From NCBI GenBank assembly GCA_020073665.1, contig JAIQEU010000011.1, forward strand, positions 124,001-188,000: DNA of 64,000 nt. The letters run 5' to 3'. Below the pieces are notes generated by a model. That model was not told the DNA's origin and did not search any database. It was given only the letters and a program-made list of their open reading frames with translations. A program made the translations under genes and the position numbers. Each line of letters starts with the position of its first letter. The stretch's first letter is position 1. Positions 1 to 64,000 of the stretch are shown here, in pieces. The DNA comes from Terriglobia bacterium (lineage in GTDB: Bacteria > Acidobacteriota > Terriglobia > Terriglobales > Acidobacteriaceae).

Positions 1-848
1 ATGGTGGTGTGGTCAATGTGGAAGTCGTGCAAGAGGCACTCCTTGACGTCGCGAAGAATGCGTTCACTGATCGATGGGGGGATATCGGCGATGGTGATAT
101 GGGCCGACAGAGCATGACTCTCCGAGCCAATGCTCCACACGTGCAGGTCGTGGACGTCGTTGACGCCCTCGATGGAGCGCATAGCGGCTTCCACCCGGTC
201 GAGCTTGATGCCGCGGGGCGTGCCTTCCAGCAGGATGTTCAGGGTTTCGCGGACAATGCCGTACCCGGACCACAGAATCAGCGCACCGATGCCGAAAGAA
301 AGCGCGGAGTCAATCCAGTACTGGTCTGTCACCAGAATGGCCCATCCACCAATGATCACCGCGGCGGTGGAGAGCGTGTCGCCAATCTCGTGCAATAAGG
401 CGCTGCGGATATTCACGTCGCGTCCGGAGCGGAAAAGCAGGAGCGCTATGCCTCCATTCATGACCACGCCGGCAGCCGCCACCCAAATCATGGTACTGGC
501 GTGCACGTGCTCGGGATTTTGCAGGCGGCGGAAGGCTTCGTAGAAGATGAGGAACGAAACGGCGACCAGCGAGACGGCATTCACCAGCGCGGCCAGTACT
601 CCCGCGCGGTGATAGCCGTAGGTCTTGGTCGAACTGGGCGGGCGCGATTCCAGATACACCGCGGTCAGCGAAAGCAGCAGGGCGAGGAAATCCGAAAGAT
701 TGTGGCCGGCTTCGGAAAGCAGGGCCAGCGAATGGGCGCGCAGCCCGGCCACCATGAGGAGAATGATGTATGCCAGAGTTACAACCAGCGAGACCCGCAG
801 GACCTTGGAAGTCCTCTCCCCTCCGCCGTGGCTGGCATGGACATGCAT
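1..848 (-). CDS. Cation diffusion facilitator (CDF) family zinc/cadmium-type efflux protein, 3' end cut by the window
   Basis: This inner-membrane antiporter would export divalent metal ions such as Zn2+ from the cytoplasm in exchange for protons. 282 codons are visible from the ATG at 848, and the frame stays open to the window edge. Two HxxxD metal-binding pairs, H49/D53 in the second membrane segment and H153/D157 in the fifth, are the signature of Zn/Cd-type CDF proteins. The N-terminus starts MHVHASH, a short histidine-rich stretch. A cytoplasmic ferredoxin-like C-terminal domain follows from about residue 205. The gene is transcribed away from the flavin oxidase at 1002. Family assignment is secure; the transported metal is inferred. 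Confidence 0.9.
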   Translation of the reverse strand, partial: MHVHASHGGGERTSKVLRVSLVVTLAYIILLMVAGLRAHSLALLSEAGHNLSDFLALLLSLTAVYLESRPPSSTKTYGYHRAGVLAALVNAVSLVAVSFLIFYEAFRRLQNPEHVHASTMIWVAAAGVVMNGGIALLLFRSGRDVNIRSALLHEIGDTLSTAAVIIGGWAILVTDQYWIDSALSFGIGALILWSGYGIVRETLNILLEGTPRGIKLDRVEAAMRSIEGVNDVHDLHVWSIGSESHALSAHITIADIPPSISERILRDVKECLLHDFHIDHTT

Positions 849-1001
849 CTCTTAAGTTTAAGGTGCCGTGCGACGGCCTTCAACCCGCAACCGTCAAACT
901 TTTGTCACCTTTTTGAAGTCTTGTCATCCCTCGCGCAGCTCGGGATAACCGTGAAGGTTGACGATTTGGCCCACCCTCGCATGCACTACAATTGCGGACG
1001 C

Positions 1002-2156
1002 ATGCAGACCGCGGAAGTGGCGATCATCGGCGGCGGGATTGTGGGGTCGAGCATTGCCTATCACCTGGTGGAAGCCGGCTGCCGGGACGTTCTGGTCATC
1101 GAGCGGGAAACGGCGCAGGGCAAGGGCTCCACCGGCAAGAGCATGGGAGGAGTACGGGCACAGTTCTCCACGCCGGTCAACATCCAGATGTCGCTGTACT
1201 CCATTCCCTTCTACGCTTCGTTCAACGAGCGGCTGGGCTTCCCCTGCGACTATCGTCCGCAGGGATACATGTTTTGCGCCACCACCGACAAGCACCTGGC
1301 CTATCTGCGTACCAATCAGGAAAAGCAGATTGCGCTGGGGCTGAAAAATGTTCGCATGATTGCGACCGAAGAAATCCGCGGCCGGTTCCCGCAACTTCGT
1401 GCGGATGACATTTTGGGAGGGAGTTTCTGCTCGAGCGATGGTTTTGTCGATCCCTACAGCGCGATGATCGGGTTCATGACCTGGGCGTCCGATCACGGGG
1501 CGAAATTGTGGAAGAACACGGCGGTCTCGGCCATCCAGCAGGATCATGGGACGTTTGCGATTGAAACTCCACGCGGGACCGTTTCCGCCAGGCAGGTGGT
1601 CAACGCCGCCGGGGCCTGGGCGGCGTCGATCGCAAAGATGGTTGGCATCGACCTGCCAGTGGAACCGCTGCGCCGGATGCTGGTGCCCACCGAGCCCTTC
1701 GATCAATTCCCGCACTCCGCACCCATGATCATTGACATGTCGAATGGCTTTCATTTCCGCCCGGAGGCGCTGGGATTTCTGCTGGCCTGGAACGATCCCG
1801 AGGAGACGCCGGGATACAAAACCGACTTCGAGCCGTCGTTCATCGAGAAAATTCTCACGCGGGCTGCAGACCGGGTGCCGGTGTTCGAGAACCTGGCGGT
1901 GAATCCGAAGCGGGCGTGGGCGGGTCTGTACGAGATGACGCCCGACCATCATCCCATCCTCGGTGCGGTGCCAGGCGTGCCGGGATTTTTCTGCGCCAAC
2001 GGATTCAGCGGGCACGGCGTGATGCACGCGCCGGCTACGGGGAAAATTCTCGCAGACTTGATTTTGACTGGGAAGACGGACTTGATCGCGGCCAAGTTGC
2101 TCGACCTGGCGCGATTTGCGGAAGGTCGGACGATCCACGAGACGGCGGTGCTGTAG
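1002..2156 (+). CDS. FAD-dependent oxidoreductase, DAO family (sarcosine oxidase beta-like)
   Basis: This 384-residue flavoprotein would oxidise an amine or amino acid to the imine. The Rossmann motif GGGIVGSS lies at residues 10-17, and the C-terminal segment PDHHPILG...GFSGHG is typical of the sarcosine/glycine oxidase branch of the DAO family. The frame is open far upstream, but similarity begins at the ATG at 1002. The ATG at 981 would add seven residues and remains possible. A second DAO enzyme starts 24 bases downstream, so the two are probably co-transcribed. The substrate cannot be read from the sequence. A heterotetrameric sarcosine oxidase is unlikely because no alpha, gamma or delta subunit genes are nearby. 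Confidence 0.88.
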   Translation: MQTAEVAIIGGGIVGSSIAYHLVEAGCRDVLVIERETAQGKGSTGKSMGGVRAQFSTPVNIQMSLYSIPFYASFNERLGFPCDYRPQGYMFCATTDKHLAYLRTNQEKQIALGLKNVRMIATEEIRGRFPQLRADDILGGSFCSSDGFVDPYSAMIGFMTWASDHGAKLWKNTAVSAIQQDHGTFAIETPRGTVSARQVVNAAGAWAASIAKMVGIDLPVEPLRRMLVPTEPFDQFPHSAPMIIDMSNGFHFRPEALGFLLAWNDPEETPGYKTDFEPSFIEKILTRAADRVPVFENLAVNPKRAWAGLYEMTPDHHPILGAVPGVPGFFCANGFSGHGVMHAPATGKILADLILTGKTDLIAAKLLDLARFAEGRTIHETAVL

Positions 2157-2180
2157 AGGAAGGACAGCATCCAAATCCTG

Positions 2181-3476
2181 ATGGCCATGCAAGAGAAGAA
2201 CTACTGGTTGACTACCGTTGAGATGCCCAGGTTCGAGGCGCGGCCTCTGCCCGAGAGCGTGGAGGTGGCGGTGATTGGCGCGGGTTTTACCGGGCTCTCG
2301 GCGGCGCGGACCTTGGCAAAAAAGGGTGCCAAAGTGGCGGTGCTTGAGGCTGAGACCATCGGCTGGGGCGCGAGTTCGCGGAACGGCGGCATGGTGCTTA
2401 CCGGGATGAAACTCGGGGTGAACCAACTGATTTCGATGTATGGGCGGGAGCTGACTCGGCGCATGTACGCCGCGTCGCTGCGGACGATTGACTGTGTGGA
2501 GCAGATTGTTCGCGAGGAAGGGATCCAGTGTGAGTTCGCCCGCTGCGGGCATCTCGAGGTGGCCTGCAAGCAGAAACACTTTGACGGTTACGCGCGGCAG
2601 GTCGAGACGATTGCGCGCGAGTTCAACCACCAGTTGCGAATTGTGCCGAGGAGTGAGCTGAGCGAGGAGATCGGGTCGCCCATTTACTACGGGGGCATGG
2701 TGGACGGAGTGAGCGCGGGATTGAATCCGGCGCAATACGTTGCGGGGCTGGCACAAGCGGCCCAGCGTGCCGGCGCAGAGATATTCGAGAACACGCGGGT
2801 GGAGAAAATCGAACGCGAATCGCGGCAGGGCTCGCCGGGATGGCGGCTGACCACCTCCCGCGGGGCGCTGTGGACGCGGGATGTGTTTGTTGGAACCAGC
2901 GGCTATACCGGACGGGTGACGCCGGCACTGCAGAAGAAAATCATTCCCATCGGGTCGTACATCATCACGACTGAAGTGTTGCCGGACGCGATTGCGCGAG
3001 AGCTGAGCCCGCGCAAGCGCATGATTTACGACTCCAAGAATTATCTCTACTACTACCGGCTGACATCCGGCAATCGCATGCTTTTCGGCGGCAGGGCCGC
3101 ATTCTTTCCGGAGACGGAGAGTTCAATTCGCGAGAGTGCGGAGATTCTGCGCCTGGGCATGATCGACGTGTATCCGCAGTTGCATGATGCGAAAGTGGAA
3201 TACGTGTGGGGCGGCACGCTCGATTTCGCCTTCGACATCATGCCGCACGCCGGGCAGATGGACGGGATTTACTACGCCGTGGGATACGCCGGCCACGGCG
3301 TGGCTATGGCCACCTACCAGGGGCAGAAGATGGCAGAGTCAATCGCAGGAGAGAAGCCCGACAATCCGTTTGTGGGCATCCCGTTTCCGGGAGCGCCGCT
3401 GGGTTTGTACAACGGGAAGCCGTGGTTTTTGCCATTCGCGGGGATGTGGTACAAGTTTTTGGATTGGGTGAGTTAG
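2181..3476 (+). CDS. FAD-dependent oxidoreductase, DAO family (gamma-glutamylputrescine oxidase-like)
   Basis: The product is a 431-residue flavin amine oxidase. The N-terminus resembles PuuB: ENYWLTT is followed by the dinucleotide-binding GAGFTGLSAA at about residues 33-42, then GASSRNGGM, where FAD-contacting residues usually lie. Near the C-terminus VGYAGHGVAM is the conserved FAD/substrate segment. ATGs at 2181 and 2187 are both usable. The gene follows another DAO oxidase by 24 bases. An APC-type amine/amino-acid permease lies 1.5 kb downstream on the other strand, suggesting a small amine-utilisation region. The exact substrate is inference from family resemblance only. Confidence 0.87.
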   Translation: MAMQEKNYWLTTVEMPRFEARPLPESVEVAVIGAGFTGLSAARTLAKKGAKVAVLEAETIGWGASSRNGGMVLTGMKLGVNQLISMYGRELTRRMYAASLRTIDCVEQIVREEGIQCEFARCGHLEVACKQKHFDGYARQVETIAREFNHQLRIVPRSELSEEIGSPIYYGGMVDGVSAGLNPAQYVAGLAQAAQRAGAEIFENTRVEKIERESRQGSPGWRLTTSRGALWTRDVFVGTSGYTGRVTPALQKKIIPIGSYIITTEVLPDAIARELSPRKRMIYDSKNYLYYYRLTSGNRMLFGGRAAFFPETESSIRESAEILRLGMIDVYPQLHDAKVEYVWGGTLDFAFDIMPHAGQMDGIYYAVGYAGHGVAMATYQGQKMAESIAGEKPDNPFVGIPFPGAPLGLYNGKPWFLPFAGMWYKFLDWVS

Positions 3477-3504
3477 GACCGACATCGCGACCGGCGCAAT
3501 CCGA

Positions 3505-5007
3505 ATGTTCATGTCAACTAAGTGGTTGAAAGCTAAGTGGTGGTCTTGGCTCGGACGTCGGGCAGCGAAAAACCGCAACTATCAGTTGGCACTGCTGTAT
3601 CACCAGCGAGTCCTTTCCCTGTCTCCGGATAGCGTGTACGCCCACTCTTACGTAGGGTATTGCCATAGCGTACTAGGACAATATGAGGATGCAGTGCAGG
3701 CGTATGACCGAGCTCTGCAAATAAAACCCGATTCGGCATATGCACATGCCCAACTCGGGCGCGTGTTCACCCATTTGGGAAAGCCCCAAGAGGCCGTGGA
3801 GGAATTGAATCGGGCTTTTCGCATTAAGCCGCAACTCGCGAGATCGTATCAGCAGCCACTCGCCGTTGCCTTAGCAGAACTTGGTCAGATCGACAAAGCA
3901 CTGGATGCCTACACAGAAGCAGCAAGGATAGACCCAAAATCAGCAGAGGCGCAGTTCGGATTAGGCTGGGCACTATTTAACTCAAAGAAGTACAGCGAAG
4001 CTGAGCAGTCGCTTCGAGCGGCTTTAGCACTGAATCCTCAGCACGCTGATGCGCACTACAATCTCGGACTGGCGTTGTATGAACTCGGAAAAAGACAAGC
4101 GGGTAGAGAACAACTCGAAGAATGTGTTCGATTGAAACCCGACTTCGCCGAGGCGCAATGCAGTTTAGGATTGGCGTACTACGACGAAAAACACTTCGAC
4201 AAATCCGTTGCTGCCTATCTCACAGCTATAAAGCTGCGATCCGACTATGCAGAGGCCTACTACAATCTCGCCCTCGCCTACGAAGAATTAAAACAAAATG
4301 ACAACGCTCTCGATGCATATCGGGCGGCAGTGAAGATTTGCCCAGAAGATGTGAGCACGCTGGTCAATTTGGGTGTCTTGCTTGCAGCAACCGGGAAGTA
4401 CGACGAAGCAATACCTGTTTGGAAGCGGGTTGTCGAGTTAGTGCCGAACCACGCATCTGCTCACGTGAGCCTAGGTTGGGCACTTGGTCAGACTCGCCAA
4501 TTTCGAGAAGCCGCTCACGCTTACGAGAGGGTGCTCGAATTGATGCCAGGTTTCGGGGCCGCCTACTACAACATCGGCCTGTTTCATTGGCATCTTGGCG
4601 AGTACCACGAAGCAATTGAATTCGAGAAGAAAGCGCTAGCGATCGAGCCCGAAAACGCAGAACCTTATGGCGTTCTCGGGTTATCGCTTGCCGCCCTAGG
4701 CGAGAGTGGCCGGGCTCTTGAAGCATACGAGCAAGCTCTGAAACTGAGACCCGACATCCCAGAAACTTGGCACAACTTGGGAGAACTCTATCTTGAGATG
4801 GGTCGATACGATGATGCGCTCACGAGTTTCCAAAAAGCACTCGAGCTACGACCTGGTATTCCAGATACACACCACTCCATGGGTCTTGCATATTTGAAGC
4901 TGGGGAACGTTCCCGCCGTGCTTGAGCAGTGCAAAATACTCCATGGGCTCGACGACAGCAAGGAACGTGATCTTCAGGAGCAAGTCACCCAATCCAAGAT
5001 GTCGTAG
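3505..5007 (+). CDS. Tetratricopeptide-repeat protein
   Basis: This 500-residue protein is built almost entirely of TPR units, roughly thirteen of them, each about 34 residues with the W/L-G-Y-A-F-A-P pattern (for example YAHAQLGRVFTHLGKPQEA, then AEAYYNLALAYEELKQNDNA). Such solenoids are protein-protein interaction scaffolds. No catalytic domain, signal peptide or clear membrane anchor is visible. The N-terminal MFMSTKWLKAKWWSWLGR is basic and tryptophan-rich. Codon choice is visibly less G+C-biased than in the neighbouring genes (many A/T third positions), which could mean separate acquisition. It converges with the permease gene, the two stops being four bases apart. The partner is unknown. 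Confidence 0.9.
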   Translation: MFMSTKWLKAKWWSWLGRRAAKNRNYQLALLYHQRVLSLSPDSVYAHSYVGYCHSVLGQYEDAVQAYDRALQIKPDSAYAHAQLGRVFTHLGKPQEAVEELNRAFRIKPQLARSYQQPLAVALAELGQIDKALDAYTEAARIDPKSAEAQFGLGWALFNSKKYSEAEQSLRAALALNPQHADAHYNLGLALYELGKRQAGREQLEECVRLKPDFAEAQCSLGLAYYDEKHFDKSVAAYLTAIKLRSDYAEAYYNLALAYEELKQNDNALDAYRAAVKICPEDVSTLVNLGVLLAATGKYDEAIPVWKRVVELVPNHASAHVSLGWALGQTRQFREAAHAYERVLELMPGFGAAYYNIGLFHWHLGEYHEAIEFEKKALAIEPENAEPYGVLGLSLAALGESGRALEAYEQALKLRPDIPETWHNLGELYLEMGRYDDALTSFQKALELRPGIPDTHHSMGLAYLKLGNVPAVLEQCKILHGLDDSKERDLQEQVTQSKMS

Positions 5008-5011
5008 TGCC

Positions 5012-6319
5012 TCATCTCTGTCGGGTCTTCCGCAACACCATATACACCACCGGACCCGCCGCCAGCGCCACCGGCCCCCACCTTAGTCCATACTTGTCGC
5101 TTCCCAGCAAAGCCACCGCACTCATAATTACGACTGCAACCACAGCGGTAATCAGCCCCGCCTTTCCTCCCGGTATCACAAACGGCCGGCGCATGTCGGG
5201 TTGCTTGCGGCGCAGTTGCCAGGCGGCGAGCACCGTCATGATCGTGGTCGCCACGCGCAGCCAGTTGTAGATTGTGATCAGCTGCACTAGCGAATGCACG
5301 GCCAGTAATCCGTAAACCAGGCCGGAAACAATGATCGCAATCCACGGTGTGCCGAAGCGCACGTGCTTGCGCGTGAGGCCCACGGGCAGATACCCGTCTT
5401 CGGCCATGGCGAACGGCATGCGCGTCGAAGTAAGCACCGTTGCGTTTAGCAGCGAGACGTTGGTGATCATGGCCGCGATCGTCATCCACGAGCCCAGCCA
5501 CGGTCCGCCAATCAACTGGGCTGCGTCGGAGAAGTAGCGTGTGTGCCAATCGTGCCAGTTCCCCAGTGCTGCGAGCGAGGCGAACGTAGGCAGGAAGTAA
5601 ACCGCAATCGACAACGGCACAACAATCGCCAGGGCCAGCGGATAGCTGCGCTGCGGGTTGTCCACCTCTTCGGCCACGGTGGAGCACTGCTCGTATCCGG
5701 AATAGAGCCAGAGTCCCAGTGCGAGGCCCACGCCTAAGACGTTAAACATTGGCTGATGCGGCGGGACGATGGGAACGAAGGGATTGTGCTTCCAGTGGGC
5801 GAGTCCCATGACCACCAGAACAAGAACAGGGAGCAGGATGAATATCTCGAGTGCGGTGGCGAATTTTCCGACGGCCTCAATTCCGCGCACATTGATGTAG
5901 GTGATAAGGGCGACGATGGCCAGTGAAACCGCGTAGTGCTTCCATCCGGTCAGATCAGGAATGTAGAAGCCCAGGTAGTCGGAGAACTGCACCGCATAAA
6001 CCGCACCCAACAGGAAAGAAGCCGACCAGTTCCACCAGCCGGCGAGAAATCCCCAGAAGTCACCGAAGCCGGCGCGCACCCAGCGGTAAAAGCCGCCTTC
6101 CACTGGCATTGCGGTTGTCAGTTCGGCAGACACCAGCGACACCGGAATGGACCAGAAGAAAGGAATCACCAGCAGGTAGATCAGCGTCATGCCGGGGCCG
6201 GAGGTGGTGACCATGTCTTCCAACCCGAATGGGCCTCCGGTGCAGTAGGAGAACATCACCCAAACGAAGTAGAAGAGGGCAGCTTTACGGACGGCGGACT
6301 TGGCGGCAGTGGTGGACAC
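5012..6319 (-). CDS. APC-superfamily amino acid/amine permease
   Basis: The 435-residue product is an integral inner-membrane transporter with about twelve hydrophobic segments. It begins with a short cytoplasmic tail and a first transmembrane segment containing CTGGPFGLED, where APC carriers bind substrate. The glycine-rich helix break and the EGGFYRWVRAGFG segment are typical of the family. It probably imports an amino acid or polyamine by cation symport or exchange. The neighbouring DAO-type oxidases at 1002-3476 could act on an imported amine, but they lie on the opposite strand and the link is only suggestive. Confidence 0.88.
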   Translation of the reverse strand: MSTTAAKSAVRKAALFYFVWVMFSYCTGGPFGLEDMVTTSGPGMTLIYLLVIPFFWSIPVSLVSAELTTAMPVEGGFYRWVRAGFGDFWGFLAGWWNWSASFLLGAVYAVQFSDYLGFYIPDLTGWKHYAVSLAIVALITYINVRGIEAVGKFATALEIFILLPVLVLVVMGLAHWKHNPFVPIVPPHQPMFNVLGVGLALGLWLYSGYEQCSTVAEEVDNPQRSYPLALAIVVPLSIAVYFLPTFASLAALGNWHDWHTRYFSDAAQLIGGPWLGSWMTIAAMITNVSLLNATVLTSTRMPFAMAEDGYLPVGLTRKHVRFGTPWIAIIVSGLVYGLLAVHSLVQLITIYNWLRVATTIMTVLAAWQLRRKQPDMRRPFVIPGGKAGLITAVVAVVIMSAVALLGSDKYGLRWGPVALAAGPVVYMVLRKTRQR

Positions 6320-6370
6320 AGCAGGGGATTATACGGGGTGACGTCAAAAGTGCTAGCCCCAGAGGAAGGC

Positions 6371-6490
6371 CGTGTGGGCCCGGGCGCCTCGCCCGGGCAG
6401 CGAGCGAAGCGAGGAGATTCCCGAGCTTCGGAGTTTAGAACGCTGCGGAGTTGCAACACCCCGCCCGGGCGAGGCGCCCGGGCCCACACG
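6371..6490. repeat. Perfect 28-bp inverted repeat with 64-base spacer (REP/MITE-like palindrome)
   Basis: Positions 6371-6398 and 6463-6490 are exact reverse complements over 28 bases. The arms are extremely G+C-rich and contain nested GCCCGGGC palindromes. The element lies in the gap between the 5' end of the permease gene and the 3' end of the OmpA gene. It encodes nothing. It looks like a dispersed intergenic palindrome or a small non-autonomous element, but no target-site duplication is obvious. Confidence 0.8.
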
Positions 6491-6495
6491 AGCAA

Positions 6496-6526
6496 GAAAA
6501 AAGCCTCTTGCTTTGCGCAAGAGGCT
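6496..6526 (-). terminator. Rho-independent terminator of the OmpA-family gene
   Basis: A perfect 9-bp stem (6502-6510 with 6518-6526) closes a seven-base loop. Read on the minus strand it is followed by a run of six U residues (6497-6502). It lies about 40 bases past the stop codon of the gene ending at 6565. Confidence 0.85.
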
Positions 6527-6564
6527 CGGGGGAGGGCGCCGGGCGTGTAGCCCTTTGTCCTACT

Positions 6565-7455
6565 TTATTTCGGCGGAGCTTGCTGGTCGGGCGTAGCAGC
6601 CGGAGCCGGAGTGGTCGAGGTCGAAGCCAGCTGCTCCAGATCGTTCTTCAGGAGGCTGATTTCCACGCGGCCGCCGCTGGTATGTTTCTTGCCGGTTTCG
6701 TCGGTCGAAGCGACCGGAGCGTTGCCCATGCCGACCACGTAAATCCGGTAGACCGGAATATCGTGGTTGAGCACCAGGTAACGGACCACCGAGTCCGCCA
6801 TCTTCTGCGAAGTCTGAATGGCAGCGGTGCCGTGACCGGAGGAGAAGCCCTGCACTTCGATGATGTAGCCGCGCTGGCTCTTCAGCGGGGTGGCCATATC
6901 GTCGAGCGCCGACTTGGCATTCTTGCTCAGCACGGTTTGGCCGGGACGGAAGCGAATCTCGGTCTGGGTGCTGGCCTTGTACTGGTCGATGTTGCCGACT
7001 ACCTGCTCCACAGTGGTGAGACGGGTGTTGGCCTGGGTGGCAGTCTGCTGCGCCATCTGGGCCTTGTTGCCGGCGTCAATCGCGTGCTGATCGGCTTCGT
7101 TGGCCTTGGCGGAGGCAAGTTGGATACCTTGCTGCGCGCGCGCATCGACGTCCTTGATCATCTTGCTGTTGGACGCCGTCAGCTCGTCGAGTTCGTTCAG
7201 GCGGTCGCGGATGGGCTCGGTCTGCCGCTTCACATAGTTCTTGCGGGCGAACGGATTCACCCGTCCCCAGAAGCCTTCGCGGGCCGGGGGTTGCAGCGGT
7301 TTGCCAGTCGCGCTTTCAGTGGCGGCTGGGGCAGCGCTCTGGTCACTGGCGGTGGCGGCCGGGGCCGGTTGGGTGGTCGAACTGGTTTGCTGCGCGATGG
7401 CCGGAAGCGCAAGCACTACGGCCAGCAGCAGGGCTACAAAAAGGCGGTTCTTCAT
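6565..7455 (-). CDS. OmpA-family outer-membrane/peptidoglycan-associated protein
   Basis: The 296-residue protein starts with a signal peptide (MKNRLFVALLLAVVLALPAIA, cleavage after AIA). A Pro/Ala/Thr-rich linker and an alpha-helical, coiled-coil-like region (about residues 75-150, with many Ala/Gln/Asn) come next. The C-terminal OmpA/MotB-like domain (about 160-275) contains IEVQGFSSGHGTAA and RIYVVGMGNAP, corresponding to the peptidoglycan-binding fold. The ATG at 7455 was chosen because GGAGGA lies eight bases upstream. It probably tethers the outer membrane to the cell wall. A strong terminator follows. It has no N-terminal beta-barrel, so it is not a classical porin-type OmpA. Confidence 0.88.
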   Translation of the reverse strand: MKNRLFVALLLAVVLALPAIAQQTSSTTQPAPAATASDQSAAPAATESATGKPLQPPAREGFWGRVNPFARKNYVKRQTEPIRDRLNELDELTASNSKMIKDVDARAQQGIQLASAKANEADQHAIDAGNKAQMAQQTATQANTRLTTVEQVVGNIDQYKASTQTEIRFRPGQTVLSKNAKSALDDMATPLKSQRGYIIEVQGFSSGHGTAAIQTSQKMADSVVRYLVLNHDIPVYRIYVVGMGNAPVASTDETGKKHTSGGRVEISLLKNDLEQLASTSTTPAPAATPDQQAPPK

Positions 7456-7824
7456 TTTTAACTTCCTCCGAGTGGGGGAGCGTTGGGGCTCCACTCCAGC
7501 ACGCCTAACGGGCGTGGTACGTGATATTTAATTGCGTCCCCTATGCGGGTGAACTAAGGCAAGCGGTTGAGCGTTGCCGGCCTGCGCTGACGCCACGCAT
7601 GGCCAAGAACCTGAATAAACCGGCACCCCAGAAAACGGGTACCTACCGGTCTATATAACAGGTGAAATGCCAAACTGATAGAAATGTAAGCCCTTGGTTT
7701 GCAAGGACATTGTAGCCCCGGGACGGAGTTTTCGGGGGTAGAAAATTGGTGGGGAGAGTAATTTTGGCAAAACTGGTATAAAAACTGCCGTGGGCTCTTG
7801 CCCCTTCGCGACCCAGGAGGTGGG
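7456..7824. other. Divergent intergenic region between the OmpA and M20 peptidase genes
   Basis: This 369-base gap must hold promoters for both divergent genes. A TATAAA stands near 7779, but no convincing -35 element is spaced correctly from it. Apart from the two ribosome-binding sites at its ends no gene, repeat or RNA element is evident. Confidence 0.6.
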
Positions 7825-9270
7825 ATGTCGAGAATTCCGGTTGGCTGGCTTATTACGGTCTCTGTGGTCCTGGTGGCAGTCGGTTGGTCTCAGGCAGTTC
7901 CGCAGAAGCCGGCTATGGCTTCGGCTCGCATTCCGGTTGAGCGCCTCCAGCAATATTCAGACTTAGCGGTGCAGTGGGACCAGGAGTACCTGCGCATTGA
8001 CACCACCAACCCGCCGGGCAACGAGGCGCACGCGGCGGCTTTCTTCAAGCAGATTCTTGACCAGGAAGGCATCGAGAACCGGGTGTTTGACTACGCGCCG
8101 GGACGAGCCGACCTGTGGGCCAGGCTGCCTCACACCACGGCGCAAGCCAAGCGGCCCATTGTCCTGCTCAACCACATGGACGTAGTCACCAGCGACGCCG
8201 CGCACTGGAAGGTGCCGCCGTTCAGCGGACAAATTGTGGATGGATCCATTTATGGCCGGGGCGCACAGGACATGAAAAGCGAGGGCCTGGCGCAACTGGT
8301 GGTCATGGTCATGCTGAAGCGTGAAAGAGTGGCGCTCGACCGCGACGTAATTTTTCTCGCGGTGAGCGACGAAGAAGCCGGGAGCACGGGCACCGACTGG
8401 TTCATCGCCAACCAGCGCGAGCTATTGGGAAATGCCGAATTCATGATTAACGAAGGCGGCGAGAACCTGCTCGAAGACGGCAAGGTGAAATACATTGGCG
8501 TGGACGTGGGCGAGAAGACCACCTTCTGGCTGCACCTGGTGGCACGCGGACGTCCGGGGCACGGTTCGCGTCCGATTGAGGATTCGGCCCCCGACCGGCT
8601 GGTGCGCGCGCTGGATCGCATCCTCGCCTACCACACTCCCTACAAAGTGCTGCCGGTGGTGGAAGAATTCCTGCGCGACATGGCGCCCTACGAACCGGCA
8701 GCGCGGGCGCAGCAGTTCCGCAATATCCGGCAGGCGCTCGAAAACAAGAGCTTCCAGGAAGAAGTAGAGCACGACGAATCGCTGAATTTCCTGCTGCGAG
8801 ACACCATCTCTCTGACCATGCTGGGAGGATCGGGACAAACCAACGTGATTCCACCGGAGGCGTGGGCCAATCTGGATGTGCGCCTGCTGCCGGGAGAAAA
8901 TTCGCAGCAGTTCCTGGAGTCAATCCGGCGGGTGGTGAATGATCCCAATGTGACGGTGGAGCCGGAGAACGAGGAGTTCCGCGTGGCCAACTATTCTCCT
9001 ACTAACACGGATTTGTACGGAGTCTTCAAGCAGGTGTCGGCGCACTATTTCCCCGGGGCCCCGGTGGTGCCGCGGCTGACCAGCGGCTACACCGAGAACC
9101 AGCGCTACCGGCCGCTGGGCATCAACGCCTACGGGTTTTCTCCCTACACCGCAACCGACGAGGAGGGTAACACCGAGCACGGGAACGACGAGCGCATCCG
9201 GGTGGAGGAAGTGCGCCGCGGGTTCCGCGTGCTCTTCGACGTGGTGACTGCGGTGGCGAAAGAGAAATAA
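7825..9270 (+). CDS. M20-family zinc metallopeptidase, membrane-anchored or exported
   Basis: This 481-residue enzyme belongs to the M20/M25/M40 di-zinc peptidases (dipeptidases, carboxypeptidases, deacylases). It starts with a hydrophobic segment (residues 5-22) that is either a signal peptide or a membrane anchor. Metal and catalytic motifs are present in order: LLNHMDVV with the metal His and the following catalytic Asp, YGRGAQDMKSEG with the bridging Asp, SDEEAGS with the catalytic Glu, and a late His in TEHGNDERI. The middle contains the dimerisation/lid domain. ATG 7825 is preceded by AGGAGG, which decides the start. It converges with dgt. The natural substrate is unknown. Confidence 0.9.
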   Translation: MSRIPVGWLITVSVVLVAVGWSQAVPQKPAMASARIPVERLQQYSDLAVQWDQEYLRIDTTNPPGNEAHAAAFFKQILDQEGIENRVFDYAPGRADLWARLPHTTAQAKRPIVLLNHMDVVTSDAAHWKVPPFSGQIVDGSIYGRGAQDMKSEGLAQLVVMVMLKRERVALDRDVIFLAVSDEEAGSTGTDWFIANQRELLGNAEFMINEGGENLLEDGKVKYIGVDVGEKTTFWLHLVARGRPGHGSRPIEDSAPDRLVRALDRILAYHTPYKVLPVVEEFLRDMAPYEPAARAQQFRNIRQALENKSFQEEVEHDESLNFLLRDTISLTMLGGSGQTNVIPPEAWANLDVRLLPGENSQQFLESIRRVVNDPNVTVEPENEEFRVANYSPTNTDLYGVFKQVSAHYFPGAPVVPRLTSGYTENQRYRPLGINAYGFSPYTATDEEGNTEHGNDERIRVEEVRRGFRVLFDVVTAVAKEK

Positions 9271-9304
9271 CAACCGCAGGGGACGCGGGGACGCCGAAGA
9301 TTCG

Positions 9305-9333
9305 AAAAAACGCAGCGCCGGCGTCCCGCCGGC
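9305..9333 (-). terminator. Probable terminator of dgt
   Basis: A 7-bp GCCGGCG/CGCCGGC stem with a three-base loop (9317-9333) is followed on the minus strand by GCTGCG and six U residues (9310-9305). The U-tract is a little distant from the stem, so efficiency is uncertain. Confidence 0.5.
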
Positions 9334-9353
9334 AACTGACGGCTCGCTGCTTA

Positions 9354-10478
9354 CTACTCGCTTTTCTTTCCGCAGTGTTTTTCGTATTGCTCGTAGATGA
9401 AGTTGTCGGTCATGCCGGCAATATAGTCGCAGATGATCCGGGGTAGCGGTTCCTTCTCGGCCTTCTCGCGGTAGTTGTGGGGCAGCAGGCCGGGTTGCTT
9501 CATCCACAGGGCGAATAGCCCGCCAATTACGCGCTCGGCGTCGTCCTTTTCCGGGGCCAGCGCGGTGCTGAAATAAAGTTTGGCATAGAGAAAATCCTTG
9601 GCTTCGCGGCGCTCTTGCTCGACCGCAGGGCTGAAGATTGCCAGGCGGCGCGGGCAGGCGCGCACGTCCTGCAGGTTTCGGATGCCCTCATTGCGAATCT
9701 GCTCCTGCGTGTTCTGGATCAGGTTGCCCACCATGCGGTCGAGCATGCGTTTGAGGGTCTCGTTGAATTTCAGCTTCTCAATCGCATTGGGGTACTTCTG
9801 CTCGACCTCTTGAAAGAAGCGGCCGAACAGCGGGACACCGCTGAGGATATCGTCGAGCGAGAGCAGGTGAGCTTCATAGCCGTCATCGAGGTCGGCGCTG
9901 TTGTAGGCGATTTCGTCGGCCAGATCGATGAGCTGGGCTTCGAGCGGCGGACGCTGGTCGAGCAAAAACTCCGCCAGTTCCGGAAACTGGGCAATGGGAT
10001 AGTCACGCGAATGCTTGACGATGCCTTCGCGTACTTCGAAGGTCAGGTTCAAGCCGCGGAAAGCGGCGTAGCGCAGCTCGAAATCGTCAACGATGCGCAA
10101 TGCGTGCAGGTTGTGGTCGAAGAAATAGCCGTGCTCGCGCATGGCGGCATCGAGCGCTTTTTCGCCGGCATGGCCGAAGGGGGGATGGCCTACGTCGTGG
10201 GCCAGGGCCAGGGCTTCCACCAGGTCCACGTTCAGACCGAGTTGTGCCGCGATGGTGCGGGCGATTTGGGCCACTTCAATGGTATGGGTCAGCCGGTTGC
10301 GAAAGTGGTCGGAGTAACGGCGCGTGAAGACCTGGGTCTTGGCTTCGAGGCGGCGGAAAGCGCGAGAGTGAATGACGCGGTCGCGGTCGCGCTGGAAATC
10401 GTTGCGGTAGAGATGCTGGGGCTCGGGAAAACGGCGTCCGCGGGATTGGTCCACCCGCACCGCGTAATCGGCCAGCAT
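9354..10478 (-). CDS. dgt: Deoxyguanosinetriphosphate triphosphohydrolase-like protein (HD domain)
   Basis: The 374-residue protein would hydrolyse dNTPs, classically dGTP, to deoxynucleoside and tripolyphosphate. It has the family N-terminal block RDRDRVIHSRAFRRLE followed by the metal-binding HD motif: H in THTIEVAQIART, then HD in ALAHDVGHPPFGHAGE, and a distal Asp in NSADLDDGYEAH. Its length fits the shorter bacterial dGTPase-like subfamily rather than the 500-residue E. coli Dgt. The start ATG at 10478 is directly followed by LADYAVRVDQSRGR, as in homologues. The protein is cytoplasmic and not in an obvious operon; a heptanucleotide repeat cluster lies upstream. Confidence 0.9.
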   Translation of the reverse strand: MLADYAVRVDQSRGRRFPEPQHLYRNDFQRDRDRVIHSRAFRRLEAKTQVFTRRYSDHFRNRLTHTIEVAQIARTIAAQLGLNVDLVEALALAHDVGHPPFGHAGEKALDAAMREHGYFFDHNLHALRIVDDFELRYAAFRGLNLTFEVREGIVKHSRDYPIAQFPELAEFLLDQRPPLEAQLIDLADEIAYNSADLDDGYEAHLLSLDDILSGVPLFGRFFQEVEQKYPNAIEKLKFNETLKRMLDRMVGNLIQNTQEQIRNEGIRNLQDVRACPRRLAIFSPAVEQERREAKDFLYAKLYFSTALAPEKDDAERVIGGLFALWMKQPGLLPHNYREKAEKEPLPRIICDYIAGMTDNFIYEQYEKHCGKKSE

Positions 10479-10490
10479 GCTGCCAGAATA

Positions 10491-10607
10491 TCAGTACCGA
10501 GTACCCAGAGAACAGCAATTAGCAGTTAGCAATCAGCACTTGGCCAAGCAGAGACCGTGGGGGGAAATGCCCGCTAGGGCCAATGCCAAGTGCTAAGTGC
10601 TAAACGC
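10491..10607. repeat. Degenerate tandem heptanucleotide repeats in two inverted blocks
   Basis: From 10491 to 10546 eight successive 7-mers follow the pattern nnAGnAn: TCAGTAC, CGAGTAC, CCAGAGA, ACAGCAA, TTAGCAG, TTAGCAA, TCAGCAC, TTGGCCA. A second block near 10587-10607 contains two exact AAGTGCT copies and AAACGCT in the opposite sense. AGCACTTGGC at 10535-10544 pairs perfectly with GCCAAGTGCT at 10585-10594. The element separates dgt from the GNAT gene and ends at the GNAT stop codon. Confidence 0.75.
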
Positions 10608-10613
10608 TCGCCA

Positions 10614-11078
10614 CTACAGTTTCAGTTTCATCTCATTCGACGGCTCGAAGCCCAGCGATTCGTACAGGGGTCCGCCGTCTTTGCTGGCGTGCAGGGTGAC
10701 GGACGCGAACCCCTCCCGCTTACACCAGGCGATCATGGTGTGCATGAGCTGGCGGGCGATCCCCTGGCGCCGGTATTCGCGGTCGGTGTAGACATTCAGG
10801 ATGGTGGCGCGACGGCATTGCCGATCGTTGGGATGGCTGGGCCACCGGACGATGACGATTGCGCCTCCGCCCACGATGCAGTCGCCCATGCATGCCATCC
10901 ACGCTCGAAAGGAACCGTCTGCCATGGCATCCAGCAAGTAGGGCCGGCAGAGATTGACCATGACGGACAGGGCTGCTTGGTCGGTGTAGTTCATGTCTTC
11001 GTACATCCCCCGGCGCTGGCGGAGAATCTCCTGGACGTCGTCGAGCGTAGCTTCGTGAATGGTAATTTCAGTATCCAT
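10614..11078 (-). CDS. GNAT-family N-acetyltransferase
   Basis: This 154-residue protein has the GNAT fold. TIHEATLDDVQEILRQRRGM forms the N-terminal strand-helix, and the acetyl-CoA pyrophosphate-binding motif A is TDREYRRQGIARQLMHTM (R/Q-x-x-G-x-A). The C-terminal segment FASVTLHASKDGGPLYESLGFEPS matches the usual last strands. The enzyme would transfer an acetyl group from acetyl-CoA to an unidentified amine. The gene stands alone between two minus-strand genes. Its stop codon abuts the heptanucleotide repeat block. Confidence 0.9.
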   Translation of the reverse strand: MDTEITIHEATLDDVQEILRQRRGMYEDMNYTDQAALSVMVNLCRPYLLDAMADGSFRAWMACMGDCIVGGGAIVIVRWPSHPNDRQCRRATILNVYTDREYRRQGIARQLMHTMIAWCKREGFASVTLHASKDGGPLYESLGFEPSNEMKLKL

Positions 11079-11181
11079 GGGAAGGTCGCAGTTGTCTGAG
11101 TTTAGCAGCCTGGTATCCCGTCAATGCGGTGGGCGGGGACGCCCGCCAGACAGCCGGGGGAAAACTATGGCGCTACCAAAT

Positions 11182-11209
11182 GAAAATCGCGCGCCCGGAG
11201 GCGCGCGAT
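11182..11209 (-). terminator. Rho-independent terminator of the S41-family gene
   Basis: A 10-bp perfect stem (11186-11195 with 11200-11209) with a CGGA/UCCG loop is followed by UUUUC on the minus strand. It lies 23 bases beyond the stop codon of the gene ending at 11232. Confidence 0.8.
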
Positions 11210-11231
11210 CAAAGCTGACGACTGAAGACTG

Positions 11232-12449
11232 CTACCCTTGCCGATTCTTCAGCACCTGCACCGCCTTGCGCAGCTGTTCGTCCGTCTGCGGTACCGGCTT
11301 CTTGGTGTCGTCGGGAGCGGTGGTGGTCGTCCCATCATCGTCGGGAGCGCCGCCATCGTCGTCGGCATCGGCGACCACAATGTTCGGCGTAACCGCCGCG
11401 TCCTGAATGGCCTTGCCGCTAGGGCTGTAGTACTTGGCGACGGAAAGGATCAGCGCCGAACCATCCGGCAGTTCGATGGTTTTCTGCACCGAGCCGTCGC
11501 CGAAGGTCTTGTCGCCGATCACATCGCCGCGCGCGTTCTCCAGAATCGCGGCAGCGACGACTTCGGCTGGGCCCGCAGTTCCTTTATTCACCAGCACGAC
11601 GACCGGCAGAGTCGTAACGTCCTTGGCGGGATCGGCATTGAAAGCTTCCCGCGGATACTTCTGACCCTGCAGGTAGGTGATAGTGCCGTGGTTAAGGAAA
11701 AGGTTGGCGGTGGCTATGCCCTCGGCCTCGTCTCCCTCGGCACAGTTGCGCACATCTAGAATCAGTTTCTTGGCGCCTGACTTCTGCAGCGCCTTGATCT
11801 TGGAGGCGATTTCCTGGGACTTGCCCTTGTTGAAGCTATCCACCTGCAGGTAGCCGATGCCATCTTCCACCATCTTGTCGGCCACCGGCGGAATGTTGAC
11901 CAGGTCGCGTGTGACCATGATTTTCTGCGGTTCGGCGCGACGCGCGCGGACCACCGAAACGGTCACGTTCGAACCGGGCTGCCCGGCCAGCAGATTGTGG
12001 ATCTCGGCCAGCGACATCTCGCGCGTGCTCTTGCCCTCGATGGCCTCGATGATGTCGGTGGCCTCCACGCCGGCCTTATCGGCAGGACCGCCCGGAATCA
12101 CGGACACCACCGCGGCATAGCCGAAGCGCTTGGAGACGGCGGCGCCGATCTCACCCTTGGCTTCCGTCTTGTGGGCCTTGTAGTCCTTGTACTGGGCCGG
12201 GGTCAGGTAGCTGGAATTGGCGTCAAGCGACTCCAACAAACCGTGCAACGCGCCGTCGGTGACCAGCGGAATGTTGGGCTCTTCCACGTACTCGCTGCGC
12301 ACACGGGAAAGCACCTCGCTGTAAACCTCAAGCTGGCGGTAGGCGCCGTCGTTGCTGGAGGCACGAACCCCGTCCAGCCCGCCCACGATAATGAACGTCA
12401 GCACAGCAGCGGAAGAAACAAGAATTGCGACCTTGGTTTTCATCGACAT
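11232..12449 (-). CDS. S41-family carboxy-terminal-processing-protease homologue with both catalytic residues replaced
   Basis: The 405-residue exported protein has a signal anchor (about 7-24), an N-terminal helical region, a PDZ domain (about 98-180) and the S41 core (about 195-360). In active Ctp proteases the serine sits in a GSASASE-type motif and the lysine in GKGSVQ, 25 residues later. Here the aligned motifs are GTAGPAE and GDGSVQ, putting Gly293 and Asp318 at those positions with the 25-residue spacing intact. The C-terminus is a Thr/Asp/Pro-rich tail. The fold is therefore intact but the Ser-Lys dyad is apparently missing. It may act as a peptidoglycan-protease adaptor or regulator, or use a variant mechanism. 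Monocistronic, with a clear terminator. Confidence 0.88.
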   Translation of the reverse strand: MSMKTKVAILVSSAAVLTFIIVGGLDGVRASSNDGAYRQLEVYSEVLSRVRSEYVEEPNIPLVTDGALHGLLESLDANSSYLTPAQYKDYKAHKTEAKGEIGAAVSKRFGYAAVVSVIPGGPADKAGVEATDIIEAIEGKSTREMSLAEIHNLLAGQPGSNVTVSVVRARRAEPQKIMVTRDLVNIPPVADKMVEDGIGYLQVDSFNKGKSQEIASKIKALQKSGAKKLILDVRNCAEGDEAEGIATANLFLNHGTITYLQGQKYPREAFNADPAKDVTTLPVVVLVNKGTAGPAEVVAAAILENARGDVIGDKTFGDGSVQKTIELPDGSALILSVAKYYSPSGKAIQDAAVTPNIVVADADDDGGAPDDDGTTTTAPDDTKKPVPQTDEQLRKAVQVLKNRQG

Positions 12450-12711
12450 CGGATTTGATCTTTTCGGATTTACCTTCTCGGAAGGAGATTCACTTCTTTA
12501 AGGAAGTAACGCCATTATATCTCCTTTGATGCGGCTTCCCTAGGGGCTGCTTCGGCAAATTCGCGAACATCGGTAACCAGCGCAGTACCGGGCCGTGAGG
12601 CTGGGCAGCAGCGCTCACGCCGGTTGCCGAAAACGCTAGAAATGATTCATCAAGAAGCACTTAGACGTGACGCGCATTCCTGACAGCACCGCGTCTGTGG
12701 GTTTCGTGACT

Positions 12712-13506
12712 TCACGGCTGGTGCGAGGGGTCGGAAGGCGCGAGCGGCATGACCGGTTCCTGGTTGGAAGGATGGGCCCCTTCGGACTGCATGGCACCGT
12801 TGATCTCGTAGTCGGTGTAACTGATGTTCAGCACCGCTTCTCCTCCGAGGCGGACCTTGGTGACCGACTGGTTGTGAATGGGAAGCCAGAAGTCTCCGAA
12901 CTTGCCGTAGCGCTGCTCGATGCGGGTCCGGCTGATCCAGAATGAGGGGTTCTTGGCCGGTTCCCCCTCAAGGTGCTCCACCGCAAAATCCTGGGTGTCG
13001 ACCCAGATCTTTCCCCGGTAGAGAAATTTGTAATTCACCCGCGGCTTGACCTCGAGGACGTAGGCGTTGCCCTGGGGCGTACGGTCCATCTGCAGAAAAT
13101 TGAACTCGTAGTTGCGAGGGCTGAGTTCGGTGGCCCTGCGGTTCTCCTCCTGCATGGCTTCTTTTTCGCTATCCACCAACTTCTGCAGGACGCGGGTCAG
13201 CAGCAGCTTGGAACCGTTCCGCGAAACGATGTTGAACTCTTTCTTATCGGGCGCGGTGTAGGCGGCTTCCACCGACATGTCGGCGCTGCGGCCGCCGGGG
13301 AATCCGTGATATTCGAGGGTGTAGGAGCGCTTGCCGCGGTAGGCCTGCAGGGCTTGGGCGCGCCGGGCGTTGGCCGCGATCAATTTTTCTACAATCTGCT
13401 CGGTCGAGAGTACCGGGGTTGGACCTTCACGCGCAGGCGCGGGCGGGACAAGGCTGACGAGCAGTGCCAGTTGCACCAGTAGAAGGGTCGCGGACTGCTC
13501 ACTCAT
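12712..13506 (-). CDS. LolA-like outer-membrane lipoprotein-sorting family protein
   Basis: The 264-residue protein begins with a cleavable signal peptide (hydrophobic LLLVQLALLVSLV, then PAPA). It continues with the eleven-stranded half-barrel pattern of LolA/LolB-like periplasmic proteins, for example YRGKRSYTLEYHGFPG, the tail-facing YRGKIWVDTQDFAVEHLEGEPA, and a final YTDYEINGA strand. Such proteins bind lipid or acyl groups. This branch is longer than canonical LolA and has no LolC/D/E genes nearby, so its cargo is unclear. ATG 13506 is preferred over the in-frame ATG at 13524 because the signal sequence then has the normal length. Confidence 0.72.
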   Translation of the reverse strand: MSEQSATLLLVQLALLVSLVPPAPAREGPTPVLSTEQIVEKLIAANARRAQALQAYRGKRSYTLEYHGFPGGRSADMSVEAAYTAPDKKEFNIVSRNGSKLLLTRVLQKLVDSEKEAMQEENRRATELSPRNYEFNFLQMDRTPQGNAYVLEVKPRVNYKFLYRGKIWVDTQDFAVEHLEGEPAKNPSFWISRTRIEQRYGKFGDFWLPIHNQSVTKVRLGGEAVLNISYTDYEINGAMQSEGAHPSNQEPVMPLAPSDPSHQP

Positions 13507-14017
13507 CTTTTGCCTGCGGCCCATGCTCCCTCGCGGCGCGACTCTACCTTCGATGCATGATTCCAGGAGAGAGAGTTCTTATACCCCAGACTCAATGGTT
13601 CATCGCTCTCAGGCAGGGTCTCATAGTTCGGGTTTTCGGGCCAGACGGAAAAGGGCCAAAGGGCGTGCTCACAGGGTTACGGTAGTGCAAGGGAGGAGGG
13701 GGTGCAGCACCGGAGCCCGCCTCTGATTCGCAAAGCTAAGCCGCTGCGGCTCGCGTTCGGAAATAGCGGTCGTCGCCGCCGCCGCTACCGCTTGGTTCGC
13801 CGTCCCATCCCTGTGGGACGAACGCAGACGCGGACTTGAGTCAAAAGGCAAGGCCTAGCCCCTTGCGCTGCGGTCAATGAGTGCTATCGCCTGTTAACAA
13901 CAACTATGCACCAGGCTTATTCTGGATAGAGTTCTGAAACAGGGTTTCGTGGTTGGCTGATAAAAGCAGAAGAGTACCTCCCAAAACGAACCCACTTTAT
14001 TTGGAGGCTAAGAGACG
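13507..14017. other. Intergenic region without a supported gene
   Basis: This 511-base stretch lies upstream of both flanking, divergently transcribed genes. Short open frames exist (for example 13464-13685) but have no ribosome-binding site or recognisable product. A GGAGGC motif precedes the next gene. I see no tRNA, repeat or clear promoter. Confidence 0.6.
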
Positions 14018-14347
14018 ATGATGAGGATGGCAGGAGTCATAATTGCTGTGGGTGCATTCTCGGTGGCATGCCTGGCACGTATGCAACTGGGAAAGGCATT
14101 CGCTTTTACCCCGCAGGCGAAGGGACTAGTCACCAAGGGCCTTTATTCCCGAGTCAAACATCCCATGTACATTTTCGTCGATATAGCCATTTGCGGCGTT
14201 GCCCTTGCGGCACAACGCTGGTGGGTTCTGTTGCCGCTTCTCATCCTAGTGCCGATGCAGATTCGGAACAGCCGCAAAGAGCGTGAACTGTTGCTCGCCA
14301 AGTTCGGTGACGCCTACGTCGAGTATGATCGGAAGACGTGGTTCTGA
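14018..14347 (+). CDS. Isoprenylcysteine carboxyl methyltransferase (ICMT/PEMT)-family membrane protein
   Basis: This small integral-membrane protein of 109 residues matches the C-terminal half of ICMT/phospholipid methyltransferase-like proteins. The signature is LVTKGLYSRVKHPMYIFVDIA (the GxY..xRHPxY SAM-binding motif), a following membrane pair, and RNSRKERELLLAKFGDAYVEY with the conserved ER/E..L...FG..Y pattern. It would methylate a small or lipid acceptor using SAM. It is short for the family and begins directly with one hydrophobic segment. GGAGGC lies about ten bases before ATG 14018. Confidence 0.82.
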   Translation: MMRMAGVIIAVGAFSVACLARMQLGKAFAFTPQAKGLVTKGLYSRVKHPMYIFVDIAICGVALAAQRWWVLLPLLILVPMQIRNSRKERELLLAKFGDAYVEYDRKTWF

Positions 14348-14435
14348 GCGACCTTAGCCCACAGGTGAACCGTAGTTGGTGCAATCGCCTGTTTTCATCA
14401 AGTACCAACCCGACTTTGCTGTTGCCGTCCGCTTT

Positions 14436-14942
14436 CTAATTTGGTGGCGCGATATTGTGTTGCAAGAGCGCCCTGAACTGGTCGGCCTCGCCGGGAGCAA
14501 AAGCGCGTTTGGGGAAAACAATGAAGTTCCACTCCGCCACGAAAACCATGAAGATATTGGCCGACTCCAGAAACCTTACAAAGCTGTTCCATTTGAGCTG
14601 CGAATCAGAAAAGGGGGTAACAACGTGGATGCCCTCATCTGAGATTTCGGCGGTGAAGTCGTGCTTGTAGCGATGGTCTTTCTGGTAGGCGCGGCGAAAA
14701 TAACGACGAAGCGCGAAGCCAAGGTACAAGAGAAGCAAGCCTACGAGACAACCGACCACTACCAAAACTAGGTCACGGTGAGGTTCTACAATTAGAAAGA
14801 ACGCCTGCAGCGCCAGCACGAAGGCTCCCAGCCAAGGCATCAGACGTCGAGAAAACCTCCGATACAAAGGCTTTTCGTTCGCTACAAAGAGATCGTGAGC
14901 ATTCATGTAGTCCTGTTCGCTGATTCGATAGGCAATTTTCAT
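14436..14942 (-). CDS. YcxB-like membrane protein
   Basis: The 168-residue product has two adjacent transmembrane segments (about residues 40-80) followed by a soluble YcxB-like domain. That domain is recognisable from the strand pattern FTAEISDEGIHVVTP, the conserved W in LKWNSFVRFLES, and the end FIVFPKRAFAPGEADQFRALL. The family function is unknown. The ATG at 14942 starts the conserved N-terminal helix. The gene has no operon partner and converges with the methyltransferase gene. Confidence 0.8.
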   Translation of the reverse strand: MKIAYRISEQDYMNAHDLFVANEKPLYRRFSRRLMPWLGAFVLALQAFFLIVEPHRDLVLVVVGCLVGLLLLYLGFALRRYFRRAYQKDHRYKHDFTAEISDEGIHVVTPFSDSQLKWNSFVRFLESANIFMVFVAEWNFIVFPKRAFAPGEADQFRALLQHNIAPPN

Positions 14943-15274
14943 GAGTGGGCTAAACCCATTTGCAGTGCGACGCCAACTTTAATGCGCCATCATCCAGAAT
15001 GGCAATGCCAAACGTTTGCCGTGGCCGCGAGTACCCATCGTCGCCGATTGCTGTTGTAAAATCATTACACTCATTGACCGCCCTCACCGGTGGGCGGCTG
15101 GCAGATAACGCCTTCCGGCGCAAGCGATTTCAAGCAGATGAACTGCCGTTGGGGTGGTGTATGAACACTTCTCTGCGGCTGAAGCCGACATCATTCCGCC
15201 GACTTGCGGCACGGCTGAAGGCGTGCCCTTCCCGACTCTGCGGCGACGCTACCTGATTTGCGGCCAACGACTAG
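14943..15274. other. Intergenic region with a small palindrome
   Basis: This 332-base gap contains the palindrome CCGCCC-N8-GGGCGG at 15078-15097, with a CACCGGTG core. No U-tract follows on either strand, so it is not an obvious intrinsic terminator. No gene is supported here. Confidence 0.55.
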
Positions 15275-15949
15275 TTACCGAACTTCGGCCAACTGGGTGC
15301 GCAGTTTGTGGGTGGCGCGGAACAAAGTGTTTTTGATGGTGCCTTCAGTCGTGTTCAGGATTCCGGCTACCGTGCGCAGCTTCATGCCGTGGTAATGCTT
15401 CAACTCGAACACCATCCGCTCGCGGGGTGAAAGCCTGCCCATGGCGCAACGGATGCGTTCCCGCAATTCTCGTCCGACAAAGCTGCGCTCTGGGCTGGCG
15501 CCGGGCCGGTGGTCGGGCATGCGGTCGAGCACTTCTTCTTCCTCGCCCTCGGGAGACACAGTAGTGGTCAGATCGTGGCGGCGCGATGACTTCTTCCGCA
15601 GATGGTCGAGACAGAGATTGGTCACGATGCGATAAATCCAGGTGTAGAACGAGCACTCAAAGCGGAAGCGGGCAAGATTGATAAACGCGCGCAGGAATGC
15701 TTCCTGGTAAATGTCCTGGCCGTCTTCCTGCGAGCCGGTCAGATGCACGGCCAGGCGCAGCACGGCGCGGTCGTACTGCCGCACCAGTTCCTCGAAGGCC
15801 GCGGCATTACCCTGCTGGGCTTCGCGAATGAGGAGAGTGTTGTCCACTCCGGTAGAGCGGCCCTCGGTGGCAGCGCGGTTAGGAACAAATGGAACGCCGC
15901 CGCTGTAGTTGGGCATGCCTCGCATTTTGCTCAATTCCGCCACAATCAT
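15275..15949 (-). CDS. ECF-family RNA polymerase sigma factor
   Basis: This is an extracytoplasmic-function (sigma-E-like) sigma factor of about 224 residues. Region 2 is clear: VRQYDRAVLRLAVHLTG, DGQDIYQEAFLRAFINLARF and FYTWIYRIVTNLCLDHLRKK. Region 4 follows with LSPRERMVFELKHYHGMKLRTVAGILNTTEGTIKNTLFRAT, an intact helix-turn-helix. Region 3 is absent, as in all ECFs. The frame is open to 15973, overlapping the upstream phosphatase gene by eight bases, but GGGGAA lies close before ATG 15949. No anti-sigma gene follows. It is the last gene of a histidine kinase, regulator, PP2C phosphatase and sigma factor operon. Confidence 0.88.
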   Translation of the reverse strand: MIVAELSKMRGMPNYSGGVPFVPNRAATEGRSTGVDNTLLIREAQQGNAAAFEELVRQYDRAVLRLAVHLTGSQEDGQDIYQEAFLRAFINLARFRFECSFYTWIYRIVTNLCLDHLRKKSSRRHDLTTTVSPEGEEEEVLDRMPDHRPGASPERSFVGRELRERIRCAMGRLSPRERMVFELKHYHGMKLRTVAGILNTTEGTIKNTLFRATHKLRTQLAEVR

Positions 15950-15965
15950 TTCCCCATACCTTCCA

Positions 15966-16883
15966 TCACACACTTGCCCGGTGCACCACGATCAGCGAGA
16001 TGTCGTCCTCGCGAGCGTGGCTGCCGGCGAAATCCTCAACTGCGCCCAGCACGGAGAACAAGGTGGCGCTGGCGCTCGAACCGGATGACGTCTGGGCCGC
16101 GGCCAGCAGCCGATCCATGCCGAAGTCTGTGCCCGTCCCGTTGCCGCACTCCGCGATTCCGTCGGTGTAGCCCACCAAGGTATCGCCTGGCTGCAGTGTC
16201 GCGTTGCCCTTGGCAAACGACGCTCCGTCGAGCGCGCCCAGCAGAGGTCCGCCTTCGGTGAGGCTCTCTACCAGGCCGTCCCGGCGCAACAGCAGGGCGG
16301 GAGGATGTCCTGCGTTGCAATACGCCATTTCGCCGCTCTTCACTTTCAACCGGCACAGCAGCAAGCTGGTCAGCGGCAGCTCGAGTCGCAGGCGCAACAG
16401 GTCACGGTTCATGGCGGCTAGCGCCTTCGCCGGACTGCGGTGGGTCGCGCACTGCAGCCGGAGCATGCTTACCAGGTGGGTGAACCACATTCCGGCGGAC
16501 AGACCTTTTCCCGCAATGTCGCCAATGGCGAACACCAGCTCATCCTCGATCTCGAACACGCTGATGAAGTCGCCGGAGAGGTCGCGCACCGGGAAGATCT
16601 CGCTGGCAATCTCAAACGATCCCCGGCGCAGGTGTCGCGTGCCGCAAAGCTTTCTTTGCACGTGAGCAGCTTCGAAGATGCTGTGCCGCAGGCGATCGTG
16701 TTCACTGCGCAACTCTGCCAGTTGGCCCTCGAGTGCCAGGCTGCGGCGCACCACATCCGCCATACTTTCCGACTGGTGTCGCGCTCTCTCAGCGCGATGG
16801 CCCCAGGCCGGGTGGCGATGCAGGCTTCGAATTGGCAGCACGTTTTCCAACTGGGTCTCCAACAAACAGCAGTTGCTAACCAA
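15966..16883 (-). CDS. PP2C/SpoIIE-type serine phosphatase (RsbU-like)
   Basis: The protein has about 305 residues: a helical N-terminal linker (about 40-80, coiled-coil-like) and a SpoIIE-type phosphatase domain. Manganese-binding acidic motifs are visible: RDLSGDF, GDIAGKGLSAGM, YTDGIAE and the terminal HAREDDISLIVVH. In partner-switching systems such enzymes dephosphorylate an anti-anti-sigma STAS protein. A STAS/anti-sigma pair occurs in this window at 50937-51762. The longest reading starts at TTG 16883, overlapping the response regulator stop by eight bases. An internal TTG after GGAG, or the later ATG, could be the true start. No receiver or PAS domain is fused. Confidence 0.86.
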   Translation of the reverse strand: MVSNCCLLETQLENVLPIRSLHRHPAWGHRAERARHQSESMADVVRRSLALEGQLAELRSEHDRLRHSIFEAAHVQRKLCGTRHLRRGSFEIASEIFPVRDLSGDFISVFEIEDELVFAIGDIAGKGLSAGMWFTHLVSMLRLQCATHRSPAKALAAMNRDLLRLRLELPLTSLLLCRLKVKSGEMAYCNAGHPPALLLRRDGLVESLTEGGPLLGALDGASFAKGNATLQPGDTLVGYTDGIAECGNGTGTDFGMDRLLAAAQTSSGSSASATLFSVLGAVEDFAGSHAREDDISLIVVHRASV

Positions 16884-17556
16884 CGAACTTGTAACCGGTA
16901 CCGTGTACGGTCAGGATGAAGCGCGGTTCTTCCGGCCGGGCTTCCAGTTTCTGCCGCAAGCGGACAATGTGCGCGTCCACGGTGCGGGTGGTGGGGAAAT
17001 GGTCATAGCCCCACACCTCTTCAAGCAGGCGGTCGCGGCTCAAGGTCTCGCCCGGGTGGCAGAGAAAATATTTCAGGAGCTCAAACTCCTTCGAAGAGAA
17101 CTCCATGGCCTTGCCCGACCGCGAAACCTGGCACTTGCGCAAGTTCACCTCGACGTCGCCAAAAGCGTAGCGTTCCTGTTCTTTGGGAACGACCTTGGAC
17201 CGCCGCAAGACCGCCTTCACCCGGGCCAGCAACTCACGAATGGAAAACGGCTTGGTGACGTAGTCATCGGCGCCCAGTTCCAGCCCCACCACCTTGTCCA
17301 CCTCCTGGCCGCGCGCGGTCAGCATGATGACGGGAATCGAAGGCCGCTTGGACTTGAGCTGCTTGCACACATCCAGCCCACTCATGCGCGGCATCATGAC
17401 GTCGAGGACGACCAGGTCCGGCTCCTCTTTCAGGGCGCGTTCCAGGCCGGCGACTCCGTCGGGGGCGGTGATTACTTCGTATCCTTCGTACTCGAAGTTG
17501 TCACGCAATCCGGCCACCATGTTGGGCTCGTCTTCGACAATCAGAATTCTGGTCAT
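16876..17556 (-). CDS. OmpR/PhoB-family response regulator
   Basis: The 226-residue regulator has an N-terminal receiver domain with phospho-acceptor Asp52 (LVVLDVMMPRMSG), acidic pair E8/D9 and the conserved K in VTKPFS. A winged-helix DNA-binding domain of the OmpR type follows (EFELLKYFLCHPGETLSRDRLL ... TVDAHIVRLRQKLE ... TVHGTGYKFVG). It lies 26 bases after the kinase gene and is its obvious partner. Its last codons overlap the phosphatase reading frame, indicating translational coupling. Confidence 0.95.
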   Translation of the reverse strand: MTRILIVEDEPNMVAGLRDNFEYEGYEVITAPDGVAGLERALKEEPDLVVLDVMMPRMSGLDVCKQLKSKRPSIPVIMLTARGQEVDKVVGLELGADDYVTKPFSIRELLARVKAVLRRSKVVPKEQERYAFGDVEVNLRKCQVSRSGKAMEFSSKEFELLKYFLCHPGETLSRDRLLEEVWGYDHFPTTRTVDAHIVRLRQKLEARPEEPRFILTVHGTGYKFVG

Positions 17557-17582
17557 GCGTACGTTCTCCAGACTCCAGGTTG

Positions 17583-19253
17583 TTAGGCCGATACTGCCGC
17601 GCCGGTGGCCGGCTTCGCGCTCACCGGCAACGCGATGGTGAACTTGCTGCCTTGTCCAGGAGCGCTGTCCACCTGGACCGCTCCCCCGTGGGCTTGCACA
17701 ATGTGCTGTACCAGGGCCAGGCCCAACCCGCTCCCCTTGGTGTTGTGGACCAGGGGATCGCCCACCCGGTAAAACTTCTCGAAAATCCTGGGCTGCTCCT
17801 GCGGAGGGATGCCGATGCCGTGATCGATTACCTCCAGCTTCACCGAGCCGTTGTCGCGATAGAGATTGACCCCGATGTACTTCCGGTCCTGCGAGTACTT
17901 GAGCGCGTTGTTCACCAGGTTGACCAGGGAGCGGGAGATGGCTTCACGGTCAACCCGCAGCAGGGGCACCTCGTCGATCTTTTCCTCGTAGGTGAACCCG
18001 TGCTGCTCGATCTGGTAGCGGTAGGACTCCAGCGTGTTGCGGACCAGTTCGCGCATGTCGGTTTCGCGGAAGTCGTATTCTTTGCGGCCGGCTTCGATGC
18101 GCGAAAAGTCGAGAATGTTGTTGATGAGCGCGGTAAGCCGCTCACTTTCCTTGCGAATGATCTGGTAATACTCCTGGTATTTCTCCGGGCTGTTAAGGCG
18201 CCCCATCTCCAGGGTTTCCGCATACAAGCGGATGAGAGAGAGCGGCGTGCGCAGCTCGTGCGACACGTTGGAAACAAAATCGGACTTCAGCTTGGCCAGC
18301 GCCATCTCCCGGCTTACGTTGCGGTAAGTGAGGAAGAGGCCGCCACCCAGCAACAGAGACAGACCGCCCAGAATCAGGAAGCTGGTGTGTACGAAATGAT
18401 TGCCCAGCGCTTCCAGGGTGGTTCCGCGCAACTTGATGGCCAGGGTAAGGCCCTGGAAGGGACCGTCCATGTTGCGCTCCACTTCCGGAGTGCCGCCATC
18501 CCAACCGGCACAAACCGCCAGGGGCTCATAGTCGCTTTTGGCATGGACCATCATGACCGCGGGGTTGCCCTCGCTTTGCGCCTCGGCCTGGTTCCGGCTC
18601 ATCACGGTATTCAGCATTTCCGGGAAGAACTGGTCGCGCAGGTATTCCGCTTCGAAGGTCGCGCCAGCGATCGCCACCTTCCCAGTATGTTCGTTGCGTA
18701 TCAAGAATATGGATGTGGTTTGAAACAGATGTCTGTCGCCCCGGCTTGGCCAGCTGACATCGAAGTAGTAGGGCATGCCCTTCTCTTGCATCTTGCCAAG
18801 CCGCTTCGCCATGTCATCGAAATCCATGGTCAGCCAGCCTTCGGTCATCTTTGAGATGTAGCCGGCTTCGGCCTGAAAGTTGGAATCTTGCTCCCGGTTG
18901 GGCTGCGACCGGAGCATCAGCCCATGACCGGGAATGAACATGTACACGTGGGCGATATAGGGATGGGCCGCGAGAATCTTGTCGAGCGTGGCGGTGCAAG
19001 CCTCTTCGGGATTGGGGAACTCGGCGCGAACATCATCGGACAGGTCGTACAGTTTGTGATCGAGTTGCTTCTCGGAGATGGCCAGGACCTGGCTGAAGTC
19101 GCGCTGAATCGCCGCTTCCACCGCCCGGTCGCGCTGGATGGATTTCAAATGCAAGGCGCTCAGCAGCACCAAAACGGCGGCCGGCAACACCACGGCGAGT
19201 TCCAGAGTCAGAATCAGCCGGGTTCGCTCGTTCCGAAACCATTTTGGTTTCAT
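17583..19253 (-). CDS. Membrane sensor histidine kinase
   Basis: This 556-residue kinase has one transmembrane helix at about 12-34, a periplasmic sensing domain of about 240 residues, a second helix near 290-312, and a cytoplasmic HisKA domain with phosphorylated His332 in SHELRTPLSLIR. The HATPase domain carries the N-box (LVNLVNNALKYS), the G1 box (VIDHGIGIP) and the G2 box (GSGLGLALV). AGGAGA precedes ATG 19253. The signal is unknown; the sensor region resembles a double-Cache-like extracytoplasmic domain only loosely. It heads the kinase-regulator-phosphatase-sigma operon. Confidence 0.93.
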   Translation of the reverse strand: MKPKWFRNERTRLILTLELAVVLPAAVLVLLSALHLKSIQRDRAVEAAIQRDFSQVLAISEKQLDHKLYDLSDDVRAEFPNPEEACTATLDKILAAHPYIAHVYMFIPGHGLMLRSQPNREQDSNFQAEAGYISKMTEGWLTMDFDDMAKRLGKMQEKGMPYYFDVSWPSRGDRHLFQTTSIFLIRNEHTGKVAIAGATFEAEYLRDQFFPEMLNTVMSRNQAEAQSEGNPAVMMVHAKSDYEPLAVCAGWDGGTPEVERNMDGPFQGLTLAIKLRGTTLEALGNHFVHTSFLILGGLSLLLGGGLFLTYRNVSREMALAKLKSDFVSNVSHELRTPLSLIRLYAETLEMGRLNSPEKYQEYYQIIRKESERLTALINNILDFSRIEAGRKEYDFRETDMRELVRNTLESYRYQIEQHGFTYEEKIDEVPLLRVDREAISRSLVNLVNNALKYSQDRKYIGVNLYRDNGSVKLEVIDHGIGIPPQEQPRIFEKFYRVGDPLVHNTKGSGLGLALVQHIVQAHGGAVQVDSAPGQGSKFTIALPVSAKPATGAAVSA

Positions 19254-19556
19254 ACTAGTCTCCTGATCCGAGCCGCGCTTGGATCAGCTCGACAGCAAAC
19301 ATAGTTGACCGAGACAGGGCCAGTGTCAAATAGGGGTAAAACGATGTAAAAAGTTGTGAACTCGTTGATAAGTAAGGTGCGAGGTGAATCTCGCGTCTTC
19401 GCTGCATCCTCTGAGTTGTTGCCGCCTTGAGCTGATTCGTATCAGGGCATCGCTTCAGCCATGCCGATCGTCGTGCTCCGTGATTGCGTCTTTAGGCGCA
19501 GCTACGCCTCTGCAGAGGATCGGCTTTCCTGACGACTGACGACGGATGACTGACGA
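19254..19556. other. Intergenic region upstream of the kinase operon, with heptanucleotide repeats at its left-gene boundary-distal end
   Basis: The first half should hold the promoter of the histidine kinase operon on the minus strand, but no convincing -35/-10 pair stands out. At 19528-19559 the repeat units CCTGACG, ACTGACG, ACGGATG, ACTGACG run directly into the stop codon of the TonB-family gene. No gene is supported. Confidence 0.6.
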
Positions 19557-20888
19557 CTATTGCGGAAGGCGGAAGTCCACGGTCACATAAGTCTGGGCTT
19601 CAACGGCCTGGCCGTTGAGCAGATACGGTTTGTAGCGCCACTGTTTCACCGCCTGGTAAGCAGCCTTTCCCAGCAGCAACGAACCGTGAACCAGCTTCAG
19701 GTCCCGAATACTGCCATCGCGCGAGATCAATGCCTGCAGAACCACGGGCCCCTGGAGCCCAGCGCGCAAGGCCTGTTCCGGGTAGCTCGGGTCTACCTTC
19801 TGCAGTATCAGCCTGCGGGCCAGGTCTTCGGGTACGCTGACTGGTTCCAGCGCGCCTAGCAAGGTCGGTGTAATGCGTGAGGCCACGTTGCGCACCGCGG
19901 TCGAGGCGTCGATCGGAGCCTTGAGGCTGTCCGGGATGCGCACCGCGGCAGTGGTGCTCACTTCGGGTTCCGCCGGAGGTTCGGGCTGGGGTTTCGCCAC
20001 CGGCTTGACAGCTGGTGGGTTCGCGGTGGCTTCGTTGTATCCGTACACCGGCGTGACCGTGATGCGGCGGTTGGAACGCTTGGCTTCGGGATCCGTCGCC
20101 TGGGCGAGTTCGGACAATTCTGCGCGGCTATCCGGTTTCGATCCCTGCAGCCAGCCTGCTGTCTTTTCCACGGCGCGCTCATAAATCCTGGTCACCGAAC
20201 TGGCCAGGGCCTCGCCCCGCGCGGGTTCACTGGAAACGTAGCCCACCGAGAAGAAAGCCACACCCAGCGCGACCGTCAGAAGCAGTTTGCCGGGACCGCG
20301 GGTACGCTTCGATTTCGCGCCTGCCGGCTGGGCCACGTAGGGCCATAGGGCGACCCGCCGCTGGGCGGCCGCGGGAACCGCCTCGGCGGTAGTCTTCAAC
20401 AGCGCGCTTGGGGGCGGGGATGCACTCGCGGCGGGGGTGGACCCGACCGCGGCCGTCGCGACCCGGGCCCGCGCATTTTGCGCAGGCTGGGCGGGCAACA
20501 ATCTCGGCAGCCAATTCTTCATCGCGCGCAAGAAATCGTCACAACTCAGCAACGCCAACTTGGCCTGGTCGGGAATGATCGGCTTTCCCAGCACCAGGTT
20601 GGCGCCGACCAGGCGCGCAGCAGCGTGCGCTTCCGGTGCGTTGGCGATGGCCATGGTGAAGGCGTTGCTGTTCAGCTTCAACTCGCGGGCGGTTTTCAGC
20701 AGGAAACTGGCTTCCACCCCGTCATCCCAGTCGGCGACGATTACGTCGTAGCTGCGGGTGGTGATCTTCTCGACGGCGTCAAAGATTTCGGTGCAGCGTA
20801 CGACCTGGAGTTCAAGCTCCTGGAGAGCCTGGGTCAGCCGGCGCGACGTCTCCTCGTCGGAGGAGAACAAGAGAGACTGAGGCGACAT
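19557..20888 (-). CDS. Receiver-like domain fused through a membrane segment to a TonB C-terminal domain
   Basis: This 443-residue hybrid starts with a CheY-like domain (about 1-120). Acidic VADWDDG sits at the phospho-acceptor strand and a conserved Lys in LVLGKPI. A Pro/Ala-rich linker leads to a transmembrane helix (LLLTVALGVAFFSVGYV, about residues 205-222). A periplasmic stretch and a TonB C-terminal domain follow (SYPEQALRAGLQGPVVLQALISRDG, VKQWRYKPY). TonB normally carries proton-motive energy to outer-membrane receptors and has no cytoplasmic receiver. ATG 20888 begins the receiver strand; the open frame extends to 20999 without similarity. No ExbB/ExbD genes are adjacent. Confidence 0.8.
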   Translation of the reverse strand: MSPQSLLFSSDEETSRRLTQALQELELQVVRCTEIFDAVEKITTRSYDVIVADWDDGVEASFLLKTARELKLNSNAFTMAIANAPEAHAAARLVGANLVLGKPIIPDQAKLALLSCDDFLRAMKNWLPRLLPAQPAQNARARVATAAVGSTPAASASPPPSALLKTTAEAVPAAAQRRVALWPYVAQPAGAKSKRTRGPGKLLLTVALGVAFFSVGYVSSEPARGEALASSVTRIYERAVEKTAGWLQGSKPDSRAELSELAQATDPEAKRSNRRITVTPVYGYNEATANPPAVKPVAKPQPEPPAEPEVSTTAAVRIPDSLKAPIDASTAVRNVASRITPTLLGALEPVSVPEDLARRLILQKVDPSYPEQALRAGLQGPVVLQALISRDGSIRDLKLVHGSLLLGKAAYQAVKQWRYKPYLLNGQAVEAQTYVTVDFRLPQ

Positions 20889-21026
20889 AGAACTAAGGAT
20901 AGGCGCGGGTTTGGGTGGGCAACAAGTTACGGACTGCCGAGAGGTCATGCGGCAGAGGGCCAGGTAACTGGTTACCGGATTACCTGACCGGTGGGACATG
21001 GACCAGGGGGCTGGAGCCAGTGCTCA

Positions 21027-21093
21027 GTAGTCAGGAAAATCCAAGGCCGGCTTCCTGACTCCTGACTACCGACTCCTGACTGCTTGCTGCTGG
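21027..21093. repeat. Degenerate heptanucleotide repeats spanning the stop codon of the hydrogenase protease gene
   Basis: Units TTCCTGA, CTCCTGA, CTACCGA, CTCCTGA, CTGCTTG, CTGCTGG run from 21052 to 21093 and include the stop codon complement at 21066-21068. GTAGTCAGGA at 21027-21036 is the exact reverse complement of TCCTGACTAC at 21060-21069, so the block can fold into a hairpin. The organisation resembles the 10491-10607 element. Confidence 0.7.
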
Positions 21094-21536
21094 CCAAGAT
21101 GCTGAACCAATTGTCCAACCAGGGCGGTCAAGCGTGGCAGCCCGGCGGCAACCGGAGGGGAGAGGTTTTCGCCATGATCAAAGTTTTGGCCGCACAGAGA
21201 GACCAGGAAAGCGCGTGGGCTGGTGCCAAAGAGCAGTTGCGACAACGCCAAAACCGCGGCGGGCGAAAGCTGGTGCGAAAAGCCCGCCCCTGACGCTTGT
21301 GGAGTCACCGGCACGCAACTGAGTTCACCGGGCTCTCCTTCGCGCGAAGCGTCAATAAAGAAGACCGTCGCCGCCTGGCTTAGCGGACCGGCCAGCTCCG
21401 GGGTGAGCTGGTGCCGGGCGAGGATGTCCACGTCTGCCGAGGACAAGGTGCGCGACAGCTCTTCCGCCGCGCGCCATCCCAAACCATCATCCGAGCGCAG
21501 CGGATTTCCGTAGCCGAGGATCAAGATGCGGGCCAT
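21066..21536 (-). CDS. hoxW: [NiFe] hydrogenase maturation endopeptidase (HoxW/HycI-type)
   Basis: This 156-residue protease cleaves the C-terminal extension of the hydrogenase large subunit after nickel insertion. The signature ILGYGNPLRSDDGLGWRAAEEL holds the first nickel-sensing acidic residue. FFIDASREGEPGE contains the second Asp, and FDHGENLSP the conserved His. ATG 21536 is preferred (AAAGGA upstream); an in-frame ATG at 21563 would overlap hoxH. It is the last gene of the hox operon, next to its substrate HoxH. The last codons lie inside a heptanucleotide repeat, so the C-terminal QQQAVRSR may be repeat-derived. Confidence 0.9.
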   Translation of the reverse strand: MARILILGYGNPLRSDDGLGWRAAEELSRTLSSADVDILARHQLTPELAGPLSQAATVFFIDASREGEPGELSCVPVTPQASGAGFSHQLSPAAVLALSQLLFGTSPRAFLVSLCGQNFDHGENLSPPVAAGLPRLTALVGQLVQHLGQQQAVRSR

Positions 21537-21559
21537 GCCGTCGTCCTTTGTCAGCGGTG

Positions 21560-22987
21560 TCAACCTCGAACCACCTCATCCAAAACTTCGCCAGCGGCAT
21601 TGAGCAGTTGAACCTGGAGCGCCATCTGGCCGGCCGCGTGGGTGGAACAGCTCAGGCACGGGTCATAGCAGCGGATCACAGCTTCCACCCGGTTCAGCAT
21701 GCCCGGCGCGAGGCGCTCGCCGTGAACGAAGTGTTTTGCCACCTGCAGAATGCTCTTGTTCATGGCGATGTTGTTGTGCCCGGTGGCGATGATCAGGTTG
21801 GCCCAGCGGATCAGCCCCTGCTCGTCGATCTTATAGTGATGGAACAGCGTGCCCCGCGGCGCTTCCGCCGCGCCGACCCCTTCCAACGCGTTGGGCCGGG
21901 CAAAGGCGCGCACATGCTTGGAAAGGATTTCCGGATCGGTCAGGAGCTGCTGCATGCGTTCCACGCAATAAAGAATCTCGATCAGGCGCGCGTGGTGGTA
22001 GTGGAACGAACTGAGCACCGCGGTGCGCTGCAGTTCGTGGAACTCTGCCAGCTCCTGGTCGGCCCGCGGAGTGCCGCAACGGTCCGCCACATTTACCCGG
22101 GCCAGCGGTCCCACGCGGTAGATGCCATCGGGAAAGCCCTTGGGCTTGTAATAGGTCGATTTCAGGTAGCTCCAGCTCTCCACCTTTTCGCCAAGGTAGT
22201 CCGCGTAGCGGGCGGGATCCAAACCGTCGGCAACCACGTCCCCGGCGGCATTTGCCATCCGGATCTTGCCGTCGTAGAAGGTCAACCCGCCATCCTCTTT
22301 CACGATGCCCATGAACAAAGTGGGGAAGTTGCCGAAGCTGGCGATTTCCTCCCGGAACTGCTCGGTGGTGCCTTTGAACCACTCCATGGTGCGCTCGGCG
22401 ATGGCCAAAGCCTCGGGAAGCGAAGCCAGGATGGCATCGCGATTCTGCACCGTCAGCGGTTCGCTTACGCCGCCGGGAACAATCCAGGCGGGATGAATCC
22501 GTTTGCCGCCCAGGCGCTCGATGATCTGCTGGCCAAACTGCCGCAGCCGGATGCCATCGCGCGCCAGGCTGGGGTTTTTGGCCAGAACGCCGAAGAGGTT
22601 GCTGCTGGCGGGATCGGCATCCATGCCCAGGAGCAAGTCGGGGGAGGAAAGATAAAACAAGCTGAGGGCGTGCGACTGCACCACCTGGGCCAGGCCGAAA
22701 ATCCGCCGCAACTTGTCGGCGGTAGGCGGAATGCGCACCGCCAGCAAGGCATCGCAAGCCTTGGCCGAGGCGATCAGGTGGCTCACCGGGCAAATGCCGC
22801 AGATGCGCGCCATCAGCGACGGCATCTCGGAAAACGGTCGGCCTTCGCAGAATTTCTCGAATCCCCGGAACTGGGTCACATGGAAGTGGGCATCTTCCAC
22901 GCGTCCCTGCTCGTTGAGGTGCAGCGTGATCTTGGCATGTCCTTCGATGCGGGTGACCGGGTCGATAACGATGGTCCTTCGCTCCAC
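21560..22987 (-). CDS. hoxH: Cytosolic bidirectional [NiFe] hydrogenase large subunit HoxH
   Basis: The 475-residue catalytic subunit carries the NiFe(CN)2CO centre. Both cysteine pairs are present: C63/C66 in [10 protein letters not shown] and C444/C447 in DPCLSCSTH. The C-terminal 25 residues after His450 (beginning AAGQMALQ) are the extension removed by the maturation protease encoded immediately downstream. Length and motifs fit group 3d NAD-reducing hydrogenases. HoxH pairs with HoxY and receives or donates electrons through HoxFUE. The gene starts 16 bases after hoxY. Confidence 0.97.
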
Positions 22988-23003
22988 TGCGGCTCCTAAC
23001 CTT

Positions 23004-23528
23004 CTAAGCTCCGAAACGCGTCTTGGCGCTCAACTCGGGGATGCGGCCTTCGAGTAGTTCGCTAACCGCATAGAAAATGACATCCGCCGAGGGCGGGCAG
23101 CCGGGAACAAACACGTCCACCGGAACAATTTCATGCACCGGCCGCGAGTAAGGCAACAGCGGCGGTATTACCTGGTTGGGAATCCCCGGGTCAAAGGTCA
23201 CGTTTTCGCGGTAGGCGCGGTCGTACACTTCGCTGGTGAGGAACGGATTCCGCATGCCCGGGACGTTTGCGGTCACGGCGCAATCTCCCAGTGAAACCAG
23301 GATGCGGGTGCGCTCGCGGACCATCCTTATTTTGTGCAGGTCTTCTTCGTTGCTGACTGCCCCTTCGACCAGGGTGATGTCCACGTCTTCGGGGAAAATC
23401 TTGTTGTCCACCAGCGGGCTGTACACCAGGTCCGCCTTCTCGGCGACCGCGAGCAAGCGCTCATCCAGATCGAGAAGAGACATGTGGCATCCCGAACAGC
23501 CATCCAGCCACACTGTTGCCAGGCGCAT
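23004..23528 (-). CDS. hoxY: [NiFe] hydrogenase small subunit HoxY
   Basis: This 174-residue small subunit relays electrons from the NiFe site through one proximal [4Fe-4S] cluster. Ligands are visible in [17 protein letters not shown] and VPGCPPSAD. Group 3d small subunits are short and lack the medial and distal cluster domains, as here. ATG 23528 starts [13 protein letters not shown] and follows GAGTGAG. The frame is open to 23651, but that upstream part lies inside hoxU. Spacing to hoxU is five bases and to hoxH sixteen. Confidence 0.96.
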
Positions 23529-23533
23529 CTTAC

Positions 23534-24256
23534 TCACTCCCGGTCCTCCCTCATCAGCGTCAGGTAGGGCAGGAATTGCCGCCGCTTGAGCATCTCGGCG
23601 ACGGACCTTCCCTTTTCCGACAGCGCCCCGGTGGGGCAAACGTGCACACACTTGCCGCAGCCGGTGCAGCTTTCCGAAGATCCCCAGGGCTGGTTCAGGT
23701 CGGTAATGACCAGGGCGTCAATGCCGCGGCCCATGATGTCCCAGGTATGCGCCCCTTCAATCTCCTCGCACACGCGCACACAGCGGCTGCACAGGATGCA
23801 GCGGTTGTGGTCCACGATGAAGCGCTCGTGCGACGCATCCACCGCGACCACGGGATAGCGGTAGGGAAAGTGCACGTGGGTGATACCGAGCTTCTGCGCC
23901 AGGCTCTGCAGTTCGCAGTGGGCATTGGACACGCACACTGAGCAGATATGGTTGCGCTCGGTAAACAGCAGTTCCAGAATGGCCTTGCGATAGCCGTCCA
24001 GGCGCTCCGAAGAAGTCGTCACTTCCATGCCTTCTTCCACCCGGGTCACACAGGCCGGCAGCAGGCGATTGGAGCCCTTCACTTCCACCAGGCACAGGCG
24101 GCAGGCGCCGACCGTGCTCAGCCCCTTCAGTTCGCACAGGCGGGGAATGAAGATGTTGTTCTGGCGCGCCACCTCGAGGATGGTCTCTTCCGGACGGGCG
24201 GTTACGTCGCGACCGTCAATCTTGAGGGTTTTGATATTGGCCGCGGGGCGGTTCAT
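23534..24256 (-). CDS. hoxU: Hydrogenase diaphorase iron-sulfur subunit HoxU
   Basis: The 240-residue NuoG-like protein links the hydrogenase to the NADH-oxidising module. It has an N-terminal [2Fe-2S] domain ([15 protein letters not shown], later LLPAC), a His/Cys [4Fe-4S] motif ([13 protein letters not shown]), and two ferredoxin clusters ([11 protein letters not shown] and [12 protein letters not shown]). Its ATG overlaps the hoxF stop by four bases (ATGA), implying coupled translation. The product is cytoplasmic. Confidence 0.96.
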
Positions 24257-25899
24257 GCCGGCTCCTCGCTGTTTCTATGATTGCCGCAGACGCCCGCCGG
24301 GCATCTGCGCTCTTCTACATGGGCTTTGTATTCATCGGCAAACGAGCGCATGGTGCTGATTACGGGATTGGGGGCGGATTGGCCCAGCCCACACAAGCTG
24401 GTGTTCTTCAGCAAATCGCACAGCTCAGTCAGTAAGGCCACATCCTTCGGAGTCCCTTCAAGCTGAGTGATGGATTCGAGAAGCCGGTGCATCTGATAAG
24501 TACCGACGCGGCAGGGGACGCACTTGCCGCAGGATTCGGTCATGCAGAAATCCATGAAGTACTTGGCCACATCCACCATGCACGAACTTTCGTCCATCAC
24601 GATCATGCCGCCCGACCCCATGATTGAGCCGGCGCGGGCCAGCGATTCGTAATCCACCGGCATGTCGAGCAACTCAGCGGGCAAGCATCCGCCGGAGGGT
24701 CCGCCGGTCTGCACCGCTTTGAACTTTCGGCCTTCGGGAATGCCGCCACCGATCTCGAAAACGATTTCGCGCAGCGTGACGCCCATGGGCACTTCCACCA
24801 GTCCGGTGTTCTGGACCCGTCCGGCCAGCGCGAATACTTTGGTGCCTTTGCTCTTCTCGGTACCGATCTTGGCGTACCAGTCGCCGCCGTTGCGGATGAT
24901 CGGTGAAATATTGGCAAAGGTCTCCACGTTATTGATCAGGGTGGGCTCGCCGAACAGGCCTTCCTGCGCGGGATAGGGTGGCCGCGGACGGGGAGTGCCG
25001 CGCTTGCCTTCGACCGAGGCGATGAGCGCGGTTTCTTCTCCGCACACAAAGGCGCCGGCTCCCAGCCGCAGATCAATGCGGAAACTGAAACGTGTGCCGC
25101 AGATGCTGGTGCCCAGCAGGCCCATCCGCTCCGCCTGGCGGATGGCGGTGCGCAGCCGCTTGATGGCCAGCGGATATTCCGCGCGGACGTAGATGAATCC
25201 CTCGGACGCACCCACCGCGTAAGCGGCAATCAGCATGCCTTCGAGCACCCGGTGGGGATCGCTCTCCAGCACGCTGCGATCCATGAAGGCACCGGGGTCG
25301 CCTTCATCGGCGTTGCAAATGATGAACTTTGCAGGGCCCGCCGCTTTCGCCACCGTGCTCCACTTCAGGCCGGTGGGATATCCGGCGCCGCCGCGTCCCC
25401 GCAGCCCGCTCTTGACCACTTCCTGGATCACTTCGGGCGGGGTCATCTCGGTGAGCACCTTGATCAGCGCTCCGTATCCCAAGCTGCCGATGTAGTCCTC
25501 GATACGTTCCGCGTCGATGATGCCCGAGTTCTCCAGGACGATTTTCTTTTGCCGCTGGAAGAAGGGAACGTCCGTGGGGCACAGCAGGCGCTCGATCGGG
25601 GAGCTTTCTACGCTGTCGAGAATCTCGGGTGCGTCCGCCGCGGTGACGCCCTTGTACATGGTGCCGTTGTCGGTGGAGACCAGTGGCCCCTCGGCGCATA
25701 ATCCCATGCAGCCGACGCCCTTGGTCTGGCAGCGGCCTTCCCAGCCGCGGCGTGTGATGTCTTTGTCCAGCGCGTCCTTCACCGACTGGCTTTGGCAGGA
25801 GAGGCATCCGGCGGCGACGCAGACGTTCACACGATGCGCAAACTTACCCTGTGCTTCGTGCTCCGATTCGGATATTTGCTCCAGTTCCTCGGGTGTCAT
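24253..25899 (-). CDS. hoxF: Hydrogenase diaphorase NADH-binding subunit HoxF
   Basis: The 548-residue NuoF-like flavoprotein holds FMN, NAD(H) and a [4Fe-4S] cluster. An N-terminal thioredoxin-like [2Fe-2S] segment ([18 protein letters not shown]) precedes the NADH/FMN core ([31 protein letters not shown]). The C-terminal cluster motif is [15 protein letters not shown] with a later Cys in TSLCGLG. The ATG at 25899 overlaps the hoxE stop in an ATGA arrangement and is preferred over 25911. A Cys pair remains in the C-terminal [11 protein letters not shown] tail. Confidence 0.96.
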
Positions 25900-26408
25900 G
25901 GCGTCTTCCACTGCGCCAGGTGCTCGCGCATGCCATGGGGAGTGACTTTGCCGGCCACTTCGCGGTCATAAACCACGGCTGGCGCCAGGCCACAGGAACC
26001 CAGGCAGCGGGCGGTGAGCACCGACACTTTGCCGTCGGAGGTGGTCTCGCCGGGCTTTACCCCGAGGTCGCGTTTCACGGTGTCCAGCAACTGGGGAGCT
26101 CCCTTGATGTAGCAAGCCGTTCCCATGCACACCACGCACGTGTGTTCCCCGGCTGGTTTCAGGGTGAAGAAGTGATAGAAGGTCGCCACGCCGTAGGCGC
26201 GGCTCAGCGGTACCCGCAGGGAGGTGGCTACGTAGCGCAATGCCTCCTCGTCTAGATAGCCGTAGGCTTCCTGGACGGTGTGCAGGGTTTCGATGAGACC
26301 GCGAGGATGCTGACCCAGGCGGCGCATGGTGGCATCCACCAGACGCCAGCGCTTGTCCTGGTTGGGCGGGGCAGGTTTGGCAAAGTCGCTTAACGCGCCG
26401 GTAGCCAT
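25896..26408 (-). CDS. hoxE: Hydrogenase diaphorase subunit HoxE (NuoE-like)
   Basis: The 170-residue thioredoxin-fold [2Fe-2S] protein is the first gene of the hox operon. Cluster ligands lie in [15 protein letters not shown] and in CLGSCGLAP. Its presence makes the complex the five-subunit HoxEFUYH form known from cyanobacteria and other group 3d systems. GAGGAGGG immediately precedes ATG 26408. The hox promoter region lies about 100 bases upstream. Confidence 0.95.
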
Positions 26409-26479
26409 GTCCCTCCTCTTCTTCTTCCTCCAAGTTTCGGAAGCAATGCTCCCAAAATCAGGGAAATTGGACCAACAAC

Positions 26480-26524
26480 TCAGTTTAGGAGTCGTTCTTG
26501 TAGGCGGATGTGATGACAGTCACT
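26480..26524 (-). promoter_or_regulatory. Predicted class II CRP/FNR-type promoter of the hox operon
   Basis: On the minus strand AGTGACTGTCATCACA (26524-26509) matches the CRP-type palindrome TGTGA-N6-TCACA in nine of ten positions. The -10-like hexamer TAAACT (26487-26482) starts 29.5 bases from the palindrome centre. This puts transcription near 26475, 41.5 bases from the centre, the class II activation geometry. The hoxE ATG is at 26408. The hyp promoter has the same layout. Confidence 0.6.
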
Positions 26525-26615
26525 GGGCTAGGTGTAAATGCGCACTTGTGACCCGCTTTTGCTACCTTCGTAACGTGAGCGGAGCCGATGTGCCGGTGAT
26601 GAAACTCCGATTTCC

Positions 26616-26638
26616 GAAAACTAGCGCCTGAAGGCGCT
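26616..26638 (-). terminator. Weak intrinsic terminator after hypB
   Basis: AGCGCC-TTCA-GGCGCT on the minus strand (26638-26623) is followed by AGUUUUC. It lies about 50 bases past the hypB stop codon and separates the hyp and hox transcription units. Confidence 0.45.
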
Positions 26639-26687
26639 CTCACAACCCAGCCTCTGCGTCATGCCTGAAGGCCTGCCCTGATACGAA

Positions 26688-27386
26688 TCACACTTGCACC
26701 GCAGGCTGCTTGGCCACGGGCGCCACAGCCGGCTTCGCCGCCCGTCGGTGCTGCTCCAGCCACATCATCCAATCGTGCAGGCCATTGCGGGTGAGGCAGG
26801 ACACTTTCACGATCTCCATGCCGGGATGCACCCGCCGCGCATTCTCCACCGCGGCGTTGAGATCGAAGGGCACGTAGGGTAGCAGGTCAATTTTGTTCAG
26901 GACCAGTAATTCTGACTTGAAGAATATGGAGGGATATTTCAGCGGCTTGTCTTCGCCTTCGGTAACGCTCAGCACCACTACCTTGGCCGCTTCGCCCAGA
27001 TCGTAGCTCGAGGGGCATACCAGGTTGCCAACATTCTCAATAAACAGCAGATCAATATCTTCTAGCTTCCAGTCGGCCAGATGGCGCTCGATCATGCGGG
27101 CGTCCAGGTGACAGGTGCCGCCGGTGGTGATCTGCTTTACCGGAAAGCCAAAGCGCCGGAGGCGCGCCGCGTCGTTGTCGGTCTGGATGTCACCGGTCAG
27201 CACCGCAACCCGATCGTGCCTGGGCAAGCTTTCCAGAGTGCGCTCGAGCAGGCTGGTTTTGCCCGAACCCGGCGAACTGATCAGGTTCAGACAAAAGATG
27301 CCGTGCTCGCGGAAGCGGGCCCGCAGTTCGGCCGCGATGCGGTCATTTTCACTGAGTACTTTCTGCTCCAGCGGCACTCGGTTCAT
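26688..27386 (-). CDS. hypB: Hydrogenase nickel-insertion GTPase HypB
   Basis: The 232-residue GTPase delivers nickel to the hydrogenase large subunit together with HypA. The P-loop is SSPGSGKTSL, followed by the metal/switch motif GGTCHLD and NKIDLLP for guanine recognition. It lacks the histidine-rich nickel-storage stretch seen in some HypB proteins. The C-terminus has a Lys/Pro/Ala-rich tail. The ATG lies 38 bases inside the 3' end of hypA, a long overlap implying coupled translation. Confidence 0.95.
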   Translation of the reverse strand: MNRVPLEQKVLSENDRIAAELRARFREHGIFCLNLISSPGSGKTSLLERTLESLPRHDRVAVLTGDIQTDNDAARLRRFGFPVKQITTGGTCHLDARMIERHLADWKLEDIDLLFIENVGNLVCPSSYDLGEAAKVVVLSVTEGEDKPLKYPSIFFKSELLVLNKIDLLPYVPFDLNAAVENARRVHPGMEIVKVSCLTRNGLHDWMMWLEQHRRAAKPAVAPVAKQPAVQV

Positions 27387-27729
27387 ACTCTTCTACCTCC
27401 AGGTAAGCTAACGCCAGTTCGTCTCCCCCAATGCACTCAGAGCGAACTTCCCCACATTGGGGACATTGAAATTCATAGTCGTGCACAATAAATTCCCGCC
27501 CGCACGGCAGACAGCGGTGACGGCGTGGACAAAGCTCGATCTCCAGTTGCAGTGCTTCCAGTTCGGTCTCGCGCACGATCGCCTCAAAGCAGAAGCGGAG
27601 AGACTCCTGGTCAATGGCCTGGAGAGCGCCGATCCTGACTCCGACCTTGCGCGGCTGGGCTCCGGGATAACGTGCGGCCTCGGTCTTGACCGCCTCCAGG
27701 ATCGAGTTGGCAATGCCCATCTCGTGCAT
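27349..27729 (-). CDS. hypA: Hydrogenase nickel-insertion protein HypA
   Basis: The 126-residue nickel metallochaperone starts MHEMGIANSI, where His2 is the conserved nickel ligand. A zinc-binding domain carries CPRRHRCLPC and CPQCG; the first Cys pair is separated by six residues, with an intervening His. It works with HypB. It begins six bases after hypE and overlaps hypB by 38 bases. The C-terminal extension after LAYLEVEEYE is longer than usual and coincides with the overlap. Confidence 0.94.
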   Translation of the reverse strand: MHEMGIANSILEAVKTEAARYPGAQPRKVGVRIGALQAIDQESLRFCFEAIVRETELEALQLEIELCPRRHRCLPCGREFIVHDYEFQCPQCGEVRSECIGGDELALAYLEVEEYEPSAAGAESTQ

Positions 27730-27735
27730 GGGACC

Positions 27736-28794
27736 TCAACAGATTCGCGGCAACTGGTCGCCCGCGAGCATGTCCACAATGCGCGTGGTACCGAGCGTCG
27801 TGCGCATCGTCACCAGCCCGCGGTTCTCGCGGTTCACGGTGCCGATGATTTGCGCGTGCTGCCCCAAGGGATGATTCCGCATCGCGTTGAGTACGGCGTC
27901 GGCAGAACTGGGTTCGACGATGGCCACCAGTTTGCCTTCATTCGCTACGTACATGGGATCCAGCCCGAGAAGTTCGCACGCGCCTCGGACCTCTTCGCGG
28001 ACGGGGATCGCCGATTCGTCCACTGCGATGCCCACGCGCGACTGCGCCGCGATTTCGTTCAACGTGCTGGAAAGCCCTCCCCGGGTGGGATCGCGCATGC
28101 AGCGGATTGCACTCGTTGCCTTGAGCATGGCGGCGACGAGGGTATGGAGCGCCGCGCTGTCACTCTGGATGGTGGTTTCGAATTCCAATCCCTCGCGCTG
28201 CGCCAGGATGGCGATGCCGTGTTCTCCAATGCCGCCACTGAGCAGGACCTTGTCGCCGGGACGAGCGTGGTCCGCAGAAAGCTCAAGACCGTCGGGAACA
28301 ATGCCGATGCCGGTGGTGTTGATAAACAACCCGTCACCCTTGCCCCGCTCAACCACTTTGGTGTCACCCGTGACCACCTGCACGCCGGCCGCGGCGGCAG
28401 CTGACTGCATCGAGTTCACCACTCGCCGCAACTCGTCCATCGAAAAGCCTTCCTCAATGATGAATGCCGCGCTCAGGAACAGGGGCGTAGCTCCCCCCAC
28501 CGCCAGGTCATTCACCGTGCCATGTACGGCCAGCGAGCCGATATTGCCACCGGGAAAGAACAGGGGCTTCACCACGAACGAATCCGTGGTGAATGCCAGG
28601 CGCACTCCGCCGACGCTTACCACGGCCTGGTCATTGAGTTGAGTGAGCACCGGATTACCCAGCGCCGGCAGGAAGACGTCACGCAGCAGTTCGGCACTGA
28701 GCGTGCCACCGCTGCCGTGGCCCAGCAGAACTCTGTCCCGGGCCGGCAGCGGCGTGGGGCAACTGAGTTCGGCGATGGTCCGAGCTTGCGACAA
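27736..28794 (-). CDS. hypE: Hydrogenase maturation protein HypE
   Basis: The 352-residue protein dehydrates its C-terminal thiocarboxamide to thiocyanate, which supplies the cyanide ligands of the active-site iron. It is an AIR-synthase-like ATPase: LLGHGSGGTLSAELL at the N-terminus, the glycine-rich GDTKVVERGKGDGLF, and the essential C-terminal cysteine in the terminal PRIC. The gene starts ten bases after hypD. HypF, which carbamoylates this cysteine, is not encoded in the window. Confidence 0.96.
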   Translation of the reverse strand: MSQARTIAELSCPTPLPARDRVLLGHGSGGTLSAELLRDVFLPALGNPVLTQLNDQAVVSVGGVRLAFTTDSFVVKPLFFPGGNIGSLAVHGTVNDLAVGGATPLFLSAAFIIEEGFSMDELRRVVNSMQSAAAAAGVQVVTGDTKVVERGKGDGLFINTTGIGIVPDGLELSADHARPGDKVLLSGGIGEHGIAILAQREGLEFETTIQSDSAALHTLVAAMLKATSAIRCMRDPTRGGLSSTLNEIAAQSRVGIAVDESAIPVREEVRGACELLGLDPMYVANEGKLVAIVEPSSADAVLNAMRNHPLGQHAQIIGTVNRENRGLVTMRTTLGTTRIVDMLAGDQLPRIC

Positions 28795-28804
28795 AATCCT
28801 GCTC

Positions 28805-29908
28805 CTAGCTGGCGACTGTGTGCCGCCGGTAGCGATAGTAGGCGGCGCAGGCGCCTTCCGATGAAACCATGGGCGCTCCCATGGGGTTTTCCGGGGTGCA
28901 GCGCATTCCGAACATGGGGCACTCCGGCGGCTTCTTCAGGCCTTGCAGCACCTGGGCGCTGATGCACTCGGCTGGTTCTTCTACGCTCACATCCGCCAGT
29001 GCAAAAACGCGGTTGGCATCGTACGCGGCATACTCGTCGCGCAATCGCAGCCCGCTTCGCGGGATGTTGCCAATGCCGCGCCACTTCTGGTCCGCCACTT
29101 CGAACACTTCCTGCATGATCTGCTGCGCCGGACGGTTGCCCTGGTAGCTGACCGACCGCCCGTACTGGTTTTCAAGCTTGGCTGCGCCTGCTTCCAGCTG
29201 CCGGACCAGCATGAGCACCGATTCCAGCAGGTCGACCGGCTCGAACCCGCCCACCACGATGGGCACACGAAAGTCCCGCACCAGGCTCTCGTATTCCTCA
29301 CACCCCATGACCGTGCACACGTGACCGGGAGCGATAAAACCCTGCACGCGATTTTCCGGCGACACCATCAAGGCGCGGATCGCGGGCGGAACCAGCACGT
29401 GCGATACCAGCATGGAAAAATTCTGCAAGCCTTCCTTCTTTGCCTGCCAGGCAGCCATGGCGTTGGCGGGCGCCGTGGTCTCAAACCCAATGGCCAGGAA
29501 CACCACCTTGCGCTGGGGATGCTGGCGGGCAATCTTCACCGCCTCGGTGGGCGAGTAGGCAACCCGAACGTCGCCGCCCTCGGCTTTCACGCGGAACAGG
29601 TCGGAATGCGACCCGGGCACGCGCAACATGTCTCCGTAAGAAACCAGGATCACGTCGCTACGGGAGGCCAGGGTGATGGCTTTATCAATGGTTTCGAGCG
29701 GGGTAACGCAAACCGGACATCCCGGGCCATGCACCAGTTCCAGCGAAGGGGGGAGCAGTTCGTCCAATCCGTAGCGCATGATGGTGTGGGTCTGGCCGCC
29801 GCAGATCTCCATCAACACCCAGGGCCGGGTGGTACGCGACGCAATTTCGGCCGCCAGGGCGCGGGCGATGCGCTGGTCACGATACTCGTCGATGTACTTC
29901 ATGGCCAC
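28805..29908 (-). CDS. hypD: Hydrogenase maturation protein HypD
   Basis: The 367-residue iron-sulfur protein builds the Fe(CN)2CO unit together with HypC and HypE. Conserved motifs include [23 protein letters not shown] and [10 protein letters not shown], and the C-terminal [4Fe-4S] ligands in [23 protein letters not shown]... show that it is complete. ATGs at 29908 and 29902 are both possible. It is the first gene of the hypDEAB operon. Its usual partner hypC is not found beside it. Confidence 0.96.
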
Positions 29909-29977
29909 TCTGACGGTTCGCAGCGGGCCCGGCGCAGAGCTGCGAACGCAGCAATCCTAAGCCGCACCGGTCTGCAG

Positions 29978-30022
29978 TCACTCTAGAAGCTGGTGAACAG
30001 CCCATCGGTGATGCGCGTCACA
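29978..30022 (-). promoter_or_regulatory. Predicted class II CRP/FNR-type promoter of the hyp operon
   Basis: TGTGACGCGCATCACC (30022-30007, minus strand) matches TGTGA-N6-TCACA in nine of ten positions. It shares GTGAC-N3-CATCAC with the hox site. TAGAGT (29985-29980) is the -10-like element, again 29.5 bases from the palindrome centre. The predicted start is near 29973, 65 bases before the hypD ATG. The site also lies upstream of the divergent PhoU-like gene. Confidence 0.6.
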
Positions 30023-30115
30023 TCCCCTAGTGACCGATACCACCTCCTGCTATCCTGAATCCACGTAGAATGCGGTCCTCCGAACGGTTGGCAGGAAAGC
30101 GCTTCGAGGTGTCCC

Positions 30116-30835
30116 ATGAATGCCACGCAACCGGTCCTATTCCCGGCAAACCCCCATCTTCCGGAACTGACCTTGCGCGGGTGCCAGGTCGCGCAGTTAG
30201 CGGCCAAGGCGGTTGCGGAAGGGATTCAGTCGGGCTCCACGGTATTTTGCGAGCAGGTCCGCAAACATGAAGAAGAACTGGACAGCCTGGACCGCCAGAT
30301 CAACGAAGACGTGACCATAGCCGTGGCCCGGGGATCCGGCACCCAGGCGCGCGAATTGCTGGCTTGCCTGAAGTTCATCCTCGAACTGGAGCGCATTGGC
30401 GACTTGCTGCTCAACGTCGCGAACCGCTTGCAAACCGTGGCGCCGCGGCTGCAGTCGCAAGACACCCACGACCTGGCCCACATGGCGAACATCCTCGCCC
30501 TCATGCTGGCAGACGTCACCGAGGCGTTTTCCGCGCGCGATGTGAAGCGGGCCCTGGAGGTGCTGAAAGCCGATGCCGAGATCGACCGCTTGCGTAACCT
30601 GCTGTTCATTCGCCACATCGAGAATCCAGGAAACGAGCTCCGGCAGGAGAGCTTCCACATCGTCTTCATAAGCCAGGCCCTGGAGCGTGCCGGCGACCAC
30701 GCCAAGAACCTGGCGGAAGAGATTTGTCACCTGGTCAGCGGCCGCAGCGTGCGCCACATCCTGCGCGAATATGACCGTCCGGCGGAGCAGGTTTACCTGG
30801 AGCGCATGCGCCGCAGTTCACACGACAAACCGTGA
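30116..30835 (+). CDS. PhoU-like domain protein
   Basis: This 239-residue all-helical protein consists of two three-helix PhoU repeats. The metal-binding E/D-rich motifs are ILELERIGDLLLNVANR (about residues 91-107) and QALERAGDHAKNLAEE (about 186-201), each with the ExxxD pattern. PhoU proteins bind metal clusters and modulate phosphate uptake and PhoR signalling. No pst or pho genes are adjacent, so its partner is unknown. ATG 30116 is the first in frame with the domain; no strong Shine-Dalgarno is visible. It is divergent from hypD. Confidence 0.85.
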   Translation: MNATQPVLFPANPHLPELTLRGCQVAQLAAKAVAEGIQSGSTVFCEQVRKHEEELDSLDRQINEDVTIAVARGSGTQARELLACLKFILELERIGDLLLNVANRLQTVAPRLQSQDTHDLAHMANILALMLADVTEAFSARDVKRALEVLKADAEIDRLRNLLFIRHIENPGNELRQESFHIVFISQALERAGDHAKNLAEEICHLVSGRSVRHILREYDRPAEQVYLERMRRSSHDKP

Positions 30836-30845
30836 GCCGAAGAGG

Positions 30846-31562
30846 CTATTGCGCGTCGTGGAAGATGATGCCCAAGGTGAATCGCTTGCCCGACCGCAGC
30901 CGGCTGACCCCGTGCCGCAGGTTGGTTTTATAGATTCCGCGCGTACCGGACACCGCCCGATAACGGGTAGGAAAGATCACCGCCTGCCCTTGTTCGGCAG
31001 TGATCACCACGGCCCGTGACTGCATGCGCGGACGCTGCTCCACCAGCACGAATTCCCCGCCCGAATAATCCACCTCACGCCGGCTCAGAAAAAACGTCAT
31101 CTGAAAAGGGAAGGCGATGGCGCCGTAAAGATCCTGGTGCAGGCAGTTGAAGTCGCCTGCCTCATATTTCAGTAGGAGCGGCGTGGGCTTGTCCTGTCCA
31201 GCCCCGTGGCACACCTTGAGGAACTCCTCGTAATGTTCGGGATAGGAATTGCTTCGGGTTTGAGCGGCCCACCGATTCACGATCGGAGCGAGTTTAGGGT
31301 AGGTGCGTTCACGCAGATCCGACACCATTTCCGGCAAGGGATACTTGAAATACTTGTATTCCCCGCGACCGAATCCGAAGCGCGCCATCACCACCTGGCT
31401 GCGGAACAGCGAGTTGTCGTCGTAGGCCTCGACCAGGCGGGCGCATTCCTGGGGTCGCAACAGCCCCGGAGTCAGGGCGTACCCGTCGCGATCCAGTGCC
31501 TCGCTGAGATCATCCCAGTTCAGCGCTTCGAGCCGGTCTTTGATGGTTATAGTTTTCGCCAT
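30846..31562 (-). CDS. 2-oxoglutarate/Fe(II)-dependent oxygenase family protein
   Basis: The 238-residue product has the double-stranded beta-helix signature. HQDLYG gives the HxD iron ligands, and HGVSRLRSGKRFTLGIIFH supplies the distal iron His and the 2-oxoglutarate-binding Arg. The N-terminal DGYALTPGLLRPQECARLVE is the usual entry helix of prolyl-hydroxylase-like enzymes. The substrate is unknown; protein, peptide or alkylated-base targets are possible. ATG 31562 is preferred over 31577. It converges with the PhoU-like gene, only ten bases separating their ends. Confidence 0.85.
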   Translation of the reverse strand: MAKTITIKDRLEALNWDDLSEALDRDGYALTPGLLRPQECARLVEAYDDNSLFRSQVVMARFGFGRGEYKYFKYPLPEMVSDLRERTYPKLAPIVNRWAAQTRSNSYPEHYEEFLKVCHGAGQDKPTPLLLKYEAGDFNCLHQDLYGAIAFPFQMTFFLSRREVDYSGGEFVLVEQRPRMQSRAVVITAEQGQAVIFPTRYRAVSGTRGIYKTNLRHGVSRLRSGKRFTLGIIFHDAQ

Positions 31563-31715
31563 GTTGGTTAGCCGCATTCGTTCAAGGTACGGCGCAAAGT
31601 CACCATGAACTATCCGTATCTTGCGGTCGAACTCTTTCGCCCCGGGTCGACTGGGATGGGCGCGAGCAATACACTATCAAGGTCCGGTTTCGCTCACCCT
31701 CGGACTCTGATCGGG

Positions 31716-32933
31716 ATGAACCTCAAAACTGTATTGCGCGAGGCTTTTCTGGCGTTGCGGCGCAACTGGATCCGCAGTGTGCTCACCATCCTGGGCATCG
31801 CAGTTGGGGTGGGAGCGTTTATCTGCGTGGTTGCCATTGGTAATGCCGGAAGCAGCGGTATTGCGGACCAGTTGCAGAGCCTGGGCGACAATTTCATCTG
31901 GGTGGAAGCGGGCAGCCGCGCCCGCAACGGGATGCGCATGGGGTCCCGCGGTTCCCGAACCCTGGTTCTGGGCGATGCGACCGCCATCCTGGAGCAGGTG
32001 TCGCTCATCAAGAGCATGTCGCCCAACGTCGACGGTCATATTCAGGTGGTGTATGGCGGAGAGAACTGGTCCACCCAGTATCGCGGGGTGACCCCGGAGT
32101 TCCTGGAGATTCGCCGCTGGACTCTTCGTTCGGGTACCTTCTTCAGCATGTCTGACGTGGAGACCGATGCCACGGTGTGCGTGCTGGGCCAGACCGTGGT
32201 GGAGAACCTGTTTGGTAATGAAGACCCCATCGGCCAGACGGTCCGGATCAACAGCATACCGTGCAAGGTGCTGGGCGTGCTGCAACGTAAGGGCTTCTCG
32301 GCGACCGGGCAGGACCAGGACGATTTCATCGTCATGCCCTATACCACGGTGCAGAAGCGCATCACCGGCCAGTTCTGGCTTGACGATATCTTCCTCTCGG
32401 CGGTGTCGCGCGATGCCATGCCCCAGGCCACCAGGCAGATTGTAGGGTTGCTGCGGGAGCGTCACCATCTCAACGCCGCGGAAGACGACGATTTCAACGT
32501 CCGCCGCCCGGAAGATGTGGTGCAGGCCCAACTGGCCACCAGCCAGATCATGACGATTCTCATGGCCAGTGTGGCGTCGCTGTCGCTGCTGGTGGGAGGG
32601 ATCGGGATCATGAATATCATGCTGGTCTCGGTGACCCAGCGCACCCGCGAGATTGGAGTGAGGTTGGCGGTGGGGGCGACCGAATTCGACGTGCAACGCC
32701 AATTCCTGAGCGAGGCCATCGTGCTCAGCTTGCTGGGCGGGATCTTTGGGGTGCTGGCGGGCGTGTTTTCTTCCTACGCGGTGGAGAGCCTGTTCCAGTT
32801 TCCGACCAAGCTTACTCCCGACATCTTTGCAGTGGGAGGCCTATTTTCGGCCGGGGTGGGCATTCTCTTTGGCTACTATCCCGCGCGCAAGGCGTCGCAA
32901 CTCGATCCCATCCAGGGCCTGCGCTACGAGTGA
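31716..32933 (+). CDS. MacB/FtsX-type ABC transporter permease
   Basis: The 405-residue membrane protein has the MacB topology. One N-terminal transmembrane helix (SVLTILGIAVGVGAFICVVAIG) is followed by a large periplasmic MacB_PCD domain (about 45-250). A C-terminal FtsX domain with three helices ends in PARKASQLDPIQGLRYE. ILMVSVTQRTREIGVRLAVGA-type sequence is the coupling region. These permeases act with a MacA adaptor and an ATPase in lipoprotein, peptide or antibiotic export. Neither is adjacent, so it is an orphan here. ATG 31716 gives the canonical N-terminus MNLKTVLREAF. Confidence 0.9.
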   Translation: MNLKTVLREAFLALRRNWIRSVLTILGIAVGVGAFICVVAIGNAGSSGIADQLQSLGDNFIWVEAGSRARNGMRMGSRGSRTLVLGDATAILEQVSLIKSMSPNVDGHIQVVYGGENWSTQYRGVTPEFLEIRRWTLRSGTFFSMSDVETDATVCVLGQTVVENLFGNEDPIGQTVRINSIPCKVLGVLQRKGFSATGQDQDDFIVMPYTTVQKRITGQFWLDDIFLSAVSRDAMPQATRQIVGLLRERHHLNAAEDDDFNVRRPEDVVQAQLATSQIMTILMASVASLSLLVGGIGIMNIMLVSVTQRTREIGVRLAVGATEFDVQRQFLSEAIVLSLLGGIFGVLAGVFSSYAVESLFQFPTKLTPDIFAVGGLFSAGVGILFGYYPARKASQLDPIQGLRYE

Positions 32934-32964
32934 GGTGGATAGAAAAGACGGCCAGCCTGCAGGT

Positions 32965-32994
32965 TTGACACTGGTTCGGGCCGCCTCTTAGAAT
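32965..32994 (+). promoter_or_regulatory. Sigma-70 promoter of the tRNA-Met gene
   Basis: TTGACA (32965-32970), an 18-base spacer and TAGAAT (32989-32994) make a near-consensus promoter. Transcription would start near 33001, giving a 90-base leader before the tRNA at 33091. Confidence 0.7.
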
Positions 32995-33090
32995 CGAGGG
33001 GGTTGGATGCGTCGCCCTTCGCGACCATCCTCCTGTGGGAATTCCGATCAGGCCGCAGTTCCGGCTTGTCCCCTTCTGTCAGTTCACCGT

Positions 33091-33167
33091 GGCGGTGTAG
33101 CTCAGGTGGTTAGAGCGACGGTCTCATAATCCGTAGGTCGGAGGTTCGAGTCCTCCCGCCGCCACCA
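33091..33167 (+). tRNA. tRNA-Met (anticodon CAT)
   Basis: This 77-base gene folds as a complete cloverleaf. The seven-base acceptor pairs 33091-33097 with 33157-33163 (one G-U). The D arm has GCTC/GAGC and the anticodon loop CTCATAA. The T arm is GGAGG-TTCGAGT-CCTCC and the CCA end is encoded. Position 31-39 of the anticodon stem is a U-U mismatch. The body resembles an elongator Met tRNA; a tRNA-Ile2 with lysidine-modified CAT cannot be excluded from sequence alone. Confidence 0.95.
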
Positions 33168-33459
33168 ATTTCTTCGCTAACTTGCGCCAGATCGGCCGGA
33201 ACTCCATTGCCATGTCCCACTCCGAGCCGCCGCGATGCCGGCACCGTCACAGCAGTGAACCGGTTGGCTGGGGAGCCGGCGCAGGCAGGTTCGGCTCACA
33301 ATACCCGGAATCAGCTGTCACCGTAAGTATGTTTAGGCGTCACCGCGTCTTGTCTACGCTGCTGCTAGACTCCTTCCACGAGGTCGCGCTCCAGGGTAGA
33401 GAACCTCGACGGTTGTTGTTGCGAGATCGGTTCGGAAAACCCAAGAGGGGGATACGAGC

Positions 33460-35457
33460 ATGCCTCCGCTTCCTCTCACGCTGGGCAAGAAAGCGTGGGA
33501 ACTCTATCTCGACAAGAATGTGCTGGATGCCAGCCTGGTTCGCACCTCGGTGGCAAACTCCTGGCAACGCTGTCGCGCGCTCAACGTCAATCCTTTCCAG
33601 CAGATCAACCCGGGCCCCGACGGATCGAACCACCTGGAAGAACGCCTGTACGAAAAACAGCAATTGATGCGTATTGCCCGGCCGTTTATGCGCGACTTGT
33701 ACCACCTGGTGAGCGGCTCGGCGTTCCAGGTCGTGCTTACCGATGAGAACGGCTTCCTGCTCGACGTGATCGGGGACAAAGCCATTGTTTCCCGCAGCCG
33801 CGAGGTGCACCTGTGTCCCGGAGGCACCTGGTCGGAGGAGCGGAAGGGCACCAACGCCATCGGAACCGCGCTGGCGGAAAAACAGCCGGTGCAGATTTTT
33901 GCCTGGGAACACTTCTGCGAAGAAAACCACTTCTTGACCTGCTCGGCTTCACCCATCCGGGATCCGCAGGGCAATATCCTGGGTATCCTGGATGCCAGCG
34001 GCGATTTCCGCTACGCCAATCCGCACACCATTGGCATGGTGGTTGCAACCGTGCGGGCGATCGAGAATCAGTTGCGCCTGGAGCAGGCCACACACCAGCT
34101 TTACGTGGTCTCGCACTATTCCAAGGCGCTGCTGCGCGGCATGACGGACGGATTGATCGCCATTGACCGGAACGATATCGTCACCGAGATCAATGCGCGC
34201 GCCGGCGAACTGTTGGGGATCAAGTCGACGCTGGCCAAAGGGCGTCCCCTGGCGGAGGTCTGCGCCAGCGATGCCCCGATCGTCAAGGTCCTGAAAAGCG
34301 GCAAGGAGTATGACAGCCGCGAGATTGTCGATAAAGCCGGCAGGCGAATTCAGAGCTCGGTGTCATCGCTGCACGATGAGAAAGGGGGCGTCGTCGGGAC
34401 CATTGCGTTTTTCCGGGAATTGGACGACCACGCCATTGTGAAGCGCCCCGTCAGCGTCAACTTGCACCGCCACACCTTCGACGACATCGTCGCCGAGAGC
34501 CCGGCCATGAAGGCGGCGAAAGACTGGGCCATCCGGGCTGCGGACTGCTGTTCCAATGTGCTGATCCTGGGGGAGAGCGGGACCGGCAAGGAGATGTTCG
34601 CGAACGCCATCCACAACGCCAGCGTGCGCCGCAGTGGCCCATTTGTCGCCATCAACTGCGCCGCCCTGCCCGAGAGTCTGGTGGAGAGCGAACTCTTTGG
34701 TTACGTGGACGGTTCTTTTACGGGCGCAAGGAAAGGCGGGCAAGCGGGAAAATTCGAGTGCGCCAATGGTGGGACCATCTTCCTCGACGAGATTGGGGAG
34801 ATGACGCTGACGGTGCAGGCCAAACTTCTGCGTGTGCTGCACGACAAAACCGTCTCGCGCATTGGTTCGGCGCGCGAGATAGAGGTCGATATCCGCATCA
34901 TCGTAGCTACCCATTGCGACTTACGCAAAGAGGTTGAAAACGGCCGCTTTCGCGAGGATCTGTACTATCGCCTTGCCGTACTGGAACTGACGGTCCCGCC
35001 GCTGCGCGAAAGGCGGGAAGATTTTCCGCTGCTGACGCGTGCCCTGGTGAACAAGCTTTCGGCGGAGTTTGGCTACCCTCCAGTGGAAATCGATGACAAC
35101 TTTCAGCAGAACCTGGCCTCCGGCCCCTGGGCTGGCAATGTGCGTGCAATGGAGAATGCCATCGAGAGAGCGATGGTCCGTATGGGTGACAAACGAGTAC
35201 TGACGTCTGCTGACCTCGAGTTGCCGAATGAAGTCGCGCCTCAACCACCGAGCGCACCGGTGGCGGAGCCTGCTCCGGCGCAATTGAACCACGAGATCAA
35301 GTCGCTGCGCGATGTTGAGAAACAGGCCATCGCCGAAGCCCTGAGTCAGTGTGGCGGAAACATCAAGAAGACGGCTGAACGTCTGGGAATTGCCCGCAAT
35401 ACCCTGTATCGCAAGCTGGAAGAGTACCATCTGCTGGCCGAGGAAGTGCATTGCTGA
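33460..35457 (+). CDS. Sigma-54-dependent transcriptional activator, AcoR-like (GAF-PAS-AAA+-Fis)
   Basis: The 665-residue bacterial enhancer-binding protein has an N-terminal GAF-type sensor (about 60-200), a PAS-like domain (about 215-320), and a sigma-54-interacting AAA+ ATPase (about 340-565). Walker A is GESGTGKE (371-378), the sigma-54 loop reads GSFTGA (418-423), and Walker B is TIFLDE (439-444). The Fis-type HTH is GGNIKKTAERLGIARNTLYRKL. It probably senses a small molecule and activates the sigma-54 promoter 500 bases downstream that drives the molybdoenzyme operon. TGTTCC repeats just after its stop are candidate binding sites. Confidence 0.93.
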   Translation: MPPLPLTLGKKAWELYLDKNVLDASLVRTSVANSWQRCRALNVNPFQQINPGPDGSNHLEERLYEKQQLMRIARPFMRDLYHLVSGSAFQVVLTDENGFLLDVIGDKAIVSRSREVHLCPGGTWSEERKGTNAIGTALAEKQPVQIFAWEHFCEENHFLTCSASPIRDPQGNILGILDASGDFRYANPHTIGMVVATVRAIENQLRLEQATHQLYVVSHYSKALLRGMTDGLIAIDRNDIVTEINARAGELLGIKSTLAKGRPLAEVCASDAPIVKVLKSGKEYDSREIVDKAGRRIQSSVSSLHDEKGGVVGTIAFFRELDDHAIVKRPVSVNLHRHTFDDIVAESPAMKAAKDWAIRAADCCSNVLILGESGTGKEMFANAIHNASVRRSGPFVAINCAALPESLVESELFGYVDGSFTGARKGGQAGKFECANGGTIFLDEIGEMTLTVQAKLLRVLHDKTVSRIGSAREIEVDIRIIVATHCDLRKEVENGRFREDLYYRLAVLELTVPPLRERREDFPLLTRALVNKLSAEFGYPPVEIDDNFQQNLASGPWAGNVRAMENAIERAMVRMGDKRVLTSADLELPNEVAPQPPSAPVAEPAPAQLNHEIKSLRDVEKQAIAEALSQCGGNIKKTAERLGIARNTLYRKLEEYHLLAEEVHC

Positions 35458-35505
35458 CTGCCCGCTGAACCCGCAGTTCCTCAATTCCATCCGCCCAGGG
35501 CGCCA

Positions 35506-35556
35506 TGTTCCAAAACTGCGCATGTGTTCCAGAACTGAGCAGATTACTGGTGTTCC
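35506..35556 (+). promoter_or_regulatory. Three TGTTCC direct repeats, candidate enhancer for the sigma-54 activator
   Basis: TGTTCCAAAACTG (35506-35518) and TGTTCCAGAACTG (35525-35537) differ at one position and are 19 bases apart. A third TGTTCC begins at 35551. The second contains the palindromic GTTC-CA-GAAC. They lie about 400-450 bases upstream of the sigma-54 promoter, a normal enhancer distance. Confidence 0.5.
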
Positions 35557-35956
35557 ATTCTTGCGCACAGGTCACTCCAGATGCTAGTTGAATGGCCACT
35601 CGCCGGGAAGTGTTCCTCTTGAGTGGATTCTCTGGGCAATCAACGAATGCCTTGACGTTAGCTGGCATTGCATTTAACAACTGCGTGTGCTGCGCACTTG
35701 ATTTGGTGCCGATCTCTTTTGGAATCAGGCGCAAGCCCTCGAACCGCTATCGCCGCTTGCCCAAACAACCACCTGCAGCGTGATTGCGGTCACCGCTTTG
35801 CCGCAGCGCTGTGCTTGATAAAGGACTTTCCTCGTCTCTTGCTAAGGCGGATCCAACCGAGCTGACCGTTCTACAGGTTCGACCACGCGCTGAACTGCTG
35901 GAGAGTATTTGGCCCTAGGAGTGTCGTGCTGGATGGTGAAGATGCACATCAGGCGG

Positions 35957-35972
35957 TGGCACGACAATTGCA
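35957..35972 (+). promoter_or_regulatory. Sigma-54 (RpoN) promoter of the molybdoenzyme operon
   Basis: TGGCACG-ACAA-TTGCA matches the -24/-12 consensus TGGCACG-N4-TTGCW at every defined position. GG is at 35958-35959 and GC at 35970-35971. Transcription would start near 35983, giving a leader of roughly 135 bases before the ATG at 36120. Confidence 0.85.
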
Positions 35973-36119
35973 CTCTCCTTCAACGGAAGAGTGGACAAGA
36001 TGGAAGTCCGGAGGCGTTGACTCGAGAACTGGCGCTGTAGGCCGACACTTTTGCAATCCTTTTCACCCAGGTTGCGCTTTCCGGGAGCAAGCAGGCGGGT
36101 ATTCCCACGGAGGAAACAA

Positions 36120-37049
36120 ATGCTTAACAAAATGAATTCTGCAATTAGACCGTACCGGTGGTTGAGTGCGTTTTTCGTGTTGGCATTCGGCATCGTGCTG
36201 ATTTCCAGCCTGACGACGACGCTTCATGCCCAGGCTCTGGGCTGGGAAGGTGAAACCGGAGTGTTCGTCACCCCCCTGGCATATACGGCTTCGGCGGAGG
36301 GGCAAAAGCTTCACCCAGTTGTCGCATACCACTATTTCAACGCCGGTTCCATCATCGGCGACTTTCATGAAGCATCGATTACTGTCGGGATCGGGAAGCG
36401 TTTCGAAGTCGGTTACACCCACGAATTTCATACTTTCGGCAGCGACACGAACGTGAGTCCGCTGTGGCAGAACGGCTTTGAGATCTTCCACGGCAAGGCC
36501 AACCTGATTCCGGAAGAGTTCCACAAGCAGAAATGGGTTCCGGCTTTATCGGTCGGATTCATGGCGCGTACCAATGACCGCAACGTCGGCAATTTTGAAG
36601 GCATGGAGACCGGCGGTATGAGTCCGATGGCGGAGGGGAAGAACAATGGCGACATCTACATGGTTGCCAGCAAAGTCATTCCGACCAAGCCGTTTTCCCT
36701 GGTGCTGAACTTCGGAGTACGCGGAACCAACGCCATGCTATGGGGCATGGGCGGCAACGCGCCGGATTGGCAAGCACGCGCGTTTGGGGCGGTAGCATTT
36801 GCGTTCAAGGGTCCGGGCGGGAGCACCATCATTTTCGGCTCCGAGGCAGCCCAGCAGCCGCATCATCCCATGAACTTTCCCACACTCAACATCCCAACCA
36901 CGCTGACCTACTGCATGCGGGTGGTTCCGAGTTCGAAGTACAAGCTGAACCTCGACTTCGGCGTCGCACAGCTTGCAGGCAACGTTGCGCCGGGAGTGAA
37001 CCTGCAGGCGCGGCACCAGATCGGGGTACAGATTTCGTACGGCTTCTAG
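36120..37049 (+). CDS. Putative outer-membrane beta-barrel protein of unknown family
   Basis: The 309-residue product starts with a long signal peptide (charged MLNKMNSAIRPYRW, hydrophobic FFVLAFGIVLISSL, cleavage near LHAQA). The mature part alternates short beta-strand patterns with aromatic ends. It closes with HQIGVQISYGF, a typical outer-membrane beta-signal ending in Phe. I do not recognise a named family. It is first behind the sigma-54 promoter and 16 bases before the FAD oxidase, so it may be the channel through which the operon's substrate enters. GGAGG lies a few bases before ATG 36120. Confidence 0.75.
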   Translation: MLNKMNSAIRPYRWLSAFFVLAFGIVLISSLTTTLHAQALGWEGETGVFVTPLAYTASAEGQKLHPVVAYHYFNAGSIIGDFHEASITVGIGKRFEVGYTHEFHTFGSDTNVSPLWQNGFEIFHGKANLIPEEFHKQKWVPALSVGFMARTNDRNVGNFEGMETGGMSPMAEGKNNGDIYMVASKVIPTKPFSLVLNFGVRGTNAMLWGMGGNAPDWQARAFGAVAFAFKGPGGSTIIFGSEAAQQPHHPMNFPTLNIPTTLTYCMRVVPSSKYKLNLDFGVAQLAGNVAPGVNLQARHQIGVQISYGF

Positions 37050-37065
37050 CCGGGGAGAGAAGATC

Positions 37066-39771
37066 ATGGACAATCAATTAACGACTCAGCAGATGGAAAA
37101 AGCCCAGTCTCTTTTCGGCGACCGGGTCCGGTTCGATGCCATCGAACGCATCGTTTATTCCCACGATATGGGAGTAATCCCGGAGCAGCTTCGAAACCTG
37201 ATCGATCACACTCCAGACGGCGTGGTTCAACCCACCACCATCGAAGAGGTGGTCAGCCTGGCCAAATTCTGTTACGAGGAAAAGATTCCCATCGTCCCGC
37301 GGGGCGCGGCCAGCGCCGCCTATGGCGGCAGTGTGCCGGCCAAGGCCGGCATCGTGGTTGACTTCACCCGAATGAACAAGATTCTCAACATCGACGCCGG
37401 GAATCAAGTGGCGGTAGTGCAGCCCGGAGTCATCTGGATCAACCTGGAGAATGTTCTAGGCGAGAAGGGGTTCGCGCTGCGCGTTTATCCTTCTAGCTCC
37501 AAGAGTTCCACCGTGGGAGGCTGGGTCGCGCAGGGCGGCAGCGGCTACGGCAGCTACGAGTACGGAGATTTTCGCCAGAACATCAGCGCGGTCACCGCGG
37601 TGTTGCCAAACGGCAAGATCGAGACCTTCGGCGAGAACGATCTGGACAAGGTCTACGGCCTCTGCGGCATCACTGGAATGATCGTGCAGGTGACGGTCAA
37701 AGTCCGGCCAAAGGCGGAAGAGCGCATTGTGCTGGCGTCTTTCCCCAAACTGGAGAAGGCCTCTGAATTCATCAACACGCTGGCCAGCAAGAAGCTGCCC
37801 GTCTGGAATGTGACGCTGGCGACACCAGCGTTCACAGCCTTGCAACAAAAGGCTTCCAACCAGCACGTGTTGCCGGAAGAGACCTACCTGGTTGTCATGG
37901 TCTTCCCCAAGACGAGACAAGCAACCGTGGAACAGCAGGTCGGCGCACTGGCGAAGTCGTGCGAGGGCGCAGTCCTGGGCGACAACCTGGCCACCCATGA
38001 CTGGAGCGAGCGCTTCTACCCGATGCGTTTCAAGAAACTCGGCCCCTCCCTGGTCGCCAGCGAAGTGGTGATTCCGATTGCTCAAATCGCCAGCTTCGTA
38101 GCCGAGATTGAAAAGCAATTTAAGGGCGAGTTTGCCCTGACCGGCACCATGGCGGGCGATGGCAAGATTTCCCTCCTGGGTTTCATGCTTGCGGATGAGC
38201 GCAAACTCGGGTTCCCCATGGCCTATGCCTGTGCCCTGGAAGTGATCGATGCGGCGGAAAAACTCGGCGGCCGTGTCTACTCGGTGGGAATGTACTTCGC
38301 CGACCGGATCAAGACGGTTTTTGACGGGAAACGGCTGAACAATGCCTGGAATTTCAAGCAGGCCGTCGACCCCATCGGCTTGATGAACCCCGGGAAAATC
38401 ATCCCGCCGTCCATGGACAAGCATTCCCCCACATCCAAGTTGCTTACCGCCATGAAAGTGGGCAAGGCGGGGAGCGGCCTGATCGGCTTTGCCGGACGCC
38501 TGCTTACCAAAGCCCAATCGGGAGAGTTCGAGTCTCCCCTGGACGAGGAGTTGACCGACGATACCTTCTCCTGCGCGCAGTGCGGCTATTGCCGCAATGT
38601 GTGCACAGTATTCGATCCCATACCGTGGGAAAGCAACTCTCCACGGGGCAAGTACTTCCTGCTGAACCAGTACATCAAGGGAAAGATCCCGATGAACGCT
38701 GAGCTGGGCAGAGCGCTCTTCCCCTGCACCACCTGCAAGAAATGCGAACTGGTCTGCCAGATCCGGGCGAAGAACGCCGATCACTGGGTCGCTCTCCGCC
38801 AGGTGTTCTTCTACAACGGGCTGCACAACACCGGCCTCGAGTTCATCCGGAACAACGTAGTGAACACCGGGAACTTCTGGGGCGCGTCTGCGGAAGACCG
38901 GTTGAAGTGGCTCGACGTACCCACGGAAACCCACGGCAAACTGGCAATCTGGTCCGGTTGCTGGGGAGAAACTATTCAGGACAGCGTCTCTCAGAACGTA
39001 ACCCGGATCCTGAACAAACTGGAGATCCCGTTCGTGCACTTCAAGGAGCGGGAACAATGCTGCGGGTTCTACTTCGGACTGGGCGGCTATCACGAGGACT
39101 ACCTCGCCCGGGCCAAGCGCAATCTGGAGATGTTCCAGGAGGCCGGGGTCGAGACCATTGTCACCGCCTGTCCGGCTTGCGTGGCCTCGTTCCGGGACGA
39201 CTACCCGAAGCTGGCCAAGGAACTCGGCATGGAGTACAAGGTCACGTTCAAGCACATCACCGAGTACTTCAGTGAACTGGTGGCCAAGGGTGTCCTCAAG
39301 TTCACCACGCCCGTAGCAGCCACGGTAACTCTGCACGATCCCTGTCACGCCGGCCGCTGGTTCGGTATCTATGACGAGCCGCGGAATGTTCTGAAAGCGA
39401 TTCCCGGCATTGAATTCCACGAAATGAAGAGCAACCGGGAAAACAGCCTGTGCTGCGGCCTGGTCTCTGCCTTCGACTCGCTGCCTTCAGTGGTTGCCAA
39501 TGGCGCCAAGCGGGTGCAGGAAGCTGTCGACATTGGCGTGGATTACCTGGTCTCAACCTGCGGCGGATGCGGCTCGCAACTCAACGCCACCTGCCAAGGG
39601 ATGAAGACAAAAGTGAAACAGATCGACTTGACGACGCTGGTCGCCCAAGGCCTCGGACTTCCGACCGTCGACAACTCGGAGAAGGTTGGAGCTTACATGG
39701 GGCAAGCGGTGGAGCTGCTGAAGAACAGCAAGCTGGAGCCGTTCGCAATACCGGCGGAAGCGAAGAAATGA
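37066..39771 (+). CDS. Fused GlcD-GlcF-type FAD-linked oxidase with iron-sulfur and CCG domains
   Basis: This 901-residue protein combines what are often separate subunits. Residues about 35-220 form a PCMH-type FAD domain (VPRGAASAAYGGSVPAKAG, SSSKSSTVGGWVAQGGSGYGS). About 220-460 is the FAD-linked oxidase C-terminal domain. Two [4Fe-4S] motifs follow (CAQCGYCRNVC and CTTCKKCELVC). Two cysteine-rich CCG domains end the protein (SGCWGE...EQCCGFYFG...CPACVASF and HDPCHAGRW...SLCCGLV...CGGCGSQL). Such enzymes oxidise 2-hydroxy acids or related compounds and pass electrons to quinone or a partner. It has no signal peptide and is presumably cytoplasmic. It is the second gene of the sigma-54 operon, followed by a molybdoenzyme. 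The substrate is unknown. Confidence 0.9.
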   Translation: MDNQLTTQQMEKAQSLFGDRVRFDAIERIVYSHDMGVIPEQLRNLIDHTPDGVVQPTTIEEVVSLAKFCYEEKIPIVPRGAASAAYGGSVPAKAGIVVDFTRMNKILNIDAGNQVAVVQPGVIWINLENVLGEKGFALRVYPSSSKSSTVGGWVAQGGSGYGSYEYGDFRQNISAVTAVLPNGKIETFGENDLDKVYGLCGITGMIVQVTVKVRPKAEERIVLASFPKLEKASEFINTLASKKLPVWNVTLATPAFTALQQKASNQHVLPEETYLVVMVFPKTRQATVEQQVGALAKSCEGAVLGDNLATHDWSERFYPMRFKKLGPSLVASEVVIPIAQIASFVAEIEKQFKGEFALTGTMAGDGKISLLGFMLADERKLGFPMAYACALEVIDAAEKLGGRVYSVGMYFADRIKTVFDGKRLNNAWNFKQAVDPIGLMNPGKIIPPSMDKHSPTSKLLTAMKVGKAGSGLIGFAGRLLTKAQSGEFESPLDEELTDDTFSCAQCGYCRNVCTVFDPIPWESNSPRGKYFLLNQYIKGKIPMNAELGRALFPCTTCKKCELVCQIRAKNADHWVALRQVFFYNGLHNTGLEFIRNNVVNTGNFWGASAEDRLKWLDVPTETHGKLAIWSGCWGETIQDSVSQNVTRILNKLEIPFVHFKEREQCCGFYFGLGGYHEDYLARAKRNLEMFQEAGVETIVTACPACVASFRDDYPKLAKELGMEYKVTFKHITEYFSELVAKGVLKFTTPVAATVTLHDPCHAGRWFGIYDEPRNVLKAIPGIEFHEMKSNRENSLCCGLVSAFDSLPSVVANGAKRVQEAVDIGVDYLVSTCGGCGSQLNATCQGMKTKVKQIDLTTLVAQGLGLPTVDNSEKVGAYMGQAVELLKNSKLEPFAIPAEAKK

Positions 39772-39826
39772 ACGTAGTGCATCGGAAGCCAAACCCGGCG
39801 ATGACCATCATAAGGAGGTAGTTCAG

Positions 39827-42397
39827 GTGAGTGATCAAAATTCTAAATATGGCTTTAGTCGGCGTAGTTTTCTCCAGGGTTCGGCCACACTCTGTGCTGT
39901 GAGTGTCTCCGGTCTAAGGTTGTTTGGTCTCACGGAAGATGAACGGTGGGTGGATACCGGCGCAACCGTGGATATAACCAGCCCCAGGACCCTGGGCTAC
40001 AACGTGTGTCCGCGCAATTGCCACGATACCTGTTCCCTGATCTCGGAAAAGGTAAACGGGCGCCTTGTGCGGGTGGTCGGCGACCCCACCAACCCCATCA
40101 CGGCGGGCACGCCGTGCGTGAAAGGACATACCCACCTCAATGTCCTGTATCACCCCGATCGGCTGTTGTATCCCATGAAGCGCGCCGGCAGGAAAGGCGA
40201 AGGCAAGTGGGAGCGCATCTCGTGGGATGAGGCCTACGACACCATCACCACGCGCTACAAAGACATCATCGCGAAAGACGGTTCGGAAGCGATCATGCCT
40301 TACACCTTCTCCGGGACCTTCGGCCAGATCCACGAGTGGGGCGTTCCCTGGAGATTTTTCAACAAGATCGGGGCCACCGCCATCGAGCGTGAAGTATGCC
40401 TGTGGGCGGGACTCGAAGCCCTCTCCTATACGTACGGAGACCCGTTTGGCTGTGAGCCGGAAGACTATGCCAAGGCCAAATGCTTCGTGGCGTGGGGTTC
40501 GAACGAAGCCTACACCAACGTGCATGCGGTCAAGTTCATCAACCAGGCCCGGGACAACGGGGCGAAGCTGATCGTGGTGAATCCGCACCGGCATCCCCTG
40601 GCTTCGCAAGCCGACCTCTTCATTCAGCTCCGGCCGGGAACCGATGCAGCCTTTGCCCTGGGCGTGGCCAAGGTGCTCATCGACGAGAAACTGTACGACA
40701 AGGACTTTGTCGACAACTACAGCATCGGCTTCGACAAGCTGCAGGAAAAGGTCAAGGAGTATCCGCTGCCCAAGGTGGCGAAGATCACGGGAGTGCCAGA
40801 AGACCAGATCCGTGAATTCGCCCACATGTATTCCAAGAACAACGCGACCATGATGAGGATTGGTTATGGCCTGCAGCGCCGCAAGAATGGCGGAACCATG
40901 ATTCGCGCCATATCGCTCCTGCCCGCGCTGATCGGATCGTTGGGGGTAGAGGGCGGCGGCTATGCCTATGCCAACCTCAACCACTGGCCGATGGACATGA
41001 ACTACATGACGCGCCCCGATCTGTTGGGCGATCGTAAGGTTCGGTCGATCAACATGAGCCAACTGAGCCGGGCCATCGCTAACAAGCTCCCGACCACGCA
41101 GGAAAGACCGATCAAGGCGCTGTTCGTGTTCAGCGGGAACCCGATTCCCTCTGGCACCAACGTCAACATGATCCGGGAAGGTTTGCAACGAGACGATCTG
41201 TTCACCGTGGTCTTTGACCAGTTTGTAACCGACACCGCCGATTATGCGGACATTCTGCTGCCGGCGGCGCACTTCTTCGAAGTCGAAGAAGTCAATGCTG
41301 ACTATCTCGGCGCGTATGTTCGTTACAACAAGCCGGTGTTGGAGCCCATGGGTGAATCGAAATCCAACCTGCAGGTCTTCAACGAACTGGCGCAACGGAT
41401 GGGCTACACCGAACCCTGCTTCAAGGAGAGCGTTGCTGACGTAATCAAAGGAGCGTTGAATTCCAAGAACCCGGCGTTCAAGGACATCACCTACGAGTCA
41501 CTGCAAGAGAAGCACTGGTTCCACGTGAACCAGGGAAATCACTGGGCCGGCAGGAAGTTCGGGACATCGTCGGGGAAGGTGGAATTCTACTCCGCGGCGG
41601 CGGCCAAGAAGGGTTTCGACCCGGTGGCCGAATATGTGCCGGACATCGAAAGCATGGAAGCGTCACCTGCGTTGTATGCCAAATACCCGATTCACCTGGT
41701 TACTCCGGCATCGCCTCAACTGTTGAGTTCGCAATGGCACAACGTCCCCTACATCAAGGAAAACCTTGGGGAGCCAACCATCCGGCGGCTCAACCTTCAG
41801 CACGAACTTAGTCCAAGTCGCCAAGGCGTAGGCGAGAAATCGATTTGGAGAGGGGATATGGGAATACAAAAGGCATTTTACTTCAACCAGAATCGCTGTA
41901 TCGGATGTCATGCCTGCCAAACCGCCTGCATGGTCTTCAACAAGCTTGATGTTGGCATGAACTGGCGCAAGGTAGAAGAGTTCGAAACCAACGTAAGCAG
42001 CCGGCAAGTGGACCGGTACCTGTCGGTGGCTTGCCATCATTGCAAAGAACCGCAATGCGTGAAGGCATGCCCCAAGGGTGCCTACACCAAGCGGATGAAG
42101 GACGGCCTGGTAGTCCAGGACCAGTCCAAGTGCATCGGCTGCGGCAAGTGTGTGGTGGCTTGTCCGTACAAGGCGCCGCAGATGAACGCCAGCCGCAAGA
42201 AAGTGGAGAAGTGCAACGGCTGTTACACCCTGGTCGATCAAGGGAAAGACCCCGAGTGCGTCCGTGGGTGTCCGGTGCAGGTGATGAAGATGGGTGATCT
42301 TGCCAAGCTGGATGCCGGCGGCGCGGACAAGACAGCTGTCGGATTCACGGTGTTCAAGACGGAACCGTCGATTCGCTTTGTTCCGCCGAGAGGCTAG
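39827..42397 (+). CDS. Tat-exported molybdopterin oxidoreductase lacking its C-terminal domain, fused to a four-cluster ferredoxin subunit
   Basis: GTG 39827 follows AAGGAGGT and begins a Tat signal (SRRSFLQG). Residues about 55-650 are a DMSO-reductase-family catalytic core. CPRNCHDTC with CVKG binds [4Fe-4S], REVCLWAG offers a possible Mo-ligand Cys, and the sequence runs to HLVTPASPQLLSSQWHNVPY. The pterin-binding C-terminal domain (about 110 residues) should follow. Instead, 28 residues of unrelated sequence lead to Met678, where a complete DmsB-like subunit starts (CIGCHACQTAC, CHHCKEPQC, CIGCGKCVVAC). In the +1 frame the bases just after the break read GGSTFSTNLVQVAKA then TAG (41829-41831), a typical end for this enzyme family. 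A deletion of non-triplet length therefore appears to have removed the domain and bypassed the stop. A functional enzyme is doubtful. An assembly error is the main alternative. Confidence 0.85.
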   Translation: MSDQNSKYGFSRRSFLQGSATLCAVSVSGLRLFGLTEDERWVDTGATVDITSPRTLGYNVCPRNCHDTCSLISEKVNGRLVRVVGDPTNPITAGTPCVKGHTHLNVLYHPDRLLYPMKRAGRKGEGKWERISWDEAYDTITTRYKDIIAKDGSEAIMPYTFSGTFGQIHEWGVPWRFFNKIGATAIEREVCLWAGLEALSYTYGDPFGCEPEDYAKAKCFVAWGSNEAYTNVHAVKFINQARDNGAKLIVVNPHRHPLASQADLFIQLRPGTDAAFALGVAKVLIDEKLYDKDFVDNYSIGFDKLQEKVKEYPLPKVAKITGVPEDQIREFAHMYSKNNATMMRIGYGLQRRKNGGTMIRAISLLPALIGSLGVEGGGYAYANLNHWPMDMNYMTRPDLLGDRKVRSINMSQLSRAIANKLPTTQERPIKALFVFSGNPIPSGTNVNMIREGLQRDDLFTVVFDQFVTDTADYADILLPAAHFFEVEEVNADYLGAYVRYNKPVLEPMGESKSNLQVFNELAQRMGYTEPCFKESVADVIKGALNSKNPAFKDITYESLQEKHWFHVNQGNHWAGRKFGTSSGKVEFYSAAAAKKGFDPVAEYVPDIESMEASPALYAKYPIHLVTPASPQLLSSQWHNVPYIKENLGEPTIRRLNLQHELSPSRQGVGEKSIWRGDMGIQKAFYFNQNRCIGCHACQTACMVFNKLDVGMNWRKVEEFETNVSSRQVDRYLSVACHHCKEPQCVKACPKGAYTKRMKDGLVVQDQSKCIGCGKCVVACPYKAPQMNASRKKVEKCNGCYTLVDQGKDPECVRGCPVQVMKMGDLAKLDAGGADKTAVGFTVFKTEPSIRFVPPRG
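41847..41860 (+). promoter_or_regulatory. Internal ribosome-binding site and start codon of the ferredoxin subunit
   Basis: GGAGAGGGGAT followed by ATG (41858-41860) is the natural start of the DmsB-like subunit, 26 bases after the +1-frame stop at 41829. The 179-residue subunit (41858-42397) can thus still be made separately, despite the in-frame fusion to the catalytic gene. Confidence 0.75.
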
Positions 42398-42447
42398 CTC
42401 GCGAAAGCGGCAGGCTCACGCAGTAGATAGAAGAAGGGACAAAGCGT

Positions 42448-43182
42448 ATGCAGAGCGAAAGTACACGAGCTGCGGGAGACATCCTGGCGTATCGCTACAG
42501 CGTCTATGACCTGTTGCGCAGGATATTTCTCTGGGAAGTTCCACTTGAGTTCTTTGCAGAGTTGGTGAAGGCTTCGCAAGCGGAACTGGCTGGAGAAACC
42601 TGCAGCTCATCGGCGGAGGGTCCGCTCAAGAACTACTTGAACGGCCTCCCGCCGGATGACTTGTCTGAGATCCACCGGGAAATCCACATCGAGTACACCC
42701 GGCTGTTCATAGGACCGAAGCATTTGCCGGCGCCTCCGTATGAGTCGGTGTACAGGAGTCCGGGGCGTCTCATGATGCAGGACGAGACCATCAATGTGCG
42801 GTCTCTATATGCGAAACATGGGTTCCGAGTCACCCGGATGAATCGGGAGCCGGACGACACGGTGGGAATCGAACTGGAATTCATGTGTGCACTGAGCAAA
42901 GCCAGTCTCGATGCCTTGCAGGAGGGCGACACCCGAAGAGTGGTGGAGTTTGTTTCGGCGCAACGGGAATTCTGCGAGCTTCACTTATCGAAGTGGATGC
43001 CGGAATTCTGCGGTGACATCATTGGCAATTCAACCCATCCGTTTTGGAAGAGCGTTGCCGAGTTCACGCAGCGGTTTCTGGAAGAAGACGCCGCTGAGAT
43101 GAATGCCGTACTGGAGCAATTAGGTCGGTCATGCAAGGACGGAGACCCCAATCCGAAGCTCTCGGTAGGGTGTTGCTCCTGA
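42448..43182 (+). CDS. TorD/DmsD-family molybdoenzyme chaperone (first copy)
   Basis: The 244-residue all-helical cytoplasmic chaperone contains the TorD-family signature EYTRLFIGPKHLPAPPYESVYR and a later E-x-x-H-like region (QREFCELHLSKWMPEFCGDI). Such proteins bind the Tat signal of their molybdoenzyme and hold it until cofactor insertion. Its position directly after the first enzyme suggests that enzyme as client. A second, different TorD copy follows the second enzyme. The C-terminus ends in CCS. Confidence 0.85.
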   Translation: MQSESTRAAGDILAYRYSVYDLLRRIFLWEVPLEFFAELVKASQAELAGETCSSSAEGPLKNYLNGLPPDDLSEIHREIHIEYTRLFIGPKHLPAPPYESVYRSPGRLMMQDETINVRSLYAKHGFRVTRMNREPDDTVGIELEFMCALSKASLDALQEGDTRRVVEFVSAQREFCELHLSKWMPEFCGDIIGNSTHPFWKSVAEFTQRFLEEDAAEMNAVLEQLGRSCKDGDPNPKLSVGCCS

Positions 43183-43342
43183 CGCGTGCCCCGATCCTGG
43201 TCGCCAGCAGGGCTGAGGCGCAGGCCGAGGCGAGGCGGCGATCAGGCGGCATCGCTCGATCCGCTGCCGGACGTTCCTGGCCCTCCCCGATGGAGGAGCG
43301 TCCGGATTTCACCGCCTTGAGTTGGGTTGGAGGAGAGGCCTC

Positions 43343-45808
43343 GTGAAACGCGAGCGGCGTCAATTCCTGAAGGGCTTGGTTGGCGGCTCGGTGGCGCTGG
43401 GCCTGGGCTTTTCCGGATTGCGATTTCTGGAAGCGCTGCCTGCGGAAGGCGCCGTGCCGGCGGCGGAAAAGATCTTTCGCACCGGCCACAACACCAACTG
43501 CGATGGGGCTTGCGGACACCAGGTGCACGTGGTGGACGGGCGGGTAACGTTCATCGAGGGCGCCGGCTGGGAGACGAACATCGACGGCCGTGCGGCCCAG
43601 ACCTTCAATCCCCGCATTTGCCTGCGTGGCTTGTCACAGATTCAAAACACCTACAGCCCAGATCGCATCAAGTATCCCTATCGCCGCGTGGGGCCCAGAG
43701 GCTCAGGACAATTCGAGAGGATCACCTGGGACCAGGCGACCAGCGCGATTGCCGAGAATTTCCAGAAAATACAGACGCAATTTGGCAGGGAGTCGGTTTG
43801 GATTGCTCCCTACACCGGCGCACTGAGCCTGCTGGAAGGCGTCATTGGAGCCTCATTCCGCTTTGCCAGCGTGATTGGCGCGTCCGCCGGCGACTTTGAA
43901 GGCGACAACGAAGGCGACAGTGCTGGCCCCGCCGCCTTCAACTACATGCTGTACGACCCGACTGCGCCTGCCAACTCGGGCGGGCTTTTGGACGGTCACG
44001 AGTACACCGACCTGCTCAACGCGAAAGTAATCTTCCTGTGGGGCAATAACCTCGCCGAAACTTCCATCCCCGACTGGCGCACCGTCTGTGACGCCCGGAA
44101 CAACGGGACCAAGGTAATCTCGCTGGACCCCCGTTATACCCCGACGGCGGCCGGTGCTGACTTATGGGTGCCGGTCCGACCTGGAACCGACACCGCCCTG
44201 ATCGACGGGATGATGAATTGGATTATCCAGAACAAACGGTATGACGAAGCTTACCTGCTCAAGTACTCTGTGGCCCCTTTCCTGGTTCACCCCAAGACCA
44301 AGCTGTTTCTCAAACACAAGGACCTGGTGCCGGGTGGCGCGAACAAGTACGTAGTTTTCGATGAGCGCGATCGCACGATCAAACGGTATGACGATCCCAC
44401 GCTGACCAGGGCCAGTCTTCTGGGTACACATTCTTTCGGCGGGTTACAAGCCTCAACGGCCATGCAGGTTCTGGCCGACACGATGAGCAAGTTCACGCCG
44501 GAGTATGCGGCGAAGATCACGGATGTCGCCCCAGAAACCGTGGTGCACCTTGCGCAACTCTATGCCGGCAACCATCCCGCGGCCATCAAGTGTGGTTTCG
44601 GGCTCTCGCACTGGCACCGGGGCGATCTGACGCACCAGGCTCTCCTGACCATGGCCACACTCACCGGCAACATCGGGGTCCAAGGCGGCGGCGTGACCAT
44701 CATGAGTGGGGCGTTGCTGTCCAACGCCTTCAGCGGCCTGGGCAATTTCTGGAACCCGGATGGCAAGAAGTGGGTTCCCCTGCAACCCATGGCGGCCTGC
44801 GACGCCATGCTCTTTGGCAAGCCTTATCCGGTGCGGGCGGCGTGGTTCATGATCGACAACTACGCTCAGCAGATGGCCGACCGTAACAAGGTGCTCAAGG
44901 CCCTCAAGTCGCTGGATTTCCTGGTGGTGTCAGACTACGTGCTGTCCGCCACCGCAGAACTCGCTGACATCGTGCTGCCGGCTTGTACTTATCTTGAAAA
45001 AACGGACCTCCTCGGGTCGTTCAATTACTACCTGCAGTACATGCCTAAGGTCATCGAGCCGATGTGGGAGTCGAAATCCGATCTGGACGCCTTCGGCCTG
45101 GTTGCGCAGAAAATGGGAGTCGGGCAGTACTTTCAGAAGAAGCCGGATGACTATATTAAGGACGTACTGGCCATCGGCGACCCGAAGGCTCCCGAATCTG
45201 TGCGCGGGTTGACTTGGGAGCAGTTGACCAGCGGTGCGTACCGGCTCAATCTGCCCGCGCCCTACGTCCCTTATGCTGACAAGAAGTTTGCCACCAAGTC
45301 CGGCAGGATTGAGTTCTACGTGGAGTCGCTGCTTCCGTATGACCAGGAAGTGTGTGACTACAAAGAGCCCATCGAGGCTTCCCCTAACAATCCGCTCTAC
45401 CAGAAGTATCCGCTGGTGTTTCTTAGCACCCACACCAGGTTTCGCACGCACTCGCAATACGCCAATCTGCCGTGGCTGAAAGAAATAAACAACAACGGCG
45501 AGGGCTTTCTCGAGATTAATCCCACGGACGCGCGCGCACGCGGGATTGCGAGCGGACATGTCGTCAGAATCTTCAACGACCGAGGCTGGATGAAGGTGCG
45601 GGCACGCCTGACCGAAGCCATCAAGCCGGGAGTGGTCAACTGCTACCAGGGAGGATGGGTTACCCGGCAGGTCAAGCACTACATCGAAGGGCATCCAAAT
45701 AACCTGACCCACCAGATCGCGAATCCGGCGCAGTCGATCGTGCCGAACTTTCCGTCCAATGCTGCCTATTACGACTGCCTGGTGCAGGTAGAGAAGGCAG
45801 AGGGCTAG
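43343..45808 (+). CDS. Tat-exported molybdopterin oxidoreductase, DMSO-reductase family (complete)
   Basis: GTG 43343 is chosen because GGAGGAGA precedes it and it starts the Tat signal KRERRQFLKGLVGGS. The 821-residue enzyme has an N-terminal iron-sulfur motif of type II enzymes (NTNCDGACGHQV...ICLRG), the large bis-PGD core, and a complete C-terminal pterin-binding domain (GFLEINPTDARARGIASG ... NCYQGGWV ... AAYYDCLVQVEKAEG). GDSAGPA may supply the Mo ligand. It resembles DMSO/selenate/nitrate reductase-like type II enzymes, but the substrate is not evident. It is followed at once by its ferredoxin and NrfD-type subunits. Confidence 0.88.
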   Translation: MKRERRQFLKGLVGGSVALGLGFSGLRFLEALPAEGAVPAAEKIFRTGHNTNCDGACGHQVHVVDGRVTFIEGAGWETNIDGRAAQTFNPRICLRGLSQIQNTYSPDRIKYPYRRVGPRGSGQFERITWDQATSAIAENFQKIQTQFGRESVWIAPYTGALSLLEGVIGASFRFASVIGASAGDFEGDNEGDSAGPAAFNYMLYDPTAPANSGGLLDGHEYTDLLNAKVIFLWGNNLAETSIPDWRTVCDARNNGTKVISLDPRYTPTAAGADLWVPVRPGTDTALIDGMMNWIIQNKRYDEAYLLKYSVAPFLVHPKTKLFLKHKDLVPGGANKYVVFDERDRTIKRYDDPTLTRASLLGTHSFGGLQASTAMQVLADTMSKFTPEYAAKITDVAPETVVHLAQLYAGNHPAAIKCGFGLSHWHRGDLTHQALLTMATLTGNIGVQGGGVTIMSGALLSNAFSGLGNFWNPDGKKWVPLQPMAACDAMLFGKPYPVRAAWFMIDNYAQQMADRNKVLKALKSLDFLVVSDYVLSATAELADIVLPACTYLEKTDLLGSFNYYLQYMPKVIEPMWESKSDLDAFGLVAQKMGVGQYFQKKPDDYIKDVLAIGDPKAPESVRGLTWEQLTSGAYRLNLPAPYVPYADKKFATKSGRIEFYVESLLPYDQEVCDYKEPIEASPNNPLYQKYPLVFLSTHTRFRTHSQYANLPWLKEINNNGEGFLEINPTDARARGIASGHVVRIFNDRGWMKVRARLTEAIKPGVVNCYQGGWVTRQVKHYIEGHPNNLTHQIANPAQSIVPNFPSNAAYYDCLVQVEKAEG

Positions 45809-45813
45809 ACACC

Positions 45814-46524
45814 ATGAGCAAGCGTTGGGGCATAGCCATTGATCAGAACCGGTGTATCGGCTGTTGGACCTGCGCCGTGGCTTGCAAAGCGATCAACAAC
45901 CAGCCCCTGGGCACTTATTGGAACCGCATTCTGACCAGCAGGCCGAACGAAAACGCTCCCACGACTGCTCCGGCCACGCTCGCTATTGATGTTCCGCACG
46001 GGACCTTCCCCGATGTTCAGCTGGCCTACCAGCCGACCTCGTGCCAGCACTGCCAGAACGCGCCGTGTGAGAAGGTCTGCCCGGTGAACGCCACCTTCCG
46101 TCGGGAAGATGGGGCCATCCTGGTCGACTTCGAAAGGTGTATCGGTTGCCGCTACTGCATGGCGGCTTGTCCTTACGGAGTGAGGACCTTCACCTGGGGC
46201 GAAGGCCAGTATGCCCCCGAGTTTGCGGTCGGCTACGGGAAGGACTACCGGTCCGCAGGCCGCCTGGTGTTCACACCGCAGCGGCCGATTGGCGTGGCGG
46301 AGAAGTGCACCCTTTGCGTGGAACGGATCGACGTCGGGAAACAACCCATGTGTGTCGATGCCTGTCCGGCTGGAGCCAGGGTCTTCGGCGACTTGAATGA
46401 CCCGGCCAGCGCCATCAGCGTGTCCATCCAACAGCAGGGCGGACGGCAGTTGCTCAGTGAACTGGGCACGGATGCGAATGTTTTCTATCTTCCGGTCTCT
46501 CGACCGAACAAAGTGCGGTCGTGA
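45814..46524 (+). CDS. Four-cluster ferredoxin subunit of the second molybdoenzyme (DmsB/PhsB-like)
   Basis: The 236-residue electron-transfer subunit has no signal of its own and would be carried across the membrane with the catalytic subunit. Four Cys motifs are visible: CIGCWTCAVACK, CQHCQNAPCEKVCP, CIGCRYCMAACPYG and CTLCVERIDVG...CVDACP. It starts five bases after the catalytic gene's stop. The membrane subunit follows after one base. Electrons would pass between the NrfD-type quinone site and the molybdenum centre. Confidence 0.93.
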   Translation: MSKRWGIAIDQNRCIGCWTCAVACKAINNQPLGTYWNRILTSRPNENAPTTAPATLAIDVPHGTFPDVQLAYQPTSCQHCQNAPCEKVCPVNATFRREDGAILVDFERCIGCRYCMAACPYGVRTFTWGEGQYAPEFAVGYGKDYRSAGRLVFTPQRPIGVAEKCTLCVERIDVGKQPMCVDACPAGARVFGDLNDPASAISVSIQQQGGRQLLSELGTDANVFYLPVSRPNKVRS

Positions 46525-46525
46525 A

Positions 46526-47779
46526 ATGGAAACCGAAGCGATGACAAACGCGAAGCAACTTGCGAGCAGCCGCTACCGCGCATGGCTAGGGTTGCTGGCG
46601 CTGCTCATGCTGGTGGCGTTTACTGCCTGGATATACGAACTGAGGTATGGTCTGGCCAGCACGGGAATGCGCAATGTGATTTCCTGGGGCGTCTACATCG
46701 TTACCTTTGCTTTCTTCATCAAGCTGTCCGCCGGCGGTTTGATCGTGGCCTCTTCGGCGGAAGTATTTGGCATAACTGAGCTGAAACCGCTGGCGCGTCT
46801 GGGCATCCTGACGGCAGCCGCCTGCGTTTTGGTAGCAGCCGCAACCATCATTCCAGATCTAGGCCGCCCCGCCCGTATTGGCAACTTGTTCCTCCATCCC
46901 AACTGGCATTCCCCGATGGTGTGGGATGTGGCCATAGTGAGCGCCTACTTCCTGCTCGCGGCAATGGACTTGCGAGTGATGTGCTCCGGTTCAGAGCCGC
47001 AGCGAAAGCACAAGCTGCTTACGATGTTGGCCATCATTGGGCTCCCGGCCGCCTTTGCTCTCCATTCCATCACCGCGTGGATCTTCGGGCTACAGATCTC
47101 GCGTACGTTCTGGAACACCGCGTTACTGGCTCCCCTGTTTGTGGTGTCAGCGATTCTATCGGGCACTGCCCTGATCGCTATCATCTCCGGCGCACTGCAG
47201 AGGTTTGGAGGGATCAGGCTTGAGGGATCTACCTGGCGCAAGCTAAGCGGGTTGATGGCTGTAAGCGCCGCTATTATGTTGTTCTTCCTCTTCAGCGAGT
47301 ACTTGACGGTGTTATGGGGAAATGTGCCCAGGGAAATGGTGACGCTGAAGATGATCCTGCCCGGAGGAGCGTTCTCGCTGTTGTTCTGGCTGGAGTGGGT
47401 CATCGGCGGAATTATTCCCTTCATTCTCTTGGTAGTGCTGCAAACCCGGCGCCGGGTGGGCGCGGTCGTAACCTGCGCGGTGCTCATCCTGGTCGGGGTC
47501 TTTGCGTTCCAAATAGAGCTGACTGCCGTTGGTATGGCCAACCCGCTGATTCAGCTTGCTCCCGGCACATCAATCGGCACCTACACGCCGGGCAGGTCAG
47601 TATTCCAATTCGTGGGGCAATACGCTCCCACCTGGGTTGAATATTCGATTGTTCTAGGACTCATCGCCTTTGGCGCCTTGCTGGTGACTGTCGGCTACCG
47701 CTGGCTCGGAGCGAGAGAGTTTCTGCCGACCAGGGCGGCGCGCACGGACGAGGCAATGCAGAAGGCGGTTCACGCGTGA
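46526..47779 (+). CDS. NrfD/PsrC-type membrane subunit
   Basis: The 417-residue integral-membrane protein has about nine to ten hydrophobic helices. It resembles NrfD/PsrC quinone-interacting subunits: GMRNVISWGVYIVTFAFFIKLSAGGLIVAS near the N-terminus and DLGRPARIGNLFLHPNWHSPMVWD in the conserved loop. It probably anchors the complex and exchanges electrons with the quinone pool. ATG 46526 lies one base past the ferredoxin gene's stop; ATG 46541 is an alternative. The stop overlaps the GTG of the next gene. It may serve both molybdoenzymes, as no other membrane subunit is present. Confidence 0.9.
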   Translation: METEAMTNAKQLASSRYRAWLGLLALLMLVAFTAWIYELRYGLASTGMRNVISWGVYIVTFAFFIKLSAGGLIVASSAEVFGITELKPLARLGILTAAACVLVAAATIIPDLGRPARIGNLFLHPNWHSPMVWDVAIVSAYFLLAAMDLRVMCSGSEPQRKHKLLTMLAIIGLPAAFALHSITAWIFGLQISRTFWNTALLAPLFVVSAILSGTALIAIISGALQRFGGIRLEGSTWRKLSGLMAVSAAIMLFFLFSEYLTVLWGNVPREMVTLKMILPGGAFSLLFWLEWVIGGIIPFILLVVLQTRRRVGAVVTCAVLILVGVFAFQIELTAVGMANPLIQLAPGTSIGTYTPGRSVFQFVGQYAPTWVEYSIVLGLIAFGALLVTVGYRWLGAREFLPTRAARTDEAMQKAVHA

Positions 47780-48423
47780 AACCAGCGACCGGCAATTTCG
47801 TTGACCATCGAAACCAGGCACCAGCAGCGCTGGTCCTGGCACTCAGCGACTGGTGGAGCCAGCCGAGCCCGGCCAGGATCACGCTGTGGAGCAGTTCTCA
47901 CTACATGCAGCGCATTAAGGCGATCTGCGCCCCGTCGGGACAACAGCCGGAAGCGCCGTTAGGCGCAAACGTCGACAAGCTGTTGTCCACAATCCATTTC
48001 GAGAGAGACGGGCTAATCGCGGAGTATGAGCGGCTGTTTGTTGGGCCTGCTGCCCCACCTTGCCCTCCCTATGAAGCAGTGTGGCGTACGGACAGGCCGA
48101 AGCACGAGCAAGGCACGGTGGTTGGACAGTGCACGGAAGAGGTGAAGCAGCTCTACCGGGACATGGGCATGCGACTTCGTCCCGGCGAGGTTGAGTTGGC
48201 GGACCACATTGCAATCGAATTGGAGGCGCTAACCTACGCTTGGAATTCCGGTGTCAATGTGCGAGTGGTCGAAGAGATATTGGATCGGCTGCAGGTATGG
48301 CTGCCGCGGTTTTGTGCCTCGGTGGTCGCGAATTCGCGATCAGAGTTTTACCGGGGCTTGGCTGATTTGACGCTGGAGTTCTTGCTGGGCGAACGCACGG
48401 TGCCGGTTAGGGCCGAGGCGTAA
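47776..48423 (+). CDS. TorD/DmsD-family molybdoenzyme chaperone (second copy)
   Basis: The 215-residue protein has the same signature as the first copy: EYERLFVGPAAPPCPPYEAVWR. It is otherwise distinct, so it is not a recent duplicate. GTG 47776 overlaps the NrfD-type stop in a GTGA arrangement. Its client is presumably the complete enzyme at 43343. Two chaperones for two enzymes in one operon suggest enzyme-specific maturation. Confidence 0.85.
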   Translation: MKPATGNFVDHRNQAPAALVLALSDWWSQPSPARITLWSSSHYMQRIKAICAPSGQQPEAPLGANVDKLLSTIHFERDGLIAEYERLFVGPAAPPCPPYEAVWRTDRPKHEQGTVVGQCTEEVKQLYRDMGMRLRPGEVELADHIAIELEALTYAWNSGVNVRVVEEILDRLQVWLPRFCASVVANSRSEFYRGLADLTLEFLLGERTVPVRAEA

Positions 48424-48483
48424 GTTCGCGGGCGAGGAAAACGGCTGAAACGTACGTTTGAGAAACCAGGAAGGACAAAAACG

Positions 48484-48648
48484 ATGTTTGGAAAATTAGG
48501 AATGCCGGAGTTGCTGCTCGTACTTGCGATTGCCCTGCTGATTTTCGGGCCGCGAAAACTCGGGGAGCTGGGTAAGAGCCTGGGCGAGGGAATCCGCGGA
48601 TTCAAGTCCGCCGTTTCTGATGGCGGGGAAGAGAAGCCGGCCAAGTAG
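48484..48648 (+). CDS. tatA: TatA-type Sec-independent translocase subunit
   Basis: This 54-residue protein has one transmembrane helix (MPELLLVLAIALLIFGP), the FGPRKLGELGKSLGEGIRGFK amphipathic helix that defines TatA/TatE, and a short charged tail. It is preceded by AGGA. Linked to Tat-dependent molybdoenzymes and their chaperones, it looks like a dedicated export component. No tatB or tatC is nearby, so it must work with proteins encoded elsewhere. Confidence 0.92.
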   Translation: MFGKLGMPELLLVLAIALLIFGPRKLGELGKSLGEGIRGFKSAVSDGGEEKPAK

Positions 48649-48692
48649 ATGAGTTATGGATGTATAGGAGCCGGGAATCCGGTTTCTGTTTT

Positions 48693-48825
48693 GTCTCCGA
48701 CCAGAGTTTTCTAAAAGTGCGCTGGCACTCATGAAAGTTCTGGCGGCGGCCAGCCCTGAAAAAGGGCATGGGCCCGAGGGTCACGCTGGAAATGGCGCTG
48801 CCTCCCGACTTGGAAAGGAGACCAA
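48693..48825 (+). promoter_or_regulatory. Probable Moco (molybdenum cofactor) riboswitch controlling moaA
   Basis: The 177-base gap between tatA and moaA is highly structured. GTCTCC (48693-48698) pairs with GGAGAC (48817-48822), closing a multi-branched fold over the moaA Shine-Dalgarno AAGGAG. Inside are GTGC-GCTG-GCAC, GCCC-TGAAAAA-GGGC and CGC-TGGAAAT-GGCG hairpins. CCTCCC (48801-48806) can compete for the same Shine-Dalgarno. Its position before moaA next to molybdoenzymes fits the Moco RNA motif. I assign it from context, structure and a partial resemblance to the consensus. Confidence 0.55.
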
Positions 48826-49839
48826 GTGGCTACATCGTTGCTGCAACTTCATCCGGAACACAGACCTTCCTATCGAGATCATCTCTGGCCGCTCCCGAGT
48901 ACGCGGCTACTCAGGCTCTCGGTTACCGACCGCTGCAATTTTCGTTGCCGCTACTGCATGCCTGCGGAAGGCGTCCCAGGCATCTCGCACGGTGAACTGC
49001 TTTCCCTCGAACAACTGGCGGAGATGGTGAGATGGCTCTCGCGCTACACCTCGATTGAGCGAGTGAAACTCACGGGTGGCGAGCCCCTGGTGCGCCGGGG
49101 CCTGGAGCATCTGGTCGCCGAGCTTTCCACCCTGCCCCGCGTGCGTGAAATCTCTCTGACCACAAACGGTTCGTTGCTGGCACGCCAGGCGCAAATCCTG
49201 AAAGAATCGGGACTGGCGCGAGTCAGTGTTTCGCTGGACTCGCTCGATCCGGAACGCTTCGCCGAGCTTTCGCGTGGAGGACAATTGAAAAACACGCTGG
49301 CGGGCATTGACGCGGCCCTGCAAGCCGGACTGGTCCCTCTCAAGCTGAACACCGTGCTGCAACGCTCCACCTGGCAAAGGGACGTTCCCATGCTGCTGGA
49401 TTTTGCCGCCGAGCGCGGGCTGGAGCCGCGCTTCATTGAACTCATGCGAACCGGCACCGAGCGTGCATGGTGCGACTCGGAGTTTGTGGCGGTCGACGAG
49501 GTACGCGAGTGGCTGGAGGAGCGAACCCCCGTGGTTTCGATCCCAACCCCCGCGGGAGTACCAGCACGCCAGTCGCAGATTCGCTGGGCAGGCAGGCTGC
49601 TGGATGTTGGTTGGATCGCACCCCGCTCACATCCGTTCTGCACCGCCTGCGAACGGGTTCGGCTCGATGCGCGCGGACGGTTGCGGCGCTGCCTTATGGA
49701 TCCAGAGGCGCTTGATCTGGTCCGACTAAGACAGACACAGGGTGACGAAAGCATGGACGCGCTCTATACCTACCTGCGAAGAAAGCAGGCGCCGGACGGC
49801 ATGGACAGCGAGTACGCTATGAGCCAGATCGGGGGATGA
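48826..49839 (+). CDS. moaA: GTP 3',8-cyclase MoaA (molybdenum cofactor biosynthesis)
   Basis: The 337-residue radical-SAM enzyme converts GTP to 3',8-cyclo-GTP, the first step of Moco synthesis. The N-terminal SAM cluster is C37/C41/C44 (CNFRCRYC). The C-terminal cluster is CTACERVRLDARGRLRRC, and the protein ends in Gly-Gly, which reaches the active site. The GTG at 48826 is preceded by GGAAAGGAG, the element that the leader structure can mask. Its stop overlaps the next gene's ATG (ATGA). Confidence 0.95.
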   Translation: MATSLLQLHPEHRPSYRDHLWPLPSTRLLRLSVTDRCNFRCRYCMPAEGVPGISHGELLSLEQLAEMVRWLSRYTSIERVKLTGGEPLVRRGLEHLVAELSTLPRVREISLTTNGSLLARQAQILKESGLARVSVSLDSLDPERFAELSRGGQLKNTLAGIDAALQAGLVPLKLNTVLQRSTWQRDVPMLLDFAAERGLEPRFIELMRTGTERAWCDSEFVAVDEVREWLEERTPVVSIPTPAGVPARQSQIRWAGRLLDVGWIAPRSHPFCTACERVRLDARGRLRRCLMDPEALDLVRLRQTQGDESMDALYTYLRRKQAPDGMDSEYAMSQIGG

Positions 49840-50888
49840 GCGTGGGAGAACACCGGGGTTACCAGCGATACAGCGCGCCCGTGCTGGCGGTCTGCGGCTA
49901 CTCGGGCTCCGGAAAGACTACGCTGCTGGCAGCGGCGATCCCGCGACTCGTGGCCCAGGGCCTGTCGGTGGCGGTCGTAAAGCACGACGCGCACGGCGCG
50001 ATCGTGGACACACCCGGAAAGGATAGCGACCGCCTCTTCCAGGCGGGTGCCACAGTGGCGCTGCGTGGGCCGGACCAGCAGTTTCAGCGCCGGCGCACGA
50101 CCGCATCGCTTTCCCTGCAAGCTACGCTCGCCGAGTTCTCACGCGACCATGACCTGCTGCTGGTAGAAGGACACAAAGACACGCCGCTCCCGAAGTTCTG
50201 GCTGGAGAGTTCCCCGCGCATCGCCACTCCCGAAAACGTTACCAACATCATTGCGACTCTGAAGTGGGACAGCCAGCGCCTGGAGGCTTTCCTCGGCTAC
50301 ATCCACAAGTGGCTGCCCCAGGCATGGGCCGATCGACCGCTCTATAGGGGACTGCTCGTGAGCGAGCCGATATTGAGCATGGAGCCCGGGAAAAAGTCGC
50401 CGAACGCCGGTCATCAACACCTCGCCGAGATCGTGGCGGCCCTGCGTTCCAGTTCAGGGTCCGATGACTTGCTGGTCTTGGGGACGGGATCGCTTCCGGA
50501 ATCGCTCAGAAATATCTCCCGGCTACCGGATGTCCCCGGATTCGGTGGTCCTTGCGCTAGCTTGATTGCCGCCCATCGCTGGCTTCCGGAGGCCGCGTGG
50601 ATGATGGTTAGTTGCGACTTTTCGGAACTCCGTGCCGAGGACATACAATGGCTGGCCGCCCAGCGGCGCCCCGGAACTTGGGCTGTAATTCCAAGGGACG
50701 ACGGTCATGGGTTGCCCGCGCTTGCGCTCTACGAACCGCAAGCCTTGGCTGCATTGGAGCGCCAGGCGATCGAGGATCCTGACCGCAGAGCGCGGTTGGT
50801 GACGTTGCTCGACCATCCGCGTACCCAGGCCATGATTCTGCTCCACCGCCGAGATCGCCGGCACGCCGCCGGCGCTGTGAGAAGGTAG
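49836..50888 (+). CDS. MobB-MobA-like fusion (molybdenum guanine dinucleotide cofactor synthesis)
   Basis: The 350-residue protein starts with a MobB-type GTPase domain (about 15-165): Walker A GYSGSGKTTL, then VVKHDAHGAIVDTPGKDSDR and LLLVEGHKDTPLPKFW. The second half (about 170-330) resembles the MobA nucleotidyltransferase (GFGGPCASLIAAHRWLPEAAWMMVSCDFSEL). However, the MobA signature GG-x-S-x-R-M-G-x-x-K is degenerate here (EPILSMEPGKK). It would convert Mo-molybdopterin to the MGD form used by the DMSO-reductase-family enzymes upstream. The ATG overlaps the moaA stop. Loss of the full MobA signature could mean a regulatory role for the second half. Confidence 0.85.
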   Translation: MSVGEHRGYQRYSAPVLAVCGYSGSGKTTLLAAAIPRLVAQGLSVAVVKHDAHGAIVDTPGKDSDRLFQAGATVALRGPDQQFQRRRTTASLSLQATLAEFSRDHDLLLVEGHKDTPLPKFWLESSPRIATPENVTNIIATLKWDSQRLEAFLGYIHKWLPQAWADRPLYRGLLVSEPILSMEPGKKSPNAGHQHLAEIVAALRSSSGSDDLLVLGTGSLPESLRNISRLPDVPGFGGPCASLIAAHRWLPEAAWMMVSCDFSELRAEDIQWLAAQRRPGTWAVIPRDDGHGLPALALYEPQALAALERQAIEDPDRRARLVTLLDHPRTQAMILLHRRDRRHAAGAVRR

Positions 50889-50936
50889 CCAAGGCAGTAC
50901 GGGATGCGGCAAGCAGAGGAGCGGAGCGCCCGTGGA

Positions 50937-51377
50937 TTAGTACTTCCACATTCTGATTTCGTTGCCGCCCTTCTCGAAATGAACTTCATCCATGAGCTGC
51001 CGAATCAGGTAAACCCCGCGGCCGTGGTCGGCAAACACGTTCTCCGGCCGCTTTGGATCGGCCACGACGTCGGGATTGAAGCCCGGCCCTGGATCGGTGA
51101 TGATGACCACGATTCGGCCCTGGGGATCCGACTGCAACCGGCAGCGGACTTCCTTGGACCGGTCACTCTGGCATCCGTGGACCACGGCGTTGACCAGCGC
51201 TTCCTGCACGGCCAACTCAATCTCCAATCGCTTCTCATCCGGGACCAGCAACTGGACTAGGGTTGCGGATATGGCGTCGGTGACCGCGGCGATCGCTTCA
51301 GTGTCGGCGGGAAAGCCCAGGTTGAGCAGTTCGGATAGCTGCTTATCCGGACGGGAGGCATGGGGTTCAGGCGTCAT
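50937..51377 (-). CDS. RsbW-like anti-sigma factor/serine kinase (HATPase domain)
   Basis: The 146-residue protein has the GHKL ATPase motifs. The N-box is ELAVQEALVNAVVHG, the G1 motif is ITDPGPGFNP, and the lid/G2 segment reads DHGRGVYLIRQLMDEV. It is the kinase/anti-sigma class used in partner switching: it binds a sigma factor or target and phosphorylates a STAS antagonist. It lies 46 bases after a STAS gene on the same strand. No cognate sigma-B-type factor is adjacent. The SpoIIE-type phosphatase at 15966 could complete the cycle, though 35 kb away. Confidence 0.88.
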   Translation of the reverse strand: MTPEPHASRPDKQLSELLNLGFPADTEAIAAVTDAISATLVQLLVPDEKRLEIELAVQEALVNAVVHGCQSDRSKEVRCRLQSDPQGRIVVIITDPGPGFNPDVVADPKRPENVFADHGRGVYLIRQLMDEVHFEKGGNEIRMWKY

Positions 51378-51423
51378 GAGGTCTCATCCCGAAGGTTGAA
51401 TCCGACGATTCGAAACAGGCAGT

Positions 51424-51762
51424 TCAAGCGAAGGATTCCACCGCCGCATCGTCGGTCTCGAAAATCTGGAAGAGGTTCAGGACGCCCACCAGGCGCAGGG
51501 TTTGCACCGCGAACTTGGAGGGCTGTACCAGCTTGATGTTCCCGCCACGCTGCTTGGTGGAGGCCAGAAAACGCACCAGCAGGCCGATTCCGCTGGAATC
51601 GATCATGGGCACTTCAGCAAGGTTGATTACAATGCGCGTATCGCCGCCGCCCAGTGCTTCCTCGATAGTTTGACGCAAGCCATCTACGGCGGGGCCCACT
51701 CGGAGAGGTCCCCGAAGCTGAACGACCTGTACTTGTGAACGCTTACGGACATTAATGTCCAA
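51424..51762 (-). CDS. STAS-domain anti-anti-sigma factor (RsbV-like)
   Basis: The 112-residue STAS protein has the phosphorylatable-serine motif PMIDSSGIGLLVRFLAS. It would bind its kinase partner, encoded just downstream, when dephosphorylated. The start is taken as TTG 51762 after GGGGG, giving LDINVRKRSQVQVVQLRGPL as the N-terminal strands. The reading frame continues to 52017 without similarity and would run into the divergent regulator gene. The TTG start is inferred. Confidence 0.82.
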   Translation of the reverse strand: MDINVRKRSQVQVVQLRGPLRVGPAVDGLRQTIEEALGGGDTRIVINLAEVPMIDSSGIGLLVRFLASTKQRGGNIKLVQPSKFAVQTLRLVGVLNLFQIFETDDAAVESFA

Positions 51763-52015
51763 GCCACATCCCCCTTTCGAGGCTCTGCGATCATGACGGA
51801 CGTTGAGGGTGTCGTCACATCGCGTGCCCAAGTTACGGGAATGTGCAAGGTTTTGCAAGGGTGGGCTCCGCAGGCTCGCATCGCCGTCAAGATGCAGGCC
51901 AGACGGGACTGAACCGGGGGATCCGCAGGGCCGGCACCGCCTGTCGACAGGGGTGAAAATTTCATCCCCATAGGGGGAAAAATCTGCCATAATGCATGCC
52001 CTCCTGGGAGGAGAC

Positions 52016-53413
52016 ATGCGCAGTGCCGCCCGGATTCAGCCTTCCTGCTACAGCGTTGTTATCGTGACTACCGATGAATTGGTGCGTCCCGAAGCCGAGG
52101 CCTACCTGGCTCCCGACTATGACCTGAGCTTGGTCCAGACGTGGGATGAGTTGATGGCCCTGATCCAGGAAGAAGCCCCGGATGCCATCTTCCTGGATCT
52201 CGACACGATAGGACAGCGTAGTGAGGACGGAATCGCCGCCCTGGCTAAGCTGCGCTCCCTGCACCCGGACCTGATCCTGGTAGGGTTGACCCGCTCGAAC
52301 AGCCGCAACCTTCGCCTCAAGGCTGTGGACTCGGCAGTGGATGAATATTTTGTCGCTCCCATCAATTTCGAGGAAGTGCGGATCGTTCTGCGCCGGGCAT
52401 TGGAGAAGCGGGCGGTAGAGTTCGAGTACCGGAACCGCCACCGCGAAGCGGTGGAGCCGCAAGCCTGCGGCGAACTGATCGGCGGCAGCGAGCCGATGCA
52501 GCGGGTTTACGAAGCCATCCGGCGCGTCGCCGAGAGCAGCAGCACCGTGCTGATTCGGGGGGCAAGCGGGACCGGCAAAGAACTGGTGGCGCGAGCGATC
52601 GTTTCCCTCGGTCCGCGCTCGGACAAGCCGTTTGTCAGCATCAACTGCGCCGCTCTACCTGAAAATCTCATTGAAACCGAACTGTTTGGGCACGAACGAG
52701 GCGCCTTCACCGATGCCAAGACCGCAAGGGCAGGGCACATTGAGCTCGCCCACACCGGCACCCTGTTCCTGGACGAGATCGCTACGTTAGGCCTGGCGCT
52801 GCAGAGCAAGCTGCTGCGGGTCCTGGAGGACCGCGCGGTTACCCGCATCGGGGGCAAGGTCGCCAAGAGAATTGATTTCCGGCTGGTGGCCGCCACTAAC
52901 GAAGACCTGGAAGAGATGGTCCACACCGGCCGGTTTCGGGAGGACCTCTACTACCGCATCAATGTGGTTCCCATCGTGGTGCCACCGCTGCGAGAACGGC
53001 TGGGGGACCTACCCATCCTGGTGGACCACTTCCTCCGTATCTATTGCAGCGCCAACAATAAACCCCTGAAGCAGGTTGACGCGGAAGTTCTGGCGGTCAT
53101 GGAGGACTACAGCTGGCCGGGCAATGTGCGGGAACTGGAGAACGTCATTCAACGCCTCGTGCTGATGAACGACAGCCCGCTGATCGGCCTCAAGCACCTG
53201 CCCCAGCAACTGCTGGTGGCCAGTAACGCCAGCCAGGAGGCGATCCTGGTTCCGGCCGAGGGAGTCGATTTCGACACGGAAATGGACCGTATCGAGCTGG
53301 CTTACTTGACGGCTGCCCTGAACCGTACCGGGGGTAGCAAGTCCGCAGCCGCGGCCCTGCTGCGGATCGACCGCCAGCGTATGAAATACCTTTGTCGCAA
53401 GCGGAATCTATAG
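52016..53413 (+). CDS. NtrC-type sigma-54-dependent response regulator
   Basis: The 465-residue regulator has an N-terminal receiver domain (about 13-125, probable acceptor Asp61 in AIFLDLD), a AAA+ domain (about 150-385) and a Fis-type HTH (NRTGGSKSAAAALLRIDRQRMKYL). Walker A is GASGTGKE (182-189). The loop that contacts sigma-54 reads GAFTDA (229-234) rather than GAFTGA, a natural variant. GGGAGGAG precedes ATG 52016. No histidine kinase is adjacent. The next gene downstream has a candidate sigma-54 promoter. Confidence 0.92.
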   Translation: MRSAARIQPSCYSVVIVTTDELVRPEAEAYLAPDYDLSLVQTWDELMALIQEEAPDAIFLDLDTIGQRSEDGIAALAKLRSLHPDLILVGLTRSNSRNLRLKAVDSAVDEYFVAPINFEEVRIVLRRALEKRAVEFEYRNRHREAVEPQACGELIGGSEPMQRVYEAIRRVAESSSTVLIRGASGTGKELVARAIVSLGPRSDKPFVSINCAALPENLIETELFGHERGAFTDAKTARAGHIELAHTGTLFLDEIATLGLALQSKLLRVLEDRAVTRIGGKVAKRIDFRLVAATNEDLEEMVHTGRFREDLYYRINVVPIVVPPLRERLGDLPILVDHFLRIYCSANNKPLKQVDAEVLAVMEDYSWPGNVRELENVIQRLVLMNDSPLIGLKHLPQQLLVASNASQEAILVPAEGVDFDTEMDRIELAYLTAALNRTGGSKSAAAALLRIDRQRMKYLCRKRNL

Positions 53414-53420
53414 GTATGGA

Positions 53421-53453
53421 TTAATAATTAACCAACAATCGGTTAATTATTAA
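53421..53453. repeat. Perfect 13-bp A+T-rich inverted repeat, candidate activator binding site
   Basis: TTAATAATTAACC (53421-53433) and GGTTAATTATTAA (53441-53453) are exact reverse complements around AACAATC. It lies just after the regulator stop and about 100 bases upstream of the predicted sigma-54 -24 box. No U-tract follows, so it reads as an operator or enhancer rather than a terminator. Confidence 0.7.
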
Positions 53454-53552
53454 CCTAATGATAGGCAAATCATCTCGAGTCCTGACTATGGCCTAGTTTG
53501 CAACTCATTGATTCGGCATGAGGAACGGTTCTTCCAACGGTGCCAGCGGCTT

Positions 53553-53568
53553 TGGCATCCTCCGTGCT
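53553..53568 (+). promoter_or_regulatory. Candidate sigma-54 promoter for the ASTR-repeat gene
   Basis: TGGCAT-N5-GTGCT has GG at 53554-53555 and GC at 53566-53567, the exact -24/-12 spacing, with two or three departures from consensus. Transcription would start near 53579, 56 bases before ATG 53635. Confidence 0.5.
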
Positions 53569-53634
53569 CTGTACAGCAGCGAGCTGTTGGGGTGGCAACG
53601 AAATCCAAAAAATCTACGGCTTGGAGGAATTGAA

Positions 53635-53895
53635 ATGGCGATCCAGAAGAAGTCCTTGATCAGCAAGAGCACATCGAAGAAAGCTACATCGACGATGCCA
53701 AAAGTGAGCGAGAATCCTGGCGTAACCAAGGTAGCCTCGACCCGCATGGCCGCGACTCGCCTAGCCTCGACCCGCATGGCGGCGACCCGCGTGGCATCGA
53801 CTCGGCTAGCTTCAACCCGCGTGGCTTCGACTCGGCTGGCTTCAACCCGCATAGCCGCGACCCGCGTAGCCTCGGCCCGCACAAGAGCCATATAA
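53635..53895 (+). CDS. Small basic protein of Ala-Ser/Ala-Thr-Arg-hydrophobic pentapeptide repeats
   Basis: I recognise no family for this 86-residue protein. ATG 53635 follows TTGGAGGAA. Residues 1-33 are a Lys/Ser-rich leader (KKSLISKSTSKKATS). From Ala34, nine successive five-residue units read A-(S/A)-T-R-(M/L/V/I), then a degenerate tenth, ending RAI. Arginine recurs every five residues and the fifth position is always hydrophobic, a spacing compatible with a beta-solenoid or an amphipathic rod. Codons vary between units (acc/act, cgc/cgg, cta/ctg), so the protein pattern seems selected. No signal peptide is visible. Flanking sequence supports its own promoter and terminator. A PqqD-like/M50/HlyD export operon converges on it. 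Confidence 0.75.
   Translation: MAIQKKSLISKSTSKKATSTMPKVSENPGVTKVASTRMAATRLASTRMAATRVASTRLASTRVASTRLASTRIAATRVASARTRAI
53734..53868 (+). repeat. 15-bp coding minisatellite inside the ASTR-repeat gene
   Basis: Nine in-frame copies of a 15-bp unit, each encoding A-(S/A)-T-R-x. Copies differ mainly at synonymous third positions. There are no spacers, so it is not a CRISPR array. Confidence 0.85.
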
Positions 53896-53918
53896 GCTGG
53901 GCAAATAAGGTCAACACA

Positions 53919-53951
53919 AAAGGACCGCGTAGATGCGGTCCTTTGCTTTTT
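53919..53951 (+). terminator. Strong intrinsic terminator, probably bidirectional
   Basis: A 10-bp perfect stem (53919-53928 with 53935-53944) with loop GTAGAT is followed by GCTTTTT on the plus strand. Reading the minus strand, TTTTGTG follows the same stem, so it can also end the convergent M50 operon. Confidence 0.88.
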
Positions 53952-53961
53952 GCGGACCCAG

Positions 53962-56115
53962 TTACCAGAGCCTGCGATCGACCAGGTCATGGACGAAGAT
54001 CCAGGCGAATCCGGCGATGCTGCGGCGAGTCACGAAGATCTTGGCCGTACCGGTCATGCCTTCTCTCAGGGTGCCGGGGTTGGTCAGCAGCGCCGATCCA
54101 ATGTAGAAACGGGGCGGAGTAATCCCCTTCAGTTGGTCCTGGGGTACAAGTCCGGGCTCCACCGTACTGGAGGCAGGCGCCACAGCCGACAGGGTGGCGG
54201 TGAGAGGCAGGGCGAGCGATTCCGGCTGGAGCCTCACCTGCGTGCCGAGGCGAACATCCCGCATGCCGAACTCCGCGATGTAGATGCGAGCGGTCATGGT
54301 GGAGAAATCGGCGACCTCCGCGATCTCTTCGCCGGATTCGAGATAAGCTCCCAGCAGGTCCTCCAGCCGCGGAGTGGCGACCACACCAGGGATGGGGCTG
54401 GTCACCCGGAGAAGGGCCATTTGACCGGCGAGCGTCTGGTCGCGCTCGGCCATCTCCCGGCGCCCGGACTCGGCCGGGCCGAAATCGCCATAGCGCAAGA
54501 GTGCGAGGTTCACCTGGTCGGAGGCCACGTGCAGGTCGGCAGCCGCGCCTGCGGCTGCGGACTCCAGGGACAAATTGCTAAGTTCGACAAGAGGCTGGCC
54601 GGCGGCCACGGATTGGCCTTCCCGGGCCAGCACTCGCGTCACTCGTCCGGCGACCTCGGCATGGATCGACGCTTTGTGAACCGGCTCCAGCACAAAACGT
54701 CCGGCTACGAAGTCGGGCCAAACGGGTAGTAAAACCACCAGCAGTGCGATGCCCGCAAGGACCGCGATGCGCGGCCCCTTTAGCCAGGCTTTCACCCGCT
54801 CTCTCTTGTCCAAGTAGACAATCTTCATAAATCTCACCAGCATTTTGATCCTGGATTTGAAAACCCAATACCCGATGGCAATCGCAGGCACGAAAGCCCA
54901 GTCGGGCGTGTAGGCGTGCAGAATATGAAATGTCAACACCATCAGGAATGACAGGAGCAGATAGCCGTACAGGCCGGAAAGAATTGCATAGATGATGTAG
55001 AAAGGGCGGTGCCGCCGCGGAACATATTCCACCTCAGCCGGCAAATGGAAAATGTTCTTGCGGATGATGCCGGAAAGATAGGTGGTAGTTCTTTCTTTCA
55101 AGTCCGGCTCGTGAATCAGCTCGCAGAAAATCAGGTAGCCGTCCAGCTTGATCAGAGGGTTGAGATTCAGCAGGGAAACGCCAATCCCGGTCACCATCAT
55201 GACCTTGTACGCAATATCGTGGACAACCATGCCGGTTGCCGTGCCCCACCAAATCACGGTGGCAATGACGCAGAGAATCAGGTCAATCCAGATACCGGCG
55301 ATGGCGGTGGCAATCCGCTCCCACTTACCGCCATAGATCCAAACTTGCGAAGCATCGCAGAAGAAGCTGGGCGCGAAGTACATGAGGGTGAAGCCCATCT
55401 TCTCTACGTTGCCGCCGAAGTGTTTGCAGGTGAGGCCGTGGGCGGTTTCGTGGAAAAACGCCATGGCCGCAAACAGGATCCAGAATTCCAACAGGTCGGA
55501 TCCGGATTTTGCGGTGAAGTTGTAGAACTGGAAGCTATCCGTCCAGATTTCACCGAATTTGTCGGCCCACATCCAGAGCATCACCGCAAACGAGAACAAG
55601 GTGAGCAGAACAAACCAGGGAGTGTAGATGAACTTCAGCTTGGGGTAGAGCCGGGAGATATAACTGTCGGCGTTCGGCCACTCCTTTATGGTGATATCGG
55701 TGAAGTCAGGAACCTGGAAGCGTTTGCGTTTCTTGCGCCGCTGGCCGCGGAGTTCCTGCTGGAGGATGATGTTTTTCTCCAGCGGAGTCTTGTAGATAAA
55801 ATCGGTATTGTTGGCGAGGAAGCCGGCGATTTCGCGGACCCCGTCTTCGTCGAACAACACACCGGTTGCCTGCTCCGAGAGGTCGGAGATTTCCTGGTAC
55901 GACCGATTCCCGTCGAACAGCTGTATCAACTTCCACTGTTCGGGAGCAAACCGGAGAACCACTTCGCTGCCCGGCACCTTGGCGATCACAACCGGCCGGT
56001 CGTTCTCGATGTGTTCTTTGGTGATGACGCGCGAGTCAAGCTTGGGCTTGTCCCGCCGGATGACCCGTTCGGGCAGTTCAGGGAGTGCAGCGTCCAGTGC
56101 TTGAACGATGTTCAT
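53962..56115 (-). CDS. PqqD-like/M50 zinc protease/HlyD membrane hybrid
   Basis: This 717-residue polytopic protein has three modules. Residues about 40-115 resemble a PqqD-like winged helix (LRFAPEQWKLIQLFDGNRSYQEI), the RiPP recognition fold. About 165-460 is an M50 site-2-protease-like membrane domain with HETAH (222-226) and the third ligand Asp325 in LNPLIKLDGY. After a further helix near 480 comes a HlyD/biotinyl-lipoyl-type adaptor (VHKASIHAEVAGRVTRVLAREGQSV) in the periplasm. Similar architectures occur in bacterial peptide-processing and export clusters such as the YydH type. Its ATG overlaps the stop of the lipoprotein adaptor (ATGA). Metal ligands are intact, so proteolysis is plausible. 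The substrate is unknown. Confidence 0.86.
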   Translation of the reverse strand: MNIVQALDAALPELPERVIRRDKPKLDSRVITKEHIENDRPVVIAKVPGSEVVLRFAPEQWKLIQLFDGNRSYQEISDLSEQATGVLFDEDGVREIAGFLANNTDFIYKTPLEKNIILQQELRGQRRKKRKRFQVPDFTDITIKEWPNADSYISRLYPKLKFIYTPWFVLLTLFSFAVMLWMWADKFGEIWTDSFQFYNFTAKSGSDLLEFWILFAAMAFFHETAHGLTCKHFGGNVEKMGFTLMYFAPSFFCDASQVWIYGGKWERIATAIAGIWIDLILCVIATVIWWGTATGMVVHDIAYKVMMVTGIGVSLLNLNPLIKLDGYLIFCELIHEPDLKERTTTYLSGIIRKNIFHLPAEVEYVPRRHRPFYIIYAILSGLYGYLLLSFLMVLTFHILHAYTPDWAFVPAIAIGYWVFKSRIKMLVRFMKIVYLDKRERVKAWLKGPRIAVLAGIALLVVLLPVWPDFVAGRFVLEPVHKASIHAEVAGRVTRVLAREGQSVAAGQPLVELSNLSLESAAAGAAADLHVASDQVNLALLRYGDFGPAESGRREMAERDQTLAGQMALLRVTSPIPGVVATPRLEDLLGAYLESGEEIAEVADFSTMTARIYIAEFGMRDVRLGTQVRLQPESLALPLTATLSAVAPASSTVEPGLVPQDQLKGITPPRFYIGSALLTNPGTLREGMTGTAKIFVTRRSIAGFAWIFVHDLVDRRLW

Positions 56116-57008
56116 CGCGGCAGGTCGACACGGATCGTGGCCAGCATCCCTGGCCGCAGATCGGGGGCCGCTCCCTCAATCTGAGCCAACACCTCTATGG
56201 TGCCGCTGGAGGGATCCACGACCGGGCTCACATCGATTACCTTGGCGGCGTGCTCGACCGCCGGTGAGGTATCCGCCGAGGCAACGGAAACCATTTGTCC
56301 CCGCTTGATCGCTCCGAGTAATCGCTCCGGCAAGGTGAATTTCACCTGCAGCGGCGCCATAGCGGTAACCCAGAAGAGCCGGTCGCCTGCGGAAACTTTC
56401 TGGCCGGCGCGGACGTAACGGCGCGCGACAATTCCGTCAAAGGGAGCGATGATGCTGGTTTTCTCCAGCTCCAGTTCGAGGGATTTTTGCACCGCCTTGG
56501 CGTTGTTCAAGCTCTCGGCTTCGCGCTGCACTTCGAATTCGTCGGCCTCTTCCTTATATCGCGCGTGATCCAGTTCTTCCTTGGGGATCACCTGGGCGTC
56601 ATACAGTTTTTCCGCGCGAGCTTTGTCGGCCTGCAAGACCTTGGTCTCGGCTTGCCAGTTCTTCAAATTTGCCTCAATGGACCGGACCTTGGCGGCAGCG
56701 GCCTCGACGTCGGCGGAAATCTGGCGGTCATCCAGCTTCGCCAGAACCTGCCCTTTATGCAACAGGGTGCCGGGCTGGGCCAGGATCGACACCACCACAC
56801 CGTCCCGCAAGGCGGCGACGTCCACCTGGTTTTCCACCACCACCGGGCCAGAGGCGACGAAAACGTTTTCGGTTGGGATACTGGATGGCTGGGCCGCGGG
56901 TTCGCCCTGCATCGGCGCGGCGGCCACCACGGACGTCTGCCCGGAATCGCTGCATCCGCTGAAACTGAGTACCAGAATCGCCAGCCCTATCACGATGCAA
57001 CGTTGCAT
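56112..57008 (-). CDS. HlyD/RND-type periplasmic adaptor lipoprotein
   Basis: The 298-residue protein begins with a lipoprotein signal (hydrophobic IVIGLAILVLSF, lipobox FSGC), so it is lipid-anchored. A lipoyl half-motif (DGVVVSILAQPGTLLHKGQVLAKLD), a long alpha-helical hairpin (about 95-190) and the second half-motif (IIAPFDGIVARRYVRAGQKV) precede the beta-barrel domain. GAGGAG precedes ATG 57008. It lies 14 bases after the GAF-HlyD gene and overlaps the M50 gene. No outer-membrane channel or RND pump is adjacent. Confidence 0.88.
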   Translation of the reverse strand: MQRCIVIGLAILVLSFSGCSDSGQTSVVAAAPMQGEPAAQPSSIPTENVFVASGPVVVENQVDVAALRDGVVVSILAQPGTLLHKGQVLAKLDDRQISADVEAAAAKVRSIEANLKNWQAETKVLQADKARAEKLYDAQVIPKEELDHARYKEEADEFEVQREAESLNNAKAVQKSLELELEKTSIIAPFDGIVARRYVRAGQKVSAGDRLFWVTAMAPLQVKFTLPERLLGAIKRGQMVSVASADTSPAVEHAAKVIDVSPVVDPSSGTIEVLAQIEGAAPDLRPGMLATIRVDLPR

Positions 57009-57022
57009 AGTTTCTCCTCGTT

Positions 57023-59422
57023 TCACCAGCCCAGCCACGACCAAATCTCCGACCAAAACCACATGGCGGGCCGCCGGAAGAAGACTTCCCCGGCGGGTCT
57101 CCAGGCAGTGAAGATCTTGCTGCGGCCCTGCATGCCCGCGCGGATCAGGCCTTCGTTATTGGGTATGCTGACGCGCGCAAAAAAGACGTGTTCCTCGCCC
57201 TGCAACTGGCTCTTGGGACTGACCACGGTCAGTTCGCCGCGGAACGTGCGGGTGGGAAATCCGTCGAGTTTCACAGAAACCTGCTCGCCGGGCCGGAGAA
57301 GAGAGACGTCCTGCTGATCGATGGCAACGTCCACACCGGCCCGGGAGGTATCGACGATTTCTGCAAAGGTATCTCCGGGTTTCAGATCCCGCCCCACCGA
57401 ATCCTCGATATGGGGCGTGGCCACCAGGCCATCGATGGGCGACCGTAACTGTGTCTTTTCTAAACGCTCGCGGGCGCGGGCAACTTCAGCCGTCCAGTAG
57501 TCCACCTGCACCCGCTCGATCCCGGCCTCGGTACCGTCGTTGGCGGCAAGCGCCCGGTTCATTCGTGAAACTGCAGTCTCGTACTTGGCCTGCGCCCCAG
57601 CCAGTTCCGCACGATATGGCCAATCCGCCAGACTAGCCAGCACCGTGCCCGGTTTGACGGCGTCGCCTTCCCGCACATGCACTACCTGCACCACGCCTGC
57701 GACTTCGGGTTGTACGCGTGCGCTGTGGGCGGGAGCGACGATGGCAGGTCCATCGACACGCAGTGGCAAGGGGAACGCCGCCAGAAAGAGCAGGGCGATG
57801 CCCAGCCCAGCCATCAAGGCCAGGCGTCGCCGTTTCTCCAACGCCAGGAACTTACGCTTTTTCTCCAGGATCGGTTGGAGCACATCTATAAACGGCACCT
57901 CGCGGTAGAGCGAAGCGTTGCGCAGCGCCACCGTGGCCTGTCCGGCCAGCACCTTGATCATCTCCAGGTGCGCGGTGTTGAGGAAATCGGGGTCACTGCT
58001 CTCGAACGAGAGGACACCGACGCGGCCGTCATCATCCGCCAAAGGCAGGGCATGGTATGCCCGCATGCCACTGTGGGCAAAATACGACTGGAATTTCGCA
58101 CGTGTCTCCTCGCGATCCGCCGCGATTTCGTCGCCGTGCTGGGCCACCAAGATGGGCTCGCCGGTCAGGGAAGTCCACTCCAGCAAATCCTGCAAACGTG
58201 CGATGTCGGGGTCCTCAGGGTTGATCCGGGCAACGCCCGATACCGCCTTCATTTGCACCCGGCCGCGCTGATCCAGCGCGATGGCGGCTCGCTCATAAGG
58301 GATTACGTGGGCGGGCCCATTCACGATGGCATCCAGAACCCGATCCAGATCGAGTGTGGAAGTGATCTCGCCACTGATTTTTACCAGGGCCTCCAGAATC
58401 TCAACCTTACGTTCGGCTTGCAGCAGGCTGGCGTTGTGCAAGGCGTTACTGGCGGTCTCGCAAATGTGAGTCAGCAGGAAATGGTCGTCTTCGTCGAAAG
58501 GGAGTCCGTCAAGGCGGTTGACCGCTTCCACCACACCGACCAGATTCTCGTGCTCCAGCAGGGGCACGGCCAGAATCGAGAACACTGTTCCTTCGTCAAT
58601 CCCGGCGTTGCGCTTCTGCAGGCGTTCGTCATCGGCATGGTCCACCAGCAGGGCTTCGCCGCTATCGGAGATGTCTCCCGCGATGCCTTCTCCTGCCTTC
58701 TGCACCATGCCCAGCGTCACCGTCGGGTCATATCCGTCGCAGGCGACCAACTCAAGGGCGTCGTCACTCATCATCCATAGATTGATTCCCTGGACGTTCA
58801 TCACCTCCCCGAACTTCTTCGCAATCGTCCCGAGCAGCTCATCCATCTCCAGGGTGGAGTTAAAGACCTTTTCGAGGTCATACATCTGGGTGACGCGGCT
58901 GATGGAATGGAGGTTGGTGTTACGCTCATTCTCGTACGAAAGCGCGGTGGTGATGGCGTGGGCGGCGAGTTCGGGAACCTCGCCCAACGTCTCTAGCAGT
59001 CCTTCGGGAAACGACTGGTCGCAGTTCACCAGTTCGATCGCACCGCAAAGAATTTCGTCAAGCAGAAGAGGAATATACGCCAGGCCGGTCACGGTGCGCC
59101 GGATATCGAGATGAGCGTACTCTTCCCGCTGCAGGTCGCTGCCTTCGAACTGCATGAACGTCTTGTTGGCTGCCACCGTGCCCAGGGCGCCGGAATCAAA
59201 CTCGGTCACGTCCCCGACGGTGATCTCGCCGGCAGTCGCTTTGGGTATCCAAGCGGGGTTCTGCTGGTCCTCGATGACATACACCACGACCGCGATGCCC
59301 GGCAAAAGCTGCGCGATCTGATCGGCGATGACCTGCGCGCGTGGGCCTACCTCCTGTTGGGCCAACAGGGCCGCGGCAAACGGGGCCACGGGAACGGCGA
59401 AGCGCGGTCGTCGAGTCGCCAT
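57023..59422 (-). CDS. GAF-domain/HlyD membrane hybrid
   Basis: The first 540 residues of this 799-residue protein are cytoplasmic and contain about three GAF-like domains (for example GTVFSILAVPLLEHENLVGVVEAV and RAYHALPLADDDGRVGVLSFES). A single membrane helix follows at about 560-580 (LALMAGLGIALLFLAAFPLPL). A HlyD-type adaptor lies in the periplasm (HSARVQPEVAGVVQVVHVREGDAVKPG ... LRSPIDGLVATPHIEDSVGR ... VSPKSQLQGEEHVFFARV). It couples a potential ligand-sensing module to an export adaptor in one chain. It is the first gene of the three-gene operon. Confidence 0.87.
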   Translation of the reverse strand: MATRRPRFAVPVAPFAAALLAQQEVGPRAQVIADQIAQLLPGIAVVVYVIEDQQNPAWIPKATAGEITVGDVTEFDSGALGTVAANKTFMQFEGSDLQREEYAHLDIRRTVTGLAYIPLLLDEILCGAIELVNCDQSFPEGLLETLGEVPELAAHAITTALSYENERNTNLHSISRVTQMYDLEKVFNSTLEMDELLGTIAKKFGEVMNVQGINLWMMSDDALELVACDGYDPTVTLGMVQKAGEGIAGDISDSGEALLVDHADDERLQKRNAGIDEGTVFSILAVPLLEHENLVGVVEAVNRLDGLPFDEDDHFLLTHICETASNALHNASLLQAERKVEILEALVKISGEITSTLDLDRVLDAIVNGPAHVIPYERAAIALDQRGRVQMKAVSGVARINPEDPDIARLQDLLEWTSLTGEPILVAQHGDEIAADREETRAKFQSYFAHSGMRAYHALPLADDDGRVGVLSFESSDPDFLNTAHLEMIKVLAGQATVALRNASLYREVPFIDVLQPILEKKRKFLALEKRRRLALMAGLGIALLFLAAFPLPLRVDGPAIVAPAHSARVQPEVAGVVQVVHVREGDAVKPGTVLASLADWPYRAELAGAQAKYETAVSRMNRALAANDGTEAGIERVQVDYWTAEVARARERLEKTQLRSPIDGLVATPHIEDSVGRDLKPGDTFAEIVDTSRAGVDVAIDQQDVSLLRPGEQVSVKLDGFPTRTFRGELTVVSPKSQLQGEEHVFFARVSIPNNEGLIRAGMQGRSKIFTAWRPAGEVFFRRPAMWFWSEIWSWLGW

Positions 59423-59671
59423 GAGCGGGTCGTCCTGATTTTTGCAGATTGCGTAATATCAACTGCCAGAGCTATGGGAGAGGTAGCCTGGCTCATCGCG
59501 GGAGCTTCTTCTCGGGAGGCATCTTAAGCTGCTTGGGTAGACAGGTCAACAGTCAGTTGTAGGGGAGCCCGAGCACCCCCTGCCCGCGACAGGGTCTATG
59601 GGCTCACCCAGGGCGGGTCAATCGGACGAGAAAGGGGGGACAGGCCGCAGGCAACAGGGTCCCCGCAGAAG

Positions 59672-60649
59672 CTAGGGCGACAGGAGCAGCGAGAACCCGT
59701 CGAAGGTGTATTCGCGCCGGCCTTCACTCATCTTGAACTTCGCCTTGCCAGATTGCACTTGGCGAAAAGCATCCGCCAGGCGGGTGAGCATCTCTGGTTT
59801 CTCGGCGGGAAAATTGTGTGACGGGAGCAACAGATCGAGTTGTGGCACCAACTGAGCCAATCTTTCTACCGACCGCCGATACGCCGCCACGTCGGTTTCG
59901 GGGACATAAAGGAAGATAGGGCCGGCATAAAAGGTGTCGCCGGTGAAAAGCAGCTTGTGCTTGCGGTCCAGCAGGCAGAGAGCATCCGGGGTGTGGCCGG
60001 GGGTCAACAGGACTTCCAGTTGGCGATCGCCAAGATCAATCACGTCTCCGTCCTTGACGAAGCGCGCGATCTTGAATGGCGGGATGGCGTAACTCCCGGG
60101 CTTGAAGCCCGGCGGCGGTTGGCCGCAGAAGCGCTCGGGAACCACGACGTCTCGCAGCTGAGCATCCGTCGCGCCTGCCGTATTGCGGTGGGTGTAGAGA
60201 GTATCCACGCCCAGGATCTCCTGGAATTGCCAGTTGTCTCCGATGTGATCGAAGTGGGTATGCGAGTTCAGCACCGTAATGGGAAGCCGGGTGAGTTGGC
60301 TGACGACCTCGTGCATGTCGCCTATGCCAAGGCCAGTGTCGAAGAGCAGGGCGCGCTGGGAACCGACAATCAGGTACGAGATGACTTCTTCGTACTGATG
60401 GGGTTCGTAAATGGCGAAGACGCCGGGCCGAATTCGGTAGACCTCGAACCAGGTTCCGGCCACCGACAAGCGATCCAGCTCTTTGTAGCCGGGGCGGGGG
60501 AGATCGCGGCACCAGTCGGCAGGCAGAGGCTCAGCCAGGGCCTCAGGGCGAGCCGGCTTAGCCGGCGGTTGAGCCCAGAGCGGAACCGCAAGCAAGACAA
60601 AGACAATGAAAGGCCGTACCCAGGTTGTGCAGGCGTCCATCCGGGTCAT
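59672..60649 (-). CDS. Exported metallo-beta-lactamase-fold hydrolase
   Basis: The 325-residue protein has a signal peptide (PFIVFVLLAVPLWA-QPP). The MBL motifs are NSHTHFDHIGDN (HxHxDH), a metal His in TPGHTPDALCL and an Asp in LFTGDTFYAG, with a last His in LLPSHNF. The fold is a di-zinc hydrolase; candidates are lactonase, phosphodiesterase or a beta-lactamase-like enzyme of unknown substrate. A TATAAT lies immediately before the ATG at 60649, and ATG 60640 is an alternative start. Single gene. Confidence 0.9.
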   Translation of the reverse strand: MTRMDACTTWVRPFIVFVLLAVPLWAQPPAKPARPEALAEPLPADWCRDLPRPGYKELDRLSVAGTWFEVYRIRPGVFAIYEPHQYEEVISYLIVGSQRALLFDTGLGIGDMHEVVSQLTRLPITVLNSHTHFDHIGDNWQFQEILGVDTLYTHRNTAGATDAQLRDVVVPERFCGQPPPGFKPGSYAIPPFKIARFVKDGDVIDLGDRQLEVLLTPGHTPDALCLLDRKHKLLFTGDTFYAGPIFLYVPETDVAAYRRSVERLAQLVPQLDLLLPSHNFPAEKPEMLTRLADAFRQVQSGKAKFKMSEGRREYTFDGFSLLLSP

Positions 60650-60696
60650 TATAGCGAGGAATTTCCAAATGAAATTCTAAGCCTGGGACGCAAGTT

Positions 60697-61080
60697 TTAT
60701 GGGCGCGTTGGACGCACACGAGACGGGGGTGGCGAGGTCAATCGCTTCCGTTCTGGCTGTCTTGGCTGCGGACTTCGCGAACGCTCCGGCTTCGAGCCCC
60801 AGGCTGCGCCGCTAATGAACCAGAACCCTACCAGCGATCCAACCATGAAGATCACTAGCAGAAAGAAGTGGACGGTCGGCCGGTAGGCGCCGAGGTGAAG
60901 GTCGGTCAGGTCCCACTCTGTGAGCGGCCAGATCACCTGTACGTACACACCGACGGCCAGCAGGGCCACACCGACGATCACCAGGATGGCAGTGATGCCC
61001 ACGCTCAGGCTCTCAAACACGATCATGGTCCAGTGTTTCAGCGGCTCCGGATTGCTCGGCTTGGTTTGGGCGCTCGGCAT
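60697..61080 (-). CDS. Small two-helix membrane protein, function unknown
   Basis: The 127-residue protein has two hydrophobic helices (about 24-50 and 70-95) separated by a short acidic loop. The C-terminal tail is rich in Arg, Pro and Ser (SRSPQPRQPERKR). I recognise no family. The frame is open to 61119; ATG 61080 gives MPSAQTK and a normal cytoplasmic lead. The gene ends 47 bases before the MBL gene's start and may share its transcript. Confidence 0.6.
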   Translation of the reverse strand: MPSAQTKPSNPEPLKHWTMIVFESLSVGITAILVIVGVALLAVGVYVQVIWPLTEWDLTDLHLGAYRPTVHFFLLVIFMVGSLVGFWFISGAAWGSKPERSRSPQPRQPERKRLTSPPPSRVRPTRP

Positions 61081-61236
61081 GCGTGCTTTCGGCTCTATGA
61101 AACGAAGATCAAGGACCATGCGGCGGCTTTGTTGGGCCGTCGACCTTCAATATCTTAAGGTGGCCAGCAAAGCCGCGCCTATAGCCAAAGAGCCTGCCCA
61201 TGTGACCAAAGTGCAGCATGGCCTGGGGTTTTGGCC

Positions 61237-61284
61237 GGGAATGGCAAGAAGTCCAGGGCCGGGAATGGCAAGAAGTCCAGGGCC
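61237..61284. repeat. 24-bp perfect tandem duplication
   Basis: Two identical adjacent copies of a 24-base unit lie just upstream of the small plus-strand gene at 61353. If translated in the same frame, they would encode REWQEVQG twice. Confidence 0.8.
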
Positions 61285-61352
61285 TGCGCTTGCTGGGTTC
61301 GCGCGGAGTTTTTCCACCGCAACCCGCCGCGTTGCTTGGGGTTAAAGCTCTT

Positions 61353-61628
61353 ATGGACCAGCCTCTCTCCCCGCGAATTGTTGAATTAGAAGCGCTTCTG
61401 GAACTGCGGCAAGCCCACGCACGCCAGATTTCGGAGTTGGCGGTAGATTTCTCCGATCCGCGGGTTCGCCAGGAATGTGAGCAGGCGGCAGGCCGGGTTC
61501 ACGAGGAAGTGGAGTCCATCCAACGGGAACTGGGTGAGTTGCTGGCCCAGTGCTCCTACCAAGCCGAGTCTAAGACAGGCTCTGCGTTCTGGGCGCGCTG
61601 CCCCAACGCCGGAGTGCATGAAGCTTGA
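61353..61628 (+). CDS. Hypothetical small helical protein
   Basis: This predicted 91-residue protein (MDQPLSPRIVELEALLELRQ...) has a continuous amphipathic heptad pattern over residues 8-70 and three cysteines near the C-terminus. No family is recognised and the ribosome-binding site is weak. The frame extends back to an ATG at 61218 through the 24-bp tandem repeat, so the start is uncertain. It converges with the antiporter gene. Confidence 0.4.
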   Translation: MDQPLSPRIVELEALLELRQAHARQISELAVDFSDPRVRQECEQAAGRVHEEVESIQRELGELLAQCSYQAESKTGSAFWARCPNAGVHEA

Positions 61629-61670
61629 GGATTGGCTGAAGGTGGCAGGTCCTATGGTGGGGTTTCCGCA

Positions 61671-62978
61671 CTAAGCCGCGGAGCCGGGTCTGGCTTCCAG
61701 GTCGAGACCTTCTACACTTACCGGCTGCATCGCTTCCACTGGCATGGTCGCGCGAATCATCTTATCGGGGCAGATCAGCTCCAACACGGGTGTGGTCATG
61801 AAAGTCGTGACCAGTGCCATCATCACCATCATGGAAAACAGGGCTGGCGAGATGACCTTAATGTCGAGGCCGATATTAAGGATTACCAATTCCATCAGGC
61901 CGCGAGTATTCATCAGCGTGCCCAGCCCGGCGGCTTCTCGCAGCGGCATGCCGGACAGCCAAGAGGCCACCATCGAGCCACCCAGCTTGCCCAGAACGGC
62001 TACCAGGATGATGAGACCGGAGTACATCCACATCTCCTGGCCCTTGACTAGGCCGATGTTGGTGCGCAGACCGGTGAAAGCAAAAAATAAAGGCAGTAGC
62101 AGGGTAACGGTGATGGTCTCAAAACGGTCGAGAATATAGCGGACAAACTTCGGTTCCTTGGGCATGATCGCGCCCATCAGGAACGATCCGAACAGCAGAT
62201 GAATTCCCAGCCACTCCGTGCACAGGGCCGAGGCCAGCACCAGCAACAGCATGAAGGCCAGCATGTTTTCGCTGAGCCCGTTGGTTCGCCGGTAAACGGT
62301 TTCGTAGCCTTGCAGCAGCCGCCGGACTCCGTAGATCATGACCAGGGCGAAAATTACGATCCCGCCCAGGGTTACCCATATTGAAGTCGTGGCATGGGCC
62401 GCACGAATCAGCACCACGATGTACGCCAGGATGCACCAGCCAGTGACGTCATCCACGGCAGCGCAGGCCACCGCCAGGGTGCCCAGCCGGCTGCCCAACA
62501 TGTCCCGTTCCGCCAGAATGCGTGCCAGCACGGGGAAAGCCGTAATGCTCATGGATGCGCCCATGAACAAGGCAAAACTGGCAAAGGCGACACTGTCATC
62601 GGACAATCGGGGATAAAGATAGAGCGAGAGAAAGGCCGCCAGCACAAAGGGCGCGGTGATGCTGACATGGCTGGTCAGGATGGCGGCGTGACCCTGTTTC
62701 TTCAGTTCCTTGGGATTAATCCCCAGACCCACCAGGAACATGAAGATGACTACGCCGACTTGGCTCAAAGCGTTTAGGAATCCTAGGCTCGACTGCGGGA
62801 AAAGGTAGGCTGAGAACTGGGGCGCAATCCACCCCAGTAGTGACGGCCCCAGCAGGATTCCGGCAAACATTTCGCCGACGACTCGCGGCTGGTGCATTTT
62901 TCGAAATAGCGATCCGGTCAGGCGACAAACCGCCAGAATTACGGCGATCTGCAGAACCAGGGTGAAGAGGTTAAGCAT
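61671..62978 (-). CDS. CPA2-family cation/proton antiporter (KefB/NapA-like, without regulatory domain)
   Basis: The 435-residue transporter has about twelve membrane helices. Conserved signatures are QPRVVGEMFAGILLGPSLLG at the start, GASMSITAFPVLARIL in helix four, and AAVDDVTGW, whose adjacent Asp pair is the ion-binding motif of electrogenic antiporters. There is no C-terminal TrkA-N domain, unlike KefB/KefC. ATG 62978 shares its last base with the stop of the upstream small gene (TGATG), implying translational coupling. The ion (Na+ or K+) is not determined. Confidence 0.9.
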   Translation of the reverse strand: MLNLFTLVLQIAVILAVCRLTGSLFRKMHQPRVVGEMFAGILLGPSLLGWIAPQFSAYLFPQSSLGFLNALSQVGVVIFMFLVGLGINPKELKKQGHAAILTSHVSITAPFVLAAFLSLYLYPRLSDDSVAFASFALFMGASMSITAFPVLARILAERDMLGSRLGTLAVACAAVDDVTGWCILAYIVVLIRAAHATTSIWVTLGGIVIFALVMIYGVRRLLQGYETVYRRTNGLSENMLAFMLLLVLASALCTEWLGIHLLFGSFLMGAIMPKEPKFVRYILDRFETITVTLLLPLFFAFTGLRTNIGLVKGQEMWMYSGLIILVAVLGKLGGSMVASWLSGMPLREAAGLGTLMNTRGLMELVILNIGLDIKVISPALFSMMVMMALVTTFMTTPVLELICPDKMIRATMPVEAMQPVSVEGLDLEARPGSAA

Positions 62979-63481
62979 CAGTGCGGCCCCCTCTTCCGGG
63001 CAGGGGCTGGGCGGATGGCGCGGAACTCTACGGGAACGCAAGCTGAACAATCAGCAACTGAAAGAACCCCGGCTAACGTCTTGGGCTCTGCCTTGGGATC
63101 CACGCTGGCAGTGAGTTGCAACACCCGGCCGGTTTCGCACCCGGCAGCACTTGACCGCACGGCGGGGGGCGAGAGCGACGCGGATAGCGTATTTCCCTCG
63201 ATTACCCCGGCTGCCTTGGTCCTAAACCCGTTCGCGAGATCCAAGGAGAAGCCCTTACCGGATTGCGAGATGGTGATGGCCAGGTCTTCGGCGGTGGCGA
63301 AAGACTGCCCACAAAGCAGGGCGGCAAACGGGCTTCGATCCGATTGCACCTCCCACACGCCGTCCACCGACACGGGCGCCTGTAGCGAGCTTCCGTACCT
63401 GAGGACGCCCAGCAGCCCAGCCACTGGCAAGGCGACCAGCAGGGCATAGGCAATCACGAAATTCCGGTTCGTCCGGGTCAT
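62978..63481 (-). CDS. Membrane-anchored protein of unknown function, coupled to the antiporter
   Basis: The 167-residue product has one N-terminal membrane helix (FVIAYALLVALPVAGLLGVL) and an exported domain. The domain contains SVDGVWEV, cysteine pairs (LLCGQ, SVADCSACVP) and beta-strand alternation. It resembles a small lipocalin-like or redox domain only vaguely, and I assign no family. ATG 63481 is preferred over 63526, placing the charged MTRTNRN before the helix. It overlaps the antiporter start by one base and may modulate or accompany it. Confidence 0.65.
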   Translation of the reverse strand: MTRTNRNFVIAYALLVALPVAGLLGVLRYGSSLQAPVSVDGVWEVQSDRSPFAALLCGQSFATAEDLAITISQSGKGFSLDLANGFRTKAAGVIEGNTLSASLSPPAVRSSAAGCETGRVLQLTASVDPKAEPKTLAGVLSVADCSACVPVEFRAIRPAPARKRGPH

Positions 63482-63545
63482 ATCTGCGGGCTCAACAGCA
63501 AACCGGGTGGTTAGAACTGACAACACGAACTATGGCCGGTGGAGC

Positions 63546-63566
63546 CCCGTCCCGCGCAGGGACGGG
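63546..63566. terminator. Strong hairpin downstream of the truncated flavoprotein gene
   Basis: CCCGTCCC-GCGCA-GGGACGGG forms an 8-bp stem lying 27 bases past the stop codon at 63593. There is no clear U-tract on either strand, so termination here is uncertain. Confidence 0.3.
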
Positions 63567-63592
63567 ACCCCACAGCCATGACCTGTGCAACC

Positions 63593-64000
63593 TTATGCCG
63601 CGGCTTCAACAAACGCGTTGGCGGTCAGGTCTCCGAGCAGGTTGTGCCAGACGTGCTTGGGATTGCGCTCCACCTCAGCCACAATCGAGCGCATCCGGGC
63701 CAGCACTGGCGGTTCCTGTTCTTCGTAGACGTCTCCTTGCAACAGCTTCAGCACATCCAGGCGGTACCGTGGATCCAGGATGAACGCCGTGAACAGCACG
63801 TTCAGCCGGTAGTACACGGAGATGAAGTTGTACCAGTTCTTGGTTCCGCGGCGGATGGTGGTTTCAAAGTTGTTGAAGGCTTCGCGTTTGAAGTTCCCGG
63901 TTTCGAGCGCCCCAATGATGTCCTTGTGCGCGAAGCGGGAGCTGTTGAGTGCGATGCTGACCCCGGTCGAAAAGATCGGGTCCACGAAACGTCCGGCGTC
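63593..64000 (-). CDS. C-terminal part of an FAD-dependent halogenase/oxidoreductase-like protein
   Basis: Only the last 135 codons are in the window, and the frame is open to its right edge. DAGRFVDPIFSTGVSIALNSSR is the FAD-binding segment of the tryptophan-halogenase/geranylgeranyl-reductase group (usual form GDA-x-x-F-x-DP-x-x-S-x-GV). The helical C-terminal domain then follows. Without the N-terminal GxGxxG and WxWxIP motifs I cannot say whether it is a halogenase, a monooxygenase or a reductase. Confidence 0.7.
   Translation of the reverse strand, partial: DAGRFVDPIFSTGVSIALNSSRFAHKDIIGALETGNFKREAFNNFETTIRRGTKNWYNFISVYYRLNVLFTAFILDPRYRLDVLKLLQGDVYEEQEPPVLARMRSIVAEVERNPKHVWHNLLGDLTANAFVEAAA

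Follow-up and report, generated by a model that had tools for sequence, protein, structure and literature searches.

We asked what a short, highly repetitive open reading frame is doing opposite an operon of HlyD-type proteins in a Terriglobia bacterium, and whether that operon handles the encoded peptide as its substrate. The locus lies in a 64,000-nucleotide stretch of DNA (the window), and the original prediction had put the repeat protein forward as the partner of the neighbouring protease. We favor the reading, at a probability of about 70%, that the small ORF encodes a leader-bearing repeat peptide which the minus-strand operon is dedicated to processing and exporting.

The repeat peptide and its leader

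The peptide gene (53635..53895, plus strand) begins at an ATG at 53635, seven bases downstream of a GGAGG, and ends at 53895. It encodes 86 aa, with a leader at about aa 1-30 followed by a core in which TRF finds ten copies of a 15-base unit (53732-53881). Searching relatives with the whole 86-aa query recovers the peptide and its antisense frame, and otherwise only three weak matches with internal stops. This search is uninformative because the core is not conserved, and a leader profile was used instead, which recovers the peptide in its own genome (E 3.2e-8). The family leader consensus is M.IQKKSLI..R...KKA..A, followed by a tandem-repeat core whose unit varies between genomes (VASTR, LSGGKG, AADAGSM, KLAPN, RVQS, GGALSK, and others). 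The leader, not the repeat, is thus the defining feature of the family. The predicted pentapeptide-repeat protein is real, and ASTR is correctly the unit of this genome; it does not hold as a hallmark of the family. Searches of Pfam and NCBIfam for known families give no credible match to the peptides, and a TigB match of the core at locus L048 (E 4e-6, 26.8 bits, cut-off 70) was dismissed as low-complexity similarity. The AlphaFold model of the peptide (mean pLDDT 58.3) is not interpretable.

Because the repeat tract is open in further frames too, including a 161-aa antisense ORF at 53505-53990, the reading frame could in principle be a chance product of low-complexity DNA. This explanation is already contradicted by conservation, and we give it next to no credence: the leader, the position, the promoter-like site described below, and the codon pattern are all conserved. 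Repeat periodicity is present in 24 of 26 family members, while only 1 of 1054 control ORFs from 25 loci is equally periodic. Substitutions among the repeats (pS 0.60, pN 0.22) show that they are conserved at the protein level by selection. The unit changes from genus to genus, yet its repeats stay near-perfect; this suggests selection for repetitiveness and not for any one sequence.

The operon, its linkage to the peptide and its regulation

Convergent with the peptide gene, beyond a terminator-like hairpin (53921..53955, no strand assigned, read from the sequence only), are three tightly spaced genes, all on the minus strand. The first (53962..56115) encodes a 717-aa protein with a PqqD/RRE-like domain (about aa 19-110), the zinc-site motifs HETAH (aa 222-226) and LDG (aa 324-326), and an HlyD arm (about aa 476-700). 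Pfam detects HlyD in this protein, plus M50 just below the cut-off. The M50 zinc site is intact, with H222, E223, H226, and D325 invariant in all 25 aligned homologues. The PqqD/RRE-like assignment is supported by an N-terminal profile of 21 sequences, whose best PDB sequences are PqqD 3g2b (E 2.2e-5), TbiB1 (0.001), and PqqC/D (0.0019). An AlphaFold model of the protease built from four sequences is poor (mean pLDDT 41.6), and its fold search therefore supports the HlyD part only. The second gene (56112..57008, start read at 57008 in an ORF open from 57062) encodes an HlyD-type adaptor, also detected by Pfam, with a lipoprotein-like N-terminus that a crude pattern finds to be similar in 9 of 15 orthologues. 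The third (57023..59422) encodes a 799-aa protein with a GAF domain, a membrane anchor, and an HlyD arm (Pfam GAF and HlyD), and tblastn finds its homologue in 25/25 compared loci. Long open frames at L103, L106, and L108 were considered as GAF-HlyD/M50 fusions; the matches lie in different frames and give no evidence of fusion.

These results bear out the predicted adaptor modules in all three genes, with one fused to GAF, as well as the PqqD-like fold and the intact protease site. The absence of a linked ABC ATPase, RND pump, or outer-membrane channel also stands, in that no such family is common to the 25 compared neighbourhoods, whose flanking genes were not all individually annotated. A MacB/FtsX permease gene is located 21 kb away, at 31605-32933.

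The peptide and the M50 gene occur together. All 22 related Acidobacteriota loci that are complete between the M50 gene and the regulator, many of them from related species, carry a leader-bearing repeat ORF, and its position and orientation are conserved, as is the leader. Of 41 relatives, eight have strong leader matches, and these are the eight with a full-length M50 homologue; the other 33 have none. At the phylum level such matches are found in 9 of 396 genomes, all M50-positive (9/13 M50-positive genomes of the family, 0/383 others). The prediction would have been refuted had such operons regularly lacked a small ORF or had the repeat protein been widespread without them, and neither is the case.

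More distant complete loci contain a leader-bearing ORF in 4 of 5 cases, with repeats in two of those four; L104 and L109 have a leader of the second kind but no repeats, and L157 lacks both. In M50 clades farther away within the phylum, short ORFs occur with two further leaders, mostly without repeats. The three kinds of leader track three M50 score groups (>500, 283-347, and 209-249 bits): the second kind is present in 7/7 of the 283-347-bit group and the third in 6/6 of the 209-249-bit group (G326, G086, G073, G302, G174, and G245), as well as in G058, whose M50 score is 179 bits. The third leader accounts for 6 of 20 remoter M50 loci, and no leader of any of the three kinds was found in the remaining 14. 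The claimed linkage of a small ORF to the operon holds for near loci; the remote clades speak against a narrow form of it.

We also examined the control region. A sigma-54 -24/-12 promoter-like site, TGGCATCCTCCGTGCT (53553..53568, plus strand), is located 66 nt upstream of the peptide ATG (shuffle p 0.038 here), and such a site precedes 26/26 precursor genes tested. Farther upstream is a palindrome, GGTTAATTATTAACC (53441..53455, no strand), with an imperfect second copy at 53418-53433 that was read by eye. GGTTAAWWWTTAACC is found at this locus only within the 5.42-Mb genome (control 0). The palindrome is likely the binding site of the activator. Domain searches identify the adjoining gene (51992..53413, plus strand) as a sigma-54 activator with receiver-like, AAA+, and HTH_8 domains, and a homologue adjoins the M50 gene in complete loci. 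A STAS protein (51424..52017, minus strand) is a recurrent neighbour, not present in every locus, and a HATPase_c_2 (anti-sigma-kinase-like) protein (50937..51377, minus strand; domain search) is an occasional one. The sigma-54 site precedes the apparatus operon in 1/17 loci and the palindrome in 0/17; with 16 of 17 operons lacking the site of the peptide gene, co-expression is not shown.

That the promoter-like site and the activator adjoin the peptide gene, and that most cores are basic, would also suit a protein that works inside the cell or as a regulator in connection with the activator, with the M50 operon a mere neighbour. We consider this very unlikely. Occurrence of the peptide tracks the M50 gene; at L049 the activator points away and an extra ORF intervenes, yet the peptide gene is still beside M50; and the cores at L048 and L050 are acidic.

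Proposed processing and export

If the operon does serve the peptide, the adjacent activator would turn on the peptide gene, and the 717-aa membrane protein would bind the conserved leader through its PqqD/RRE-like domain. The M50 zinc site would then separate leader and repeat core at the inner membrane or within it. A periplasmic conduit, which the HlyD arms of all three proteins could form, would carry the core outwards; an unlinked channel of the TolC type would probably take part, as would an energy source encoded off-locus. The product may be a plain repetitive polypeptide acting outside the cell as a coat, matrix, or adhesive. The linkage, the conserved leader, selection on the repeats at the protein level, the promoter-like site, the domain content, and the zinc site are established; all of the steps above, including the location and role of the product, are inferred. 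Matches of the homologues to two leader-peptidase models, and the occurrence of remote homologues beside giant-protein and SecA-like genes, also speak for the proposal. Counting against the mechanism, there is no experiment; the locus has no ATPase, pump, or outer-membrane channel; the 717-aa protein falls below the cut-offs of both NCBIfam models discussed below; and the AlphaFold models are poor.

A plain polypeptide is likelier than a heavily modified product, since the 26 precursors read contain no cysteine, no residue type is common to all cores, and no modifying enzyme among the linked genes is common to the 25 loci. The same observations weigh on the possibility that the peptide is a true RiPP: enzymes encoded at other sites would modify its core, which might also be cleaved into numerous short products, as with thiovarsolins. 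This possibility draws on the leader/core layout, the RRE-like domain, the leader-peptidase relatives, and a repetitive-core precedent (PMC6511847); we hold it to be unlikely, though the least so of the alternatives. The locus fits the broad RiPP-type description in pairing a short gene, conserved in its leader and variable in its core, with a recognition domain next to it; it departs from that description in that no linked modifying enzyme is common to the loci.

The apparatus might instead export other cargo, with the peptide as an accessory (a plug, assembly, or signal peptide), given that remote homologues adjoin giant-protein genes. No other cargo-like gene is common to the 25 compared peptide loci, and this appears slightly less probable even than the regulatory alternative. 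With the peptide as the cargo, what looked like an isolated oddity becomes part of a soil-bacterial family of peptides whose partner apparatus can be tested, and which comes with a promoter-like site and a regulator.

Comparison with known systems

Our literature search found no description of this peptide/protease-exporter system. Several known systems come close, leader peptidases among them. The daptide enzyme MpaP, reported to be an RRE-dependent intramembrane peptidase for leader removal (PMC10036551), shares the RRE/PqqD-like plus M50 layout. Its model (NF041824) spans aa 24-419 of the 717-aa protein (E 1.7e-40; 139.3 bits against an unmet cut-off of 300) and matches 25/25 homologues. 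In contrast to daptides, the protease here has a fused HlyD arm, daptide genes are not common to the loci, and the precursors are repetitive with C-terminal Thr in 0/26. The epipeptide protease EpeP/YydH (NF058609) is likewise an M50 peptidase beside a small precursor, and is thought to carry out both cleavage and export (PMC10885120). The YydH/LiaK model matches 24/25 homologues, and the 717-aa protein scores 41.6 bits (cut-off 225, not met); unlike epipeptide systems, the loci have HlyD arms and no radical SAM family in common. The radical SAM gene located at 48826-49839 encodes a Mob_synth_C domain. Thiovarsolins offer a precursor with a repetitive core (VarA), whereas nothing like their YcaO/TfuA pathway genes is common to these loci. 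Tripartite efflux and type 1 secretion systems have similar HlyD/MacA-like adaptor modules (MacA, HlyD); here the locus supplies just the adaptors; TolC is missing, and so is any linked pump of the ABC, RND, or MFS kind.

In Alphaproteobacteria and in Acidobacteriota G355, giant-protein loci of the LEPR-XLL type contain homologues of the HlyD adaptor and PqqD-M50-HlyD genes, arranged as they are here. They also have a giant cargo gene and a SecA-like ATPase, neither of which is present at the window locus or common to the peptide loci; the cargo here is 60-185 residues, and the genome encodes one SecA in total. It is possible, although we hold this with somewhat less than even confidence, that both belong to an undescribed ABC-independent, leader-directed mode of secretion, in which a PqqD-M50-HlyD protease and further HlyD arms would read a leader, clip it, and thread the rest out. 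At one end the cargo would be peptides of 31-185 residues, many of them built from genome-specific tandem repeats under sigma-54 control; at the other it would be giant proteins, thousands of residues long, aided by a SecA-like ATPase. Leader and protease would have changed in step in three or more lineages. The tie to the giant-protein loci points towards a single principle of secretion, as yet little studied, in which a leader reader, an M50 protease, and HlyD arms serve very different cargo.

Locus layout and apparatus proteins

The minus strand carries a tight operon of three genes. The first (57023-59422) encodes a GAF-domain protein bearing an HlyD arm, the second (56112-57008) an HlyD adaptor whose start resembles that of a lipoprotein, and the third (53962-56115) a 717-residue protein that combines M50 and HlyD parts; the stop codon of the adaptor gene overlaps the start of the third gene. 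HlyD modules had been proposed for all three genes, one of them GAF-fused, and each domain is present in its gene. Facing the operon is an 86-codon plus-strand ORF (53635-53895) with GGAGG seven bases 5' of its ATG and a terminator-like hairpin 3' of it; upstream of this ORF lies a sigma-54 activator gene (51992-53413, plus strand). Elsewhere on the plus strand are a MacB/FtsX-type permease gene (31605-32933), 21 kb from the operon, and, by eye, molybdopterin oxidoreductase-like and iron-sulphur protein genes followed by MoaA-like and MobB/MobA-like genes (37066-50888). A perfect 24-base tandem repeat of 2.2 copies occupies 61233-61284.

The HExxH, NPL and Asp of LDG of the M50 protein are kept in 25 aligned homologues (H222, E223, H226, N317, N319, P320 and D325 invariant), and the zinc site predicted to be intact (H222, E223, H226, D325) is so. 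NCBIfam models for daptide leader peptidase and YydH/LiaK match 25/25 and 24/25 homologues, with the window protein below cut-off for both. The Pfam PqqD model matches 7/25; the top PDB sequences for the N-terminal profile are PqqD, TbiB1 and PqqC/D, which supports the PqqD-like fold of the original prediction. Only aa 31-102 of the AlphaFold model are usable; they form three strands followed by three helices (pLDDT about 68-80). Other clusters recurring in at least three of 25 loci are ORFs antisense to operon genes, plus four families (TPR, trypsin-PDZ, signal peptidase S26, RNase III) common to three congeneric loci. The M50 gene is split across two frames in two draft genomes (loci L051, 5487-7596, and L056, 6-2086), through either a sequencing error or decay to a pseudogene, and in locus L150 (about 6790-7013, minus strand) KQVADEP-type heptad-like repeats lead in frame into the M50 part.

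Leader-bearing repeat peptides and their control

The host genome is an Acidobacteriota assembly of 5.42 Mb in 62 contigs, and four named relatives were found, all Acidobacteria MAGs (M50 protein identity 59-85%). Small ORFs had been expected beside M50 homologues elsewhere, and an opposite-strand small ORF is found in all 22 loci readable across the gap: 19 in the host's family f1 (the window, L044, L045, L047-L051, L091-L099, L101, L102) and three from named MAGs (L054-L056). Several come from close species, so independent cases are fewer. Contig ends cut L053 within its repeats and L046 and L100 before the peptide, and the peptide of genome G024 sits on a separate contig (L118). The ORF begins with a leader, M.IQKKSLI..R...KKA..A or MEKKSLI, diverged in L096, L097 and L099, and continues into a repeat core. 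The unit is VASTR/MAATR in the window, KIAPKVAP in L044, AAKAPAKL in L049, GLDSASGT in L050, GGALSK in L051, ARVTPH in L054, RVQS in L055, SLSKQAHLSKQI in L092-L095, LAKSTN in L099, KLAPN in L098, LAESK in L101, LSNSP in L102 and ATKGGL in L118; LSGGKG recurs ~20 times in L047 and AADAGSM ~18 times in L048. Periodicity is only loose in L056 and L096/L097. L093 and L095 encode identical peptides, as do L096 and L097. A further complete copy of the system, with a different unit, AMRVSNAS, is present in the host genome (G000:C9, L045 6653-14152).

None of 26 precursors contains cysteine, and periodicity as strong as in 24 of them occurs in 1/1054 control ORFs. Each codon was compared with the codon one period further on by a simple count, which put the synonymous differences at 831 in 1375 sites (0.60) and the nonsynonymous ones at 801 in 3725 sites (0.22). 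These totals include both repeat-less ORFs and the two pairs of identical peptides; pS differs little from pN in L093, L095, L104 and L109, and the clean cases are L047 (62/2), L048 (71/8), L098 (40/5) and L051 (38/4). Judged by these counts, the repeats are old at the DNA level and maintained at the protein level.

A GG-N10-GC sigma-54 site stands 28-78 nt 5' of the start in each of the 26 precursor genes and beats 95% of shuffles in 24 (window p 0.038; L047, 0.078, and L055, 0.054, fall short). In 14/26, a GGTTAA...TTAACC-type palindrome is present some 190-220 nt upstream. The sequence GGTTAAWWWTTAACC occurs once in the host genome, at 53441-53455 (control 0); the second copy of the system lacks the exact palindrome. 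Of 17 loci, one has a comparable sigma-54 site before the apparatus operon and none has the palindrome there. The activator's receiver domain retains its Asp, but most of 14 aligned relatives have Ala or Ser in place of the usual Lys near the domain's end, so control by phosphorylation may be absent. STAS and HATPase genes also stand beside the loci, though less regularly.

Distribution of leaders and remote relatives

In a set of 41 relatives that counts the host, 8 genomes carry a full-length M50 homologue (9 copies in all, of which one is split between frames). A2, the profile of the window-type leader, has nine matches with E 3.2e-8 or lower, all in those 8 genomes (next best match, E 0.29). 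Some of these loci went into A2, which makes the positive side partly circular; the lack of matches in the other 33 relatives and the G024 match are free of this. In 396 phylum (Acidobacteriota) genomes, A2 (E 0.01 or better) matches nine, always at the M50 operon. Each of the nine belongs to the 13 genomes of f1 that are M50-positive, and five (G131, G140, G192, G200, G372) are outside the profile's building set. Among the four of the 13 that A2 misses, the leader is diverged by eye in G269, G364 and G394, and G309 is cut. The leader is thus not widespread without the operon in either set. Nor do homologous operons regularly lack the small ORF: the 27 complete loci, from M50 gene to neighbouring activator, are the 22 close ones plus L103, L104, L108, L109 and L157, with leaders in 26 and repeats in 24. 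In L157 the adaptor, M50 and activator genes are accompanied by just one short leaderless ORF.

Outside f1, the same-gap ORF of L103, L104, L108 and L109 has a second leader, T[IV].LT..Q...I...TG, without repeats in L104 and L109. Its profile, A3, matches 7/396 genomes, exactly the seven with M50 scores of 283-347 bits. Three of these (G064, G093, G229) did not contribute to the profile. In each of them the match lies on a separate contig and has a repetitive core particular to it, truncated at the contig end in G093, and the G229 M50 contig ends within the 3' part of the matching SGKSL repeat.

A third leader, LE[EKQ]RIAP, heads 15 short ORFs (31-73 aa) in 6/20 remoter M50 loci: four in L144 (7840-8315, minus), three each in L145 (139-489, plus), L146 and L159 (8023-8666, plus), and one each in L147 and L148. 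One more is in L110 (3303-3533, minus). Up to four near-identical copies stand together, and those of L144 and L145 also face the M50 gene. Most are non-repetitive, the exceptions being L147, L148 and one in L159. The genomes are six with M50 scores of 209-249 bits (G326, G086, G073, G302, G174, G245) and G058 (179 bits). Neither the other 29 loci and window scanned nor L052 and seven plasmid loci showed this leader. In the 14 other remoter loci (of 20), none of the three leaders was found.

By tblastn, relatives occur in 34/72,556 plasmid records. Of the seven plasmid loci read, four (L087, 1-12078; L089; L165, 1-14276; L167, 1-12326) have a giant-protein gene spanning 12-38 kb, annotated LEPR-XLL, Ig or LamG, followed by the adaptor and PqqD-M50 genes; L088 is unannotated, L164 starts at the record end, and L166 (HlyD adaptor, PqqD-M50-HlyD and SecA-like genes, 6160-12051) has no annotated gene within 6 kb upstream. 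SecA-like proteins come next in L087, L165, L166 and L167 (PF07517, E 1e-90 to 1e-104), and TolC genes in L089 and L165. The same order is found in Acidobacteriota G355 (L160, 4961-16639, minus): RTX-repeat protein end, GAF-HlyD adaptor, PqqD-M50-HlyD and SecA-like gene. The host genome has one SecA. L087, L165, L166, L167 and L160 probably represent an uncharacterised giant-protein secretion locus of Alphaproteobacteria and one Acidobacteriota genome. The third leader resembles the name LEPR-XLL, which has a passing mention in PMC10868602; it remains a resemblance only, because the giant-protein N-termini lie outside the stretches read.

Possible mechanism and comparison with known systems

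The M50 protease EpeP is thought to carry out both cleavage and export (PMC10885120), and MpaP is described as a leader peptidase that depends on an RRE (PMC10036551). By analogy, the PqqD-like domain would hold the leader, the M50 site would cut it, and the HlyD arms would lead the core outwards; all steps after transcription are inference. The cores of L048 and L050 are acidic and most others basic; this difference in charge speaks for a role in which repetition itself matters and against any single fixed one, for example that of a cationic antimicrobial. No published description was found in the open-licence literature searched. A bolder reading is a separate secretion system common to the peptide and giant-protein loci. 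The parts come from known families and their combination fits no known system among those tested; we file the system among leader-dependent M50 peptide systems, as a variant that is new as far as that literature shows.
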